Shown: positions 1 through 64,000 of the stretch, piece after piece | Layout: each line of letters begins with the position of its first letter | Numbering within the stretch: position 1 is the stretch's first letter | From: Hygrophila difformis | Taxonomy: Eukaryota; Streptophyta; Magnoliopsida; Lamiales; Acanthaceae | Direction of reading: 5' to 3' | Assembly (NCBI GenBank): GCA_030278955.1 | Contig: JAOANR010000010.1 | Coordinates: forward strand, 13,065,086-13,129,085 | DNA: 64,000 nt | Translations under genes and position numbers: made by a program | Notes under the pieces: model-generated | Database searches by the model: none | What the model saw: only the letters and a program-made list of their open reading frames with translations | What the model was told of the DNA's origin: nothing

Positions 1-1030
1 CCCGGCTTACCCTCATTTAAAAAAAAAGAAAAAAAAAGAAGAGTTATATATGTATATTATTATTATTATTATTATATACATTTATACCTTTTTAGTTTAA
101 AGGAGAAAGTATCCAAAAATCAATTAAACATTTAGAGTACTAAGACTCTAAATGTGAGGATGTTGATATTTGCAGGAATTGGAGGAATGGACAAAAAGAA
201 AATTAAAGCTGCAAAACAGGTTCCCGGTTGGATTAATTCTACATCTAAATGAAAAGTATTATCGGAAATTAAAGCAATTTAAAATCCGGAATAAATTTTA
301 TAAGAAGTAGGATTAATTCAACCTAATTTATGCAATTATTTAATTTTGTAAGCCCACAGTCCATTGATTGAAAATGCTATGGGCTAATAATTTCCAAGTC
401 CATAGTAATAAAAGACGGACCCAGGCCCAATTGCACCTCAGGGCCCAGTCCATTAATTTTGACTTTAGAGGCCATGACGCGGAGCCTACGTGATGACGCC
501 GACCATTGGCGTCAAACATTTTGTTGGCGTCATGGTCAGCATTCCAGCCTGGATTGGAGTTTGACGTCGAGCCTTTCCCAATGACGCAAACCTTCCGCGT
601 CATGGGATGGTTGACGTCAAACCTCAACCCAGCTCTCTAATGACGCGGAACCCTCAAATGACGCCAACCTTTGGCGTCATGAGAAGACTTCCACGTCAAG
701 CCCCAACCGCCTATATGACCCGAACCACAAGGGATGACGCCAACCTTTGGCGTCATACCCCTGGTTCGACGTCAAGGAATCCCCAACCCTTTCCCCTAAT
801 GATGCAGAACCCTCGCTTTGACGTCAAGCCCTGATTTCGCGTCATTACTCTTCTCGAGTTTTAAAACCCCCTTCGTCCTTTCTTCTCCCCCACTTTCTCC
901 CAAACACTTAGGATTTTTTCAAAAAACTTTCTCAACACGCGAAACCCTTCTTCCCGAAGCACATCATCGTGTTCTTCGCACAACCCCAGCCATTTCCCAA
1001 AGGAAACTCTACCCGATTTTCGCAAGAACA
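1..1030. other. 5' flank of the broken two-exon gene; no gene of its own
   Basis: AT-rich DNA without a convincing reading frame. Positions 129-154 form a hairpin with 10-bp arms (CATTTAGAGT / ACTCTAAATG). It is followed at once by a 17-mer (151-167) that recurs at 2485-2501. Positions 345-450 hold several GCCCA/GGCCCA motifs. A palindrome cluster (470-845, listed separately) is followed by a pyrimidine-rich stretch (855-1030) that looks like a promoter and 5' leader for the ATG at 1031. Promoter role is inference; I see no clear TATA box. Confidence 0.4.
470..845. repeat. Cluster of TGACG palindromes upstream of the unknown gene
   Basis: About fifteen copies of TGACG(C/T) or its complement lie in 375 bp. 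Two form near-perfect hairpins with 10-bp arms ATGACGCCAA / TTGGCGTCAT around a 3-nt CCT loop (658-680 and 734-756). A third (492-514) has 7-bp arms. Others are TGACGTCA-type palindromes (609-619, 815-825). Flanking bases follow a loose pattern, TGACG..gaACC or TCAA(A/G)CC, so this looks like a degenerate tandem array, not chance. TGACG is also the core plant bZIP (TGA/CRE-like) site, but protein binding here is inference. Confidence 0.7.
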
Positions 1031-4000
1031 ATGGAACCCTCGTCTTCGTCATCTCCGAAGAAGGCCGAACCCTGGTAACCCTTCTCCCTTGCATTTCGCG
1101 AGTGCGCGCAGGCCCCTGTTTTGCTATTTTTGTGTTGTTCGTTTCCATTCATGTAAATAGGGCGTAGTTATGATCGTTTCCCCTGTTTGAGTTCGATTCT
1201 ATGCGATTCTTAATATGGGCATTGTTTAATTGGGGGATTGCGGTGATTTCGGTGTTGGCCGAACCTGTTTTGGAAGAAGAGTGTGTTCTGTGTTCTTGTG
1301 CAGGGTTGAGGAGTGTCTAAATCTGATGGGCATTTTGTTTTTGCGAACTTAGGGGTATTCAGTGACATTGGGAGAGAATGCTAGGGTTAGGAGCCGCCAT
1401 TGTTGAACTTTGAAGCTCTCTAGGGTTCTAGGAGGGGATGCTCCTTGTTCTTAATTTTCAGTCTTGCTTACATTCCCTGATTGATTAGAAAACTGATGAA
1501 CACTTGGTTATTATAGGATGATTTGGTGTTATTGGTTATCAGTAGTGATTTTTGGTTGTCAAGCATGAGTGATTCGTTATTCTGCAAATAGGTGGCATGT
1601 TAGCTGATTTGATTGCCTGTTTGTGATTAAAGAGAGCATGAATGTTTTGGTAAACGGGCAGCATGCTAGTCTATTGAATCTGTTGTTTTTGGTGGAGAAG
1701 AGAGCTTGATCTTTTGTTTTTGTGATGCTATGTTCAAACTGTTGCATGCCTCTGTGATTAATTAATGCTCTTTCCCTGTTTTTGGCAATCTGTGTGTGGT
1801 GCTGCAATCTGTAAAAAGTTGGTGTGTAGTTTGTTCTGGCAGCCCTGTTGCCACCAAAATCCCTTTTCTGAAAACACCTTTTCATAAAAAGACAAAAAGA
1901 GTTAGTGGGAATAGAAATTTGATTGACTTGTTATTTTTGGTTCCCAATGGAACTAAAAGTGTGAGTAAATAGCAGTGTTTTTGTCACTTAACTGCTATCA
2001 TTTTCAAAATTCAAACTTGGACCACACATATCCCACTTTTCATTAAATAAAATAAGTCAACCTTTAAAATTAAAAATAGTGTTTGCAAATTTTTGGGAAT
2101 GTTTTAACTGTCCAAATACAGTCCAAGCAATCCGGAATTAGCAAATCCACTTCGCCACGTCTCCACTGCACATTCCAATCTCGAGCAACCATTCCATTCG
2201 TTTCATCTCATCACATTTTCAACAAGTGCCTCGAGCTTGTTTAATAAATTTGAGAAAATCAAATTTTTGGGCCCAAAGGCCCATTAAAAAGATTTTTGGT
2301 CCAATGACCATTTTATTTTCTCTTTTTGGACTCAAAAGTCCAAACCAAAAATATTTTTAGGTCCAATGACCTCAAATTTTAATAAGTTTGTATTGTGTAA
2401 ATCTGCAGCTGTAAATAGTGTTACTTATGCATTGCAATAAAATTCAAGTTCAATCAATTAAATCACATTTCGAGCAGAGCTCAAAATGTGAGGATGTTGA
2501 TTCTTAACTTGAACAATTCATGAAATTATAAAAACTTGAGTATCTCTAATTTCTTCTATCCCTTTCAGGAATGAATTAGTAGTAAAATCAGGCATCGGGT
2601 TGCCTGATTGCACATATGAGCAAGCAGCAAAGCAGGCTTTGATTGACCGAATTGAGATCAAGAATATGAGGACGGCGATCATGTCAGAATATAAGGTCCC
2701 GCTGGATCACACCACAGAAGATAAATTGGAATTTCCACAAGGATGGGACATGAGCATACCCCCAGAAGAAAGAACAATTGTTGCTGCCTCAATAGAAAGG
2801 GATTATTATCACTTTCTAAAGAAATTTTGGGGGATGATGATGGACCATGCCAAAAATGACGTGCTAACAACTCCGGATGTCCACCACGAAAGCATCCAGC
2901 TGAAGTTCAGAGAACACAGAGCCATTTGGAACCGGCATGTGGAAAGAGGAACGGAAGATCCAAATCTGGCCGACTTTGATGTCATCATCCCAAACCAGAT
3001 CGTTGATCCACAAGTTAGAATGGCCTTCACTGATAAACAGATTGATCTGAGCAGAATTTTAAACAGCGGAGCCAGCATGATGCACGAAGCATTTCCCTTC
3101 AAATGGAACCCATATCTTCTTGAAAAGAAGGGACCTATAGAACAAAGGTGGATTACAGATCAGGCCCGTCTCAGGCACCGAGAATTAAGCTGCAACCTGC
3201 ACAAGCACCTCAAAAGTGCAGAAAATTTTGAACAGGGCCACAATACTTCATTGCTGAACACCATGAGGAAAATGATCAAGGACGCAAGAGAAGAATGGGA
3301 GAACCTCATGTTTGTATGGGGAAAAGGAAACCCGAGCATCACTAAATCTCATTTGGATAAAGGAGTGGAACTGCCTGCTTAGGGGGAGCTCGAATCCATC
3401 TTCACGCACAAAAAATACGGGCAGTTCGGGATTTCAAAAGAAGATGAGCATCCTCGGCATATTGCTGTATTAAGGGAACAACTGCTTCTAGACATACGAA
3501 AGGGCAATTGGAAGCCCATAAAGAAAGGGGAGAGACAGTTCCAGCTAATGTTAGAAGCTGAGGCTGGAGCTTATCTCAACTTTAACGTTGCGCAAGACAT
3601 GAGCTATCTTGAAGGGATTCGAAAAGATCTGGTAGGGGCTATGATGGACAAGTATCGGGAATCCTACCTGGAATTGATAATGGAGATGGATAAGGAGGCA
3701 CTCCGATATTGTAATGACAAGACTAACAAGAAAAAGATCCTACATTACAATTATAATATCCGGAGCAAGTTTTGCAAAAGGATAAAGGAGGACTGGGAAG
3801 CACAGCTTGTGCGAATTACTCAGCGGAGCTTCGTCACAGACTACTTGAAACGCGATGAAAAACAACTGGGCTATGAGGAAGACCCAGATACCACTGCCGA
3901 TGCCTATATCTCTACTCCCCCTCCAGAAGAATCTGTTCAGGCCACCCAACCAACTGTGCAAACATCAGCTTTACCACCAAGAGGGCAAGCGGAACTACAG

Positions 4001-5459
4001 AAATCTGTTGCCACAGAACCCCCTACACAGCCGATTCAATCTGAAACGCCAACTGATGTAGAAGCTGGAAGCCAGCCCGTGCCTCAAGCTCAAACAAAAA
4101 GAAGGCTGGTACAATTGGCTGAAAAAGAGAAACCAGCAAGGGCTCCAGAAAGAAAAGTAGTAATCCAAGAACCTGAGCCAACTGCGAGGAAAATGGCAGC
4201 ACCTTCGGACCCAAAAGATAGAGGCAAAGGGATAATGCCACCGCTACCTCCTAAACGGAAAGAACAAATTGCTCGAGATGCTGAGTTGGCTAGAAAGATG
4301 CAAGAAGATGAAAATGCAATAGCAGGTGTTCTTGAACAACAAACTTCTGAAAGACCGCCCAGTGAGGCCGAGATCAGAGAAAGAATGAGGAGAGAGGAAA
4401 GGGCTAGTCAGGACGCTGAAATGGTAAAGAATATTGAAAGAACAAATGCTGAGGAGGAAAGAAAAAAGAAAGAAATCCATGACAGACAGGTTGCTGAAAA
4501 ACTGCAAGCTGAATTGGAAGCAAGGAATCCAAAGGATGTGGAGAAGGAGAGGCAAGATGATGATGATGAGCTTAAGATCACAAGAGAAGTGCAAGGGCAA
4601 GGGCTTAAAATCAAAAAGGAGCCCCCTACATGGGCTGGCCCCACTGCATATGATGCTGAAACTATCCGCGGGAGATATAAGGAAAAGGCTTAACGAACAA
4701 ATCGAAACGAGAATTGATGAAGGAGAGGGGCGAGAACAGATTAGATATCAGACAGAGGTCTGCCGAATTGTTGATCCACTTGTTGAGACAACAAGAATTA
4801 AAGCAGTCATTGCTCCTGAAGATTCGTCTGGGACTGAGAAAAGAAGAAGAATCATGACTGGAGGGAATGACGAGCCAGAGGAAAATATCCCAGCAGACCC
4901 GATCTCACTGTCTGAACTGTTGAAAGACAAAGCTGATGAGCCGCAAGTCAAAATGGTTAAACCGCAAGATATGACTGAGAAGAGGAAGAATGATATGGAG
5001 GAAGAAAAAGAAGAAGCTCAGCAAGAGGAACAAGAATTCATGGGGCAAATGGGGCCGATTTTCCAACGTCCTGTTGGACGAACTGCTAGGGAGGAGGAGG
5101 AGGTTGAGGAGGAATCTAGAAATGAAGCAGCTGAAGAGAACATGGAGGTGGAGGAAGTTCAACAGAACGAGCTGATGCATGAAGCTGGAATTAATGAGCC
5201 AGCATATTCCAATGATGACCCGACGGACTGGCACACCAGTGAGGACGAACCTCAGGAGTCAATTGGATCAGTCAGGCCAGTCGATTTCTGGGTGGAGACC
5301 GAGGTGCGCACAAGGATGGGGATTCCATCAACAGCGCCGAAAAAGCAACAAATCACGACAGCTGATGTCACGGCCAAGTTTGACAGCAACATTGAATGCG
5401 TTAGGGCGTATGATAATGGCCAAAATTGTCCATTATTTCCAATCCATTTCCGTGTCTGA
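1031..5459 (+). pseudogene. Unrecognised two-exon gene, broken by one stop and one frameshift
   Basis: I do not recognise the product. Exon 1 (1031-1074) encodes about 15 residues rich in Ser, Lys and Pro. A GT donor at 1075 and an AG acceptor at 2567-2568 give a 1494-bp intron, and the split codon joins in phase. Exon 2 (2569-5459) reads open except for an in-frame TAG at 3380-3382. The frame on both sides is the same, and the next stop is at 4691. Near 4660-4690 the meaningful frame shifts, and reading continues to 5459. The product would be about 970 residues: a mixed N-terminal third rich in Trp, Arg and His, a Pro/Thr/Gln linker (around 3900-4250), then long Glu/Lys/Arg coiled-coil stretches and an acidic C-terminus. 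No catalytic motif is visible. Palindrome clusters on both sides and in the intron suggest a transposon-borne gene; that is inference. Alternatively the stop and shift are assembly errors. Confidence 0.6.
2265..2365. repeat. Four adjacent mini-hairpins in the intron
   Basis: Four short inverted repeats follow one another: GGGCC..AAA..GGCCC, GGTC-CAAT-GACC, GGACT-CAAAA-GTCC and GGTC-CAAT-GACC, each set in T-rich spacers. The stems differ in sequence but keep pairing, and the loops are CAAT- or CAAA-like. They lie near the 3' end of the 1494-bp intron, 200-300 bp before the acceptor. Confidence 0.55.
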
Positions 5460-5724
5460 GATGGACATTTTGATCGTATTCCCATCTTATTGCAATAAGA
5501 AAGCAGTTGAATTCGACAGATTAATGCAAGTTTGTAAGAAAAATAAGCTGGCGATGAAAGATACAAAAATATGCAATTTTAATTGTATTTGTGTTAGAAA
5601 AATCCAAAAACATGAAAAAAAGGAAAAAGAAAAGAAGGGCAAAAGAATAAAATAGCCCACAAAAATTAAAAAGATGGGAAAAAGAATGAAAATCCCACAA
5701 ACTGGAATTTTGGTTAAGTGTTGA

Positions 5725-5997
5725 AGATCAATTCGGTCTATACGCAATTCGACCTAAACCGAATTGCTCATTAGACCGAATTGCTGAAGAGAAAAAGAAG
5801 AAAAAGAGACAAGTGTTGAAGAAGAGAAGCAAAGCAACCAATTCGGTCTGTGGCAATTCGGTCTAAACCGAATTGACCCCTAGACCGAATTGCACTATGG
5901 AAAGAAGAAGACCCTGAGCAGAACAGAAAAGAAGGAATTCGATCTATACAAATTCGGTCTAAATCGAATTGATTGCATAGACCGAATTACCTCAAAG
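5725..5997. repeat. AATTCGGTC palindrome array, three units
   Basis: Three related units of about 105 bp lie downstream of the stop codon at 5459. Each has one or two copies of (C)AATTCGGTCTA followed by one or two inverted copies ACCGAATT(G). The clearest arms are CAATTCGGT / ACCGAATTG with a 4-nt loop at 5854-5875. Unit centres are near 5752, 5862 and 5965. The purine-rich spacers between them (gaagagaaa-type) are also repeated. The array runs up to the assembly gap at 6024, so its true end is not visible. Confidence 0.7.
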
Positions 5998-6023
5998 CAA
6001 GGAAGCCAAACAGGAGCCATCCA

Positions 6024-6523
6024 NNNNNNNNNNNNNNNNNNNNNNNNNNNNNNNNNNNNNNNNNNNNNNNNNNNNNNNNNNNNNNNNNNNNNNNNNNNNN
6101 NNNNNNNNNNNNNNNNNNNNNNNNNNNNNNNNNNNNNNNNNNNNNNNNNNNNNNNNNNNNNNNNNNNNNNNNNNNNNNNNNNNNNNNNNNNNNNNNNNNN
6201 NNNNNNNNNNNNNNNNNNNNNNNNNNNNNNNNNNNNNNNNNNNNNNNNNNNNNNNNNNNNNNNNNNNNNNNNNNNNNNNNNNNNNNNNNNNNNNNNNNNN
6301 NNNNNNNNNNNNNNNNNNNNNNNNNNNNNNNNNNNNNNNNNNNNNNNNNNNNNNNNNNNNNNNNNNNNNNNNNNNNNNNNNNNNNNNNNNNNNNNNNNNN
6401 NNNNNNNNNNNNNNNNNNNNNNNNNNNNNNNNNNNNNNNNNNNNNNNNNNNNNNNNNNNNNNNNNNNNNNNNNNNNNNNNNNNNNNNNNNNNNNNNNNNN
6501 NNNNNNNNNNNNNNNNNNNNNNN
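6024..6523. other. Assembly gap, 500 N
   Basis: Exactly 500 N, the usual placeholder for a scaffold gap of unknown size. It cuts SMU1 inside its fourth coding exon. No SMU1 sequence is seen on the far side, so either several kb are missing or the join is wrong. Confidence 0.98.
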
Positions 6524-8879
6524 AGAAACCTTGTGCAATTTGGGCTCGCCTTTTCTCCTTCGTTGATTCTTGATATACCTGTGAACATGATGTGAAAAAT
6601 GTGTTACATGAAGATTAAGGGGTGATCTCATCAAAAGTAAGGAGAAGTATATGTTTGAAATATTGTTTGTAAAAGCATAAGAATTGTAATATGACTAAAA
6701 TTGTTACTGGCAAAAATTAAAGTTCAAGCATATAGCATACATGTACAGAAAGTAGAAAGACATAACTTTTGCAGCAAAAATGTCAAGAGAAAGGCACATA
6801 ATTTTTTGATAGTATATTAGCATGTATGTCAGAAAGGCTTAGACAAGAGTTAGGGTATAAAAGTTAGAAAGATATCATCAAGCCAGTTGCTCATACCTCA
6901 TTCGGGTCAAAGTAAGTCCTAACTAGTAAATGCTCAAGTCGCAAATACCGCTCTGGTTGCTCCTGCTTCATGACACCCATCACCTGTGTTTGTCTCAATA
7001 TTGCACGGGCTGTATCTATCTCTCTTAGTTCAATCATTTCCAAAACAATCTATATGAAAACAAAGAGAACAAGGAGAATTACATATGACGGATAAAATAC
7101 TTAAAAGAGCCCACAAAGGCAGAAACTCCGTCAGAACAGTGTCAACAATTAGAACTAGTTCCACCATGTAAGTCAAAGCAAAGGAAGTAGATCATACAGC
7201 ATACCTTCGAATTCCCGGGTTTAATTTTCTATGAATACCAAATAATTTAAATTAGTGTAAGCACCATTCCTATTTTCTCTTTACAACAATTTTTGTTTAC
7301 CTAAAGAAGTTGCATACTGAATGTGACAAACATACTACAGGAGTGTTCTAGACCATGGCAGAAATGACACAAGCAAGATACTACACTATCATGTAAAGTC
7401 AAGAGCACCTTACCTGCTCATATAGATCTTCTAATTTCTTCCGAGGAAGCTTAAGTTGTGCAATTTGGGGTAAGATTGCATCCCATCGTCCGCTATTTAT
7501 ATCAGAAATGAAAGTTTCAAGGCTGTCAACCGTATTGAGAGAAACCTGGCACTCATTCTGCAGAGTTTGAAAAGTTTGATGCAGAGAGTTCTCTTTGCAG
7601 AACTGAAGTATAATCTTAATCACACTGCAAGCAAATGAATGCAAAATAAATGAATTAAATAATGAGCTAGTATAATCAGATGGCATAAAATAGTAATAAT
7701 TTGAACACCAAAAATTGGTAAGCTTGCATTGAAACAGGAGACATAAAAAGCAGCAAGTGACCAAAAACAGACTGCTATGGCTATATCACACACAAAAACA
7801 TTTTCAAGTAAACTACCTCAAATATCCAGGACTACAATTCAAGAAAGGAAAAGAGTAGCAACAGCTGTTAAAGTAAAGACAAAAAAATATCTCATGAGAA
7901 TCAACATGCACATCCCTCCTAATTCCTAAATACTTCTTCCGTCTCACTATTTCTGTTACGGACCCACCCAGCACGTATGTCGATACACATTTTTAACAGT
8001 TAATAACTTAAATTGTGTACGGAGAAAAGTTATAAAAAGTTAATTGTCTAAAACTACAAGATTAGACGAATCTAACAAGATCTCACTTGACTATATTTTT
8101 TCCTACATAGTTATGATAAAAATTTGAATCAAAGTTAAACAATGAATAGTGCCAAAAAACCATCCGTAACAAATATACCTAGACGGAGGTAGTAAGATGC
8201 AAGCAAGTAGTCATTTGTCAACGAAAAAGACTTAAACAAAAGCATTCTTAAAGTGCAGGAGAAACTATAGAAATTTGAGAGGGGATAGAAAAGTGGATAG
8301 AGCTTCAGTCGTTCAGCAATATAAAGAATTTTAGTAGAGCTAGAAAATTTGGGAAAAATGTGGCATTGTACCAGATTTGATTTGAAAGAAAAGCACAATA
8401 AATTGAAAACAAAAGTTTCTCAGAACATGGTTGTCCTCATCAGTCATCATATTTCAATACCCACACCAAGATATCAGAAATTGACATTTGACAGCCGTAT
8501 CTTTAACTGGGAAATCATTCGTAACAACTGATAGGAACACCAAAAATGCGGTTACTAGATCATAAATTGTGCAGTTCATAGCACATTTCTACACACAAAC
8601 TTTATTGCATTTGGTTCAAAAGCTGTTCTAGAAACAACAAAATTACAGACTATTTCATTCGGTGTTATGTATCCAATTCCCAGAATCGTAATTGCCGCCA
8701 CCCTCACGCCCCAAACTGTTTACTTTCAATAAAGTATTGACCTTTCCCGCACACTCCAATTATATATCATATGAAATTCATCACGGAAACGCAGGCAGTA
8801 ACACTGGCATTAAGAATTTTTTTTATTCAAAGTAGAAGCAAACTTACTCTCGAGCTTCAATTTCCAGTGTGGAAGACAT
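6524..8879 (-). CDS. SMU1: SMU1 (suppressor of mec-8 and unc-52 homolog), 5' four exons; cut by gap
   Basis: SMU1 is a conserved nuclear WD40 protein of the spliceosome that acts in activation of the B complex. Four exons join in phase: 8879-8848 (ATG, 11 codons), 7624-7414, 7049-6897 and 6578-6524. The protein opens with [11 protein letters not shown]. It continues through the LisH/CTLH part ([53 protein letters not shown]) and [14 protein letters not shown] to the [12 protein letters not shown] segment, all characteristic of this family. Splice sites are canonical GT-AG. The C-terminal WD40 repeats, well over half the protein, should lie in or beyond the gap and are absent from 1-6023. Intron 1 carries a MITE (7931-8194). 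The reading frame shown is intact. This is one of only two convincing single host genes in the window. Confidence 0.95.
7931..8194. mobile_element. MITE (CTCCGTC type) in SMU1 intron 1
   Basis: A 264-bp element starts TACTTCTTCCGTCTCACTA and ends ACCTAGACGGAGGTAGTA, with TA at both ends as expected of Stowaway/mariner-type MITEs. Its interior shares AGATTAGACGAATCTAACAAGATC-like sequence with the other MITEs here. It has no coding capacity. It lies well away from both splice sites of the intron. Confidence 0.8.
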
Positions 8880-9292
8880 GACGCGGAATTGGAGAGAGTG
8901 GTAATGGGTAAAACCCTAATCTTCAAACCCTCAGCTAAATTGAATCCCCGTCTTCGGCACCTGGACCCTGGAGTCGGACTGCATCCTCCCACTTATTTAT
9001 ACTATTTTTTATTTATTTATTTATTTTTTTATTATAGAGGACTATTTGTAGCGATTTTAAAAAAAAATATCTTTTAAATAAATTAATTTATCTTAACTTA
9101 ACTAAATAAGCTAATTTTATTTAATTTATTTGCCAAACAAATAAGCTCTGCGAAAATTAGAATTATGGAATCTGAAATTTTTTATGAACAATACTTTTCA
9201 ATTGGATTAATTTTAGGGGATGGGGAATGAGATTCTGAAATTCTCTCTCTGTTTTTCAATAATTGAATCATTTCAATAACATTTGCATAGTT
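8880..9292. other. SMU1 5' leader and upstream region
   Basis: Read on the minus strand, the bases just before the ATG include an AGGGTTT-type box (near 8910-8925) and a pyrimidine-rich leader, common in promoters of constitutive plant genes. Beyond 8985 the DNA is plain AT-rich. No TATA box is obvious. No other gene is seen. Confidence 0.4.
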
Positions 9293-9515
9293 GCTATTAT
9301 TCACTGAGTAACTTTGATTCAAATTTTTAATACAGTTATACAAAATAAAACATAGTCAAGTAGGATCTTGTTAGATTCGTCTAATCGCATAGTTTTATAA
9401 TATCAAATTTTTATAATTTTTACTTTTACACAATTTGAGATATTAAGGGTTAAAAATGTGCATTGGATAACGTAAAACGCATGAATGTTACAATTTTTTA
9501 AAAACGGAGGGAGTA
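9293..9515. mobile_element. MITE, truncated copy
   Basis: The same family as the other MITEs here: it carries the CAAGTAGGATCTTGTTAG and GTCTAATCGCATAG interior and ends ACGGAGGGAGTA. The left terminal repeat is missing or badly decayed. It abuts an oppositely oriented copy at 9516. Confidence 0.65.
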
Positions 9516-9724
9516 CATATTTTTAACGCTCAATATCTTTAATTGTATAAAAGTAAAAATTATAAAAGTTAGATAATATAAATCTACGCGATTAGACGAA
9601 TCCAACAAGATCTCAATTGATTATGTTTTATCTTATATAAATATGTTAAAAAATCGAATCAAAGTTATTTAATGAATAGTAGTTACTATGTCAATATTTC
9701 ATTTATTTGAGGACGGAGGGAGTA
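9516..9724. mobile_element. MITE, inverted relative to its neighbour
   Basis: The interior is the reverse complement of the previous element (ATTAGACGAATCCAACAAGA), while the right end again reads GACGGAGGGAGTA. The two copies make an imperfect long inverted repeat, which would give a long RNA hairpin if transcribed through. Confidence 0.6.
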
Positions 9725-9774
9725 TTAAAAGTTAAGAAGGGGTAAAATTGTTAGGTTTAGAATTTAGTATTTAC

Positions 9775-10038
9775 TACTCCCTCCGTCCCACCACACTTGT
9801 CCTGTTTGACTTTTTTACACTGTTCATTGTTCAGCTTTGACTCAACTTTATTGCAAGTATATATTTAGAGAAAAATAGTCGAGTTTGGCCTTGTTAGAAT
9901 CGTATGATCATGTAGTTTTATAATATATATTTTGCATAATTTTTCATTGTACATATTTTGAGATATTAACAGTTGAAAAAGTGCATTGGATTGTGTGCAA
10001 AAGTGAAACAAGACAAGTTAAATGGGACAGATGGAGTA
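9775..10038. mobile_element. MITE, complete (CTCCCTCCGTCCC ends)
   Basis: 264 bp from TACTCCCTCCGTCCCACC to GGGACAGATGGAGTA, with TA at each end. Terminal repeats and length match the Stowaway-like family seen six more times in the window. Non-coding. Confidence 0.85.
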
Positions 10039-11154
10039 TTATTTATAGCCATTCTTTTAATTAAACACACCAACCATATTACTCCGGTATTTTTTATGTT
10101 CTTTTTCTTTCAATGATTATATAATTATAGTAATTAATTTAGGTTAAAATTGGGGATGAGGACTTAGTCCAAGTGTTTAAGTCCCTTGACTTCCAACGGA
10201 ATGTTGGATGTTCGATCTCCACCGGCCCCCTATCCTTCGTTTATAAACAGTAGTAAAAGTCAAAATATTTCCAATGACATGGAATGGAATGAGTATCTTA
10301 ATATAAAAAAAAACACAATTGTTTGAAATATTTCTTTATTTTTACTTAACAGAATTTGGTGGTGGAAGCTTATAGCTCAGTACTACACAAATTATAATGT
10401 AAGATTACACACTTCACAGTTCACACGTGTGTAATCAAAAACAAAGAATTTGACCTATGCATTTAAAATCCATTCCTCTCAAATTCATTCATCATGTCCA
10501 TTCTTGCATGAGTTACCCGTGGGAATGTGGGATATTAATTGGACAGGGCGCTGAGTAAATCGATGTGATCTTTTCTAACAGCAGACAGCCGCCTGCCTTG
10601 CACGAATTTGTGGGTCTCTATTAACAGCAACCCTTCACTAGTTCATTATTCAAATTATACACACTGAGACAATTCTGCATCACTTGCAGTATTTTGGATC
10701 AATAATAATTTTTATAAAAAAAAAAGAAAAAAAAAAGAGGATGGCCTTAAATGAAAAATAATAATAATAATAAAAAATTAAAATAAAATAAAATAAAACC
10801 CTTTAATAGTTTAATCCATATTAGAGTGAAAACATAAAATACTTTATCCTTTTCTTTCCCTCGACAACTTCCAAACGCAGTCCAAAAAAAAAATAATCGC
10901 TTTGCCGGAATAGTGAGCATATATATATATATTTTTGGGATGTTTGGGAGTCGGCAGATCCGCTAGAGACAATATGCTCTTTCAATCCGCTATATGCTAA
11001 TCAATATGGTAACATCCAAACATTCTCTTTGTCTGTCCTCAAACAATTGTTCAATTTTATTTTTCTCTCACAATTCAATACACATTTTTAATAATTAATA
11101 AATCAAATGTATACAGTAAAAAAAGTTATAAATAAAAAAATAATCAAATATCTC
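10039..11154. other. AT-rich intergenic DNA, no gene seen
   Basis: No reading frame with coding character on either strand. It contains A-rich runs (10700-10800) and a short TA run (10920-10930). The last five bases (ATCTC, 11150-11154) would be the left target-site copy of the retrotransposon that starts at 11155. The matching copy lies beyond the second gap and cannot be checked. Confidence 0.6.
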
Positions 11155-11433
11155 TGTTATCGCAAGAATTCGGACAACAAAAAATAGTAAGCCTTTTACA
11201 GGCTAAGACGACAGAATTTGAATAAACTCTTTCGTTGGATTGCGCCTTCAAAAAGTTAAAAATAATGAACAAGAAACGGGTTCCTTGCCCACTATCAATT
11301 ACAAGAACTGGAACTATCTAACAACTACGAACTACAAACTATGAACTACGAACTATGCTTAAACTAAGATAAAATAAAAGAGAAGCTTCTGCTTGGGTGT
11401 TGTTGATTCCCCTTCCTCTGCAGCCTTGATTGG

Positions 11434-11441
11434 TATTTATA
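11434..11441 (-). promoter_or_regulatory. TATA box of the LTR promoter
   Basis: TATAAATA on the minus strand, inside CCTATAAATACC, downstream of the U3 minisatellite and upstream of a plausible R-U5 of about 250 bp. It would drive the element's sense transcript from the 5' copy of this LTR. Confidence 0.6.
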
Positions 11442-11599
11442 GGAGGTGATGTAACCGCTGTAGAGGAACTGCTCCATGATCTAAGCCTTTAATAACCGCC
11501 CTGCTTGTACGCCTCAGCCTCTACTCCGCGTGGTTTGTCTATGTCGGTTGATATATTATCCTCCTTGGGGCCGATCGGTCTAGATGGTCCTGGCATAGG

Positions 11600-12047
11600 T
11601 GATTGTCCCTATGGTCTTGGCCTGACGGGCAGATAGCTGACTGTCCCTTTGGCCTGACGGGCAGATAGGTGACTGTCCCTTTGGTCTGACTGGCAGATAG
11701 GTGACTGTCCCTTTGGTCTGACGGGCAGATAGGTGACTGTCCCTTTGGCCTGACGGGCAGATAGGCGACTGCCCCCTTGGCCTGATGGGCGGATAGGTGA
11801 CTGTCCCTTTGGCCTGATGGGCGGATAGGTGACTGTCCCTTTGGTCTGATGGGCGAATAGGTGACTGTCACTTTGGCCTGATGGGCGGATAGGTGACTGT
11901 CCCTTTGGTCTGATGGGCGAATAGGTGACTGTCCCTTTGGCCTGATGGGCGGATAGGTGACTGTCCCTTTGGCCTGATGGGCGGATAGGTGACTGTCCCT
12001 TTGGCCTGACGGGTAGATAGGTGACTGTCCATTTGGTCCAACGGACA
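11600..12047. repeat. 32-bp minisatellite in U3, about 13 copies
   Basis: The unit reads TGACTGTCCCTTTGG(C/T)CTGA, then (C/T)GGGC(A/G)GATAGG, 32 bp, repeated in register with mostly single-base differences. Edge copies are the most diverged (11602, 12022). An open frame runs through it on the minus strand, but 32 is not a multiple of 3, so the reading cycles through all frames. It is not a gene. Tat-lineage elements are known to carry variable tandem repeats near the 3' LTR that can seed satellites. Confidence 0.9.
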
Positions 12048-12095
12048 AATAAATTTAATCGATATATTTATTTTATTTATTTATTGGTGATAACA

Positions 12096-12110
12096 TTGGC
12101 CCCCCTATTC
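12096..12110 (-). other. Polypurine tract of the Tat-type element
   Basis: The minus strand reads AATAGGGGGGGCCAA immediately before the LTR start TGTTATC. A G-rich purine run directly 5' of the 3' LTR is the plus-strand primer site of LTR retrotransposons. Confidence 0.75.
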
Positions 12111-13629
12111 AAACATTCAAAAATTATCCTTAAATTATTTGAATGTTTTGAATAATTCTTTTAAGCAATTTTAGGGATCCACTATATTATTTTAGGCTCG
12201 AGATTTGAGAAAACAAAACCCTAAGCCTCCTTGTAAGAACCGCTTTTCAAAATAAACGATCTTTCTTTCCCTTCTTCTTCGTCGTTTCTCTCCTCTCGGT
12301 TCTTTTTTCGAACGCCATTTTCCACATCTGCCGACCGGACGCCATCGTCCCTCATCAGGTTCCGCCATCCCCTGTCAGGTAACTTTTCTGTCTCTTTATG
12401 GCGTTTCAATAACTGTACAATACCGTAAATTGTCTTTCGAATGTATGGCTCTCCGCAGGCTTGTTGTGCCCTTGTTCACTGTTGTCTTTTGTTATTTTGT
12501 CCCAACTCATAAATTGATGTGACCGTCCCTTTTGAAAATAAGAAGGAATTGATAAGTTTATGAATTGAAACTATATGTTTGTCTGCCCAATGGTTTTCAA
12601 TATGGCACTAACTTCATAAATAGTTATTGGCCGCCCCAGCCATGGCGAAATTGCAATTTCAATATGTGATCTTTCATCCAATTTATTGGCAAAAATTCTA
12701 TTGTCTATGTGCTCACGGGTAATGTGCCCTTATTTGTTATTTTGTCCCATTCGCCATTATCACCCCTGCTGATTTGGATTTATCACCACTGGGTGAATTG
12801 ATATGGATTACTTTAGGGCCTAGGATATTACTGGCAATAATTTCCAAATCAAATTGAGAGACTATTTTATTTTGAACCATGGATTGAAATCTATGGTAGA
12901 AGTGCAGTTTGAGAAACAATACAAATTAGAGTTTCATCGATTGTTTCCCTGGCAATAATCACATAAAGTAGTTTCCTTGGCAAACATGTGCACTTCCAGT
13001 GTATCCTAGTTTACTTCTCAAATCTCATTTGTATCCTGGCGATTTACTATTCTTTTGCCCATCTAGTAAATCAGAAGCAGTGGGCAATTTATCTTATAAT
13101 AGTCATACTCAGTAACAATTAGTGTTCCAGGCTTGTTGATTCAAGACCATTCCTTGAGTTTTATTGACTATTTATTTTTCAAATGGTAAATAGTGAGACC
13201 AACTATGATAAGTATTCACTGGCCGTATCCTCATTTGCCAATTTCTAACTCTGGCCTCAACGAGCTCATCAACTGTGATCACTACCCCAGGACTCCCTTT
13301 TTCTATTATTATTATTTTTTTTAGCTCAATTTGGCTTTAGTATTTTTATTCTAGGCGAAACTAGGCTCTTGCCAAAGCTGAATTTTCCAATTCAGGCATT
13401 TGCTTAGTCTCTTTATATCATCCTATAGACTGAAAGCCACGTCTTCTGCCCATAATAAATTTTGAACATTTGCTTTGTTCTTGTGAGTAAACTTTTACCA
13501 TGCGCTTCTATTATATTTTTCATATAATTAGAACATTCAGGCATTGTTTACTTGATAGATAATATGTTATATTCAATGATAATATTTTGAAGCTAATCAA
13601 TTCATAACTTGGTCGAACTCTGAATAGGT
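12111..13629 (+). promoter_or_regulatory. Promoter and 5' leader, with intron, of the antisense PMD gene
   Basis: No coding frame. A pyrimidine-rich leader (12240-12370) runs to a good donor (CTGTCAG|GTAAC, GT at 12379). The bases just before the ATG at 13630 read CTGAATAG|GT, a plausible acceptor. This implies a 5'-UTR intron of about 1.25 kb, as is common in plant TE-borne genes. The promoter would lie within or just outside the 3' LTR, reading away from it. The splice call is inference from signals only. Confidence 0.5.
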
Positions 13630-15682
13630 ATGGCTGGTATCACTACTTCATCTGATCCAATACTTCCACTCGGGATCAATGTGGCGCCACAAAGGTCAGC
13701 CACAGAATTGTCATTATCGGGCAACACTCTTCCTGACCCAATTCTCCAGTGTTCAGGTTCTACCGTGCAGGTCCTCCGACCATTTTTCCTTACCCCTGCT
13801 GATGCTGGAGACGCACCTGGCTGTTTGTTGGGTCATGGGAAAAACATCTTGGCTCACTACGAGGGACTTAAATTGGATTGTTTGAGGGTACGGATTCGAT
13901 CTATGCCTCCTCTCCCTGATATGTACATTGATTGGTACAATAGAATTCGTCCATTTAAGGAAGAACATTGGCGTAAGTACGGTATTGACCAAGCCATTAA
14001 ATCCTCCACACTACCCTTTGAGGCTAGGGAAGGGTTTTTGGCCACTATGATGTGTTTTTGGGATTCGTCAGTGAACGGCTTCCTACTTCCCCATGGCATG
14101 ATGAGCCATACTTTATTGGACGTAGCCTTGCTTGCCCGTCTTCCTATTGCTGGGCAGGACGTTGCCACTATCCGTGATGCCCCATCCTATAACATCCAAT
14201 ATCAGAAAGGGACGGCCATTTCATACGAATCATTTATCAGCAGTAACCGATGCGAGGATGATTCGCCAGTTACCCCAGAGGAGCATGCGGCTTTTCTCTT
14301 ATGTTGGTTGAATAGATACATCTTTTGTGCTGGTAACAAATATATCCTCCTTCATCATATGGACTTGGCTTGCTTGTTGGCTGCAGGGGGTCGAGTAGCG
14401 TTGGGTACCATGTTCTTGGCAGATCTGTATAGAGGTATCAACAAATTCACTGAAAAGATTCGAACTGGTACTGCTCCCTCGTCCAGTATTAACGGTCCCA
14501 TCTGGTTTTTGGAAATTTGGTTCAGACTGTATTTCTCTATCGGGATGCCATATGGGCAACGGGTGGAATTTCCTATAACTTCCACCGTTCTTCCTATAGC
14601 TAATGTGATAGCCTCCACCTCCCAATCGAATTCATTGATTGATTTGGTTCGTGATGTTTTGTCTCGGGCCCGTAGTGACGATGCTTTTTTCCCGTATCAG
14701 CGCCACATGCATTTGGCGTCCTATCTCTTATGGAAGGATCCAACCTTACCGTTCCCTTTCGATGATGACTCATTCACCAGAGATGATACGATCTCCTGGG
14801 ATTCCATCACCCGACCTCGACATCTCTTGGCCAGTAAGCTTTTGCTCAAAAAGAAGGTTTGGATTACATCAGAGCCTTACATGCCACACTGTTTCGCCCG
14901 TCAGATGGGATGCTGTCAGGGCATCCCTAATGATCTTACCTTAGCCGGTCTATCCCCTCAGAAGAACACTAGGGGTCTCATCATTGTTGGGCATGGGGCT
15001 TCTTATGCAGCCAAAATTCAATCTTACTTGGGTCATAGATCTATACTCCCTTTCAAATTACAGGCATGTTCTCTCAGGACAGTCCCAACCTGGTGGTCTA
15101 CTTTCTGGAGTAAGTGTGGTCATTCTGTTGATTATTACCTCAAGTTCTTGGGTACTGATACAGAAACGGTGCCAAAGAGTAGTAAGTCTAAAGCTTCTAT
15201 CATTGTTACACCGCCTGGGAGTCCAACGACCACTGGGAGTCCTAGACTGCTTCGATCTTCCAAGAAGCGAAAAAACCCTGAGAATACCCAGCCGTCTTCT
15301 TCCAAAAGCAAAGGTGTCGGCTCCAATACAGATCCAGTTATCTTCTCAGGTAAATGCACTAAACGACGAATTGTTTTAAGTTTGCTCATGTTTACTAGCT
15401 AACTTCTACATTTTTTCTTACAGGTAGGTACCTCCCTAGACCTTCTAGTGGTCCTCTTACTTGGCCTCCCTTAGGCTCTACTCCTTCTACTCAACAGGTC
15501 AGTACACCTTATTTCCCACGCTAGGCATATACATATATTTATATATCATCTTTTTTTTTTTTTTTTGTTTCTCAAGGTGGATCAACAGGCATCTGCAGAT
15601 CAAACTCCCATCCATGATTCAGTCGCCTCAGGCTCGGAGACTCTTCCTACTCGACAGGTCAGTACACCTAGTTTCTCACGCT

Positions 15683-15716
<34 letters not shown>

Positions 15717-17675
15717 GTCTATATCATTTTTCGTTTCTCAATGTGGATCAACAGGCATCTGATCAACCTTCCATCCATGATTCAGTCGCCTCAGGCTCAG
15801 AGACTTCTTCAGATGATGACGTATAGCCTTTGCTTTATCAATATTTGGATATCAAATGTATGTACCTTTATTTTCTTCCATTAACTATTTTCATGTTCCC
15901 AGGCCACTTCAGAGGGTTCTGAATGCCCGGCTTCCTCCGACTCAGAGCTAGAGGTATGCTTACTTCATATCGAAGACTTCATCCACCATTATTGTTGGTT
16001 TATATCAATCTGTACATTTACTATTCCTACAGGATGAATCCCATGTTGTCGAGACGGAACGCAGGCTGAAACGCAAGCATGATACTTCATCAGTTGGTCG
16101 ATCTCGACTTGGATCTAGTTTGGATGGCCAAGCGACTGGCTCACCAATAAGAGATGTTTCCCCTCCCAACTCGGTACGCCTGCCTTATCATATATATATT
16201 TTTATGCATGTATTTTAAGCATATATATAATTTTTTGTTTTGGGTAAGTAATTAGCCCTTTTGTTGCAGGCTGAGTTGAGGGAGATAGAGCAAAAATCCA
16301 AGCATGACCATGACCAAGTAGTAGGTCCAGCTATGAAGGAAAGAAGGTCTAAGAACAAAAATGATCGAGTGGTAAATCCAGTGGTGGACGCTCAACTTGG
16401 CCACCAAAGAAGTATTTCTCTATCTAATCCAAGCATCCCTGCCCCTCACTCAGCTGCTGTGCTTATGGCTGATGCCGACTCAGCTGCTGTGCTTATGGCT
16501 GATGCCGGGACGACGTTGGAGACGGGCAACAATTCACTATCACTGGACATGTCCAATCCTGTTGCCAAGGTTGGCAACGATTCAGTGTCGCGGGTCGTAT
16601 CTGACGCTCCCATCACACCGGTATACATCCATATGTATATATTATTTATTTTTTATGCTTGGACGCCAAGTTTTAACATATTTCGTGTTCATCATTTGTA
16701 GGTGGTTTCTGCCGACACTGGTTCGATTGATGCTTCTCGAACAACCAATAGGGCTATTGGAGCTGTCACTTCCACTACTCCCTTGCCCATGGGCAATATC
16801 CCTATTTTGCCACCTGCTACTATGGCTCAGGCTAATCCTCCCATAGGAGTAGAATTGACCAGCCAGGTAGGCAACTTTCATTTACGTTTATACAAGACAA
16901 TCTGAATTCAACTAGATCTCAACATCATCCTTGTGATACAGCCCCCCACTCACGCTCCGGGTCCCATAGATAATACTCCTTCAGTTGTCACAACCAATGT
17001 AAGCTCGAAAATCCAGGTAGTGACCGCCTTCCCTTTATTTTTCACTAATTGGTTGGCTCATGGAGTATGTTGATCACTATCACTGTATGATGTATGTAGG
17101 ATGCTTCTCGGCGGCGGCCTCCTAGCTTGTCCGAGCTTATTGAGCATTTGACTGGGACGTCAGTAGGTGAAGTGACATATGACGATTTTTGTCGGGTGGA
17201 GATGGCACTGTCAGACTATTTAGTACCGGGCGTGATGGCTGGTAACAAGATCAACTTGGTCGAAGGAGTCATGCGAGATATCGCTCATCTTCGTGTAGTG
17301 GTGCCTCCGATCGCGGCGGAGTGTGACCGGGTGGACACTTTGGCTCCCCCTTCTTATCTTGCCACTTTGAAGAACGAACTTCAGGCCTCAACTTCTCGTG
17401 TCCAGGCGTTGCGCCTTCAAGAAGCAGCAGTGGGAGAAAAGATTCAACAGAAAAAGAAGGAATTGGAATTGTTGGAGGCTGAACAACAAGGGATTGTCGG
17501 GCAACGCCAGGAGGAAGAAGGAAAATCTACCATGTTAGCTGACAGTCTGGCCACTGAAGACAGGAGGTTTAAATCTATCAAAAAAACTTGTCAAGCCTCG
17601 GCATGGGAAAACATGGAAAGTCTTTCCAAGATATGGGATGATGTCATCGAGACCTTGAGGTCTTTGCCCCGATAG
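13630..17675 (+). CDS. Plant mobile domain (PMD) protein, ten coding exons, antisense inside the Tat element
   Basis: Exons: 13630-15349, 15424-15497, 15577-15657, 15755-15820, 15903-15953, 16033-16173, 16270-16620, 16702-16866, 16942-17016 and 17100-17675. All junctions are GT-AG and in phase, and the coding length is 3300 nt (1099 residues) with no stop. Exon 1 is a PMD (aminotransferase-like, plant mobile domain) of about 500 residues, recognisable from the YNRIRPFKEEHWRKYG region and FWDSSVNGFLLPHG..LLDVALLARLPIAG. Exons 2-9 code a Ser/Thr/Pro-rich linker with internal duplications. Exon 10 ends in a Glu/Gln/Lys coiled coil (about residues 995-1085). PMD proteins such as MAIL1/MAIN act in plant nuclei in silencing and genome stability, and the domain is spread by transposons. 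Here the gene lies opposite to pol, so it is probably an antisense extra ORF of the element; its role is unknown. No decay is visible. Confidence 0.85.
15486..15820 (+). repeat. Tandem intron-plus-exon duplication within the PMD gene
   Basis: A unit of about 160-166 bp is present twice: CAACAG or CGACAG|GTCAGTACACC, an intron with TA repeats and a T run, then an exon beginning GTGGATCAACAGGCATCTG. In copy 1 the acceptor is CTCAAG (15571-15576). In copy 2 it reads CTCAAT, so the AG is lost. The next AG in the same frame is 12 nt further on, in GATCAACAG (ends 15754). Exon 4 (15755-15820) therefore lacks four residues present in exon 3 but stays in frame. Confidence 0.75.
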
Positions 17676-18109
17676 GCACTTTCTTTCCTTTGGTTTTTGG
17701 ATATTTAGTTTTAGGTCTTTGTTCCGATGAACATATTTCCTTTTGTTATTCTTTTCCATTTTTTATTTTGACAACACTATATGGATATGCATACATTGCG
17801 CATTTGACATTTTTATGAATAATCTTTGCTAGCGCCAGTCTTCTTTTTTTTATATCAAAAGAAAAAATAGTTGGCACCAATTAGAGAATACATGCCCGAT
17901 AAAAAGGCTTAATTCTCAAATTCTGAGAAACAACAAAACTAATTTTATTTATTTGGCAAATCATCTGGCCAGATATTTCTCATGTTGTTCCAACCATAAA
18001 ACCACATACTCCGCTAAATAAATTCACCGGGCTCGTTCTCTCGCCCCTATATAAGTTCCCGATACAGGTCACAATTCGAAGTACTTTCAAACATCGCCAT
18101 CTTCTCGTC
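17676..18109 (+). promoter_or_regulatory. Spacer with TATA box for the first small antisense ORF
   Basis: The first half is a likely 3' UTR of the PMD gene. A clear TATA box, CTATATAAG, sits at 18047-18055, about 60 bp before the ATG at 18110, the usual plant spacing for a short 5' leader. The ORF therefore seems to have its own promoter and not to be a further exon of the PMD gene. Confidence 0.6.
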
Positions 18110-18616
18110 ATGTCAGGCAGAATTAGGGTTGACAACTGGGCAGAAGTTCTCCAGCCCCTCTTAGTGAATCAACATCCTCGGGGTGATGATGCGCGGTGTC
18201 TTGAAGTCTTGCTCATGGACATTGATGCCACCTTGAAGTTTTCACTTAAGGGAAAGAGAACTCTGGAAAGGACGATTGATTTCTTAACCAGGGTGTGCGA
18301 CGATTACCCTTTCCTCGAAGCAGCATTGGCTCATTATAAAGAGGCCGAGGAAGAATTGAAAAAATCAGTCGCATCCCTAAATCGCTTCGTTCAGATCGTA
18401 GATTGGAGGGATAATGAATTAGATCTCAATCTTGATCCATATGCCAACCTGCTTACAACGGCCGAAAAGGATCTTCATGAGATCGCCACTTCCATAGGGG
18501 CTAACGAAGCAAACAAGCTTGAGTATCAGATCACTTGGGAAAAATTACTGCGCCGACTGGACGATTTATTCGAGGAAGAGCCAACGATGAAACCAGGACC
18601 AGGGGCACTTTACTAG
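18110..18616 (+). CDS. Small helical protein, antisense ORF in the Tat element (paralog 1)
   Basis: 168 residues, single exon, start fixed by the ATG just after a TATA box and short leader. I do not recognise a named family. The sequence is mostly charged helix. It begins with a conserved block (DNWAEVLQPLLVNQHPRGDD, then GKRTLERTIDFL), followed by a segment of coiled-coil character (around residues 70-160). It has no signal peptide or membrane segment. The downstream ORF at 19070-19579 is a clear paralog of nearly equal length (169 residues), sharing DNW..LQP.LV..HP.GD and GKRTL(E/D)R. The pair lies between the PMD gene and integrase on the strand opposite to pol. A structural or regulatory role for the element is possible but unsupported. 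Confidence 0.7.
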   Translation: MSGRIRVDNWAEVLQPLLVNQHPRGDDARCLEVLLMDIDATLKFSLKGKRTLERTIDFLTRVCDDYPFLEAALAHYKEAEEELKKSVASLNRFVQIVDWRDNELDLNLDPYANLLTTAEKDLHEIATSIGANEANKLEYQITWEKLLRRLDDLFEEEPTMKPGPGALY

Positions 18617-19069
18617 GCCTTCTTATGATTTTTCCTTTTGCCTTTATCTCTTTTATTGGCCTCTCTTTTGTACTCCGGCTTTTGGCAATAATATTTTATA
18701 TTTACCATTATTCTATCTGGATTTATAATTTTTCATTGTTGCTCTAATACTCCAGGAATACGTGTATAGCTATTTTTAGCTTTAGCAAATAATCGAAACA
18801 AAAACTGAATTCCTTATAAACAGAACAAAAATCTTGGCTTAATAACAGTAACAATCCCATCAGCCACGTACATATCAATCTAACAGACTAAGGATTCAGT
18901 TCCTACTCTTGCGCCCAACCATGTATTGGTCAGCAAGGTTATTAGGGTTGAAAGAGTTTTCGGCATCGTTTCGCAGCGAGCTCCATATAAAAGACGGCCC
19001 ACTTCCTCTAGCAGTCTTACTCTGCTCTATAACCTTTGCTTTTCACTACTCAACATTACCTATACGATA
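18617..19069 (+). promoter_or_regulatory. Spacer with TATA box for the second small antisense ORF
   Basis: A T-rich 3' UTR is followed at 18985-18993 by ATATAAAAG (TATA core 18986-18992), 78 bp before the ATG at 19070. The reading frame is open further upstream (from 18926), but that part has no start of its own and overlaps the TATA box, so I take 19070 as the start. Confidence 0.6.
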
Positions 19070-19579
19070 ATGTCTACAGTGCCACAAGCTGTTACCCCTG
19101 ATAATTGGCTGGGGCAACTCCAACCATTCCTTGTGGGCAACCATCCTGATGGAGATAACGCGGATGACCTAGAAATTCTTCTCTCTGATATGGTCACCCG
19201 TCTGTCATTTTCCATCCGAGGGAAGCGAACTCTGGACCGATGCTTGGACTACTTGGAACGGCTTCAGCTAGACTATACTCGGGCAGTGGAGGATGTTGAC
19301 AGATGCCACGAAGCTGAGCATCTGCTCAATCGACAGAAACGTCAATTAGAAGACATCATAGGCTATCTTGATGAGCACGATGATTTGGGCGTTCTTATTC
19401 GGCCTTTCTTGGACTTTCAAAACACTCTCACTGAAGTAATCGAGGATCTCACCCAACAATGTCACACATACCAAAAAGAGGTTAAGGAATTCCAGACAAA
19501 CTGGGAAGACTTGCTTCTGCAGCTTCAGGCTCTAACCGACGAACATCCTATTCCCAGGGTTGTTCGCCGGTTCCGTTGA
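19070..19579 (+). CDS. Small helical protein, antisense ORF in the Tat element (paralog 2)
   Basis: 169 residues starting MSTVPQAVTPDNW. It is paralogous to the ORF at 18110-18616 over its whole length (DNWLGQLQPFLVGNHPDGDN, then IRGKRTLDRCLDYLERL, then helices rich in Leu, Glu and Gln). The two differ at many positions, so the duplication is old relative to the apparent age of the element, yet both frames stay open, which suggests selection. The stop (19577-19579) lies only 6 bp from the stop of the oppositely transcribed pol frame, so transcripts from the two strands must overlap at their 3' ends. Function unknown. Confidence 0.7.
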   Translation: MSTVPQAVTPDNWLGQLQPFLVGNHPDGDNADDLEILLSDMVTRLSFSIRGKRTLDRCLDYLERLQLDYTRAVEDVDRCHEAEHLLNRQKRQLEDIIGYLDEHDDLGVLIRPFLDFQNTLTEVIEDLTQQCHTYQKEVKEFQTNWEDLLLQLQALTDEHPIPRVVRRFR

Positions 19580-19585
19580 TCACCT

Positions 19586-21460
19586 TCATTCTGTATTTAC
19601 TTCCCAATACGATGGAAAGTATTTTTTCAAATAACGAGCATTTATGCTCTCATGCTTTTGTTTTCCATCCTTGTTAATAAGTGCATATGCACCATTTCCA
19701 AGATCAGTTTGGATGATGTAAGGTCCTTCCCAATTGGGAGACCATTTCCCCATTTCGTCGTTTTTCTTTTGTAATGGCAAAACAGTTTTCCAAACTAAAT
19801 CACCTACATGAAATGGATTGGCTCTAACCCACTTATTGTAATACCGAGCCCTTCGCTGGGCTTCTCTTTCCATATTATCAATTGCTTTTAATCGGTCAGA
19901 ACTAGTTTGTTCAAGTTCCCTCATAAGCATAGTTTCATGAACATCAGTGGGAACTATCTCCACATTCATGGTACGACTACTAGGCACTGTGACTTCCATG
20001 GGTAGTACTGCATCTTGGCCATAAGTTAGCCTATATGGAGTGAATCCCGTGGCAGTACTTTTGGTGTTTCGACAAGCCCATAAGGCCGTAGACAAATTTT
20101 CATGCCATTTCCTTGGCTTGTCTTCAATCATTTTTTTGATAATATTAATTAAGATCTTATTGGCCGATTCAGCTTGGCCATTTGCCTGGGGATAATATGG
20201 GGACGAGTGGTAAAGCTTGATTTTAAATGAGGATATGTAACTAGTGAATTGCTCCCCAACAAACACTGTCCCCCTATCGGTGGTAATGGAGTGGGGTATC
20301 CCATACCGATGGATAATATGTGAGTCGATGAAATCAATAACATCCTTTTGTGCTACTGACTTCAAGGGAATGGCCTCCACCCACTTAGTAAAATAATCTG
20401 CAGCTACGATAATAAATTTATGCCCTTTGCTGGAAGGTGGATGGATCATTCCTATGACATCGATGGCCCAAGATTTAAAGGGCCATGGTTTGATCATGTA
20501 GTTTAAATCACACACCGGGATGTGTCTAAGGCTGGCGTGCTTCTGACATGCCTCACACCCCTGGGCATACTTAATGCAGTCCTCATATATGGTAGGCCAA
20601 TAATACCCATATCGGTGGATAGTCCATCGCATGTTCAGGCCTGCCCTATGAGCTCCGCAAATGCCTTCATGAACTTCCGCCATAACTTTCCTGGCTTCTA
20701 TAGGTCCCAGGCACAGTAAAAGAACATCTTCGATTGTGCGCTTATACAAATCATCCCCCATCAGGGTAAACCTTAAAGCCTTGGCTTTAAGCTTCCTATC
20801 ATCAACCTGGGGATTTTTAAAATATGCAATTATCTCTGATCGCCAATCAGATGGCGTTGGTGCCATAGTGTCATTGTTTGGTGTCAAAGGCAGAGTTGGC
20901 CCCCCGAGTGTCGTATTAACTGATGTGTCGGATATAGGATTATCCATTCTCTCTGGGCTCCTGTTTTCCTGAGGTGCCTCATCATCAGGCATAGGATTTG
21001 TTAGCTCATGAATCTCCCCTTTGGGGCGGTACTTAGAGGCCAGCTGAGCCAGGCGATTGGCTTCTTCATTTTCGTTACGTGAAATTTGTTCAAACGTAAC
21101 ATCAGCTATTTTGGCCAATAAGTCATGAACCCGATTTTGATATCCCATCAGAATAGAGTTTTTGCAAACATAAGCCCCGAGCACTTGATTAATCACCAAC
21201 TGAGAGTCTCCTCTGATTATTACAGTTTGGACTCCTCTCATGACTAATGTCTCAAGCCCTAAGATCAGGGCTTCGTACTCAGCAGAGTTGTTAGTTATTG
21301 GTCCTAGCTCTAGGTATAACCTAATCCTTTGGCCGCCCGGGCCCTCAATGCTGACCCCTGCTCCAGCCCTAGAGCTAGTAGATGATCCGTCAAAGTGTAA
21401 GACCCATGGCAGAGTTTCTACACTCTCGATCTCGCAATCCAATTCACTATCCATACTCAC
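19586..21460 (-). CDS. pol: Pol C-terminal part: RNase H and integrase of the Tat-type element
   Basis: 624 residues to the gap edge; the polyprotein continues upstream into the N block. Residues about 18-145 are RNase H: the first Asp in VLHFDGSS, Glu in NNSAEYEALILGL, the second Asp in IIRGDSQLVI, and a C-terminal NEEANRLAQLAS. This extra, archaeal-like RNase H form is typical of Tat elements. Next come the integrase zinc-binding HHCC (HEGICGAH, CEACQKH) and the core with D (SWAIDVIG), D (TTDRGTVF) and E (NGQAESANK), all three catalytic residues present. The C-terminus ends KKYFPSYWEVNTE. The enzyme removes the RNA template and inserts the cDNA. The frame is undamaged. Confidence 0.93.
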   Translation of the reverse strand: MSMDSELDCEIESVETLPWVLHFDGSSTSSRAGAGVSIEGPGGQRIRLYLELGPITNNSAEYEALILGLETLVMRGVQTVIIRGDSQLVINQVLGAYVCKNSILMGYQNRVHDLLAKIADVTFEQISRNENEEANRLAQLASKYRPKGEIHELTNPMPDDEAPQENRSPERMDNPISDTSVNTTLGGPTLPLTPNNDTMAPTPSDWRSEIIAYFKNPQVDDRKLKAKALRFTLMGDDLYKRTIEDVLLLCLGPIEARKVMAEVHEGICGAHRAGLNMRWTIHRYGYYWPTIYEDCIKYAQGCEACQKHASLRHIPVCDLNYMIKPWPFKSWAIDVIGMIHPPSSKGHKFIIVAADYFTKWVEAIPLKSVAQKDVIDFIDSHIIHRYGIPHSITTDRGTVFVGEQFTSYISSFKIKLYHSSPYYPQANGQAESANKILINIIKKMIEDKPRKWHENLSTALWACRNTKSTATGFTPYRLTYGQDAVLPMEVTVPSSRTMNVEIVPTDVHETMLMRELEQTSSDRLKAIDNMEREAQRRARYYNKWVRANPFHVGDLVWKTVLPLQKKNDEMGKWSPNWEGPYIIQTDLGNGAYALINKDGKQKHESINARYLKKYFPSYWEVNTE

Positions 21461-21960
21461 NNNNNNNNNNNNNNNNNNNNNNNNNNNNNNNNNNNNNNNN
21501 NNNNNNNNNNNNNNNNNNNNNNNNNNNNNNNNNNNNNNNNNNNNNNNNNNNNNNNNNNNNNNNNNNNNNNNNNNNNNNNNNNNNNNNNNNNNNNNNNNNN
21601 NNNNNNNNNNNNNNNNNNNNNNNNNNNNNNNNNNNNNNNNNNNNNNNNNNNNNNNNNNNNNNNNNNNNNNNNNNNNNNNNNNNNNNNNNNNNNNNNNNNN
21701 NNNNNNNNNNNNNNNNNNNNNNNNNNNNNNNNNNNNNNNNNNNNNNNNNNNNNNNNNNNNNNNNNNNNNNNNNNNNNNNNNNNNNNNNNNNNNNNNNNNN
21801 NNNNNNNNNNNNNNNNNNNNNNNNNNNNNNNNNNNNNNNNNNNNNNNNNNNNNNNNNNNNNNNNNNNNNNNNNNNNNNNNNNNNNNNNNNNNNNNNNNNN
21901 NNNNNNNNNNNNNNNNNNNNNNNNNNNNNNNNNNNNNNNNNNNNNNNNNNNNNNNNNNNN
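21461..21960. other. Assembly gap, 500 N
   Basis: Exactly 500 N. To its left pol of the Tat-type element is cut just upstream of RNase H. To its right a different sequence begins, a repeat-bearing LTR fragment. The 5' half of the Tat element and its 5' LTR should lie here. Confidence 0.98.
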
Positions 21961-22042
21961 AATGAAGAAAGAAGATGATCGGAGGTCAAAGGATGCAAAA
22001 TTTGGAATTTTCAACACTGGAAGGCTCCAGAATGCGCCACAT
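21961..22042. repeat. Left piece of an LTR-like sequence split by the chromovirus insertion
   Basis: It ends GGCTCCAGAATGCGCCACAT, which matches the repeat unit that resumes at 31841 to the right of the inserted element. The last five bases CACAT (22038-22042) are repeated at 31836-31840 and are the target-site duplication. Confidence 0.75.
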
Positions 22043-24833
22043 TGTAACACCCCGAATTTGATAACCCAGGCCGGGATGTCACCGCCGCAATTCCCTAGTA
22101 AGACACGGCTTCCCGAGCTTGCTAAGGAAATGCAAGGCTTGTGGGTATGAAAAAGATTTAAAAACATTTCAAGATTTAGTCCGGAAATTTATAATACTTA
22201 ATACGATAGTAGAAATTATCACGTACGGAAAATAAATAAAGTAAGTGCAGCGGAAAGTAAAATCACGGCCAACATGGCCAAATCCTCGGGTTTAACAGTC
22301 CCGGTAAAAACAGTACGATGCAGAAATTTAAAATGTCCATTATGATTTCCCCCAAGTGCATATGCAGTGCGTCACTCGACGTACTCTGTAAGAAAAAGAA
22401 ATGACAACGGTTGTCAGTATAAAAATATACTGAGTAAGTTAATCCCTAACTAACAAATAAAAGGGGTTACAAGTGTTTAAACTAAAGATTTCGCTTATCG
22501 TACGAGAATTTAAAAATACATGATTTATTAGCAGCGGAAAATTATGATTAAAGAACTTAATTTAAAAAGCGTAATCTAAAGCATAATTTAAGATGCATAA
22601 AATTTAAATACGTAATTAAAGACATGATAAATACGATTTAAGCATAATGAAACACTCACACGAGTCTTTTACTGTTCATCCCGTAAACTAAGAAGAGGAC
22701 ACCATACCGGGAGATCACTAACGAGGCAATCTCAACATAGGACCACTAACGAGGCAGTCCAAACAATGGGAGACCACTAACGAGGCAGTCTCAAAGATAG
22801 TAGGACCACTAACGAGGCGATCCACAAAGATAGTAGGACCACTAACGAGGCGATCCACAAAGATAGTAGGACCACTAACGAGGCAGTCCACAAATACAGC
22901 GCGCGAGATCACTAACGAGGCAATCTCAGATAGTAAGGAGACCACTAACGAGGCAGTCTCAAAGATAATGATAGTATGAAGATCGGCTCAGCCTAGTGAA
23001 CGGGATTTTTCGAAAGTTCGTATTTCAAAGTTATCAAAAGATCGATATCGCGTTTTCATAGTTCGAGTTTTCTCAAGTTCGAAAAATCCTATTCGAGGCA
23101 GTTTACGCCTTTCTTAATTTAAAATTCGTTTTTCCTCCAAAAATTCTGAAACTTGGCCAGTAATTGAAAAACACACACACGAACAACTTTCATGTTTTAA
23201 GTTTTTGGAAATAAGGTTCCGAAGTGAGTTAAAATTTGAGTTTATTGCAAAGAATAATTTACGTCTTAAAAACTGTTTTCGTCACAGGTTCGTGTAACAC
23301 CGATTAAAAATTCATTTCAAAACCAATCGATGTGAAATTTTTACAGTAACTACACGACACATTAAGGAACAACTTTCATGTTTTAAGTTTTTGGAAATAA
23401 TGAATTCTTGGTACTCAAAAATCGTGTGCAACACACTGCATACTTATGGCCCTTAAAACGAATTCAAAACAGTTCTAAAAACTTGGCCGATTGACATATC
23501 AAATGAACACCAAAATTCGTGAAATTTTGTAGGCATAATCTAGACACAATTATCTACAACTTTTGTTTAGAAATGCAAAGTTAAATCATTCGAAAAATGG
23601 GTGTAAAACATGCATCAAGTTGAATGAAGGAATCTGTCACAGATTTGAAACGTTCGGTTTGTTACAGAAAGTTCATGGCAAAAATTGGGATAGCAAAACT
23701 TAATGTCAATGGCTGAAATTTGGACACAAGATAGATAAAGGTGTTAGGAACAACTTTTATGTTGAAAAGTTTTCGGTTTGAATTCCCGAAGGTCGAGTTT
23801 TTGGCGAGTCATTAAAATTGGACGAAAATAGGGTTTTTGAAAACCGATTTTTGTTACAAGCCTATATCTCGAGATTTAAACAACAAACAACCGCATAAAT
23901 TTGTGAGTAAGGTGTTAACTTACTTAGAATGATGTTAGGGTCGCTGGATTGGGTTTCCGGATGTCCTAGGGTCACGACGAACGGCCAACTTCTCCGATCG
24001 CTTTTTGTTCGTTTTCCGACGTGAAATCGTAGTAAGGAAATAATGTTAGAATTCGAGTTTCAGAGATCTATGGACGAATTGAAACATTGCACACTGGCTT
24101 ACCAAGAGTCTAGAGGGCAGGGCTTGGTTCCTTTTGCCTTGTCGTCGCCGGAATACTCGCCGGAAAGTGGATTCGGAGGGATTTTGGACTTGGAGAGAAA
24201 ATTGAGGGTGGAGGCTGGTATGTTTCTGAAAACTTAGGGTTTGGGACGCCCTATTACCGTCCTATAGCCTTCCCTAAGGCTGGGATTCGGTTGCCATGGT
24301 TAGGGGTATGGTTTTTGTAAGAAAATCACCATGGAAGGAAAGTTTACACTTTCAGCACCTCTGGCGCGCTGGTGGCGCGCACCTAAGCTTTTGTCCGCGC
24401 GGAGCACGCGTGCCAGGCCTGGCGTCGCGACGCCCTTGGCCGCGCGGTGGCCGCGCGGCGGCGCGCGGACAGCGCGGGCCGGCCGGACCGGCCGGTTCGG
24501 CTCCGCGTGTTCCGTCGGGTCTTTCCTTGCTTTCCCCTATCGATTTTCTACGTGTTAGCTCGATTCCTTGGGTCGTCTCTAGTCCGAAATCCTTTCCTTA
24601 ATCTCGCTACGAGTTCGGCTTATCGCTCGCAACATTTCCGTATCCTAATTGGCTTAGTCTAAATTGGTTCCAACTCCTCCTATCGTCCTTGTGATCTAAT
24701 TCGTGATTTATTTTGTGATTTATTTCGTGACTGAACTTAGAAATTAGTTCTAAGCTGCCTACGTACCCTGTGAAGGGATCAAGTCATGACGTAGTTCAAA
24801 ACAATTTGAATTTGTTTTTCCTCGGGTGTTACA
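22043..24833 (-). repeat. 3' LTR of the chromovirus derivative (2791 bp)
   Basis: Begins TGTAACACCC and ends GGGTGTTACA, perfect terminal inverted repeats. It is a near copy of 29044-31835, differing by a few substitutions and a 1-bp indel (near 24317). It contains the eight-hairpin array (22709-22960) and a very GC-rich stretch (24365-24490). Open frames inside it (for example 24043-24237, 24296-24601) have no family resemblance and I do not regard them as genes. Confidence 0.93.
22709..22960 (-). repeat. Array of eight hairpins with invariant loop, 3' LTR copy
   Basis: Eight units share the core CACTAACGAGGC(A/G). The bases on either side pair and change together: GAGAT/ATCTC (units 1, 7), GAGAC/GTCTC (3, 8) and GGAC/GTCC (2, 6); units 4 and 5 have one mismatch (GGAC/GATCC). 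Spacers of 7-18 nt (AAAGATAGTA-like) are partly repeated. In the element's RNA (minus strand) the loop reads UGCCUCGUUAGUG. By position in the LTR the array probably lies in R or U5. Confidence 0.85.
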
Positions 24834-24848
24834 TCCTCCCCCCCTTAA
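24834..24848 (-). other. Polypurine tract of the chromovirus derivative
   Basis: The minus strand reads TAAGGGGGGGAGGA directly before the LTR start TGTAACACC. It is the expected plus-strand primer and confirms the minus orientation. Confidence 0.8.
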
Positions 24849-24856
24849 GAATACAG

Positions 24857-25135
24857 TTATGTCCCCATAACTGTGGTCGGGTCGTCTTGGAAGAGGGTAG
24901 GGTAACGTTGCCTCATGTCGGCTTCCAATTCCCAGGTTGCCGTCTCCGTCTCGTGGTTGGACCACAGGACCTTGACCATCTTTACAGTTTTATTCCTTGT
25001 CACCCTTTCCTTGTGGTCGAGTATTTGCACCGGGGTTTCTTCATAGGTCAAGTCATCATCCAATTCGATTACGTCCGGTTGGAGTACATGCGATGTGTCG
25101 GGCAAATACTTCTTTAGTTGGGGGTCGTGGAACAC
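24857..25135 (-). pseudogene. Remnant of chromovirus pol: integrase tail and chromodomain
   Basis: About 92 residues reading FHDPQLKKYLPD..HVLQPDVIEL, LTYEETPVQILD, RNKTVKMVKVLWSNHETETA, then TWELEADMRQRYPTLF. This is the end of a Tekay-like chromovirus polyprotein: the last integrase segment and a chromodomain (Val-Lys-Val-Leu-Trp and Thr-Trp-Glu core). Chromodomains direct integration toward marked heterochromatin. The similarity stops abruptly near 25135-25140, where a small deletion also disturbs the frame, so this is the right-hand edge of the internal deletion. As it lacks any catalytic part it is not functional alone. Confidence 0.85.
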
Positions 25136-25139
25136 ATTG

Positions 25140-26221
25140 TGGTCACGAGCAAACGGTGGTGGGGTCGTTAGTTAACATGCCGCTCTCATTTCCCTACGGA
25201 ATTTCTTAGGGTCCCTAGGTATTTACGTCCCGGGGGTTTCCCGTAGTCCTGCGAAAGGAGGGCGTGAGGCAATTCCGCCGTCCTTGCCCGGAATAATGCC
25301 AGGCGATGCTCCATGTCGACGTATTTCTCTGTCAATGTATGCCCGGGTTCAGTGAGGAGCGTAGAGCGAAAGAGATCGAGCAGAACAGGAAAGATAAAAC
25401 TCCACCCGGGTCCCGCGCGGTGGCCGCGCGTTGGCGCGCGGGGAGCGCGCGGCAACCCCTGTTCGAAAAAAATAGGGCTCGCGCTCCGCGCGAGCCACTT
25501 CCCCCATTTCTCATCCGAGAACACACCCCCAATTCTCTCTAAATCCGGCGAGTTACCTTCCTTTTTGCTCGATTTCGACTTCAATTTCACTCATCCAGGT
25601 ACGATTCTACTAAACCCACTTCCTAATTTCAACTTTTATGTTTTGAATGATTCGATTTGTGAAGAGATTTAGGAAATTAGGGTTTGTGTACAAAAATTGG
25701 GGGTTTATGATTTTTAGGCTGGATTTGTGCAATTTAGCAAGTGTATGTGGCAATTGTTGTTACTCTTGTTGCCTTGCCTATGTTTATGTTATAATGTGTT
25801 TATGTTTTTGGCAATTTCTTGTTGAATTCGAATCCTTAGAAAGGCTTATGAAGTTACTGGTGCTGGGTTGCTGTTGGGGTGTGATTATTGGTTTGTTCCC
25901 TCGTTGTTTAGTGCTGTAGGATTTGCCGTATTGTTATTAGAATGATTGTTTCGTTCTGTGGGCGATTTCCGTGTGTTGTTAGTAACTTAGGTTTTGGTTT
26001 ATTGTGCACATGACGTGTTCGACGAAATGCCACATAGGGTTTAGGCACTAGTTTTAGCATATTCTTGTCTAGGTCACCTCCTGGTTGGTCTTAGTAAACG
26101 GTAGGATTTGTTGTTCTTACGGTACATTCACGTTGGAACTATATATTAATGCCCTATTCGTATTTTCTCTTGACTTCTGTGTGGGACTTAGCCTTATAAT
26201 TGGTGTTTGGTAACTTGCAGG
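25140..26221 (+). promoter_or_regulatory. Promoter/leader region of the antisense gene, with a likely 5'-UTR intron
   Basis: No convincing coding sequence. A GC-rich block (25410-25460) shares an 18-base string (CCGCGCGGTGGCCGCGCG) with the LTR near 24440. It is followed by a pyrimidine-rich leader (25500-25598) ending TCATCCAG|GTACGA, a donor with GT at 25599. The acceptor AACTTGCAG lies at 26212-26220, just before the ATG at 26222. The intron would be about 620 bp. The arrangement mirrors the PMD gene in the Tat element. Confidence 0.5.
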
Positions 26222-27556
26222 ATGTTGCTCTTTTTGTGGGTCGTTTTGGCGTCTCTCATGTGTCCTCCGAGGACTAGGAGACGGGTTGCTGACGAGGCTG
26301 GCCCCAGTCATGCTGCTCCGGCGATGCCGGATTTCGACGAGAGCGAGTCAGAGGAGGATGAGGCGCAGAGGGGCCCGCGTCTCAGGGGCCTCCCGGACGA
26401 GGTGCGTCCTCACCGGCATGATAGGTTCCGGTTTAGGACGAGGGCTGCCCAGGACTTTTATTTCGACGAGCTTCGTCGAAACAGGTCTTACGTCCCTGAG
26501 AGAGGCATATATCCTCTTCATATGGGCGATGACAGGGTCAGTGCGGTCTTGGAGTATTTACAGTGGACTGGTCTGGCACGTCACCCCGAGGGCGTCGCCT
26601 CCGGTTATTTGGCTCTGGAGGTTATTGCCAACATCGGCGGTCTCGGGGAGGGTGACGATCTATCCCGAGTATGGGTCCGTGGTCGCTATCTCGACTTCAG
26701 TGCTCGGGCGATCAACGTCTATTTTGGCTTGCCCGACGATGGCGTTTTCCGGCCCCAGCCTGAGGGGCGCGTTCTTGCTCCTGCGTGGAACACCTTATGC
26801 ACCCTAGTGCCTCCTGCGTTCGAGCACAGTCATGAGCTTCGTTTGACGTCGATGGACTCCCCTTGGCGAGAGCTCGCTCAGCTATGGTTCGGGCGTGTCC
26901 GGCCGATGTCCCGGAGCCACATTGTCTTGGACCACGTCTACGAGACCATTTGCTTCATCGCGCGGGACGGTAGGGTGAATGTAGGGGCTTGCATCGAGGA
27001 CAACTTGCGGGGTATGCGCAGAGGACGAGGGAGTAGGGTGATTACCCATGTTCACCTCATCTGTGGGTTGTGCGCGGCACAGGGGATTCGCACTACACCG
27101 GAGACAGATCCGTACGACCTAGCACCTGGCCGTTGCTACCGTATTCCGTCTTATGCTGAGCGGCGTAGCGCCTTACGTCGTGGGGCTCCACGTGCTGTAC
27201 TTCGCCCGCAGCCTGATGACGGCGGCCTGATCCTCGTTGTACCACCGGAGCAGCCACCCCCTCCTCCAGTGGTTCCACCTCCTGCTGGGGCACCTCCTGC
27301 CGTGGCACCTCAGGGGCAGGAGATGATTCAGATGCTGCAGATGATGCAGGAGATGCGGGTCGGTATGGATGCCGGGTTTGCAGCCGGGCAGGCTCGTTAT
27401 GACGCCCTCGACGCTAGGTTGGACCTCTATCAGACCCGCATGGACTCGTTTGCTACGAGGCAGGCTCAGCAGCAGGCCACCATGTCCGACATGTACGCCT
27501 ATGTGCGGCAGATGGATGACTTCATGCGCCGACAGTTCCCGCCTCCCGATCAGTGA
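26222..27556 (+). CDS. Putative plant transposon protein domain gene, antisense in the chromovirus derivative
   Basis: 444 residues from the ATG at 26222; an alternative start at 26258 (MCPPRTRRR) is equally plausible, since the first 12 residues are only a short hydrophobic run. After an acidic stretch come YVPERGIY, VRGRYLDFSARAINVYFGLP, PWRELAQLWFGRVRPMSRSH, FIARDGRVNVGACIEDN and VITHVHLICGLCAAQGI. This order (fold region, V.GR.vdFS..aIN..fGLPD, rP.SH..., vdVG..I, lIt.LC...G) is the putative plant transposon protein domain also found in Athila-type ORF1 and many plant TE proteins. The C-terminus is Pro-rich, then Met/Gln coiled coil with MDD, ending PPPDQ. The frame is intact and GC-rich compared with the LTR's AT-rich parts. 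It opposes the element's own transcript. Molecular role unknown. Confidence 0.75.
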   Translation: MLLFLWVVLASLMCPPRTRRRVADEAGPSHAAPAMPDFDESESEEDEAQRGPRLRGLPDEVRPHRHDRFRFRTRAAQDFYFDELRRNRSYVPERGIYPLHMGDDRVSAVLEYLQWTGLARHPEGVASGYLALEVIANIGGLGEGDDLSRVWVRGRYLDFSARAINVYFGLPDDGVFRPQPEGRVLAPAWNTLCTLVPPAFEHSHELRLTSMDSPWRELAQLWFGRVRPMSRSHIVLDHVYETICFIARDGRVNVGACIEDNLRGMRRGRGSRVITHVHLICGLCAAQGIRTTPETDPYDLAPGRCYRIPSYAERRSALRRGAPRAVLRPQPDDGGLILVVPPEQPPPPPVVPPPAGAPPAVAPQGQEMIQMLQMMQEMRVGMDAGFAAGQARYDALDARLDLYQTRMDSFATRQAQQQATMSDMYAYVRQMDDFMRRQFPPPDQ

Positions 27557-28126
27557 TGTCTCCCTTTGGTTTCGTGTTTTCGTTTAGGTTTTGCGTTTAG
27601 ACGTACTTTGTTTAGGCTCCTCCTTATGAGGACGTTGATGTTGCCTGGTGTTTGGGATTTATATTTTCGTTATGTTGTTGCTTAGTTAGGTGCTTGACAT
27701 GTGTTAGTTGTTTGCTGTTGTTTAGAACCATGGTTTAATTGTTCTGTCCATTTTATGGTTTGAGATGTTCTGGATTTACTGTTACCTTCCTATCGTATCT
27801 ACATGTGTGTGGGTTGCCCAACAGTACTTACACTGTTGCTTGACTAAACCGCTTCAAGGAACTTAGATAAACTAGTGTGATTAAGATGTAAGGGGTAGAG
27901 TTTATATGTTAAATAAATAGCTGCTTGCAAGGGGAAAATTTTATTGAATGAAGGTTAGTCTTTTAATAGGTATCAATTTATTGGGGTTTTCTTGTAAAGG
28001 TTGCTGGAATTTATTTATTTATATGTACGTATTTTATTATCTTTATTATTATTATTTCCATTGTTATTTTTATATTTTTTTATTTTCATTTATTATTATT
28101 ATTATTATTATATTTTTGTTTTTATG

Positions 28127-28159
<33 letters not shown>

Positions 28160-28328
28160 TATTTTTTTTTTTTTTTTGTAGGTTTCCCTCCTTGATTATG
28201 GTAGTTAAAGAACTAAATGAAATAAATTTAAATAGGCTTGTATTTTATTACTCAAGAATTTTGGTTTACAAGCATTCGAAATAGAAATAGCAATGGTGCA
28301 TCAGTATGGATCCCTAAATCTAGGGTGA
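27557..28328. other. 3' region of the antisense gene and AT-rich spacer
   Basis: T- and G-rich 3'-UTR-like sequence to about 27800, then AT-rich DNA with a long run of ATT trinucleotides and T homopolymer (28030-28180). No coding frame is seen. The trinucleotide run is a simple repeat likely to vary in length. Confidence 0.55.
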
Positions 28329-28706
28329 CTAGGCAGGTATATCCTCGATGGGATCGTCCTCGTCACTGGATATGTCAATGGGAATGGGCGTCCCCACCGG
28401 GCTCGGGCTCGGAGGGAAGATGTCGGCCTCTAGGCCCAGTAGCTCAGCTGCTAAGTGTCCTATTTGCATCATCAGTTCGTTATCCTTGTTTTGGAGCGCC
28501 ACCACTAGTGTTTGGAGTTCGGCGACTTGGGCCTTGAGTTGGGTTATTTCGTGATGGTCAGCTTCCCTAAGATTTCTCAGATAGTCCACGTTACTCTCTA
28601 GATGCCCCACTCGAGCTTTGAAGTGATTGACATGCTGTTGGGACTCGAGGTATGCATTGGTCAGTTTCATCATCAGGTTGGTCATGTTCGCGTTCGGTTC
28701 GGCCAT
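28329..28706 (-). CDS. Small coiled-coil protein in sense orientation near the 5' LTR
   Basis: 125 residues, MAEPNANMTNLMMKL..., starting about 320 bp downstream of the primer-binding site, the place where gag normally begins. Nearly the whole first 95 residues form a heptad-rich coiled coil (HFKARVGHLESNVDYL, QLKAQVAELQTLVVAL). It is followed by a PSPSPVGTP stretch and an acidic tail (DISSDEDDPIEDIPA). No zinc knuckle or capsid homology is seen, so I do not call it gag. It could be a remnant of a leader ORF or an oligomerising helper protein; it is the only sense ORF kept intact in the element. No closer identification is possible from sequence. Confidence 0.5.
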   Translation of the reverse strand: MAEPNANMTNLMMKLTNAYLESQQHVNHFKARVGHLESNVDYLRNLREADHHEITQLKAQVAELQTLVVALQNKDNELMMQIGHLAAELLGLEADIFPPSPSPVGTPIPIDISSDEDDPIEDIPA

Positions 28707-29029
28707 CTATTGTCAACAAGGGAGGTTAGAGTTAGATGTTTTTCAGGCAAAGTTAAGATATGCATAATTTAATTCTATATGCAACATGCAAGTGCAAGTC
28801 CCTTCCCCCATAAAATTTTAGTTTAAAATAAATTGCTAAGGGTTGGGCCTCTATAGTGGGCCAAAATTTAATATTTCTTGGGCTAAGATTTGGGCTATGT
28901 AAAAAGGATTATAGATTTTTGGGCTAAAAATAGTACTAGTAGTCAAATAAATAAATTTTAGAAGAAATATTACTTGGGCTTAAAAATATTGGTTTAAAAT
29001 AATAGTAGTAGCTTTAAAAATTTTCCGGT

Positions 29030-29040
29030 CTCTGATACCA
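29030..29040 (-). other. Primer-binding site (initiator tRNA-Met type)
   Basis: The minus strand reads TGGTATCAGAG three bases after the LTR end, the standard complement of the 3' end of plant initiator tRNA-Met used by chromoviruses and many other LTR elements. It identifies 29044-31835 as the 5' LTR. Confidence 0.9.
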
Positions 29041-29043
29041 ACT

Positions 29044-31835
29044 TGTAACACCCCGAATTTGATAACCCAGGCCGGGATGTCACCGCCGCAATTCCCTAGT
29101 AAGACACGGCTTCCCGAGCTTGCTAAGGAAATGCAAGGCTTGTGGGTATGAAAAAGATTTAAAAACATTTCAAGATTTAGTCCGGAAATTTATAATACTT
29201 AATACGATAGTAGAAATTATCACGTACGGAAAATAAATAAAGTAAGTGCAGCGGAAAGTAAAATCACGGCCAACATGGCCAAATCCTCGGGTTTAACAGT
29301 CCCGGTAAAAACAGTACGATGCAGAAATTTAAAATGTCCATTATGATTTCCCCCAAGTGCATATGCAGTGCGTCACTCGACGTACTCTGTAAGAAAAAGA
29401 AATGACAACGGTTGTCAGTATAAAAATATACTGAGTAAGTTAATCCCTAACTAACAAATAAAAGGGGTTACAAGTGTTTAAACTAAAGATTTCGCTTATC
29501 GTACGAGAATTTAAAAATACATGATTTATTAGCAGCGGAAAATTATGATTAAAGAACTTAATTTAAAAAGCGTAATCTAAAGCATAATTTAAGATGCATA
29601 AAATTTAAATACGTAATTAAAGACATGATAAATACGATTTAAGCATAATGAAACACTCACACGAGTCTTTTACTGTTCATCCCGTAAACTAAGAAGAGGA
29701 CACCATACCGGGAGATCACTAACGAGGCAATCTCAACATAGGACCACTAACGAGGCAGTCCAAACAATGGGAGACCACTAACGAGGCAGTCTCAAAGATA
29801 GTAGGACCACTAACGAGGCGATCCACAAAGATAGTAGGACCACTAACGAGGCGATCCACAAAGATAGTAGGACCACTAACGAGGCAGTCCACAAATACAG
29901 CGCGCGAGATCACTAACGAGGCAATCTCAGATAGTAAGGAGACCACTAACGAGGCAGTCTCAAAGATAATGATAGTATGAAGATCGGCTCAGCCTAGTGA
30001 ACGGGATTTTTCGAAAGTTCGTATTTCAAAGTTATCAAAAGATCGATATCGCGTTTTCATAGTTCGAGTTTTCTCAAGTTCGAAAAATCCTATTCGAGGC
30101 AGTTTACGCCTTTCTTAATTTAAAATTCGTTTTTCCTCCAAAAATTCTGAAACTTGGCCAGTAATTCAAAAACACACACACGAACAACTTTCATGTTTTA
30201 AGTTTTTGGAAATAAGGTTCCGAAGTGAGTTAAAATTTGAGTTTATTGCAAAGAATAATTTACGTCTTAAAAACTGTTTTCGTCACAGGTTCGTGTAACA
30301 CCGATTAAAAATTCATTTCAAAACCAATCGATGTGAAATTTTTACAGTAACTACACGACACATTAAGGAACAACTTTCATGTTTTAAGTTTTTGGAAATA
30401 ATGAATTCTTGGTACTCAAAAATCGTGTGCAACACACTGCATACTTATGGCCCTTAAAACGAATTCAAAACAGTTCTAAAAACTTGGCCGATTGACATAT
30501 CAAATGAACACCAAAATTCGTGAAATTTTGTAGGCATAATCTAGACACAATTATCTACAACTTTTGTTTAGAAATGCAAAGTTAAATCATTCGAAAAATG
30601 GGTGTAAAACATGCATCAAGTTGAATGAAGGAATCTGTCACAGATTTGAAACGTTCGGTTTGTTACAGAAAGTTCATGGCGAAAATTGGGATAGCAAAAC
30701 TTAATGTCAATGGCTGAAATTTGGACACAAGATAGATAAAGGTGTTAGGAACAACTTTTATGTTGAAAAGTTTTCGGTTTGAATTCCCGAAGGTCGAGTT
30801 TTTGGCGAGTCTTTAAAATTGGACGAAAATAGGGTTTTTGAAAACCGATTTTTGTTACAAGCCTATATCTCGAGATTTAAACAACAAACAACCGCATAAA
30901 TTTGTGAATAAGGTGTTAACTTACTTAGAATGATGTTAGGGTCGCTGGATTGGGTTTCCGGATGTCCTAGGGTCACGACGAACGGCCAACTTCTCCGATC
31001 GCTTTTTGTTCGTTTTCCGACGTGAAATCGTAGTAAGGAAATAATGTTAGAATTCGAGTTTCAGAGATCTATGGACGAATTGAAACATTGCACACTGGCT
31101 TACCAAGAGTCTAGAGGGCAGGGCTTGGTTCCTTTTGCCTTGTCGTCGCCGGAATACTCGCCGGAAAGTGGATTCGGAGGGATTTTGGACTTGGAGAGAA
31201 AATTGAGGGTGGAGGCTGGTATGTTTCTGAAAACTTAGGGTTTGGGACGCCCTATTACCGTCCTATAGCCTTCCCTAAGGCTGGGATTCGGTTGCCATGG
31301 TTAGGGGTATGGTTTTTGGCAAGAAAATCACCATGGAAGGAAAGTTTACACTTTCAGCACCTCTGGCGCGCTGGTGGCGCGCACCTAAGCTTTTGTCCGC
31401 GCGGAGCACGCGTGCCAGGCCTGGCGTCGCGACGCCCTTGGCCGCGCGGTGGCCGCGCGGCGGCGCGCGGACAGCGCGGGCCGGCCGGACCGGCCGGTTC
31501 GGCTCCGCGTGTTCCGTCGGGTCTTTCCTTGCTTTCCCCTATCGATTTTCTACGTGTTAGCTCGATTCCTTGGGTCGTCTCTAGTCCGAAATCCTTTCCT
31601 TAATCTCGCTACGAGTTCGGCTTATCGCTCGCAACATTTCCGTATCCTAATTGGCTTAGTCTAAATTGGTTCCAACTCCTCCTATCGTCCTTGTGATCTA
31701 ATTCGTGATTTATTTTGTGATTTATTTCGTGACTGAACTTAGAAATTAGTTCTAAGCTGCCTACGTACCCTGTGAAGGGATCAAGTCATGACGTAGTTCA
31801 AAACAATTTGAATTTGTTTTTCCTCGGGTGTTACA
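29044..31835 (-). repeat. 5' LTR of the chromovirus derivative (2792 bp)
   Basis: TGTAACACCC to GGGTGTTACA, nearly identical to the 3' LTR. Differences noticed: near 30167, 30680, 30813, 30907 and 31318. It is followed by the target duplication CACAT (31836-31840). On the minus strand its U3 end is at 31835. The GC-rich block (31365-31490) lies early in the LTR and the hairpin array (29710-29961) in its last third. Confidence 0.93.
29710..29961 (-). repeat. Array of eight hairpins with invariant loop, 5' LTR copy
   Basis: Identical in all units to the copy at 22709-22960. If transcription starts in mid-LTR, this copy would lie in the 5' leader of the genomic RNA and the other in its 3' end, places where retroelement RNAs keep packaging, dimerisation or regulatory structures. 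That location is inference; no start site is mapped. Confidence 0.8.
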
Positions 31836-31840
31836 CACAT

Positions 31841-32166
31841 AGGCATGGCGGCGCATAAAAATGCTCTCCAGCGCCACTTTATGCGCCACCTCAACACTTG
31901 GGAAAATTTCGGATGGAAAAAGCTTCAGGATGCGCCACAATAGCTTGGTGGCGCCTAAAACTGCTCCGGAGCGCCACAAAATGCGCCGCAGGGTAAAATT
32001 TGGGAAATTGTCAGAATGCACCGCACCTTCTTGGTGGCGCATAATAGTGCCCTTCTGCGCCATTTTTTGCGCCACTTTCAAAAATTCGGAAAATCTTCGT
32101 ATGCGCCGCATCTCCTTGGTGGCGCCGAAAACCTCTTCCGAGCGCCACTTTTTGCGCCGCAGTCGC
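31841..32166. repeat. Tandem repeat of about 85 bp with GTGGCGC/GCGCCAC palindromes
   Basis: Nearly four diverged units (the first is split, its start being 22015-22042 left of the inserted element). Each has AATT(T/C)GGA..., ATGCGCC(A/G)C, GGTGGCGC, about 16 nt, GCGCCAC, a T- or A-rich run, then TGCGCC(A/G)C. GTGGCGC and GCGCCAC are reverse complements, so each unit can fold into a 7-bp stem. The spacing is regular and the palindromic parts are better kept than the rest. Confidence 0.75.
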
Positions 32167-33630
32167 GGTTGAGCAGTTTTCTAACCTCCCGAACACGGTT
32201 TTAAGGTCCGTTTTTCTTCATTTCTTGAGACGAGACTTCATATTCATCGACTGAAACACTCTGAAAACATCTGGAGAATGGGAGAAGAAGGCCGGAAACA
32301 CAAAATCAAGCCGGAGGAATTGGCCAGAATGCTGTTCTGAGTGAATTCTTCTTATCATAGGTGTTGTCTTTCTTTTTCTTGCTTTGTAATGAATTGAATT
32401 TGCCTATAAATATAATCTGCTATCATGTTCTTAATTTGTAGACGGATTTCTGTATTGTTCGTGTTAAAAGTGTTCTAGAACGGGAGTTCAGAATCACTTT
32501 GAAGTACGAATTCATCTTTTATGGAAGTAATATAATGTGTCGTTGTTTTCTATTGGAATCTGGAATTATGATTAAAATGTCAGATTATGATTTATCTAGT
32601 TTGAGCGCTATTCTGCATAAATGGTAGAAGTGAAATTCATGTTTTGCTATTAGTTTGCTTTTTGGTCGATTAAATTGGAGTAATCTGATATGATGTTAGA
32701 ATCTGTATTAGAATTATATGTTAGATGCGATTAAACTAATCGATATTCTGTGTTTTTGCTAAATCTGCTATCCAAATTATTAATCTGCTAAAGCCTGAAA
32801 TGATCGATCAATCGTAATTCCCTATTTTTAGTAATCTGGCATTAATTCTAATCTGTCTGCATTTTAATATTATTAATTAAATCCAGTTTACCATGTTTTG
32901 CTATTATTTTACCATAATTGTTAAATTATTTACACTGTTCTGCATAATTAAATGATAGAATTCAATTCTGTGATTTCTGCTTTGCTAAATCGGGAGATAA
33001 AAAGTAGAATTAATATTTTAGTACCGGAATTGGGAATAAATTACATTATAAATGGATTCTGGCATGTGCACAATGATTTGAGAAATGAAAAGTGTCTTTT
33101 AATTGCTATAGGAAAATTTGTAAGCTTGAAAAAGACTCAAATTTAAGCCTAGAATAATGATTGCAGGATATTAGATAATTTAACCAACTTCCATGAAATC
33201 TGTTTAAGCATAATTTGATTATTAGCAGATTATAATATTTTTAATCTTTATAAAATAATTAATTTTAAGAAATTGATCTTTTTAGACATTGGAAAATGCT
33301 AAATCAATACGCAATTTCTACTTTATATAAAGATGGCAATATTTAAAATATTACAAGCATCTCCCATTTATATCCTTATTAAATATAATTTTAATTTGCT
33401 TTATTTTAAATTCAATGTCACTATTTTTAATTAAATCACCATTAAAATCAATCAAAATCTTTTTAAATATATTAAATATAATTAATGAGCTTAAGAACAA
33501 TTAAAATTTCTCCGGAATGAAATAATATTCTGAAATTCCCTGTGGATTCGACCCGGTATTCACCGGTTTTTATTACTTGATGACAACCATCCGCTTGTGG
33601 TAAAATATGAGTGGTGAAAATCACCCATCA
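32167..33630 (+). repeat. LTR-like sequence, downstream half (solo LTR or 3' LTR end)
   Basis: No gene. AT-rich DNA includes a TATA-like CTATAAATATA (32402-32412). It ends with a block, near 33540-33630, resembling the U5 end of Athila/Ty3 LTRs: CCCTGTGGATTCGACCC, CCGGTTTTTATTACTTGATG and a final CACCCATCA. Together with 21961-22042 and 31841-32166 it is probably one LTR into which the chromovirus derivative jumped. No internal domains follow, so it is a solo LTR or the end of an element whose body is in the gap. Identification is tentative. Confidence 0.5.
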
Positions 33631-33755
33631 ACTACTATGCATATTACGGCTTTGGACTACTATGCATATTGCGGCTGTGGACTACTATGCATATTGCGAC
33701 TGTGGACTACTATGCATATTGCGAAATTGGACTACTATGCATATTGCGGCTAGGA
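33631..33755. repeat. 25-bp direct repeat, five copies, just upstream of a TATA box
   Basis: The unit is ACTACTATGCATATTGCGGC plus about five bases ((T/A)(G/T)TGG), five copies in a row with few changes. Each carries ATGCAT. The array ends six bases before a strong TATA box, the typical position of enhancer repeats in an LTR U3. Confidence 0.9.
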
Positions 33756-34110
33756 ATGCCTATAAATAGAGGCAAAAATATTTCATTTGAAACAACCCAA
33801 GTCATTTCATCTCATAGCATTCCAGAAGAGAGCAATAAACACCAAATGTTAGTGTAGGCTCTTCTTTAGTGAGTAGCTTTTGTAAGTCTCTTGTCGAGTG
33901 GGTTTTGTGCCAGGAAATTGTTTCCAAAACCCTTTGTATTATTTCTTCCCTCATAGTGAAATAATAATTCGATGGGGCCCGGAGGATGTAGGCAAATTTG
34001 TGCCGAACCTCGTTAAATCTTGGTGTTCTCTTTATTGTTTAATTAATAGCTCTATTATTCGGGTATAATTTTGGTGGAAACTAACCCGATTTCCACGACA
34101 ATTAGGATAT
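33756..34110 (+). repeat. LTR-like promoter and R-U5 segment
   Basis: TATAAATAGAGG at 33761 is followed by a leader-like sequence (CAAAAATATTTCATTTG), then a 3' part typical of plant LTR R-U5 regions (GGGGCCCGGAGGATGTAGGC, GCCGAACCTCGTTAAATC). Together with the repeats above, this looks like a solo or truncated LTR on the plus strand. Its right limit is uncertain. It points toward the 3' end of the EG45-like gene. Confidence 0.6.
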
Positions 34111-34148
34111 CTGCAAATGCCAATAATAGCAAGAACAGAAAAACTCAC

Positions 34149-34652
34149 TCAATATTTATACTGGACGTTGACGTATGGGACGGTCGTGTTGGCGATAGAT
34201 CCGTACGCCGGCTTGGAAATAAAAATTTGCCCCGATGATGATCCAGAGATGTTGGCGGGGGCACGATCCACAATTGGCACCGCAATGGTTTCATTGGACT
34301 TACATGCGCCTGGAATCCGTCCGTTGATGCAAGAGAGTAAGATTTTCACGCCGCAGGTTGACGACCCTTCCCAAATCCCGCCCCCCACAACTGCAAACCA
34401 ATTGCTCTTGAAGATGTTGGAGTAATCGGAGCCGACGCACGCTTCAGCTGTGATTGAATTCATTGATTGCAATTTTCAATGGATTAATAAATTCAGTACA
34501 ATTGAGATAAGGAAGAAGTACGCACGCATTGTGTAGGAAGGATCGTGTTCGTAGATAGTGGCGGTTCCGATTCCAAGCACTTCCCCCGTAGAAAATGGGA
34601 TGAGACAGATAAGGTATGCGAGGGAAACCGCCCACAGAAATCGAACCGCCAT
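34149..34652 (-). CDS. EG45-like domain protein (plant natriuretic peptide/expansin-like family), secreted
   Basis: Two exons, 34652-34526 and 34447-34149, joined by a 78-bp intron (GTGCGT...CACAG), give 141 residues. An N-terminal signal peptide (MAVRFLWAVSLAYLICLIPF) directs it to the cell wall space. The mature part is the double-psi beta-barrel of this family: GIGTATIY, ACVGSDYSN, WFAVVGGGIW, CGVKILLSC, GACKSNETIAVPIVDRAP, then IFISKPAYGSIA and PYVNVQY. Relatives include plant natriuretic peptides and blight-associated p12-like proteins, which act outside the cell in water and ion balance and stress; they lack the second expansin domain. Length fits the family. The frame is intact. Only about 40 bp separate its stop from an LTR-like sequence, so its native 3' UTR may be lost. 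The exact member is not resolved. Confidence 0.88.
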
Positions 34653-35270
34653 TGCAGAAGTATAGAGAGAGAGGGGGACTCCGCGCTCTGTCGTGTGAGA
34701 GTGGGACTCTGCGCTGTTTCGTGAACGACGACTGTATGGGACTCTCCGACTATGGAGTTGTTAAAGAGAAACAAGGATGGATTGGGCCAAACTTTTGGGC
34801 CGCCGGCCTTGAATGTGTGGTTTTTTTGGGCTTTATCTGACTCGTTTCTTATTAAAACAAGTTTTACTGTAGTATTTTTTATTATTACCGAGTACTGGAT
34901 ATGTGGGGATGGGTGAAGTTTGGTAAACGTATAGATGAATATAATTGTCGTCTTCTTTAATGAAATTTTGTGTTCACAGCAAATTGGGTGCTTTTGTTTT
35001 GTGTCTCTCTCTCTCTGTTTTTTTTTTTCTCCTTTGCAGTGACATACCTCTACTGAATTTCTTTAATTTGGATTTTTTGATATTTTTGAAGGCGCCAAAT
35101 TTTGACTTTTTCCCTTTTCATTCTTTTGAAAAATATTTTTGGGTCAAAAGCTCGGCGAATGATCGGATCCGTCTGCCGCCGCCCTGCCGCATTTCTGTCT
35201 CAGATTCGTGATTTTGAGCATATCCTTTGGGTGTCACGTTTTCGCTACTAATTTTCTGTGGAAGAATTTG
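34653..35270. promoter_or_regulatory. Divergent intergenic region between the EG45-like gene and a plus-strand gene remnant
   Basis: Includes a CT-rich microsatellite (35005-35035) and GGGCC/GGGCTT motifs near 34780-34840. Gene starts point away from each other (34652 minus, 35271 plus), so a shared promoter region is plausible. No TATA box stands out and no additional gene is seen. Confidence 0.4.
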
Positions 35271-35794
35271 ATGGGGGCGACCTTGAGGAAAATCGTGTCG
35301 CGAGAGAAGATATTGGCTGGGATACGGCGGGCGATGTCGGAGGAGGGCGGCTACGTGGCGGGGTGAGGGAAAAGTGAAGGAGATTCCGAGGAAGAGCCTA
35401 GAGGCGCTGGAGGGTGGGGATCTGTTATAATTTCGAGGTTTTAAATCTGCAATTTGTCATTGAAATCTTGAAATTGCTACTTTAATTTTTACAATCTTGT
35501 GAAAAGCAGACTTGGAAGGGTGTGTGAAGAAGATAAGTGTGTTGAAAGATGATGTAGTGTGTGGGTAGCGGATTGCAGTTTCAATGTTCTCTAGTCCTGC
35601 CATTGTCGAGGAAGATGATGAAAGGGTGATTGGCGGGTAAAATTATTAGTAATTGATACTCAACCTATTTCATGTTTATACTTTCAGTGTAGTGCTTGTT
35701 TCCAGGCCACACCTTAATACTTGGCTTAAACTTAAAGCAATCGTGGTCTGTCTTCTGTCCGACTATTTAGCTTTTGAAGATATTATGGGATATA
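35271..35794 (+). pseudogene. Unrecognised gene, first exons, cut by the copia insertion
   Basis: An ATG at 35271 opens a GC-rich 31-codon frame (MGATLRKIVSREKILAGIRR...) with a possible donor (GGG|GTGAGG) just before its stop at 35364. Later pieces look exon-like: 35495-35560 (LEGCVKKISVLKDDVV) after an AG, and a frame reading MFSSPAIVEEDDERVIGG near 35586-35640 between AG and GT signals. I do not recognise the family. The last 375 bp are repeated beyond the copia element, where further exon-like segments follow. Exon calls rest on splice-like signals alone and may be wrong. Confidence 0.4.
35421..35794. repeat. Left copy of a ~375-bp direct duplication flanking the copia element
   Basis: Runs from TCTGTTATAATTTCGAGG to GATATTATGGGATATA and matches 42248-42622 with about four base differences. 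It ends within one or two bases of the left LTR start, and its partner begins at the base after the right LTR end. Confidence 0.85.
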
Positions 35795-35795
35795 A

Positions 35796-36323
35796 TGCCA
35801 GGAAATTAGTGAATCCCAGTTTCTACACAGATAATTTAAGAACTACGCAATGATTTACTTACCTGCGTCCATTGCTTGTTAAACCTCTTGATTCTGTTCT
35901 CAATAATGGATTTTTCCTCTCATTGGCCTTCCCTTCAACGCTCCTTGATGATTAGGAGACCTTTCTTTACTGCAGTGTTCACCGTACTCTTTCTTTCCTT
36001 TCTGCGTATTTTCTTTTCTATTCTGGTGTGTTAAAGAGCCGTTCTCACACCCATATAAATGCAGATACTATATCCTAAGAATAGGGAGAGTGGGCGTAGT
36101 GGTGTAAACCACTTTCTCATAACTGCTCCTTAAACACCGCTATTTTTGAATGTATTTGACTACATTCTGCTTAATAATAACGGTACAATATTTTATGGGC
36201 CAGGATTGGGGAGTTAATTTCCAAACTCCAATTTGGGCTATTTAATCCACACCCTATCATCAAAGGTGGGCTTTAATGCCAAAATCAATTTAATTATTTA
36301 AATGTGAGCCAATTATTCCAACA
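35796..36323 (-). repeat. 3' LTR of the copia element
   Basis: 528 bp. Both this copy and the other are preceded by ATATAA on the plus strand, so the exact outer limit is uncertain by up to six bases. It includes GGGCC and GGGCT motifs near its inner end. Confidence 0.85.
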
Positions 36324-36670
36324 TTCTCCCACTTTGGCTCACTTGATGAATATTGAAGGTATGATAAATTTAAGTGTACACAATGTAATATCAACATTCA
36401 ATCAATCCATACTTAAATTAAAATGGGTTGGATCATGGCGGTTGCACACCATTTACTTCGACATGATTCCTTCCATGTACCACAAGCCACTTTAACTTAA
36501 TACCATTAATATTGAGGTCAACATATAAGCCCCAACCTTTCAGGAAGATTTAATAAATATTTCATGGTGCAACAATAATAGCTTTGTAAGCAAAACGTAA
36601 ATATACTTAAGCTCAGAGTGTCATAGCGTACAAGAGCAACATGAATTTAATATATGAAATAATGCATAAT

Positions 36671-39600
36671 CTAAGTTAACAAGGATTTATCCATGACACC
36701 CATCCGTTCGACATGTCCCATAAAGGTTTTGGGTGGCAATCCTTTAGTTAACGGATCAGCTACCATTAAGGTGGTGCTAATATGCTCAATTGACACTCTA
36801 CGTTTTTGCACCTCATCTTTGACTGCCAAGTACTTCACTTCTAAATGTTTAGCACCTTTTGAGTACTTGTCATTCTTTGAAAAGAAGACAGCTGCAGAGT
36901 TGTCACAATAAATAGTCAGCGGCTTGGATATACTGTCGACAATCCCAAGCCCTGAAATAAAGTTCCGCAGCCACAATCCTTGAACAGTGGCTTCAAAGCA
37001 TGCCATGAATTCAGCTTCCATGGTGGATGCAGCTGTAATTGACTCTTTTCCAGACTTCCACGATATAGCTGCTCCAGCCAACATAAACACATAGCCAAAT
37101 GTAGACTTTCTCGTATCTACACATCCGGCAAAATCTGAATCTGAGTAGCCTATCAATTCAAGATGATCAGCCCTCCTATACATGAGCATCCGATCCTTGG
37201 TGCCTTGTAAGTACCTAAGGACTTTCTTTGCAGCTTTCCAGTGGTCCATACCGGGATTAGTTTGATACCGACCCAACATACCAACAGCAAAGCTGATATC
37301 TAGCCGAGTACAAGTTTGAGCATACATCAAACTTCCCACCACTGAAGCATACGGAATCTTTTCCATTTCCTTTCGTTCCAAATCATTTCCAGGACATTGC
37401 ATTTGACTAAATTTGTCCCCTTTTTGAATTGGAACTATCCCAGCAGAGCACTTGTCCATGCGGAATTTCTCTAGAACTTTATTAATATAGGCCTTTTGAG
37501 ACAAACCTAACAATCCTTGTGATCTATTCTGGAATATATCAATTCCTATCACATAGGATGCCTCACCCATATCTTTCATTTCAAAGTTCTTTGAGAGAAA
37601 ATCCTTCACCTCATGCAACATTCCGACATTGTTAGCAGCTAGTAGAATGTCATCAACATACATGACTAATATTACAAACTTGCTCCCACTAACCTTCATA
37701 TAGATACACCGATCAACGGTGTTTTCTATAAAACCATAGGATATAATAGTGCTATTAAACTTCAAATACCACTGTCTGGAAGCTTGTTTTAGCCCATATA
37801 TCGACTTCTTTAGTTTACACACCAAATTTTCTTTTCCTGCAGCCTTAAATCCTTCTGGCTGATCCATGTACACTTCCTCTTCCAAATCTCCATTTAGAAA
37901 AGCAGTTTTAACATCCATTTGGTGAAGCTCTAAATCATAATGAGCCACCAAAGCCAAAACAATTCTTAAAGAGTCTTTCTTTGATACCGGAGAGAAAGTC
38001 TCTTTGTAATCAATGCCATCTTTCTGAGTATAACCTTTGGCAACGAGTCTGGCTTTATATCGTTCGATGTTGCCTTTTGAGTCACGTTTGATCTTAAAGA
38101 TCCATCTACAACCGACTCGTTTAGACCCTTCAGGAAACTCTACTAAATCCCAAACACCATTGTCATCCATCGATTTTAACTCTTCTTTCATAGCATTGAT
38201 CCATTTTCCAGAATCATTACTATTCACTGCTTGACCAAATGTGATTGGCTCTTCATCAATGCTTTGCTCCGCTTCATGCTGAATATTATATACCACATAC
38301 TCATCCGAAATAGCTGGCCTTCTTTCCCTTACAGAACGCCTCAAAATTATTTCAGGTTGTGGTTCTTCAGCCTGTATTGGTTCATTGTCTGTTATTTCAT
38401 TCAATGGGATTTGATTATTGTCGTGTTGCTCATGTACTCTCTGTGAAGGAGGTACGACTACAGGAACAATAACTTTATCAGAAACATCAACTGAAGGTAC
38501 ATCAGCTTGAATTTCTGAAATATTAACCTTTCGTGGTTCCCCACTCCCACTGATCAAACCATTCTCAATGAACTTGGCATTGATTGTTTCAACTATTCTT
38601 GTACTGTGGTTAGGACAATAAAACCTATATCCTTTTGACCTTTCAGGATAGCCAATGAAGTAACCACTGACTGTCCTTGCATCAAGTTTCTTTTCATGTG
38701 GATTGTACACTCTTACTTCAGCTGGGCAACACCAAACATGGAGATGCCTTAAACTTGGTTTTCTGCCTGTCCACAGTTCATAAGGAGTCTTAGGAACTGC
38801 CTTTGAAGGAACCCGATTTAAAAGATATGCTGCTGTTTTCAGTGCATACATCCATAAGGATAAAGGTAAAGAGCAATTGCTCAACATGCTCCTAACCATG
38901 TCCATTAAGGTACGATTTCTTCTCTCAGCAACTCCATTCTGCTGAGGCGTACCAGGCATTGTATATTGCGCACAAATGCCTCTACTTTTCAGGAAGTTTG
39001 CAAATGGACCAGGACATTGTCCACTTTCATCATATTTTCCATAATACTCACCACCTCGATTAGATCTCACTATTTTCACTTTTCTATTTAATTGCCTTTC
39101 CACCTCATTAATGAACACCTCTAAGACATTCACTGATTGAGACTTTTCATGCAACATATAGATATAAGCATATCGAGAGTAATCATCTATAAAGGTGATT
39201 AAGTATTTTTCTCCACCCCAATTAGGAATGTCAAATGGACCACAAATATCAGTGTGTATAATTTCAAGAAGTTGATCACTTCGAGTGGCAACTTTCTTAA
39301 GTGTGGCTTTAGTTTGCTTTCCTTTAATGCAATCAACACACACACTCCAGTCACTAAAATCCAACTGAGGTAGTATTTCACTTTTCACCAACCTCAATAA
39401 CCTTTCTTTGGAAATGTGACCCAAACGTTGATGCCACAAAAAAGCAGAACATTCATTCAGTGCACTACGTTTGATCCCACAATTATTTTCAATATAAAAC
39501 AAGGATTCAGAAAATTTATTATCAAGATTGAAGCAATAAAGCCCATCTTGAATAAAACCCCTGCCATACAAAACATTGTTCAAAAACATTGAAAACCGTC

Positions 39601-39778
39601 CACAGGAAAATTCAAATTTAAAACCAACTCCATCCAACTTTCCTAGAGATACAAGATTTCTAGCACATTCAGGAACATAAAGACATTGATCCAAGTCAAC
39701 ATGATGACCAGTGTCAAGAACTAAGCGGTATGTCCCGATGCCCTCTATTCGTGCTTTCATCCTGTTCCCCATGAACAA
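36671..39778 (-). pseudogene. pol: Copia pol: integrase, reverse transcriptase, RNase H; protease part missing
   Basis: 1035 residues, uninterrupted. Order: GAG-pre-integrase zinc part (HQRLGHIS...CVDCIKGK, about 115-152), integrase core (about 165-330), a linker, reverse transcriptase (about 530-775; MDVKTAFLNGDLEEEVYMDQ, YVDD in VMYVDDILL), and RNase H (about 860-1000; YSDSDFAGCVDTRKST, TMEAEF, YCDNSAA). The first integrase Asp (HTDICGPF, residue 177) and the Glu (NGVAERRNR, 285) are present, but the second Asp position is Asn (RSNRGGEYY, 240), so strand transfer should be dead. The frame starts at MGNRMKARIEG, downstream of where the protease DSG motif belongs; that part is deleted. RT and RNase H look functional. 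Confidence 0.9.
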
Positions 39779-39785
39779 ATACTGT

Positions 39786-40628
39786 TCAGTTCCTCTTATG
39801 GGCTGGATCGTAAGGAATCCCTTTCTTCTCGAACCAAGCCTTTCTCTTTGGACAATCTTTCTTTACATGTCCATTCTTTCTGCAGAAGAAGCAAGTCACT
39901 TTCTTTTCAACTTGGCCTCCAGCAACTTTCATAGGGGGCTTGCCTCTTTTCTTGCCTTTCTTTACTTGGTGTACCTTGCTGCTACTAGCACCATCATATG
40001 CAGTAAGATGGATGGAGTGGTCCCGAATTTTCTTCAGTCTCCCCTCTTCCTGAACAAGCATGGCCTTAATTTCCTTCAGGTTCCATTTATCTTTTATGGT
40101 GTTATAGTTCACCTGGAACTGGCCAAACTCAGCAGGAAGAGAGTTCATAATAAACTGAACAAGGAACGATTCACTCACATCCATCCCCATTGCCTTAAGC
40201 CTTGCTGCCAGATTTGACATTTCTGTCACATGATCATGGATTGGCTTAGACCAATCAAATTTCTTTGTGGTTAGCTCATTCATAAGCGTCCCCACAATAG
40301 ATTTGTCTGCTAGGTCAGACTGGGAAAACTCCTTGATTTTCGGGATGAACTCTTTAGCATTCTCTGTTTTGGGCATGGATGGCTTGATATTTTCTGCCAT
40401 AGACATCCTCATCAGAATCAAGCTCAGCCTGTTTGACCTTTCCCAAGCATCATAAAGGGATCTGTCACTTTCAGTGCTTGAGTCTGTGATAGCAGCAGGC
40501 TGTTCATCAGACACAATGGCTAGATCCAAATCCATTATGCCAAGTGTGAACTGAATCTGCTCATGCCATTCCACAAAATTCAGCCCATTGAATTTCACAA
40601 AAGCATTTCCCGAAGCCAAAAGGTTCAC
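39786..40628 (-). CDS. gag: Copia gag with CCHC zinc knuckle
   Basis: 280 residues: an N-terminal region (FVKFNGLNFVEWHEQIQFTL), the UBN2/Retrotran-gag helical domain (about 60-190; LSLILMRMSMAENI, HVTEMSNLAARLKAMGMDVS, FIMNSLPAEFGQF, then NLKEIKAMLVQEEGRL), a Lys-rich linker, and a zinc knuckle CFFCRKNGHVKKDC (CX2CX4HX4C). It ends GIPYDPAHKRN and a stop, where intact relatives continue into protease. The pol frame begins only a few bases downstream in another frame, so the break is a deletion. Gag itself looks complete and could form particles. Confidence 0.85.
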   Translation of the reverse strand: MNLLASGNAFVKFNGLNFVEWHEQIQFTLGIMDLDLAIVSDEQPAAITDSSTESDRSLYDAWERSNRLSLILMRMSMAENIKPSMPKTENAKEFIPKIKEFSQSDLADKSIVGTLMNELTTKKFDWSKPIHDHVTEMSNLAARLKAMGMDVSESFLVQFIMNSLPAEFGQFQVNYNTIKDKWNLKEIKAMLVQEEGRLKKIRDHSIHLTAYDGASSSKVHQVKKGKKRGKPPMKVAGGQVEKKVTCFFCRKNGHVKKDCPKRKAWFEKKGIPYDPAHKRN

Positions 40629-41719
40629 CGAAGCTGCATCAAATTACAACAATTCATGCACATCCATTAGTGCTTTGAATAAATTAATAGATTCAGATAC
40701 ACACTTAATAATAAAAAGATGCATTTAAGTTTACCTTTGGGCCAAACCTAAACACATAATTTTATTTCTTTAACATACATAATGAGAAATAATCAACAAC
40801 AATAAAACACTCAAAAAAACATGCAATCTTTGGACATACATGTTTAATAAGCTAGATCATAGTGACCCACCTTTGGGCGGCCTAATACATACGATCCAAA
40901 TATAATTTAATGACTACATTATAATTTACTAGGAAAATTAATGTATAAATAATCCACCTTTGGGTGAACCCATTACACATTAATTAACTCTAATAATGCG
41001 TCAAATTTAATATTCAAGCATACAAAATTGTATAGCATGAATAACATTTAAAAATAAAACCAGTATTTAAATTCACTTATGCACAGTAATAACCAAACTA
41101 GGCATACGTATAACACTGGAACTCAATCGCACTTTAAAGTTCAACCAACTGTTTTTCAGAAGAATATTTACGTGATACCGGAAAGTCTCCAGTTACAATA
41201 TTGAAGCAGAATTGAATAAAATAATGTCTACACTTTAATTGGCCCATAGTTGAATGAACTTGACGAAGAATATTTAATTAACGAGGCAAAATACTCAAGC
41301 CACATAAACGACTGCAGTCAAGTCATATTCAAACCAAATACTCCATTAATGGATTCCATAATAAAATAGCATTAATCAATTCATTATTGCGGAAACATCA
41401 TATACCACTTGCAAGATTAATTATTCAAATCTGTGCAAAACAATAAATCCGAACACATTGCATCATATCAGAAATAGAAAAGGCCACTTTCAGATAATGA
41501 TAAAACTGATATGAGAAGTTCTAAAATTTGAGGAAACCGATTTCACGACATATATGCGATTCTATAAAAAAAAAAATAACGTATCTACAACCAATCTCAT
41601 ATTTCAGAAAATAGATCTACAGAATTCATAAGATCTGATAAAAAAAAATTTTAAAAAAATACAGTACGTACATACACACAAAATTTTCATGCCTGAACAA
41701 GCTATACTGATAAATATAA
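40629..41719 (-). other. Copia leader between 5' LTR and gag
   Basis: About 1.1 kb of non-coding, A-rich sequence, long for a copia leader. It carries three spaced copies of a CC(A/T)CCTTTGGG-like motif (near 40733, 40870 and 40960). No ORF or clear primer-binding site is seen. The leader is where packaging signals of the element's RNA would lie. Confidence 0.5.
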
Positions 41720-42247
41720 TGCCAGGAAATTAGTGAATCCCAGTTTCTACACAGATAATTTAAGAACTACGCAATGATTTACTTACCTGCGTCCATTGCT
41801 TGTTAAACCTCTTGATTTTGTTCTCAATAATGAATTTTTCCTCTCCTTGGCCTTCCCTTCAACGCTCCTTGATGATTAGGAGACCTTTCTTTACTGCAGT
41901 GTTCACCGTACTCTTTCTTTCCTTTCTGCGTATTTTCTTTTCTATTCTGGTGTGTTAAAGAGCCGTTCTCACACCCATATAAATGCAGATACTGTATCCT
42001 AAGAATAGGGAGAGTGAGCGTAGTGGTGTAAACCACTTTCTCATAACTGCTCCTTAAACACCGCTATTTTTTAATGTATTTGACTACATTCTGCTTAATA
42101 ATAACGGTACAATATTTTATGGGCCAGGATTGGGGAGTTAATTTCCAAACTCCAATTTGGGCTATTTAATCCACACCCTATCATCAAAGGTGGGCTTTAA
42201 TGCCAAAATCAATTTAATTATTTAAATGTGAGCCAATTATTCCAACA
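41720..42247 (-). repeat. 5' LTR of the copia element
   Basis: 528 bp, ending CCAACA on the plus strand, next base the start of the right duplicate. Differences from the other LTR include positions near 41818, 41832, 41843, 41993, 42017 and 42070. Confidence 0.85.
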
Positions 42248-42622
42248 TCTGTTACAATTTCGAGGTTTTAAATCTGCAATTTGTCATTGAAATCTTGAAA
42301 TTGCTACTTTAATTTTTACAATCTTGTGAAAAGCAGACTTGGAAGGGTGTGTGAAGAAGATAAGTGTGTTGAAAGATGATGTAGTGTGTGGGTAGCGGAT
42401 TGCAGTTTCAATGTTCTCTAGTCCTGCCATTGTCGAGGAAGATGATGAAAGGGTGATTGGCGGGTAAAATTATTAGTAATTGATACTCAACCTATTTCAT
42501 GTTTATACTTTCAGTGTAGTGCTTGTTTCCAGGCCACACCTTAATACTTGGCTTAAACTTAAAGCAATCATGGTCTGTCTTCTGTCCGACTATTTAGCTT
42601 TTGAAGATATTGTGGGATATAT
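42248..42622. repeat. Right copy of the ~375-bp direct duplication
   Basis: Matches 35421-35794 from TCTGTTACAATTTCGAGG to GATATTGTGGGATATA. After that it continues into sequence (TACATAGCG...) that is not present on the left, so the right copy is continuous with the downstream gene and the left copy with the upstream gene. Confidence 0.85.
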
Positions 42623-43500
42623 ACATAGCGTTTTCTTGTGCTCTGGATTCTCCCCCTTTTGATTGTCATCTTTTATGCATGTCTGGTTTTTTCTTGGTTG
42701 ATTCAGTCAATGTACAAGGTTGCAAATGCCACTTTTCTGTTGGCATGATGTTTAGGGTGAGATCTGATTTGGAGGTAAGAGGTTTGCATATATGGTGTTG
42801 CCAGACTTTACAGAAAGTGAGTTAATAGTTATAGTTTTTGAACCTGGGCTTTTTCCTCTGAGATAATTGTACACATCATATAGGTGATTGATGAGACTAT
42901 GACAAAACCAATTAGGCTTCTTTTGGGGAGAAAGGATTTGATTATGAAGATGAGTGATGTGTGTAGTGGGTCAAATATAAAGGGCATTAAACTAAGATGG
43001 GGCAAGTATGATTACAAACCAATATCGTGGTACTCGAGTACTACAAAAGTTGCTCTGGATTACTATGCTATTGTTCAGGTTATTATTCTCTTAACTCAGT
43101 TGTGTCACAACTCACAATGAAGTTCTTTGATCTCTTCAAGTCTTGTTTGTCTCTCAATTTGCCTCACCTAATTCCACAGGTAGGCAGAGTTTGCAGGTGG
43201 TATCCTGTCTCTGCCTTTTTTGTTGTCCAATTTAATGAGAAACCTCCCATCTCTCCCATTGTTTTTCCTCGTACATTTTCTTTAGCACGGTAGCACATTT
43301 ATCACTACTGGCTCATCTCACCCCTCTGGTTTCTTTTATATGATTTCTATACTTCTTCTAATTAAACTTCTGTGTTATTTTTGTCCAGGCCTTTACCTCC
43401 CAAGTGGTTGACATATACTATGTTGTGGAGTTTCTACAAACAAGAAGAAACTACCAAATCCAGTAATGTAATATTCATTTTTCATCACATATAGTATATT
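42623..43500 (+). pseudogene. Downstream exon-like segments of the unrecognised gene
   Basis: Two segments look like exons on the plus strand. 42884-43078 after an AG reads VIDETMTKPIRLLLGRKDLI, then IKGIKLRWGKYDYKPISWYS, ending before a GT. Near 43389-43460 after TTTGTCCAG a frame reads PLPPKWLTYTMLWSFYKQEE. Codon content looks protein-like, but I cannot place the family. Whether an intact transcript exists across the copia insertion is unknown; the duplicated exons would be included twice. Confidence 0.4.
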
Positions 43501-44907
43501 TTTGTATTTTGATTTTGGTTTTTTGGATGCTCCTTGCCCTATGTACTCACCTTGACTTTCGTTAGTGTTCTTCTTAGCCTTTTTCCTGCATATTGAGTGT
43601 TAAGGAGAATATGTATCCCTTGGGTTGAAGAAAGATGAGTTACATACAATAATTTGCCCTTTTGCACATCCATTTTATTGAATTATCTTTTGAAAGCTTG
43701 AAAAAGGGCTTTGCATAGGATAAATCTCATTCTAAAAAACATGGATTCTTAAAGAATGTTGGTTTGACAGTTCTTAATGATGCTGTGATGCCAGATACCC
43801 TGTATTTTCAATGTTTGCCTTTTTATGCCAGATACCCTGTAAATGAGTTATGGTGCAGAGCTGCTATACCATGCCAATGGGGTTATTCTTGCCATTGTTT
43901 TCCCTATATTTCTTGTCATCCAATAATCTTTATACTGTTTTACAATTTAATTACTGCATTATATTGCCATAACATTAACGCTTGTTAAGAAAGCCACTAC
44001 CTCTATGGCTTCACACAATATACACTTAAATGCATTTAAAATTTGATTCAAAAAATAGTACCCCAAAAAAAAAAAACAAAAGAAATTCAATATAATTATA
44101 AAAATTACTATTCTAAAAGTAAAGCATCTATATACATATGCATTTTTACAAAAAGTGAAATGTGCTAAACCCTATAAAGCATAATGTCATTTTTAACAGT
44201 TAGTAACTTAAATTGTGTAAAAATAAAAATCATAAAAAATTGATATTTTAAATTACAAGATTAGATAGAATATAATAAGATATCACTTGACTATATTTTT
44301 TTTAAAAACATAACTATGATAAAAATTTAAATCAAAATTAAACAGTGAATAATACAAAAAAAATAAAAGAATGAAATGTATCATTTATATTGAGACAGAT
44401 GTAATATATGTACGGTGTACACCGTTACGGATTTCTCATCTTAGCAACCCAAGCGCTAACTCCAACACCTTGAATGACAGCTTCTTCATACTGAATCTCA
44501 GCCTCACTGTCTCCACAGAGCTGCATTTGCGATCTTTCTGTTGTTCTTTCACCCCTCTTGGTTCTCATAGAATCAGATATTCAGTCATACCATTATATTG
44601 CCAAAAACAAATTGGAAATCCTAACAAGCAATGAGTTGCAGAAGCAGGAGAGACAACGAACAAGTTCATGGCAGAGGTAACCACTTAATCATATTACTGT
44701 TATCTTTCATTTATCAACAACATTTTGTTTGAGATGGTTCCATCTGTGATAAAGAACTGAATTTACTTACTTTGGAGCACCTGAGATGGACATTTTAAGG
44801 GCATGGATCAATTAGCGTTCATCTTACCTTTAGTCTTGTTTGATTTTGATTAGTTTTTTTCTGCTTGCACTCATGTCAATTATTGTCACAAATCCACCTT
44901 CAGAATT
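43501..44907. other. Intergenic or intronic DNA; decayed MITE; no gene established
   Basis: Contains a short repeat (ATGCCAGATACCCTGTA at 43789 and 43826) and a decayed MITE (44178-44405). A short frame at 44628 (MSCRSRRDNEQ...) ends at a GTAACC donor-like site (44673). It could be a first exon, but nothing follows before the CACTA element. The last three bases ATT (44905-44907) are the left target duplication of that element. Confidence 0.45.
44178..44405. mobile_element. Decayed MITE fragment
   Basis: Keeps the family interior (TTTTAACAGTTAGTAACTTA, AGATTAGATAGAAT, GATATCACTTGACTATA) and a right end ATTGAGACAGATGTAATA. The left terminal repeat is gone. Confidence 0.55.
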
Positions 44908-44924
44908 CACTACAAGAAAAAATG

Positions 44925-45255
44925 GCTATAACGACCGTCAGATGCGGTCGCTAAGACGGGTCGCTAAAATGGTTTAGCGACCGTCTTAGCGACCGCATAA
45001 CGCCGGTCGCTATAGTGTCCGTAAGTAAATAAACGGCGACGACGTCCGATGCGGTCGTTCGTTATAACGACCGAGTTAACGACCGCATGGGCGGTCGTTA
45101 ACTTTTACGACCGTCACAACGACAGTCTGTTGCGGTCGTTAAACACTGAACTGGATCCGTGCTCCGGTTTGAACTAGCGACCGTCTCGGCGACCCTCACG
45201 ACGGTCGCTAAGCCTAGCGACCGTTTTAGCGACCGTTTTGACGGTCGCTAAATCT
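44925..45255. repeat. CACTA subterminal repeats, left end
   Basis: More than fifteen copies of CGACCG or CGGTCG, many as palindromes, for example TTAGCGACCGT / ACGGTCGCTAA with a 4-nt loop (45223-45252). In En/Spm such repeats are bound by TNPA to bring the ends together; binding here is inferred by analogy. Confidence 0.85.
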
Positions 45256-45643
45256 GTTACTGGCCAACAGGCCTATTTATATGGCAGTAATCCAACCTGT
45301 ACATACTACACAATCCATACCAACCATTCCAACCATTCCAAATAACTCATTCAAACAATACACCATCAAATACAAATCCATTCCACTATGCTACGAGATT
45401 CAAAGAAATACATAATTAAAACCATCAAAGACCTATCTCCATTGAATATTGAACATCGAACATCAACTACATAATCATGTACATGAATCTAAAATTCATA
45501 AGTTCTTTCATCTAAAATTCACAAAGTGTCACCCAACCAAGTAACTAAGACATCATCCAAAATGAAGCCAACAATCCAAAATATATCCAAAATGTATCCA
45601 ACTATCCACATATGTCCAAAATGTATGCACTAAATGAACCCAC

Positions 45644-47564
45644 TCACGTAACAGTGATATCACCACCTCCAAAACCATGACCTCCTCCATGGTCATCATC
45701 GCCCGAGCCCGGAGAGCGAGGTCTACGTCCTCCCCGCATCCTATCTAACTCCTCCATCGCAGTCTCCCACTTTTGCCCATACCTTTCAAGCATTGCCTTC
45801 AGCGCTTCAAACTCCTCCCGACTGACAGTACTAGCGCTAGACTGTGTAGTATCGCTATGGTCCCTCCCCGTAGGCCGAATGATTTTAGCAAGTGATCCTA
45901 AACAGATTAATGAGGTGAAAAAAGTGTTAACTCTATGTATTGAAAGTAATTAAAATAAGTTATGAAACTAATTAATTTACCTAGTCCATACACGGACTTC
46001 CGCCTATCGTGCCCACCAGCAACCTCGTAAAATGTACGGTTTGGATCGAAAGGAGCTTGGCTTTGTGTAATAATCTCCTTGATAGCATGGAACTCATCCT
46101 CTTTGAAGTGACAAATAGATATACATAAAAGTGAATGTAATACTTTTTAGATATGTAATTTTAATAAACTTAAACAATTGTAATTTTGCCAACTTACATG
46201 GACCTCCTTTGATTTGGTGTCAACCCAAGCACCCTTCTGATGTTTTCTGGTGTGTGTGTGCTCGTGCAACTCTGGATATTCAATTTCCCTACCCTGTTCT
46301 TGTGTCTATATTCAAATAAAAATTTTAAATAAAGATGATGAAATAATGTAACGTGACTCTAATTAAAAAATATTAAGTATGCAAGTCATACCAAATGTTC
46401 GAGTGTCGCTGGGTGTGATCTGGAACCCGCTGTGTGCGTCGGCAGGGCTGGACCGTCCGCTTGACCACGCCGCCTGTTCAGTTTGTTCCTGGTTTGCGTT
46501 TGCTTGAACTTTGCTGAAGCCCAATAATTCGCCCATGCCTCGGCAACTTCTCTGTCAAGTGGAAAAGGTTTTTTCCCACTTCTAATATCTAGAGTGTAGT
46601 CCTTGTACCTAGAACATCATTAATGTCAAGTACACTGTAGAAGAACAATTCATTGTATGTAATAATAGTACACTAACATATTCAACATACATACAAACAC
46701 GTACCTCTGTACATTCTTCCGCTCCCACTCTTTCTTCACTTGCATTTCGTGAACAGGATCCCAGCGAGCAACTTTCTGATTCACCCATTTAAAATTCATT
46801 TATGACATTTAATAGTAACAGAAAACTATCAAACATTTACAAGTTTAACTGAGAGCTAGTCATTACATACTTGAAATTCACCCCAATAAAAGTCTTTCGT
46901 CCTCTTCGTTACTTTCATCCACGAGATCCCTTCCTTATCTGACCGCATGGGATAACAATCCCACATTTTTTTAACCAGTGATCCCGGGATGAGGATACTT
47001 AACAATTAAACAAAATAATCATCAATTTGAAAAATACATATGAAATAAAAGACAACAATGAAATTCTTATATTAGGCAACATACACGCCGTCCTTAGGCT
47101 TAATCTCTGTCCTGTTCTCTATGGGCTGAGGGGCTTGTGGTGCTTGCGGAGCTGGCGGAGCATGTGGGGTTTCTCCTGATCCTTTAATTTTAACATATAT
47201 ATATATATATGGTGAAGTAAATTTAATGTTTAACTCGATGTTGCATTCTATGTTTAATACCTGGAGTTCGTGGTGGGGGAGTCTCTGGTACCGCAGAGTC
47301 TGATCCTGGTGTCTGTACGGGTGGATCCTCCTGGCTTGAAGATTGCGCTGCTGCATAACATAATTTAAAAGTTATTGGCATATACAGAGAGGATAAATAA
47401 TATGATACTGTACACAAACCTGCCAAGTCTAAAGCCCATCGCTCGCGTGCCTCTCGCACCATTCTGGCAGTCTCAGCTGGCGTAGGCAGAACTGGTGTAG
47501 AATCTGACTGTGTTCCAGGCCGGCTTGGGGTGCCAGAAGCCGAGCCACCCCCCTGTTGAGACAT
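45644..47564 (-). CDS. TNPA-like / Transposase_24 family protein of the CACTA element
   Basis: A multi-exon gene from the ATG at 47564 to a TGA at 45646-45644. Exon-like blocks: 47564-47420 (Gln/Gly/Ser-rich start, then ETARMVREARERWALDLAG), about 47354-47263, about 47186-47089 (Pro/Ala-rich), about 46998-46872 (IPGSLVKKMWDCYPMRSDKE, KVTKRTKDFYWGEFQ), about 46773-46700 (RWDPVHEMQVKKEWERKN), 46610-46394 (YKDYTLDIRSGKKPFPLDRE, AEAWANYWASAKFKQTQTRN), 46305-46197 (ELHEHTHTRKHQKGAWVDTK) and 46100-45985 (FHAIKEI), with a last exon (45900-45644) of coiled coil and a Gly/His/Asp-rich end. This is the plant Ptta/En/Spm transposase family layout. Such proteins bind subterminal repeats. Exon limits between blocks are approximate; I see no stop inside the blocks. 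Confidence 0.75.
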
Positions 47565-47666
47565 CTGTAAACAATATAAGATGAAGTATAAGTGAACACA
47601 TTAATATATGGTGTATATATGGACATTATGCAACAAGGAAGACAAATTTGTGTTACATGTTAATTT

Positions 47667-50600
47667 TCAAACTTCGAAATCCTCATCAGATGTCTCTTCA
47701 GATGATTCATCTATGTCGGTGTCATCTGATGTAGACATATTGTCTAGGGATTCTTCTGAGTCAATATCCTCATCCGGATTTAGATCTACAAGCTGGACTA
47801 CATCATCTGTTAACCGCTCTCGGCGAGACGTAATGGTTGCAGTTTCAATACCTAGCTGTTCTGCCACATCTACTTGGAATGCCTCAACATCTTCGCCCAT
47901 CTTCACAGTAATCACACCCCTAGGCTTAATTTTACATACAGCCAACCAATCACGAGTCCTAGCATTTGGTCTGTTCGTTGGAAATTGAACATAACACACT
48001 TGTTCAGCTTGGTTGGCAAATATGAAGGGGTCGTAGTAGGGCAGATTCTTCGTCTTATTCACCTCAATTAGCTTGTAATTCTCATGAGTACGCGTCCCAA
48101 CTCCCTCACGAGTGTCAAACCATTTACATTTGAATAATGGAATTTGTTTTAAAGGCAATGCAGGGTACTCTAGCACTAAAATCTCTTCGATAATACCGAA
48201 GAAATCCCGAGATTCGCCCGTAATGCAAACTCCACTATTGTAAGTCGTTCGACTTCTACCATGGTTCTCGGTGTGAAATTTCATTCCATTAATAAAATAC
48301 ATAGGAAATGATTGAGCTATTGGAAGTGGTCCTTGTGCAAGTTCGAGTAGACTTGGTATATCGGGCGGATGGCTCGATATGTAATCATCAAACCATTTCG
48401 GAAAGTGGTCAGACATGGCAGCTGAGATCTCAAGAACAGTAATCTGGGGATTAACAGAACGCATATGTTGGTGGAACAACCTATAATTTATAATGAATTT
48501 GAATTTAGTATAAAGGAAATAAAAAGTTGGTGGAAAAACATAAAATTTAAAACGATTTAATTTGAATTTACTAACTCGATATACGGTTCTGTTTCTGTGC
48601 AATTCAGTAGCACGTAGTTGTGGGCAGCCTTTAACTCTTGCTCGGTCATCCGTCTTTTTTTGGCCCTACCCTGTGCACGTCCTCCTACTTTGAAAATACT
48701 AATAAGGCCATCATCCTCATACGGGCAACCACCATCGTCATTCCTAGGCACATTTCGCTCACGGGTGAACACATGCTTCTCAAAGTAATGAGAGCAAAAA
48801 AATGATGCTTCTCGGACAATGTAAGCGTTGCAGATAGACCCTTCAACGTGTGCCTTATTGCGCACCGTACGCTTTAACCGGTTTAGGTACCTGTAATAGA
48901 TGATCAGTACAAGAAATGGTCACTATCATATTGAAAATGCTATAATATTTTTATTGTACTCATAAATTTAAATGGAATTCGTACCTTTCATAGGGATACA
49001 TCCATCTGAACTGTACAGGACCAGCAACACTTGCTTCATAGGGTAGGTGGACAGGAAGGTGCTCCATACAATCGAAGAATGCAGGTGGGAATATGGTTTC
49101 TAGTTTACACAGTACTAATGGAATATCTAACCCCAACCTCTCCATTTCATGTGTTTTGATGGTCTTTGCAGTTAAGGCACGAAACACATTACTCAATTCC
49201 GTTATTGCCTCCCAAACGCTCACAGGTAGTAGTTCTCTCCATCCGATGGGAAGAAGACGCTGCAAGAACACATGGCAATCGTGGCTCTTCATACCAAACA
49301 TCCTGTGCTTATTCGTGTCTACACATCTTCCCAAGTTCGACACACACCCATCTGGAAACTTCAAGCCACCCACCCACTTAAGAAATACATCCCTCTTGTC
49401 CTTGTCCATTGTGTATATAGCCTTAGGATATCTTCCTGTACGGGCATCTCTGTGCAATTCTGGTCTGTTACACAGGGTAACGATGTCCTCTCGTGCTTTA
49501 GCATTGTCCTTCGTCTTCCCTTGGACGTCCATCACAGTGTTGAAGACATTCTCAAACACATTCTTCTCGATATGCATGACATCCAAGTTGTGACGGATCA
49601 AATTTGTTTTCCAGTACGGTAGGTCCCAGAATATACTCCTCTTTTTCCAACCACAAGTCTTGCTGATGTGTGTGTTTGCTTCTTCACTACCAATTTCAAA
49701 TACACGCCTAAGACCATGTGAATCTATGTCGGCCAATATCTCTTCCCCACTTCTATTGGTTGGCGGCAGCCCTTGCTCCACCCGATCCTTTATAAATCTG
49801 GTCTTATCTTATCTAAATGGGTGGTCTGTAGGAAGGAACTTCCGATGCGAATCAAACCAAGATTGTTTCCCACCCTCCTTCAATCGTATAGACTCGGTTC
49901 TTTCCATACAGACCGGGCATGCAGTTTTGCCGTAGGTACTCCAACCGGACAACATAGCATAAGCTGGAAAATCTCCTATAGTCCACATCAGTGCCGCCTT
50001 CATCTGAAAGTTTTGTTTACTGAATGTGTCGTATGTTGTGATCCCAACGTCCCACAACTCCAATAGCTCATCAATCAAAGGTTGTAGGTACACGTCAATC
50101 CTTTGTTTTGGACTCGATTTGCCAGGTATTATGGCTGTCAAGAACATATACTTATCCTTCATACACATCCCTGGGGAGAGGTTGTACGGTGTCAATAGAA
50201 CGGGCCAACAAGAGTATTGGGCACCTGATTGACCGAAGGGTTGGAAACCATCGGTGCACAGCACTAATCTCACATTTCGTCCCTCCGAACCGAATTCGGG
50301 ATGAATCTGGTCAAAGTGTTTCCATGCTTTGGAGTCGCATGGATGACACATCTCACCAGTACCCCCATGGTCATGCCCTACATGCCATGTCATGTATTTC
50401 GCAGTCGCCTCCGACGAATACAGACGTTTTAATCTGTTTTTTAAAGGGAAATAAAACATATAACTAACTGCAACTTGTGATCCATTGCTGGAAACTTTAA
50501 ATCGCGGCCTGGCACAAAACTTACAGTTCTGTAAGGCCACATCATCCCTCCAATACAACATACATCCTTTATCACAACAATCAATTTTCTGAACGGGTAA

Positions 50601-51260
50601 TCCAAGGCCCTCAAGAAGTTTCTTTGCCTCATAGAAATTTTTAACCATTGAGTTCTCCTCCGGCAGTGTATCAATGATGAGCTGACATAAGGTGTCGAAA
50701 CATCTTTCAGATAGATGGTGCTCCGATTTAATATTTAGCAACCTCGCAACAGTTGACAATAATGTCATTTTCTTACACCCAGGCCACAAATCCTTGTCCG
50801 CTGCATCCAACATGGCATAGAACAATTTATCTTGTGGGTTAGGCTCCTCGGGTGGCATAGGATCATCGTCTGCGTTATTTGGTAATTCATCGGGACGTCC
50901 ATAACCCAGTCCATCAATTATCATCTGTCTGTAGTTGGTTGAAGGAGGTTCTACGCCCCTATCTGCTGCACCTCCCGACGGTGCTTCATCATCATAGAGA
51001 GGGCGAAAGTTGTGTGGCTCTCCATGACAAGTCCATCGATTGTAATTTTCAACAAATCCTCTTTTGTATAGGTGTCCTTGTATTTCATTATCTGGTAAAT
51101 AACATCTATTCCTACATCTTGCACATGGACACCTTATCATCCCTTCTACTATATCACATTCGGGGTTTTTACGACAATCCCTCAAAAAGGATAGGACGCC
51201 TTGCTTAAATTCAGGTGTTAGTTCCCCACCACGTGGTCGGTACATCCAAGTGCGCTCCAT
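47667..51260 (-). pseudogene. TNPD-like CACTA transposase, three exons, one premature stop
   Basis: Exons 51260-48985, 48890-48576 and 48480-47667 join in phase through GT-AG introns, total 1135 codons. Exon 1 opens with the transposase-associated domain (MERTWMYRPRGG, CRNPECDIVEG-like Cys/His region to about residue 75). It then has the TNP2/Transposase_21 domain (about 230-620; VLCTDGFQPFGQSG, YMFLTAIIPGKSSP, KTACPVCME, LDVMHIEKNVFENV). DUF4218 follows (about 660-860; MKSHDCHVFLQRLLP, LPVHLPYEASVAGPVQFRWM, HVEGSICNAYI). Exon 3 has DUF4216 (PLFKCKWFDTREGVG, NLPYYDPFIFANQAEQVCYV) and an acidic tail. An in-frame TAA at 49811-49809 interrupts exon 1, and the same frame continues right after it. 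The enzyme would excise and insert the element; unless the stop is a sequencing error, this copy is dead. Confidence 0.85.
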
Positions 51261-53047
51261 TATCTAACTGAATTTTAAGATAGGGGTAAAATGCTTAAAC
51301 GAAGATATGGAGTTTTATTAAAGTAACATATTTATTAGGACTTATATTCTTTGTTATTTGAATTTTATAATGGATATACACGATGGAATAAACAAATAGT
51401 ATTTTTTCGGCTAAACTAGTTCCTAAATTTGATATCGTTTCAAACTTATCAAACAAATTATAAGCCAAAATATTTTCTCAATTAAACACATCCATCAATT
51501 CGGTCAGTTATGTTTAGATAATATGTTTAAAATATTGCATCAATCAATAATATTAAACATTCCGAAGAATCATAATAAATTGCATAGCTAACAGGGGATC
51601 TAAACTAGTTTCTAAATTTGATATCGTTTCAAACTTATCAAACAAATTATAAGCCAATATATTTTCTCAATTAAACACATCCATCAATTCGGTCAGTTTT
51701 GTTCAGATAATATGTTTAAAATATTGCATCAATCAATAATATTAAACATTCCGAAGAATCATAATAAATTGCATAGCTAACAGGGGATCTAAACTAGTTT
51801 CTAAATTTGATATCGTTTCAAACTTATCAAACAAATTATAAGCCAATATATTTTCTCAATTAAACACATCCATCAATTCGGTCAGTTATGTTCAGAAAAT
51901 ATGTTTAAAATATTGCATCAATCAATAATATTAAACATTCCGAAGAATCATAACAAATTGCATAGCTAATAGGATGATTTTCGCGTACCTTGTATCACCT
52001 CCTTCAATCACTTTAAATTGCCTATGTATGCTCACGATCCTTCCGTCTCTTCACTTCTACGATCCGGAAATTCGACTGGAATGAATCAACATGTCATGTT
52101 TCAATGAAGCATGCTAATGATCTTTAGTTAAACAGACCAATGAACACATATATGAAATCAAAGTCAACAAAATAATGTAAACAGTAGCAAGTGTCGAAAA
52201 TGGCTTGAAATTTCAAGTGCTCATTAGATGATCATCCGATGTCCATTTTTTGTGTTCTTTATATCAAAACACATCTACGCAACATGAGGAATTCAGAAAT
52301 GATCTCAAATTCAACAAATTCCCAACAGAAAAATACCAGTAATCGAAAACAGTGGCAAAAGTCGAAAATCAATAGTATTTAACAACATATTACCATATAA
52401 GAAAGTATTGTCAACACTTCCTAAGATCCTCAATCAAACTACATTCAATCAATTACACCTAAATCAAATTAGAGCAATCAAATTACATTCAATTTCAATT
52501 CTTCAATACCAAAACCAGTAAAAACATTGCTTCTTCACTACACTCCAACACAATCAAAACAACAAAACTGTGTGTACTCCCAATCACAACATTTTTCCAA
52601 AACAATTAGTAGAATGAAAAAACAACCTTTACACAGCAATGAAGCACTTCACAGCATATAGGCAACAATATAACATATTGCAAAAAAATGAACACAAAGC
52701 AGAATCGAACGAGAGAATGTAAACCTGCAAACAAAGCTTGGCGGGCGTCGGGTGGGCTTCGACGGCAGAGGCGCCGGGCAGCGGCGCTGGGCGGAGAGGC
52801 GCCGGCGGGGCAGAGACGACGGCTTAGGGATTTCGGAGGCGCCGGGCAGAGACGACGGTTTAGGTGAGGGTGAAGGAGGTTGCTGGTTCGGGGGGTGGCT
52901 CGAGGCGTCGACGGGATGGGCGCGACGGTGGGCGGTGATCGGCGAGAACGAACGACGAAGCGGGAGCGAAAATTTCGCCAACGGTCTTCTCCCCTATTCT
53001 GTAATTGTGTTTCACAGCGAGCAAGGAAAAAAGAATTTAACCTAGGT
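51261..53047. other. CACTA upstream region: promoter side of the transposase gene
   Basis: AT-rich DNA with a 189-bp triplication (51412-51977), then unique AT-rich sequence. A GC-rich block (52735-52980) is likely the 5' leader or promoter of the transposase gene. Open frames in the GC-rich block have no family resemblance. No further gene. Confidence 0.5.
51412..51977. repeat. 189-bp direct repeat, three copies
   Basis: Copies start at TAAACTAGTT in 51412, 51601 and 51790 and are nearly identical (a few substitutions, for example TTTAGATAATA / TTCAGATAATA / TTCAGAAAATA). They lie in the element just upstream of the transposase gene. Confidence 0.9.
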
Positions 53048-53255
53048 TAGCGACCGTCTTTTCCGTCGTTAGGACGGTCGCTAACAGCGACCGAAAATTT
53101 TGCGGTCGCTAAGCCCGTCGTTGAAGCACGCCCCACCAGCGCCCCCGAGGAGCGGTCGTTAGGCCGGTTGTTAATACAACCACCGTCCTCTTCCCGTCGC
53201 TAAGACGGTCGTTGTCAACGACCGCACTGTGGCGGTCGCTGAATTCGGTCGCAAT
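53048..53255. repeat. CACTA subterminal repeats, right end
   Basis: GCGACCG/CGGTCGC repeats as at the left end, about twelve copies, with AACGACCGC and CGGTCGCT variants, between the GC-rich leader and the terminal repeat. Confidence 0.85.
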
Positions 53256-53275
53256 ACGAGTTTTTTCTTGTAGTG

Positions 53276-55728
53276 ATTGGTTTGAATTGATTTCAATGTA
53301 ACTTTGTAAGTTAGTGCCGTGAAGGAAATTTGTTGCTGTTATAATAGTCTCTTTTTTAGTCCTTTTATCTTTGCAATTTTTTTATGAACTAGATTTTTTC
53401 GCCCGCTACGCACGGGTGTTAAACTAATATGACGATATAAAATGAGAATATAGTGTTTTTTTGAATTACATGATATTCAAAATCTTTTGCTTAAATATTG
53501 GTTGAAATGCATTCAACGAAAAATTAAAAGAAAAATAAAAGAGATAATAAGATGAATGAAGGAAATTCAAACCCATGTGGAAATAATATAAAATAAATTA
53601 TTTTTACTGTTAAAAAATTATAGTATATATATTGTTTTCTTTTATATCTAAAATGATGAGAGCAAGTGGAAAATAAATACCCTTAACTATTCAAAATTAG
53701 AAAAAATTACTCCATCCGTCCCACTAATTCTGTCTCACTTCCCTTTTTTTGTCCGTCTCACTACAATTGACACATTTCACTTTTTTAAAAAAACTTACTC
53801 CATAAACATCAATTAAAACATTGCATCAACTAATTACTCCGCTTTATCACAATAACCTATTATACCTAAAATACCGTGTCCAAAAATTTTGGACAGTGTT
53901 ACCGGAACTGATTGAGTATATTTTGCATTATTAAAGTTCTAAAAAAATATTAGTTTTACTCCCTAATATGTTGTACATTTTCACTATTATCCCTAAAGTT
54001 TTTTTTTTAAAAATATTATTTATACCTTTTTTGTTATCTTTTCATCATTTAAAACTTATATTTTATTATGTAATGTATTTTAAATTTTTGTTGTGATTAA
54101 TTTTTATGGACTAATCTATAATTTTATAAAATAAAATTTTTAATTATAATTAAGTTTTGATTAAATATTAATTTTTAAATATTATTTTTTCCATAATATC
54201 TTCTCAATTTTTTCTTTTCCATATTTTTTATGAAAAAAATTTGGTAGTTAATATTTTAATTTCAATTAATGAAATTTTTATTATTTTTAATTCATTATTA
54301 TTATAAGCTTTAAAATCGAATTTATACCCCGATACCAAGTTTTTTGGGGCATGTTTGGCATGGTATATAGTATTAAGGTGTATTGTATTATTTAATGCAG
54401 ATGTATTGTACTATGATATATTGTATTAAATTAATATTATACGGTGTTTGGTGGTACACTGTATTATAATTATACAGTGTTTGATGCTAATATATTGTAT
54501 TGTTATTATTTTATGGTATTATTGAATAGTTTAAATTATTTAAATTTTGCAATTTTATATTTTTAAATATTTATGATTCATAGAAAATATATTATTTCAA
54601 AAATTAAAATTAATCTAATTATTTTCTTAACGAATTTAGATAAATTAATTAGCCAATGGGATGGGGAGTAGCTGTGTCTAAGAAATTCGCAGAGCAGGGA
54701 AGTCTGGGGAAGGGGATAGGTCGGGATTAAAGAGGGAGAAAGAGAAAAATAGTGATGTACAACCTAAACCCGCATTTCCTTCGGGATTAAATAATACATT
54801 GAAATCCGCATTGAAATTATACCTATACAAACTTACAAATGCATCAAGCATGTGTCTGTATTATTCTTTTGCAAAAAAATAGTACTGTGAGGCATAATAC
54901 ACCCGGCCTTAGGGGTATACTCCTTATATTATTTTACATTACAAATTATTTTAAAAAAATTGTATAACAATTTACTCCAAATTTCATATACATTTTTATT
55001 TTATACTGAAATAGATGAAGATTACTGGATTAAGGATATTATGTTTAATAATTAAACTATAATGTGTTTTAGTCTTTTTTTTCCTTTTCTTTCTTTTCTT
55101 CTTTAAAAAGAAAAAAATATATGTAGAATTTGTTTAGAATGATATAAAATTTTGTAGATTATTAGTCATTTTACTTTATTCAATATTTTTAGGGTCAATT
55201 TAATGTTTACACCATATTTTCAATGAAATATTTTTATTTAAAATATAGTTATTATATTCCTTATATTGATATATGATTATATATTTTTTAGACATAAATT
55301 TGTAACCTAATTAAATTTATTTAATAATATTACAGTATTAATATTTTTAAAAATATTATGTATATAATCAAATAATTTATATATATATATATATATTTGT
55401 AATCAATTATATCTTTTTAAAATATATAGGAAGATTTCATCAAGATTTTGTTATATTATTAATACATAGATTTATTTTCTAAATATAGGTTTTGATGATG
55501 TGTCCGATGACGTGGAATTAGTCAGCAGATTACGTGTAAACTTATGAACCGTTGATCTATAAATGAACATATAATGACTGATTAACCCTTTAAAATTAAG
55601 AAGGATGAATTAAATTTAATAAGGACAAAAGAGTCTGCACAGGCAAAAAAGTATTCAGGATTTATTATATAGATAGATTTATACTTAAGTAATTTTTTGC
55701 CTCATTCCACCTACTAACTTTGTTAATT
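53276..55728. other. AT-rich intergenic DNA with decayed MITE-like pieces; no gene
   Basis: 53398-53416 holds CGCCCGCTACGCACGGGTG, a CCCG..CGGG hairpin resembling sequences near the ends of some plant Helitron-like elements, but I find no matching 3' end. A MITE (53709-53920) and a possible second non-coding element (about 54345-54915, GGGGCATGTTTGGCA ... ACACCCGGCCTTAGGGG) are present. The remainder is A/T homopolymer-rich. No coding frame. Confidence 0.5.
53709..53920. mobile_element. Short MITE (CTCCATCCGTCCC type)
   Basis: TACTCCATCCGTCCCACTAA at the left, GGAACTGATTGAGTATA at the right; a weaker, internally different relative of the other MITEs. The right terminal repeat has decayed. 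Confidence 0.5.
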
Positions 55729-55749
55729 GGGGGGGGGGGGGGGGGGGGG
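55729..55749. repeat. Homopolymer of 21 G
   Basis: An uninterrupted run of 21 G within otherwise AT-rich DNA. Such a run could form G-quadruplex DNA, and its length is uncertain in any assembly. Confidence 0.9.
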
Positions 55750-58634
55750 ATTATGACTCCGCAATTCCCACATAGAGAGTGGATTTGAATTGGACAAAAA
55801 AAAAATGCAATTAAACAATCAGCAAATTGCAAATAAACCCACAGCATCCCCATGATCCCATGGCATCGTTCATGTAATTAATGGTAAAAATATATAGCAA
55901 AGTTAGTGAATGAAATGGAGCCAAAATTTAATAAAGAACAATAGTTTTAAGTAATTAATGGTAAAAAGATATAATTAGCAATGTTAGGGGAAATAGCCAA
56001 GAACTGATGAAGGATAAATTTGCAAAAAATGTACTACTACAAATAAAGGTTTAAGCCGTGCTGCAAAACGAAAAATGGAGTGAAAATCGAGCTCCAACCG
56101 AACCTCAAATCCAAACGCAATTTGCGTTTCCGGCAGAGAAGCCGGAAAGTGAAACGGATATAGGTGTTTCACTGTTCATCCCCTCAAACCCATTCTAATT
56201 TGCAATTTAGCCTTTCTACTTTATATTTCTATTTATTTCTCCTACCATAATTGCAATTTGGTTTCTTTCTTAATTTTAATTCTTTTCTTTTTTTTATTGG
56301 TCTAATTATATATCTGCCAAACTTTTTTATTTCAGAAAATTGTAGATTTCTATTAATTATTTTTATTAATATTTATTTTCTGCCATATATTTTATATCAA
56401 ATTTTAATTAGTAATTTTTATAATTACTTTTGTTTTATTTTAATAATTTAATATAGGGGTCAATTGTAAAATATATGGGTGAAAATGTAAATTTGATAAA
56501 TATAATAGTAAGATATGAAAAGTATAAAAAGTAGTAAAAGTAGAATATTCTATGGAATATTCTTTTGGGTTTGAGTTTAGTGTTTTCGGTTGGAGATATA
56601 GTACGGTTTGATATAACATTTACTGTATTTTGGGTTTGAGTTTAGTGTTTTGGGTTGGAGATGGCCTAACTAGAGTATATTCCCATCTGGTCTTTGATGT
56701 TACACAGTTCCTAACGCTGCTCTTAATTAATTAATTTATTTCTTACCTGACGTCCTCAATTCAGACAGTTGGAGAAGGATCTGTTTAGTCTAAACTCTAA
56801 AGCTATATTCCCACAAGGGGAAATGTAAGTGAAATACCCCAAGCCAAAATCTATCATAGTGCAGACCCCCTGTAATATAACTGTTATATATTAGTACCCA
56901 CTGTCAAAATACATCACACTACCGTCCTCACTGCATTAATTAATTCAATAATCAAAATAAGTTAGTAAAAGATTATTCTACCCACAATCTCATGATTACA
57001 AAGTTGAAAATTGAAGAAGAGAAATTGAACCATCCTATGATTTGCGTAATGAGGAGAGAGGGGAATATATATACATATGTATATATACGAACAGATCACC
57101 GAAGCTCCATTTCTAGCGCGAAATCAACTTTAGGAACCACATTTACAGCAGGAATAACATACCATGTGAAAATTAATACTATACATCCAACACTTGACTT
57201 AAATTTCATTCATGTGCAACACACTCTTGGTATCGATGCTGCTATGAATGGGGCATGGGTGAGATACTGGTGACGGTGTAAATGTGTTATAATTCTAATG
57301 TTGGTTGAGTATAAACCAAGAATCAGTGATGCATAGATAATGGGTATAGCACTTCACATCACACCTTTCTTAGACACTGAACCTCGAAAGGATAAAAAAA
57401 TAATAAAATAAGGAAAGTATACGTTGGAATTCGGAAAAGTAACCTGCTACACTGTCAAATCACTACTTTTTATGACATTGCGTGTGAAAATAGAATTGAA
57501 GTCACATCAATGTGAGATATACTTGATTTCCTGAGAAGCATCCAACCAATACGAGATAGTAACAAAGAAATGCAAAGAGAGTATTATATTTGTGCATTTC
57601 AATAACTGAGTTAGCTAACCCGCATTAGATTGGATTATGAGCACATTCCAGTAATGCAACATTTCTTAGTTATACACTATTGTTGGACACATTCATCATT
57701 TCAAACCCAAATGGAACACACTCAAGATGTTGTCTAAGATACTATGTCACTGTCTATTGAATTCTATAATACACATTGTTCTCTATATCCACCACTTCAG
57801 TTAAGACTATAGCTTATTATGGCTTAATCTAGCAATATGCACAAATATACATTCTTACGCATGATGTTGAATGCATTTGCCTCCTATATCATTAATCGGG
57901 CTGGAATTGGAGTTTAAAAACATGTACTTAACAGCATAAACGAGTACAATACACATACAAATATGTCTTATCCAAGTCTGCGGTTAACATACAACACTGA
58001 ACTGTGAATCGTACTAGACTCAATAGATTACACATTGACCAGCTTATTGTTTATTGACCAATTTCTCTCTACACGTGGACATTTCACCTTACCCCAATTT
58101 ATTGGGATTTACGAGGTGTTGACACGACACCCATGTGAATTTACTCTGCTGCCCTTCAGTCTCTTTCTTGATTTTTTACTTTCTTAAGGGTATGTTGTCT
58201 TTTCACATATTCTAATTTCAAGTAAAAATCAATATTAATGCGTGGGTACTTATGTGGGAGTATTTTCGTATAAGGGGTGTAATGTATGAGGGTATTTATG
58301 GAGTATTTCCTTAAGGGTATTTATGCTCTTTCTTCTGACTGCCCCCTGACATTTATTCAAAGCTCTTTCATTGTTTATTGTGAGCTGCTACTTCCACTCT
58401 TTCAATTCGTTTACGGACATACGGTACAACTCATTTAATAGTATGCATATGCAGAAATCCCAAAAGCCTCTCTTGTATCACACAAAACATCTCTTCCATG
58501 ACATATTATTTCATCACACAAAACATATCTATCATCATACAAAATACATAATTTCATCCATTATAAATAGATTATCAATAGAGGCGGCCGGTAGTAACTT
58601 TTTCAAAATTTTACATTTTATAAAAATCACAAAA
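55750..58634. other. Intergenic DNA, no gene seen
   Basis: Nothing supportable on either strand. A 30-base string around GTTTGAGTTTAGTGTTTT(C/G)GG is repeated at 56565-56600 and 56635-56670, ending GGAGATGGCC, perhaps the end of a small non-autonomous element. An open frame at 56992-57273 has no coding character. Confidence 0.5.
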
Positions 58635-58891
58635 TACTACCTCTGTTCCTATATAAGTGCACATTTTTTAATTTGGCACTGTTCATTAAGTAATTCGACT
58701 TTTAAATACAATTACATAAGATAAAATATAGTCAAACGAGATCTTGTTGGATTTGTCTAATGACATAGATTTAGAATATCAAATTTTCATAATTTTTTAT
58801 TGTATGTAATTTGAGTTATTAAGGATTAAAAATAAGTATTGAATTGCGTGAAATATAGGTCTGTAGCATTTAAAAAGGAACGGAGGAAGTA
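58635..58891. mobile_element. MITE
   Basis: 257 bp from TACTACCTCTGTTCCTATA to AAAAAGGAACGGAGGAAGTA, TA at both ends, family interior with ATCTTGTTGGATTTGTCTAA. Non-coding. Confidence 0.8.
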
Positions 58892-59533
58892 CTACTACTT
58901 ACTAAAATGATGTTCAACCATATAAATATCTAACTATTCAATACTAAAATAATAGTACTATGAACACAAAAAAAAATGAAAAAACAAAAAAAAAATAATT
59001 TATCAGAAAATGTAAGTTAAAGACCAACCCAAGAAAATACTCACAATACAAGACCACTATACGAAAGTACTACACATTTACTACCACTCTCTGTATTCTG
59101 ATACATTTTTAAAAATTAAAATTGCAAAATGACTAAACAACCCCTTATAGAAATTTGTGCCAAGGTTTGTGAATGAGGGTAAAGTGGGGTTTTCCACTTT
59201 AAATAATGTCAACGCCCATCCCAATGTCTGTACTCTTTGCAAGAAATTAACTCCCCACATCCTCTACCTCCTCTCTCCCACATTCTGTTCTCCTTCCCCA
59301 TTTCAAATGCACAGTGTGGTTAGAACATCCCATGAAGAAACAACCGATGATGAAGGCAGTGAAAGAAAACCCACTCTCCATTGTCCTGTTCATTTGCTCT
59401 ACGGGTGAAAAAAGGGTGGTTAAACTGGTAGTTGTTTGGATTTTTTTTTTTTTTTTCGGTTTTCTCATTTGTCTCTGGAAATTTGTGGGCCCCGAATTGG
59501 AAGAAAAAGTGCCGCTTTTCTAATCTATCTGAA
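58892..59533. other. Intergenic DNA, no gene seen
   Basis: AT-rich, with short pyrimidine-rich parts (59240-59300). Open frames at 59157-59408 and 59314-59523 show no recognisable protein and I leave them out. Confidence 0.5.
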
Positions 59534-59797
59534 TACTTCGTCTGTTCCTAATTAATTGACACAAATGTTGTTTTTACGGTTTATTGAGTAATTTTTATTC
59601 GACTATTTCATACAATTATATAAGATAAAATATAGTCAATTGAGATATTGTTGGATTCGTCTAATCGCATAGATTTAAAATATCAAATTTTCATAATTTT
59701 TACTTGTATGCAATTTAAGTTATTAAGGATTAAAAATATATATTGGATTGTATGAAATGTGGGTTTGTAGCAATTAAAAAGGAACGGAAGAAGTGTA
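59534..59797. mobile_element. MITE
   Basis: 264 bp from TACTTCGTCTGTTCCTAATT to AAAAAGGAACGGAAGAAGTGTA. The interior (AGATATTGTTGGATTCGTCT, AATCGCATAGATTT) matches the copy at 58635-58891 closely. Confidence 0.8.
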
Positions 59798-60508
59798 ATC
59801 CAAATACGGTGTTTGGTTCCCAAGTCTTTGTTAGTTTATTCCTAGTTTAGCCTTTATTTTGCCTTTCAGCTTGTTTTTCCTTTTGTTCATTTTTTTATTT
59901 TTTCCTGACTTTGACTCCTCGAAAAAAATATGGACACACAAACTGTCGAACTGAAACAAAAACAAGTGGTAATAAGAAGGAAAAAAAAAAAAAAAAGCTT
60001 TCTGGTCAATTAATCGGATAGAAATTGAAAGCCTAAGCAAAGATTTGACTAGATTACAACTTGACTAAATAGAATTTGAATGATGATTGAATAAGATATG
60101 AGCGAATGCTAAATAAGAGCACCAAGAGAAAGACTTTTTCAAAATTACTTGAAGTTAGTATAAATATACTACAGTAGTACTTATCACAATGATTTTCAAC
60201 GATATAAATCTAACTGTTCAAGTACTAAAATAATAGTATTACAATACAAATAAAATTGAAAAAGAAGCAAGAAAACTAATTTATTGAGTTGAAGTTAGTA
60301 TAAAAAAAATTAAAGGGGTGGATAATTAAAGCAAATACTGGTAGATTTTGGGATTTGCAAAAGGGGCTTTTGTTAAATGTTGGAAAGGGATAATTTGGTT
60401 AGGTGAAGATCAAAGTGTACAAAAATAATGAAATGTGTGTGTGTTTGACATAATGTCGACATACTAAATCATAATATCCAATAACTAGTAATTGTTTTGA
60501 ATTGAATT
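59798..60508. other. Intergenic DNA, no gene seen
   Basis: AT-rich, with A runs (59980-59997) and a (GT) run near 60437-60445. No coding frame. Confidence 0.5.
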
Positions 60509-61443
60509 AATATTACCAAGCAGAAGTTGAAGATTGGGCTAATTGTTTATTTTATTGTACATGGGCGAAGTGGATATGGAATGCAATGCACATACAGGTA
60601 CCTTTGGATTGCTGCTCCATTCCTAAACATGACATTAATGATTTTTTGCAGGCTATGTACCAGCTGCATGGGGTTGTTTTCATTGCTACTATGTGGATCA
60701 TATGGCTTGAGAGAAATGCTCGAGTGTTCAGGGGTTCCCAAAAATCGAATTGGCTGCTTCAAAGGGAGATTAGGCGGCTCACGGCTGACTTGATTATTCC
60801 TGGAAGGGATGGCAATCGGACGAGGGTTATGCGACTTGTCCACTGGAATATGGAGGGCAAGGAGGGTCTGATTCTTCATGTTGACGGCAGTGTTAACCAC
60901 AGTTCGGGGAAGGCCGGATTTGGTTTTGTTGCTCGAGAAGGGGACGGCCAGTGGAAAGGAGGAGGGTGTGGCTACCTTGGCAGTGCTAACATCAACTATG
61001 TGGAACTCTTTGCGTTGGTCTCCGGGCTGGAATATGTGAGGGAAATGGGCACCAGGCGAGTTTGTGTCTATACAGACTCAAGGGCAACAATTCATTCTCT
61101 TCAGACTTGGGATGTTTTTCATCCTTTTGCCACGCTTCTCCAGAGGGCTAAGGACTTAAAGAGCTCCTTTGAAGAATGTCATATTTACCATGTTCCCAGG
61201 GAAGGAAACAAGGTGGCGGATAGTTTGGCTAAGCATGGAACCGGATTGGAAGACTTCTACACCACGTGGGCGTTCCCTCCGGACTTTGTTTTGGGGGATT
61301 TGTCGGCGGATTTATCTGGCGCTTGGTTCCCCCGCTTCTAATCTTCGTTAGCTGCTTCTTTTGTTTTTTGAACTTTTTCGCTTTTGTTTTTGCTGTTTGT
61401 TTTCTGGCTCCGGCTTTTTTCAAAAAAAATATTACCAAGCAGA
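60509..61443 (+). mobile_element. 5'-truncated LINE with 16-bp target-site duplication
   Basis: The string AATATTACCAAGCAGA occurs at 60509-60524 and again at 61428-61443. Between them lies the 3' end of a non-LTR retrotransposon ending in a short A-tract (61422-61429). Long target duplications, 5' truncation and a terminal A run are the signature of target-primed reverse transcription. The tail is short and the duplication perfect, so the insertion is fairly recent. Confidence 0.92.
60526..61341 (+). pseudogene. LINE ORF2 C-terminus: RNase H domain (RVT_3-like)
   Basis: About 271 residues remain open to the stop at 61339-61341; the reading enters from the truncation point with EDWANC..CTWAKWIW and has no start of its own. 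It begins with the end of the zinc-binding reverse-transcriptase tail (MWIIWLERNARVF). RNase H follows (about residues 110-240): Asp in LHVDGSV, Glu in NYVELFALVSGLEY, Asp in VYTDSRATI, and VPREGNKVADSLAKHG, so all key residues are present. It ends DLSGAWFPRF. RNase H-bearing L1-like LINEs are common in plants. Without reverse transcriptase and endonuclease this copy is immobile. Confidence 0.88.
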
Positions 61444-61499
61444 CAAGTGTCAAAGTGTCCTGAATAATACTATAATCATAACCAATATGAAAGTGAAAT

Positions 61500-62116
61500 T
61501 GTTAACAACAAGAAAAAATATTAGGCCCAATACGTTTAGCCCAATCCACGGGCCCAATCCAAAGGCCCATTAAGCTTAGCCCAATCCTTCGAAAGGCCCA
61601 GTCTAATTTATGGAATATTCGGATCCATGTGGTGAGAAGCTGCCATCTAGTTCAAGACCCATCCAGATGACGATCATGGTGAGAGGCAACGCAAGTAGTG
61701 GAAACCCTAAACCCTGAATCAGGCGGCATTGTGATTTGAGGCTGCGACATTGGAGAAAAGTGTGGAGGCAAGACGGTTACAGAGCAGTCAAAGTTGATCC
61801 ACAACATCAATACAGGGCACCATCAAGGGAGGAGAATCCGGAGCTTTAAGACGGCGGTTGAAGCCACACATCATCCCACCCTCCTATAAAAGGCTGAAGA
61901 GGACATGGGAGCAAGGGCATCAGAACCTCTCCAAAAGGAATCCGCATTTTCATTATCTTTATTTTCTGCAACTTTTTCTTTTTGCAAGTTCCATTTTGTT
62001 CTTCCATTCCGTAATTTACATTCTTTACCGGCTTTTGGTTATTTTTTGTAATCCTTTTTTCTATATTTTCTTGTAATCTCTTTGGAGTTCATCAATCAAA
62101 AAATTATTGGTTAACA
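61500..62116 (+). repeat. 5' LTR of a Ty3/gypsy element (617 bp)
   Basis: TGTTAAC at the left and GTTAACA at the right form the terminal inverted repeat. U3 has six (G)GCCCA motifs (61520-61605) and a TATA box CTATAAAAGG (61884-61893). The right end is followed directly by a primer-binding region. The 3' LTR lies outside the window. Confidence 0.85.
61885..61891 (+). promoter_or_regulatory. TATA box of the LTR promoter
   Basis: TATAAAA in CCTCCTATAAAAGGC, about 230 bp before the LTR end, on the strand of the gag ORF. Confidence 0.7.
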
Positions 62117-62221
62117 AATTGGCACGCCCAGTGGGACACGAGTAGAAACCATATCCGCTTAGGAGTGTATGCTACTTAGATCTGAACGAGTAGTAAGGGA
62201 CTTAACACAAAAATTTGAAGA
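62117..62221 (+). other. Primer-binding region and leader
   Basis: AATTGGCACGCCCAGTGGGA follows the LTR end, a sequence typical of the start of the internal region in several plant Ty3/gypsy elements. I do not assign the tRNA. A short leader continues to the ATG at 62222. Confidence 0.65.
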
Positions 62222-63830
62222 GATGTCGCTGCACGATGAAACACCAGTAAGGACACCTTCTGAGAACACCGATAATGTGGTGACTACTTCTCAACCTTCA
62301 CAATGGATAATGTAAGTCTCAACCCTTTCAGAGCATATGCGGCTATCGATGACAGAATCGATGGCCGAATTCATGCCTCTACTTACGAGGCATCTTATGG
62401 ACGTGTTGCAGCCTGCTATGGCCGATCAGACGGACAAGATTTGTGGATCCCTGCGTACTTTGCAAGAGGGCTCCACTTCAGCAAATGGCATGAGTGTGCC
62501 ACAAAGCATCCCAGGGCCGTATGGCGGCCTACAGAGGACTTGGGGGACAACATCTGGTCAGCCGCCACTTCCCGAGTTTGGAGGACTGGCGAGTTTGCCC
62601 TCATTCCCGTCTACTCTTGCTTTCACTCATACGGCACCTAACGTGCCGAATTTTTGTTATGCGGCGCCTCCCATGCCGATGTATACTTCATCCGGATATT
62701 TGGCGTCTAGCGCTGTACCATGCTATACCGCGATTCCCGGTGCATTTAGCATGGCATAACGCCAGACAACAACACAGCCATATGGAGTGGCGGCTCCCAT
62801 GCCATCAGTCGCCATCCCTACTGCTATGGGAGGACACATGCCACAAGTGGCTACAGCACCACCAGCCGCTATGCACCATCATCAGGCTGCCAACAACCTA
62901 CCGGCCACCAACCCTCTTCCGGCCGCCAACCCTGTCCCGGCCGTCATGGCTCATCAGGCCGCCAACCCGCATCCGGTCGCCATGGCTCAAGCCGCCAACC
63001 TACACCCGGCCGCCATGGCTGCTCAGGCCACCAACCCTCTCCCGGCCTCCATGTATCCTCAAGCCGCCATGCCTCCTACACGGGCACCCGCGGTGTCACC
63101 CGAATTGTTGGCAGATATGATGCAACAACACTTCGGGATTCAATTAAGGCCGATGGAACGGCCCACGTACAGGAAACCATACCCGGATTGGGTAGACACT
63201 ACGCAGCCTTACCCTAGAGGCTTCAAAATGCCCGAGTTCACCACGTTCTCGGGAGACGACGGTAAATCAACAGTAGAACACGTGGGCAGGTTTACTGCTC
63301 AATGTGGCGAAGCAGCGGCCAATGATTGGCTAAAGCTGAGGCTGTTCAGTACATCCCTTACTGGACCTGCCTTCGCTTGGTATGCATCTTTGCGGCCTAA
63401 TTCAATTCAGAGTTGGGCTGATTTGGAGAGAGCCTTCCACGACAGGTTCTACACTCCTTTGACACGTGTTAGTTTAGCAGAGTTAACTAATGCTAAACAA
63501 TTTGCCGATGAAGCGGCGAGCACATTTATCAATAGATTACAGCGGCTTAAGGGCCGATGCGCAATTGTGGTCCCTGATAGGGAGATCGGCAATATTGCAG
63601 TAGAGAATATGTTGCCAAAATTGAAAGAGTATTTAATTGTGCAGGATTGCACCGATCTTGCCCAGTTGGCCGAGAGAGCGGCCCGCTTGGAAAAGTTCAT
63701 TGAGGAACAAGATGAGAAGCGTCAACCTACATGCAGGTCTACTTTCAATGAATTGAAACCCAGTAAAAAGGAAGACGAACAAAGGGTGATGGCTGACACA
63801 GTAACCCTGTGTGGAAACAACCCTGGATAG
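62222..63830 (+). pseudogene. gag: Ty3/gypsy gag with one frameshift and one stop
   Basis: An ATG at 62222 (MSLHDETPVRTPSENTDN) opens the N-terminus. The meaningful frame shifts near 62305-62315 and then runs to an in-frame TAA at 62757-62759, continuing in the same frame to the stop at 63828. An Ala/Pro/Met-rich part with imperfect QAANPxPAxMA repeats (62880-63075) precedes the capsid (Retrotrans_gag) domain: MPEFTTFSGDDGKSTVEHVG, FSTSLTGPAFAWYASL, SWADLERAFHDRFY, FINRLQRLKGRC, then LAQLAERAARLEKFIEE. Gag proteins form the particle that packages the RNA. The stop at 63828 may end the frame early too, as no zinc knuckle precedes it. Lineage cannot be fixed without pol; a Tat-like gag is likely. 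Confidence 0.85.
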
Positions 63831-64000
63831 TTGCCCTAACACGCTATCAACAGCGGCCTTGGAGGCTGAGTAGTTGGTGGCTGAGTAGCAGCGTCATGAT
63901 GATGGCGGCCGAGGCAGGGCACGGACGACTGAGGATGAACGGCGGCTGCTCCGGGTTGGCGGCTGAGAGACGAGCGGCGCCCGGAGTGAAGGTGATTGGC
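63831..64000 (+). other. Continuation of the gypsy internal region, window end
   Basis: GC-rich, GGCGGC-repetitive sequence with stops in all frames. No zinc knuckle or protease motif is visible before the window ends. Confidence 0.4.

What the first reader, a model, noticed from the sequence alone, without database searches (positions are those of the whole stretch)
22709..22960. Eight-hairpin array with invariant loop and covarying stems, kept identical in both LTRs
Seen: eight units share CACTAACGAGGC(A/G) as loop. The flanks change together: GAGAT/ATCTC, GAGAC/GTCTC, GGAC/GTCC. The T:A to C:G exchange and the AG/CT to G/C exchange are compensatory; two units carry one mismatch. A simple minisatellite would drift without keeping pairing. 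Position in the last third of the LTR suggests it is in the transcribed leader and 3' end, so an RNA element (packaging, dimerisation, translation control or multivalent protein binding) is possible. I know of no described plant LTR with such an array.
Basis: partly seen in the sequence, partly recalled or inferred. Interest (0 to 1): 0.78.

Follow-up and report, generated by a model that had tools for sequence, protein, structure and literature searches.

The report
Eight RNA-hairpin repeats in a retrotransposon LTR
A young plant retrotransposon carries in each long terminal repeat a row of eight short hairpins with the same seven-letter loop, whose stems change mostly in ways that keep them paired on the strand that becomes RNA; it looks like a docking array for an RNA-binding protein, but no other copies could be examined here.

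Summary
The array is real: 8 of 8 units at 22711-22960, and an identical copy at 29710-29961. The element is on the MINUS strand. Read on plus, every unit loses 2 or 3 pairs. Two pairs change on both sides, one is kept through wobble, and the outermost is lost in the four GGAY units. Swapping 3' arms among units reaches the observed pairing in 96 of 40,320 permutations. Spacers average 55% identity; the 12-nt core is invariant. Identity between the LTRs is no evidence, since reverse transcription copies one from the other. Best reading: a structure-constrained, multivalent RNA-protein binding array in the RNA of a non-autonomous Tekay-like chromovirus, for packaging or handling of unspliced RNA. 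The binder and the transcript ends are unknown. About three events inside one array, 3 of 8 hairpins under 0.5 pairing probability, and no other family copies (genome search did not complete) keep confidence moderate.

The parts
22043..24833 (-). 3' LTR (2791 bp) holding the array
   Evidence: 99.8% identical to the other LTR; TGTAACACCC...GGGGTGTTACA; TSD ATGTG outside
29044..31835 (-). 5' LTR (2792 bp) holding the second, identical array
22711..22733 (-). hairpin u1 GAGAUUGC[CUCGUUA]GUGAUCUC, 8 bp
22740..22760 (-). hairpin u2 GGACUGC[CUCGUUA]GUGGUCC, 7 bp
22770..22792 (-). hairpin u3 GAGACUGC[CUCGUUA]GUGGUCUC, 8 bp
22803..22823 (-). hairpin u4 GGAUCGC[CUCGUUA]GUGGUCC, 7 bp
22836..22856 (-). 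hairpin u5 GGAUCGC[CUCGUUA]GUGGUCC, 7 bp
22869..22889 (-). hairpin u6 GGACUGC[CUCGUUA]GUGGUCC, 7 bp
22904..22928 (-). hairpin u7 UGAGAUUGC[CUCGUUA]GUGAUCUCG, 9 bp
22938..22960 (-). hairpin u8 GAGACUGC[CUCGUUA]GUGGUCUC, 8 bp (first in the transcript)
29710..29961 (-). second copy of the array, in the 5' LTR, identical over 252 nt
29030..29040 (-). primer binding site TGGTATCAGAG (initiator tRNA-Met type, label recalled)
   Evidence: three bases after the 5' LTR
24834..24846 (-). polypurine tract AAGGGGGGGAGGA before the 3' LTR
24857..25135 (-). C-terminal pol remnant with chromodomain-like match
   Evidence: PF00385 E=5.7e-5, 23.4 bits, just under the cut-off of 25.1; relatives named from Chenopodium quinoa and Beta vulgaris among others
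28329..28706 (-). 125-aa coiled-coil-like ORF where gag would start
   Evidence: no Pfam family above cut-off; 'coiled-coil-like' is from reading the sequence
29387..29418 (-). candidate splice branch point CTGAC and acceptor TTTCTTTTTCTTACAG (LTR position 2418-2449)
   Evidence: branch point from the script, acceptor read by eye in the sequence it printed; consensus match only

Best explanation
The array is a cis-acting RNA element of a non-autonomous Tekay-like chromovirus. On the genomic RNA (minus strand), eight hairpins present the same 7-nt loop, CUCGUUA, on stems held by pairing more than by sequence. Eight copies give avidity to one loop- and stem-reading protein. Shown: anatomy, strand, pairing, compensated changes, invariant core. 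Inferred: transcription through the array, that the hairpins fold in the cell, and that a protein binds. The use I think most likely is selection of the unspliced genomic RNA, by Gag supplied in trans or by a host export or splicing factor, because the array lies between candidate splice donors (LTR 733, 912) and a candidate acceptor with a long pyrimidine tract (LTR 2449).
For: 8 of 8 units pair fully on minus; read on plus, every unit loses 2 or 3 of its pairs. Of 8 stem pairs over 7 distinct rows, 2 carry changes on both sides (A-U/G-C and C-G/U-A), 1 varies on one side and stays paired (U·G/C-G), 4 never vary, 1 is lost in 3 rows; 94.6% of 56 cells are paired on minus against 69.6% on plus. 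3' arm permutations: 96 of 40,320 reach the observed pairing. Sliding the partner by 1-3 columns drops pairing to 32-55%. Core 12 columns invariant, 7 spacers 55% identical on average. Fold z -2.59 minus, -0.45 plus. In a scan of both strands of the window for four or more hairpins with the same loop within 400 nt (stem 6 or more, loop 4-9; first cluster per loop printed), only AT repeats, the 32-bp array at 11617-12036 and this array came up; the 32-bp array has 8 of 11 with one unchanging 3' arm. The element is recent (6 LTR difference positions). No reverse transcriptase match among the 9 of 9 ORFs of 80 aa or more that overlap the internal region, nor in 12 of 13 minus-strand stop-to-stop frames of 60 aa or more.
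Against: Only about three independent stem events, all in one array. The outermost pair is lost in 4 of 8 units (the GGAY class). Covariation beyond shuffles is seen on plus too, so only completeness of pairing, not covariation, singles out minus. With pairing span up to 60 nt the mean pair probability is under 0.5 for 3 of 8 hairpins (0.01, 0.25, 0.41), since arms of neighbouring units can pair with each other. Each hairpin alone is only modestly stable (9 to 47 of 1000 shuffles as good). The transcript start, end and splicing are not mapped. No other copies, no RNA data and no known partner.
Confidence: 0.5

Rival explanations
1. Neutral minisatellite: one imperfect palindrome was multiplied by slippage or unequal exchange; the pairing is inherited and the few changes kept it by luck or by conversion among units.
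For: Tandem arrays are common in this window (44 rows). Units 4 and 5 are identical. Only about three stem events. Two random substitutions in the 16 arm positions keep all 8 pairs in 6.7% of draws, and two random deletions keep pairing in 13 of 120.
Against: Placing eight substitutions on three branches at random over the 23-nt hairpin kept pairing this well in 2.3% of 200,000 draws, and pairing plus an untouched loop in 0.005%. The core is invariant while spacers are 55% identical.
Confidence: 0.28
2. DNA-level element: an array of binding sites for a DNA-binding protein (enhancer or silencer) with core CACTAACGAGGC in the LTR promoter region.
For: The invariant 12-mer with drifting spacers and 28-37 bp spacing is also what a multi-site enhancer looks like. 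Some TATA-like sites lie downstream of the array in the LTR (2406, 2414, 2642), which would put it upstream of the promoter.
Against: It does not predict paired changes in the arms, nor that the odd changes are wobble pairs on one strand only.
Confidence: 0.14
3. Single-stranded DNA or cruciform hairpins that matter in reverse transcription or recombination.
For: Hairpins would form on cDNA too; the plus strand keeps the outer 5-bp stem in 88.6% of 35 cells, with the same two double-changed pairs.
Against: The plus strand (first cDNA strand) pairs worse over all 8 pairs: 69.6% against 94.6%.
Confidence: 0.08

Closest known systems
Ty1 TIPIRT leader RNA (kissing loops and pseudoknot)
   Same: LTR-retrotransposon RNA whose hairpins with 7-nt apical motifs are proposed to start dimerisation and packaging, tested in a helper-mobilised mini element (PMC5454406, abstract and passages seen)
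   Different: Ty1 has two hairpins with mutually complementary apical motifs; here are eight with one and the same loop, not self-complementary. One complement UAACGAG exists elsewhere in the element and is not clearly an open loop.
Retroviral packaging hairpins (MLV, MMTV, FIV psi), HIV TAR in R
   Same: Structured 5' leader RNA with exposed loops, read by Gag or other proteins (recalled; MMTV and FIV papers seen only as listings with abstract starts)
   Different: Not eight copies of one hairpin (recalled); no sequence likeness tested.
Plant retrozymes
   Same: Non-autonomous plant LTR elements with a functional RNA structure (PMC4918200, listing only; its place in the LTR is recalled)
   Different: Theirs is a hammerhead ribozyme; no Rfam family matched the array at E up to 1.
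Bongo (Tekay clade) chromoviruses of Beta vulgaris
   Same: 5 of 6 listed LTR lengths are 2561-3000 bp, PBS to tRNA methionine, chromodomain (PMC3605345, passages seen)
   Different: Those carry gag-pol; the terms 'hairpin', 'palindrom' and 'stem' do not occur in that text.

Membership tests
LTR retrotransposon | Paired LTRs TG..CA, TSD, PBS, PPT | tested here: met
Tekay-clade chromovirus | Chromodomain behind integrase | tested here: inconclusive
   Chromo 23.4 bits against a cut-off of 25.1; 6 of 26 relatives carry the precomputed Chromo domain; no integrase seen in the scanned frames
Tekay-clade chromovirus | Reverse transcriptase placed in the Tekay clade | not testable with these tools
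   no reverse transcriptase match in the frames scanned by Pfam
Tekay-clade chromovirus | Long LTR of about 2.5-3 kb and tRNA-Met PBS | tested here: met
   2792 bp, TGGTATCAGAG; Bongo LTR lengths. Not diagnostic on its own.
Retroviral or retrotransposon packaging signal | Hairpins in the transcribed leader, needed for packaging and bound by Gag | not testable with these tools
   structure supported; transcript ends and binding not testable
Retrozyme | Hammerhead ribozyme in the LTR | tested here: not met
   The only Rfam match at E up to 1 in 22000-32000 is MIAT_exon5_3 (E 0.73, far below its gathering score) at 26254-26447
Kissing-loop dimerisation element | Self-complementary or mutually complementary loops | tested here: inconclusive
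   CUCGUUA is not self-complementary (sequence). One exact complement UAACGAG in the element, about 0.6 expected by my own estimate from length; it is partly paired in a local fold.

The most novel reading that the evidence does not exclude
A plant retrotransposon RNA carries an eightfold 'docking array' whose loop, CU-CGU-UA, is anticodon-like (7 nt, U in the U33 place, CGU as in tRNA-Thr; resemblance recalled, not tested). It would recruit a host tRNA-binding protein or trans-acting Gag cooperatively, marking unspliced RNA for packaging: a natural counterpart of the MS2-type hairpin arrays used in the laboratory.
Probability: 0.08. Interest if true: 0.85.

Novelty: new variant of a known kind. 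Interest (0 to 1): 0.5.

Why it matters
How plant LTR retrotransposon RNA is selected for packaging, and how elements without gag-pol hijack helpers, is poorly known (my own knowledge of the field). A compact, repeated hairpin with an invariant loop gives a bait sequence for finding the protein, and a motif by which to search plant genomes for sister arrays.

Tried and rejected
Plus-strand hairpins with a 13-nt loop: replaced by minus-strand hairpins with a 7-nt loop. Identity of the two LTR arrays as evidence of selection: rejected, it follows from reverse transcription. The L001 hit (Dehalococcoidia MAG): a GC-rich bacterial repeat in which I see the 12-mer without these stems; taken as unrelated. 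IMG/VR scans with three patterns: 0 hits. Rfam on 22000-32000: nothing relevant. Predicted proteins that would read through a sister array, sought in both orientations: 1232 and 510 candidates, none at E up to 10; the stop-to-stop frames of 89 aa (minus) and 85 aa (plus) have methionine only near their ends and are taken as non-coding. Kissing partner: one heptamer, not more than I expect by chance. Related copies of the element elsewhere in the window: none at E up to 0.01 by blastn. Literature: ten searches listed no paper whose title or abstract start describes such an array; two searches returned no papers, and where more papers matched than were listed only the top was seen (in one search, 20 of 47 papers, none of those 20 with either 12-mer). 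Only open PMC text is covered. TSS or splicing data for Tekay-type LTRs: term searches inside PMC11728184 and PMC4535378 gave no occurrence, and in PMC3059260 only two in the reference list.

Full report
What is there. The core CACTAACGAGGC occurs exactly eight times at 22716-22954 and eight times at 29717-29955. Tandem Repeats Finder sees the same array with unit about 33 or 66 bp. The two stretches belong to direct repeats 22042-24833 and 29043-31835, 99.8% identical.

Orientation. The element lies on the minus strand. Read there, the LTRs run TGTAACACCC...GGGGTGTTACA (31835-29044, 2792 bp; 24833-22043, 2791 bp), flanked by ATGTG on both sides. AGT-TGGTATCAGAG follows the 5' LTR and AAGGGGGGGAGGA precedes the 3' LTR. 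A pol tail with a sub-threshold chromodomain match lies at 24857-25135 on minus. Of its 26 listed relatives 12 are named from Chenopodium, Beta or Amaranthus, 7 from Cuscuta, Ipomoea or Cannabis, and 7 have no name. None of the 9 ORFs of 80 aa or more that overlap the internal region matches reverse transcriptase, protease or integrase in Pfam, nor do 12 of the 13 minus-strand stop-to-stop frames of 60 aa or more (24759-24989 was not scanned). So the element looks non-autonomous; shorter fragments were not tested. The LTRs differ at 6 listed positions, one of them a gap, so the insertion is recent.

The hairpin. On minus each unit reads GAGAY or GGAY, then YGC, loop CUCGUUA, GUG, then the complementary arm. 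Stem lengths are 8, 7, 8, 7, 7, 7, 9 and 8 bp for u1 to u8, all fully paired counting G·U; read on plus the same units lose 2 pairs each, and u7 loses 3.

Is the pairing kept by constraint? In the alignment of 8 units (7 distinct rows), 94.6% of 56 cells pair on minus and 69.6% on plus. Two pairs change on both sides (A-U to G-C; C-G to U-A), one varies on one side and stays paired (U·G to C-G), 4 never vary, and the outermost is lost in 3 of 7 distinct rows. In the tool's shuffles on minus, 1 of 500 reached the observed paired cells, 1 of 500 the double-changed cells and 1 of 500 the covariation score; but the count of pairs with double changes was reached by 308 of 500, and of pair types by 499 of 500, so those two measures give no support. 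The same analysis on plus gives 0, 3 and 3 of 500 for the first three, so the covariation itself does not tell the strands apart; the completeness of pairing does. Over all 40,320 assignments of 3' arms to 5' arms, 96 reach the observed pairing. Related units are not independent, so these are not probabilities. A random placement of eight substitutions on three branches keeps pairing as well in 2.3% of draws and also leaves the loop untouched in 0.005%. The 7 spacers are on average 55% identical, the 12-nt core 100% over 8 units.

Results against. With pairs limited to 60 nt, mean pair probabilities in transcript order (u8 to u1) are 0.79, 0.85, 0.56, 0.01, 0.41, 0.93, 0.91 and 0.25: 5 of 8 hairpins dominate and 3 do not. 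The 3' arm of one unit can also pair with the 5' arm of the next (runs of 8, 3, 7, 7, 6, 7, 6 pairs for the 7 neighbours). The whole-array fold is only moderately better than shuffles (z -2.59, 2 of 200 shuffles as good), and mixes local and long-range pairing. Taken singly, 9 to 47 of 1000 shuffles of each hairpin fold as well. I estimate three stem-changing events in all.

Controls. A scan of both strands of the window for at least four hairpins with one loop within 400 nt returned AT repeats, the 32-bp array and this array. Seven tandem arrays that I picked, this one included, were then scanned alike, the two commonest loops per strand being printed. The 32-bp array at 11617-12036 forms 6-bp hairpins at 8 of 11 occurrences of its loop with one constant 3' arm; a few loops with 1 to 3 occurrences in other arrays are all paired, with a single stem sequence each.

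Where in the transcript. In transcript direction the array is at LTR position 1875-2124. TATA-like sites lie at 569, 969, 2406, 2414 and 2642; the one at 569 is followed by AAACCCTAA and a pyrimidine-rich stretch. Donor-like sites are at 733, 912, 1392 and 2176; the script listed acceptor-like sites at 725, 2147, 2385, 2389 and 2713, while the acceptor at 2449 (TTTCTTTTTCTTACAG, 28 nt after the A of a CTGAC) was read by eye from the printed sequence, and branch points were sought only in 2381-2460. AATAAA occurs at 110, 122, 1589 and 2306. If transcription starts near 600, the array is in the leader and, before splicing, perhaps inside an intron; if it starts downstream of 2406, the array is in U3, upstream of the promoter and in the 3' end of the RNA. 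This was not resolved.

How it most likely works. A protein that reads the CUCGUUA loop on a short stem binds up to eight times. Since the element must be mobilised in trans, packaging by a helper's Gag is an attractive use; control of export or splicing of the unspliced RNA is another. Both are inference. Ty1 gives a precedent for hairpins in LTR-retrotransposon RNA that act in mobilisation of a helper-driven mini element (PMC5454406, abstract and passages), though by kissing loops, for which there is little support here.

Novelty. I found no description of such an array in the searches named in Tried and rejected. The kind of thing (a structured cis-acting RNA region in an LTR element) is known; eight copies of one invariant-loop hairpin is, to my knowledge, an unreported variant. 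No other family copy was available, and the in-genome search stayed unanswered on all 13 tries, so the decisive comparison is left to others.

Noticed in passing
30184-30758 (LTR positions 1078-1652): Four copies of AAAGTTGT (two within ACATGAAAGTTGTTC-like modules, one ACATAAAAGTTGTTC-like, one AAAAGTTGTAGAT), spaced 194, 187 and 186 nt, upstream of the hairpin array in transcript direction.
   Followed up: partly
26207-27556 (+): A 449-aa ORF with a Transposase_32 (PF20167, putative plant transposon protein) match runs antisense inside the retrotransposon.
   Followed up: partly
29403-29433 (-): Two palindromes, CAGTATA-TTTT-TATACTG and TGACAACCGTTGTCA, sit directly before a candidate splice acceptor in the LTR (sequence printed).
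   Followed up: no
28329-28706 (-): A 125-aa coiled-coil-like ORF starts where gag would be, without a Pfam family above cut-off.
   Followed up: no
11617-12036: A 13-copy 32-bp tandem array, with incidental 6-bp hairpins at 8 of 11 loop occurrences.
   Followed up: partly
19586-21460 (-): A neighbouring pol remnant with RNase H-like, integrase zinc-binding and integrase core domains, next to a run of N at 21461-21960.
   Followed up: partly
35420-42621: Other long direct repeats: 35420-35794 with 42247-42621, 99.2% identical, and 35790-36324 with 41714-42248, 98.9% identical, their order exchanged.
   Followed up: no
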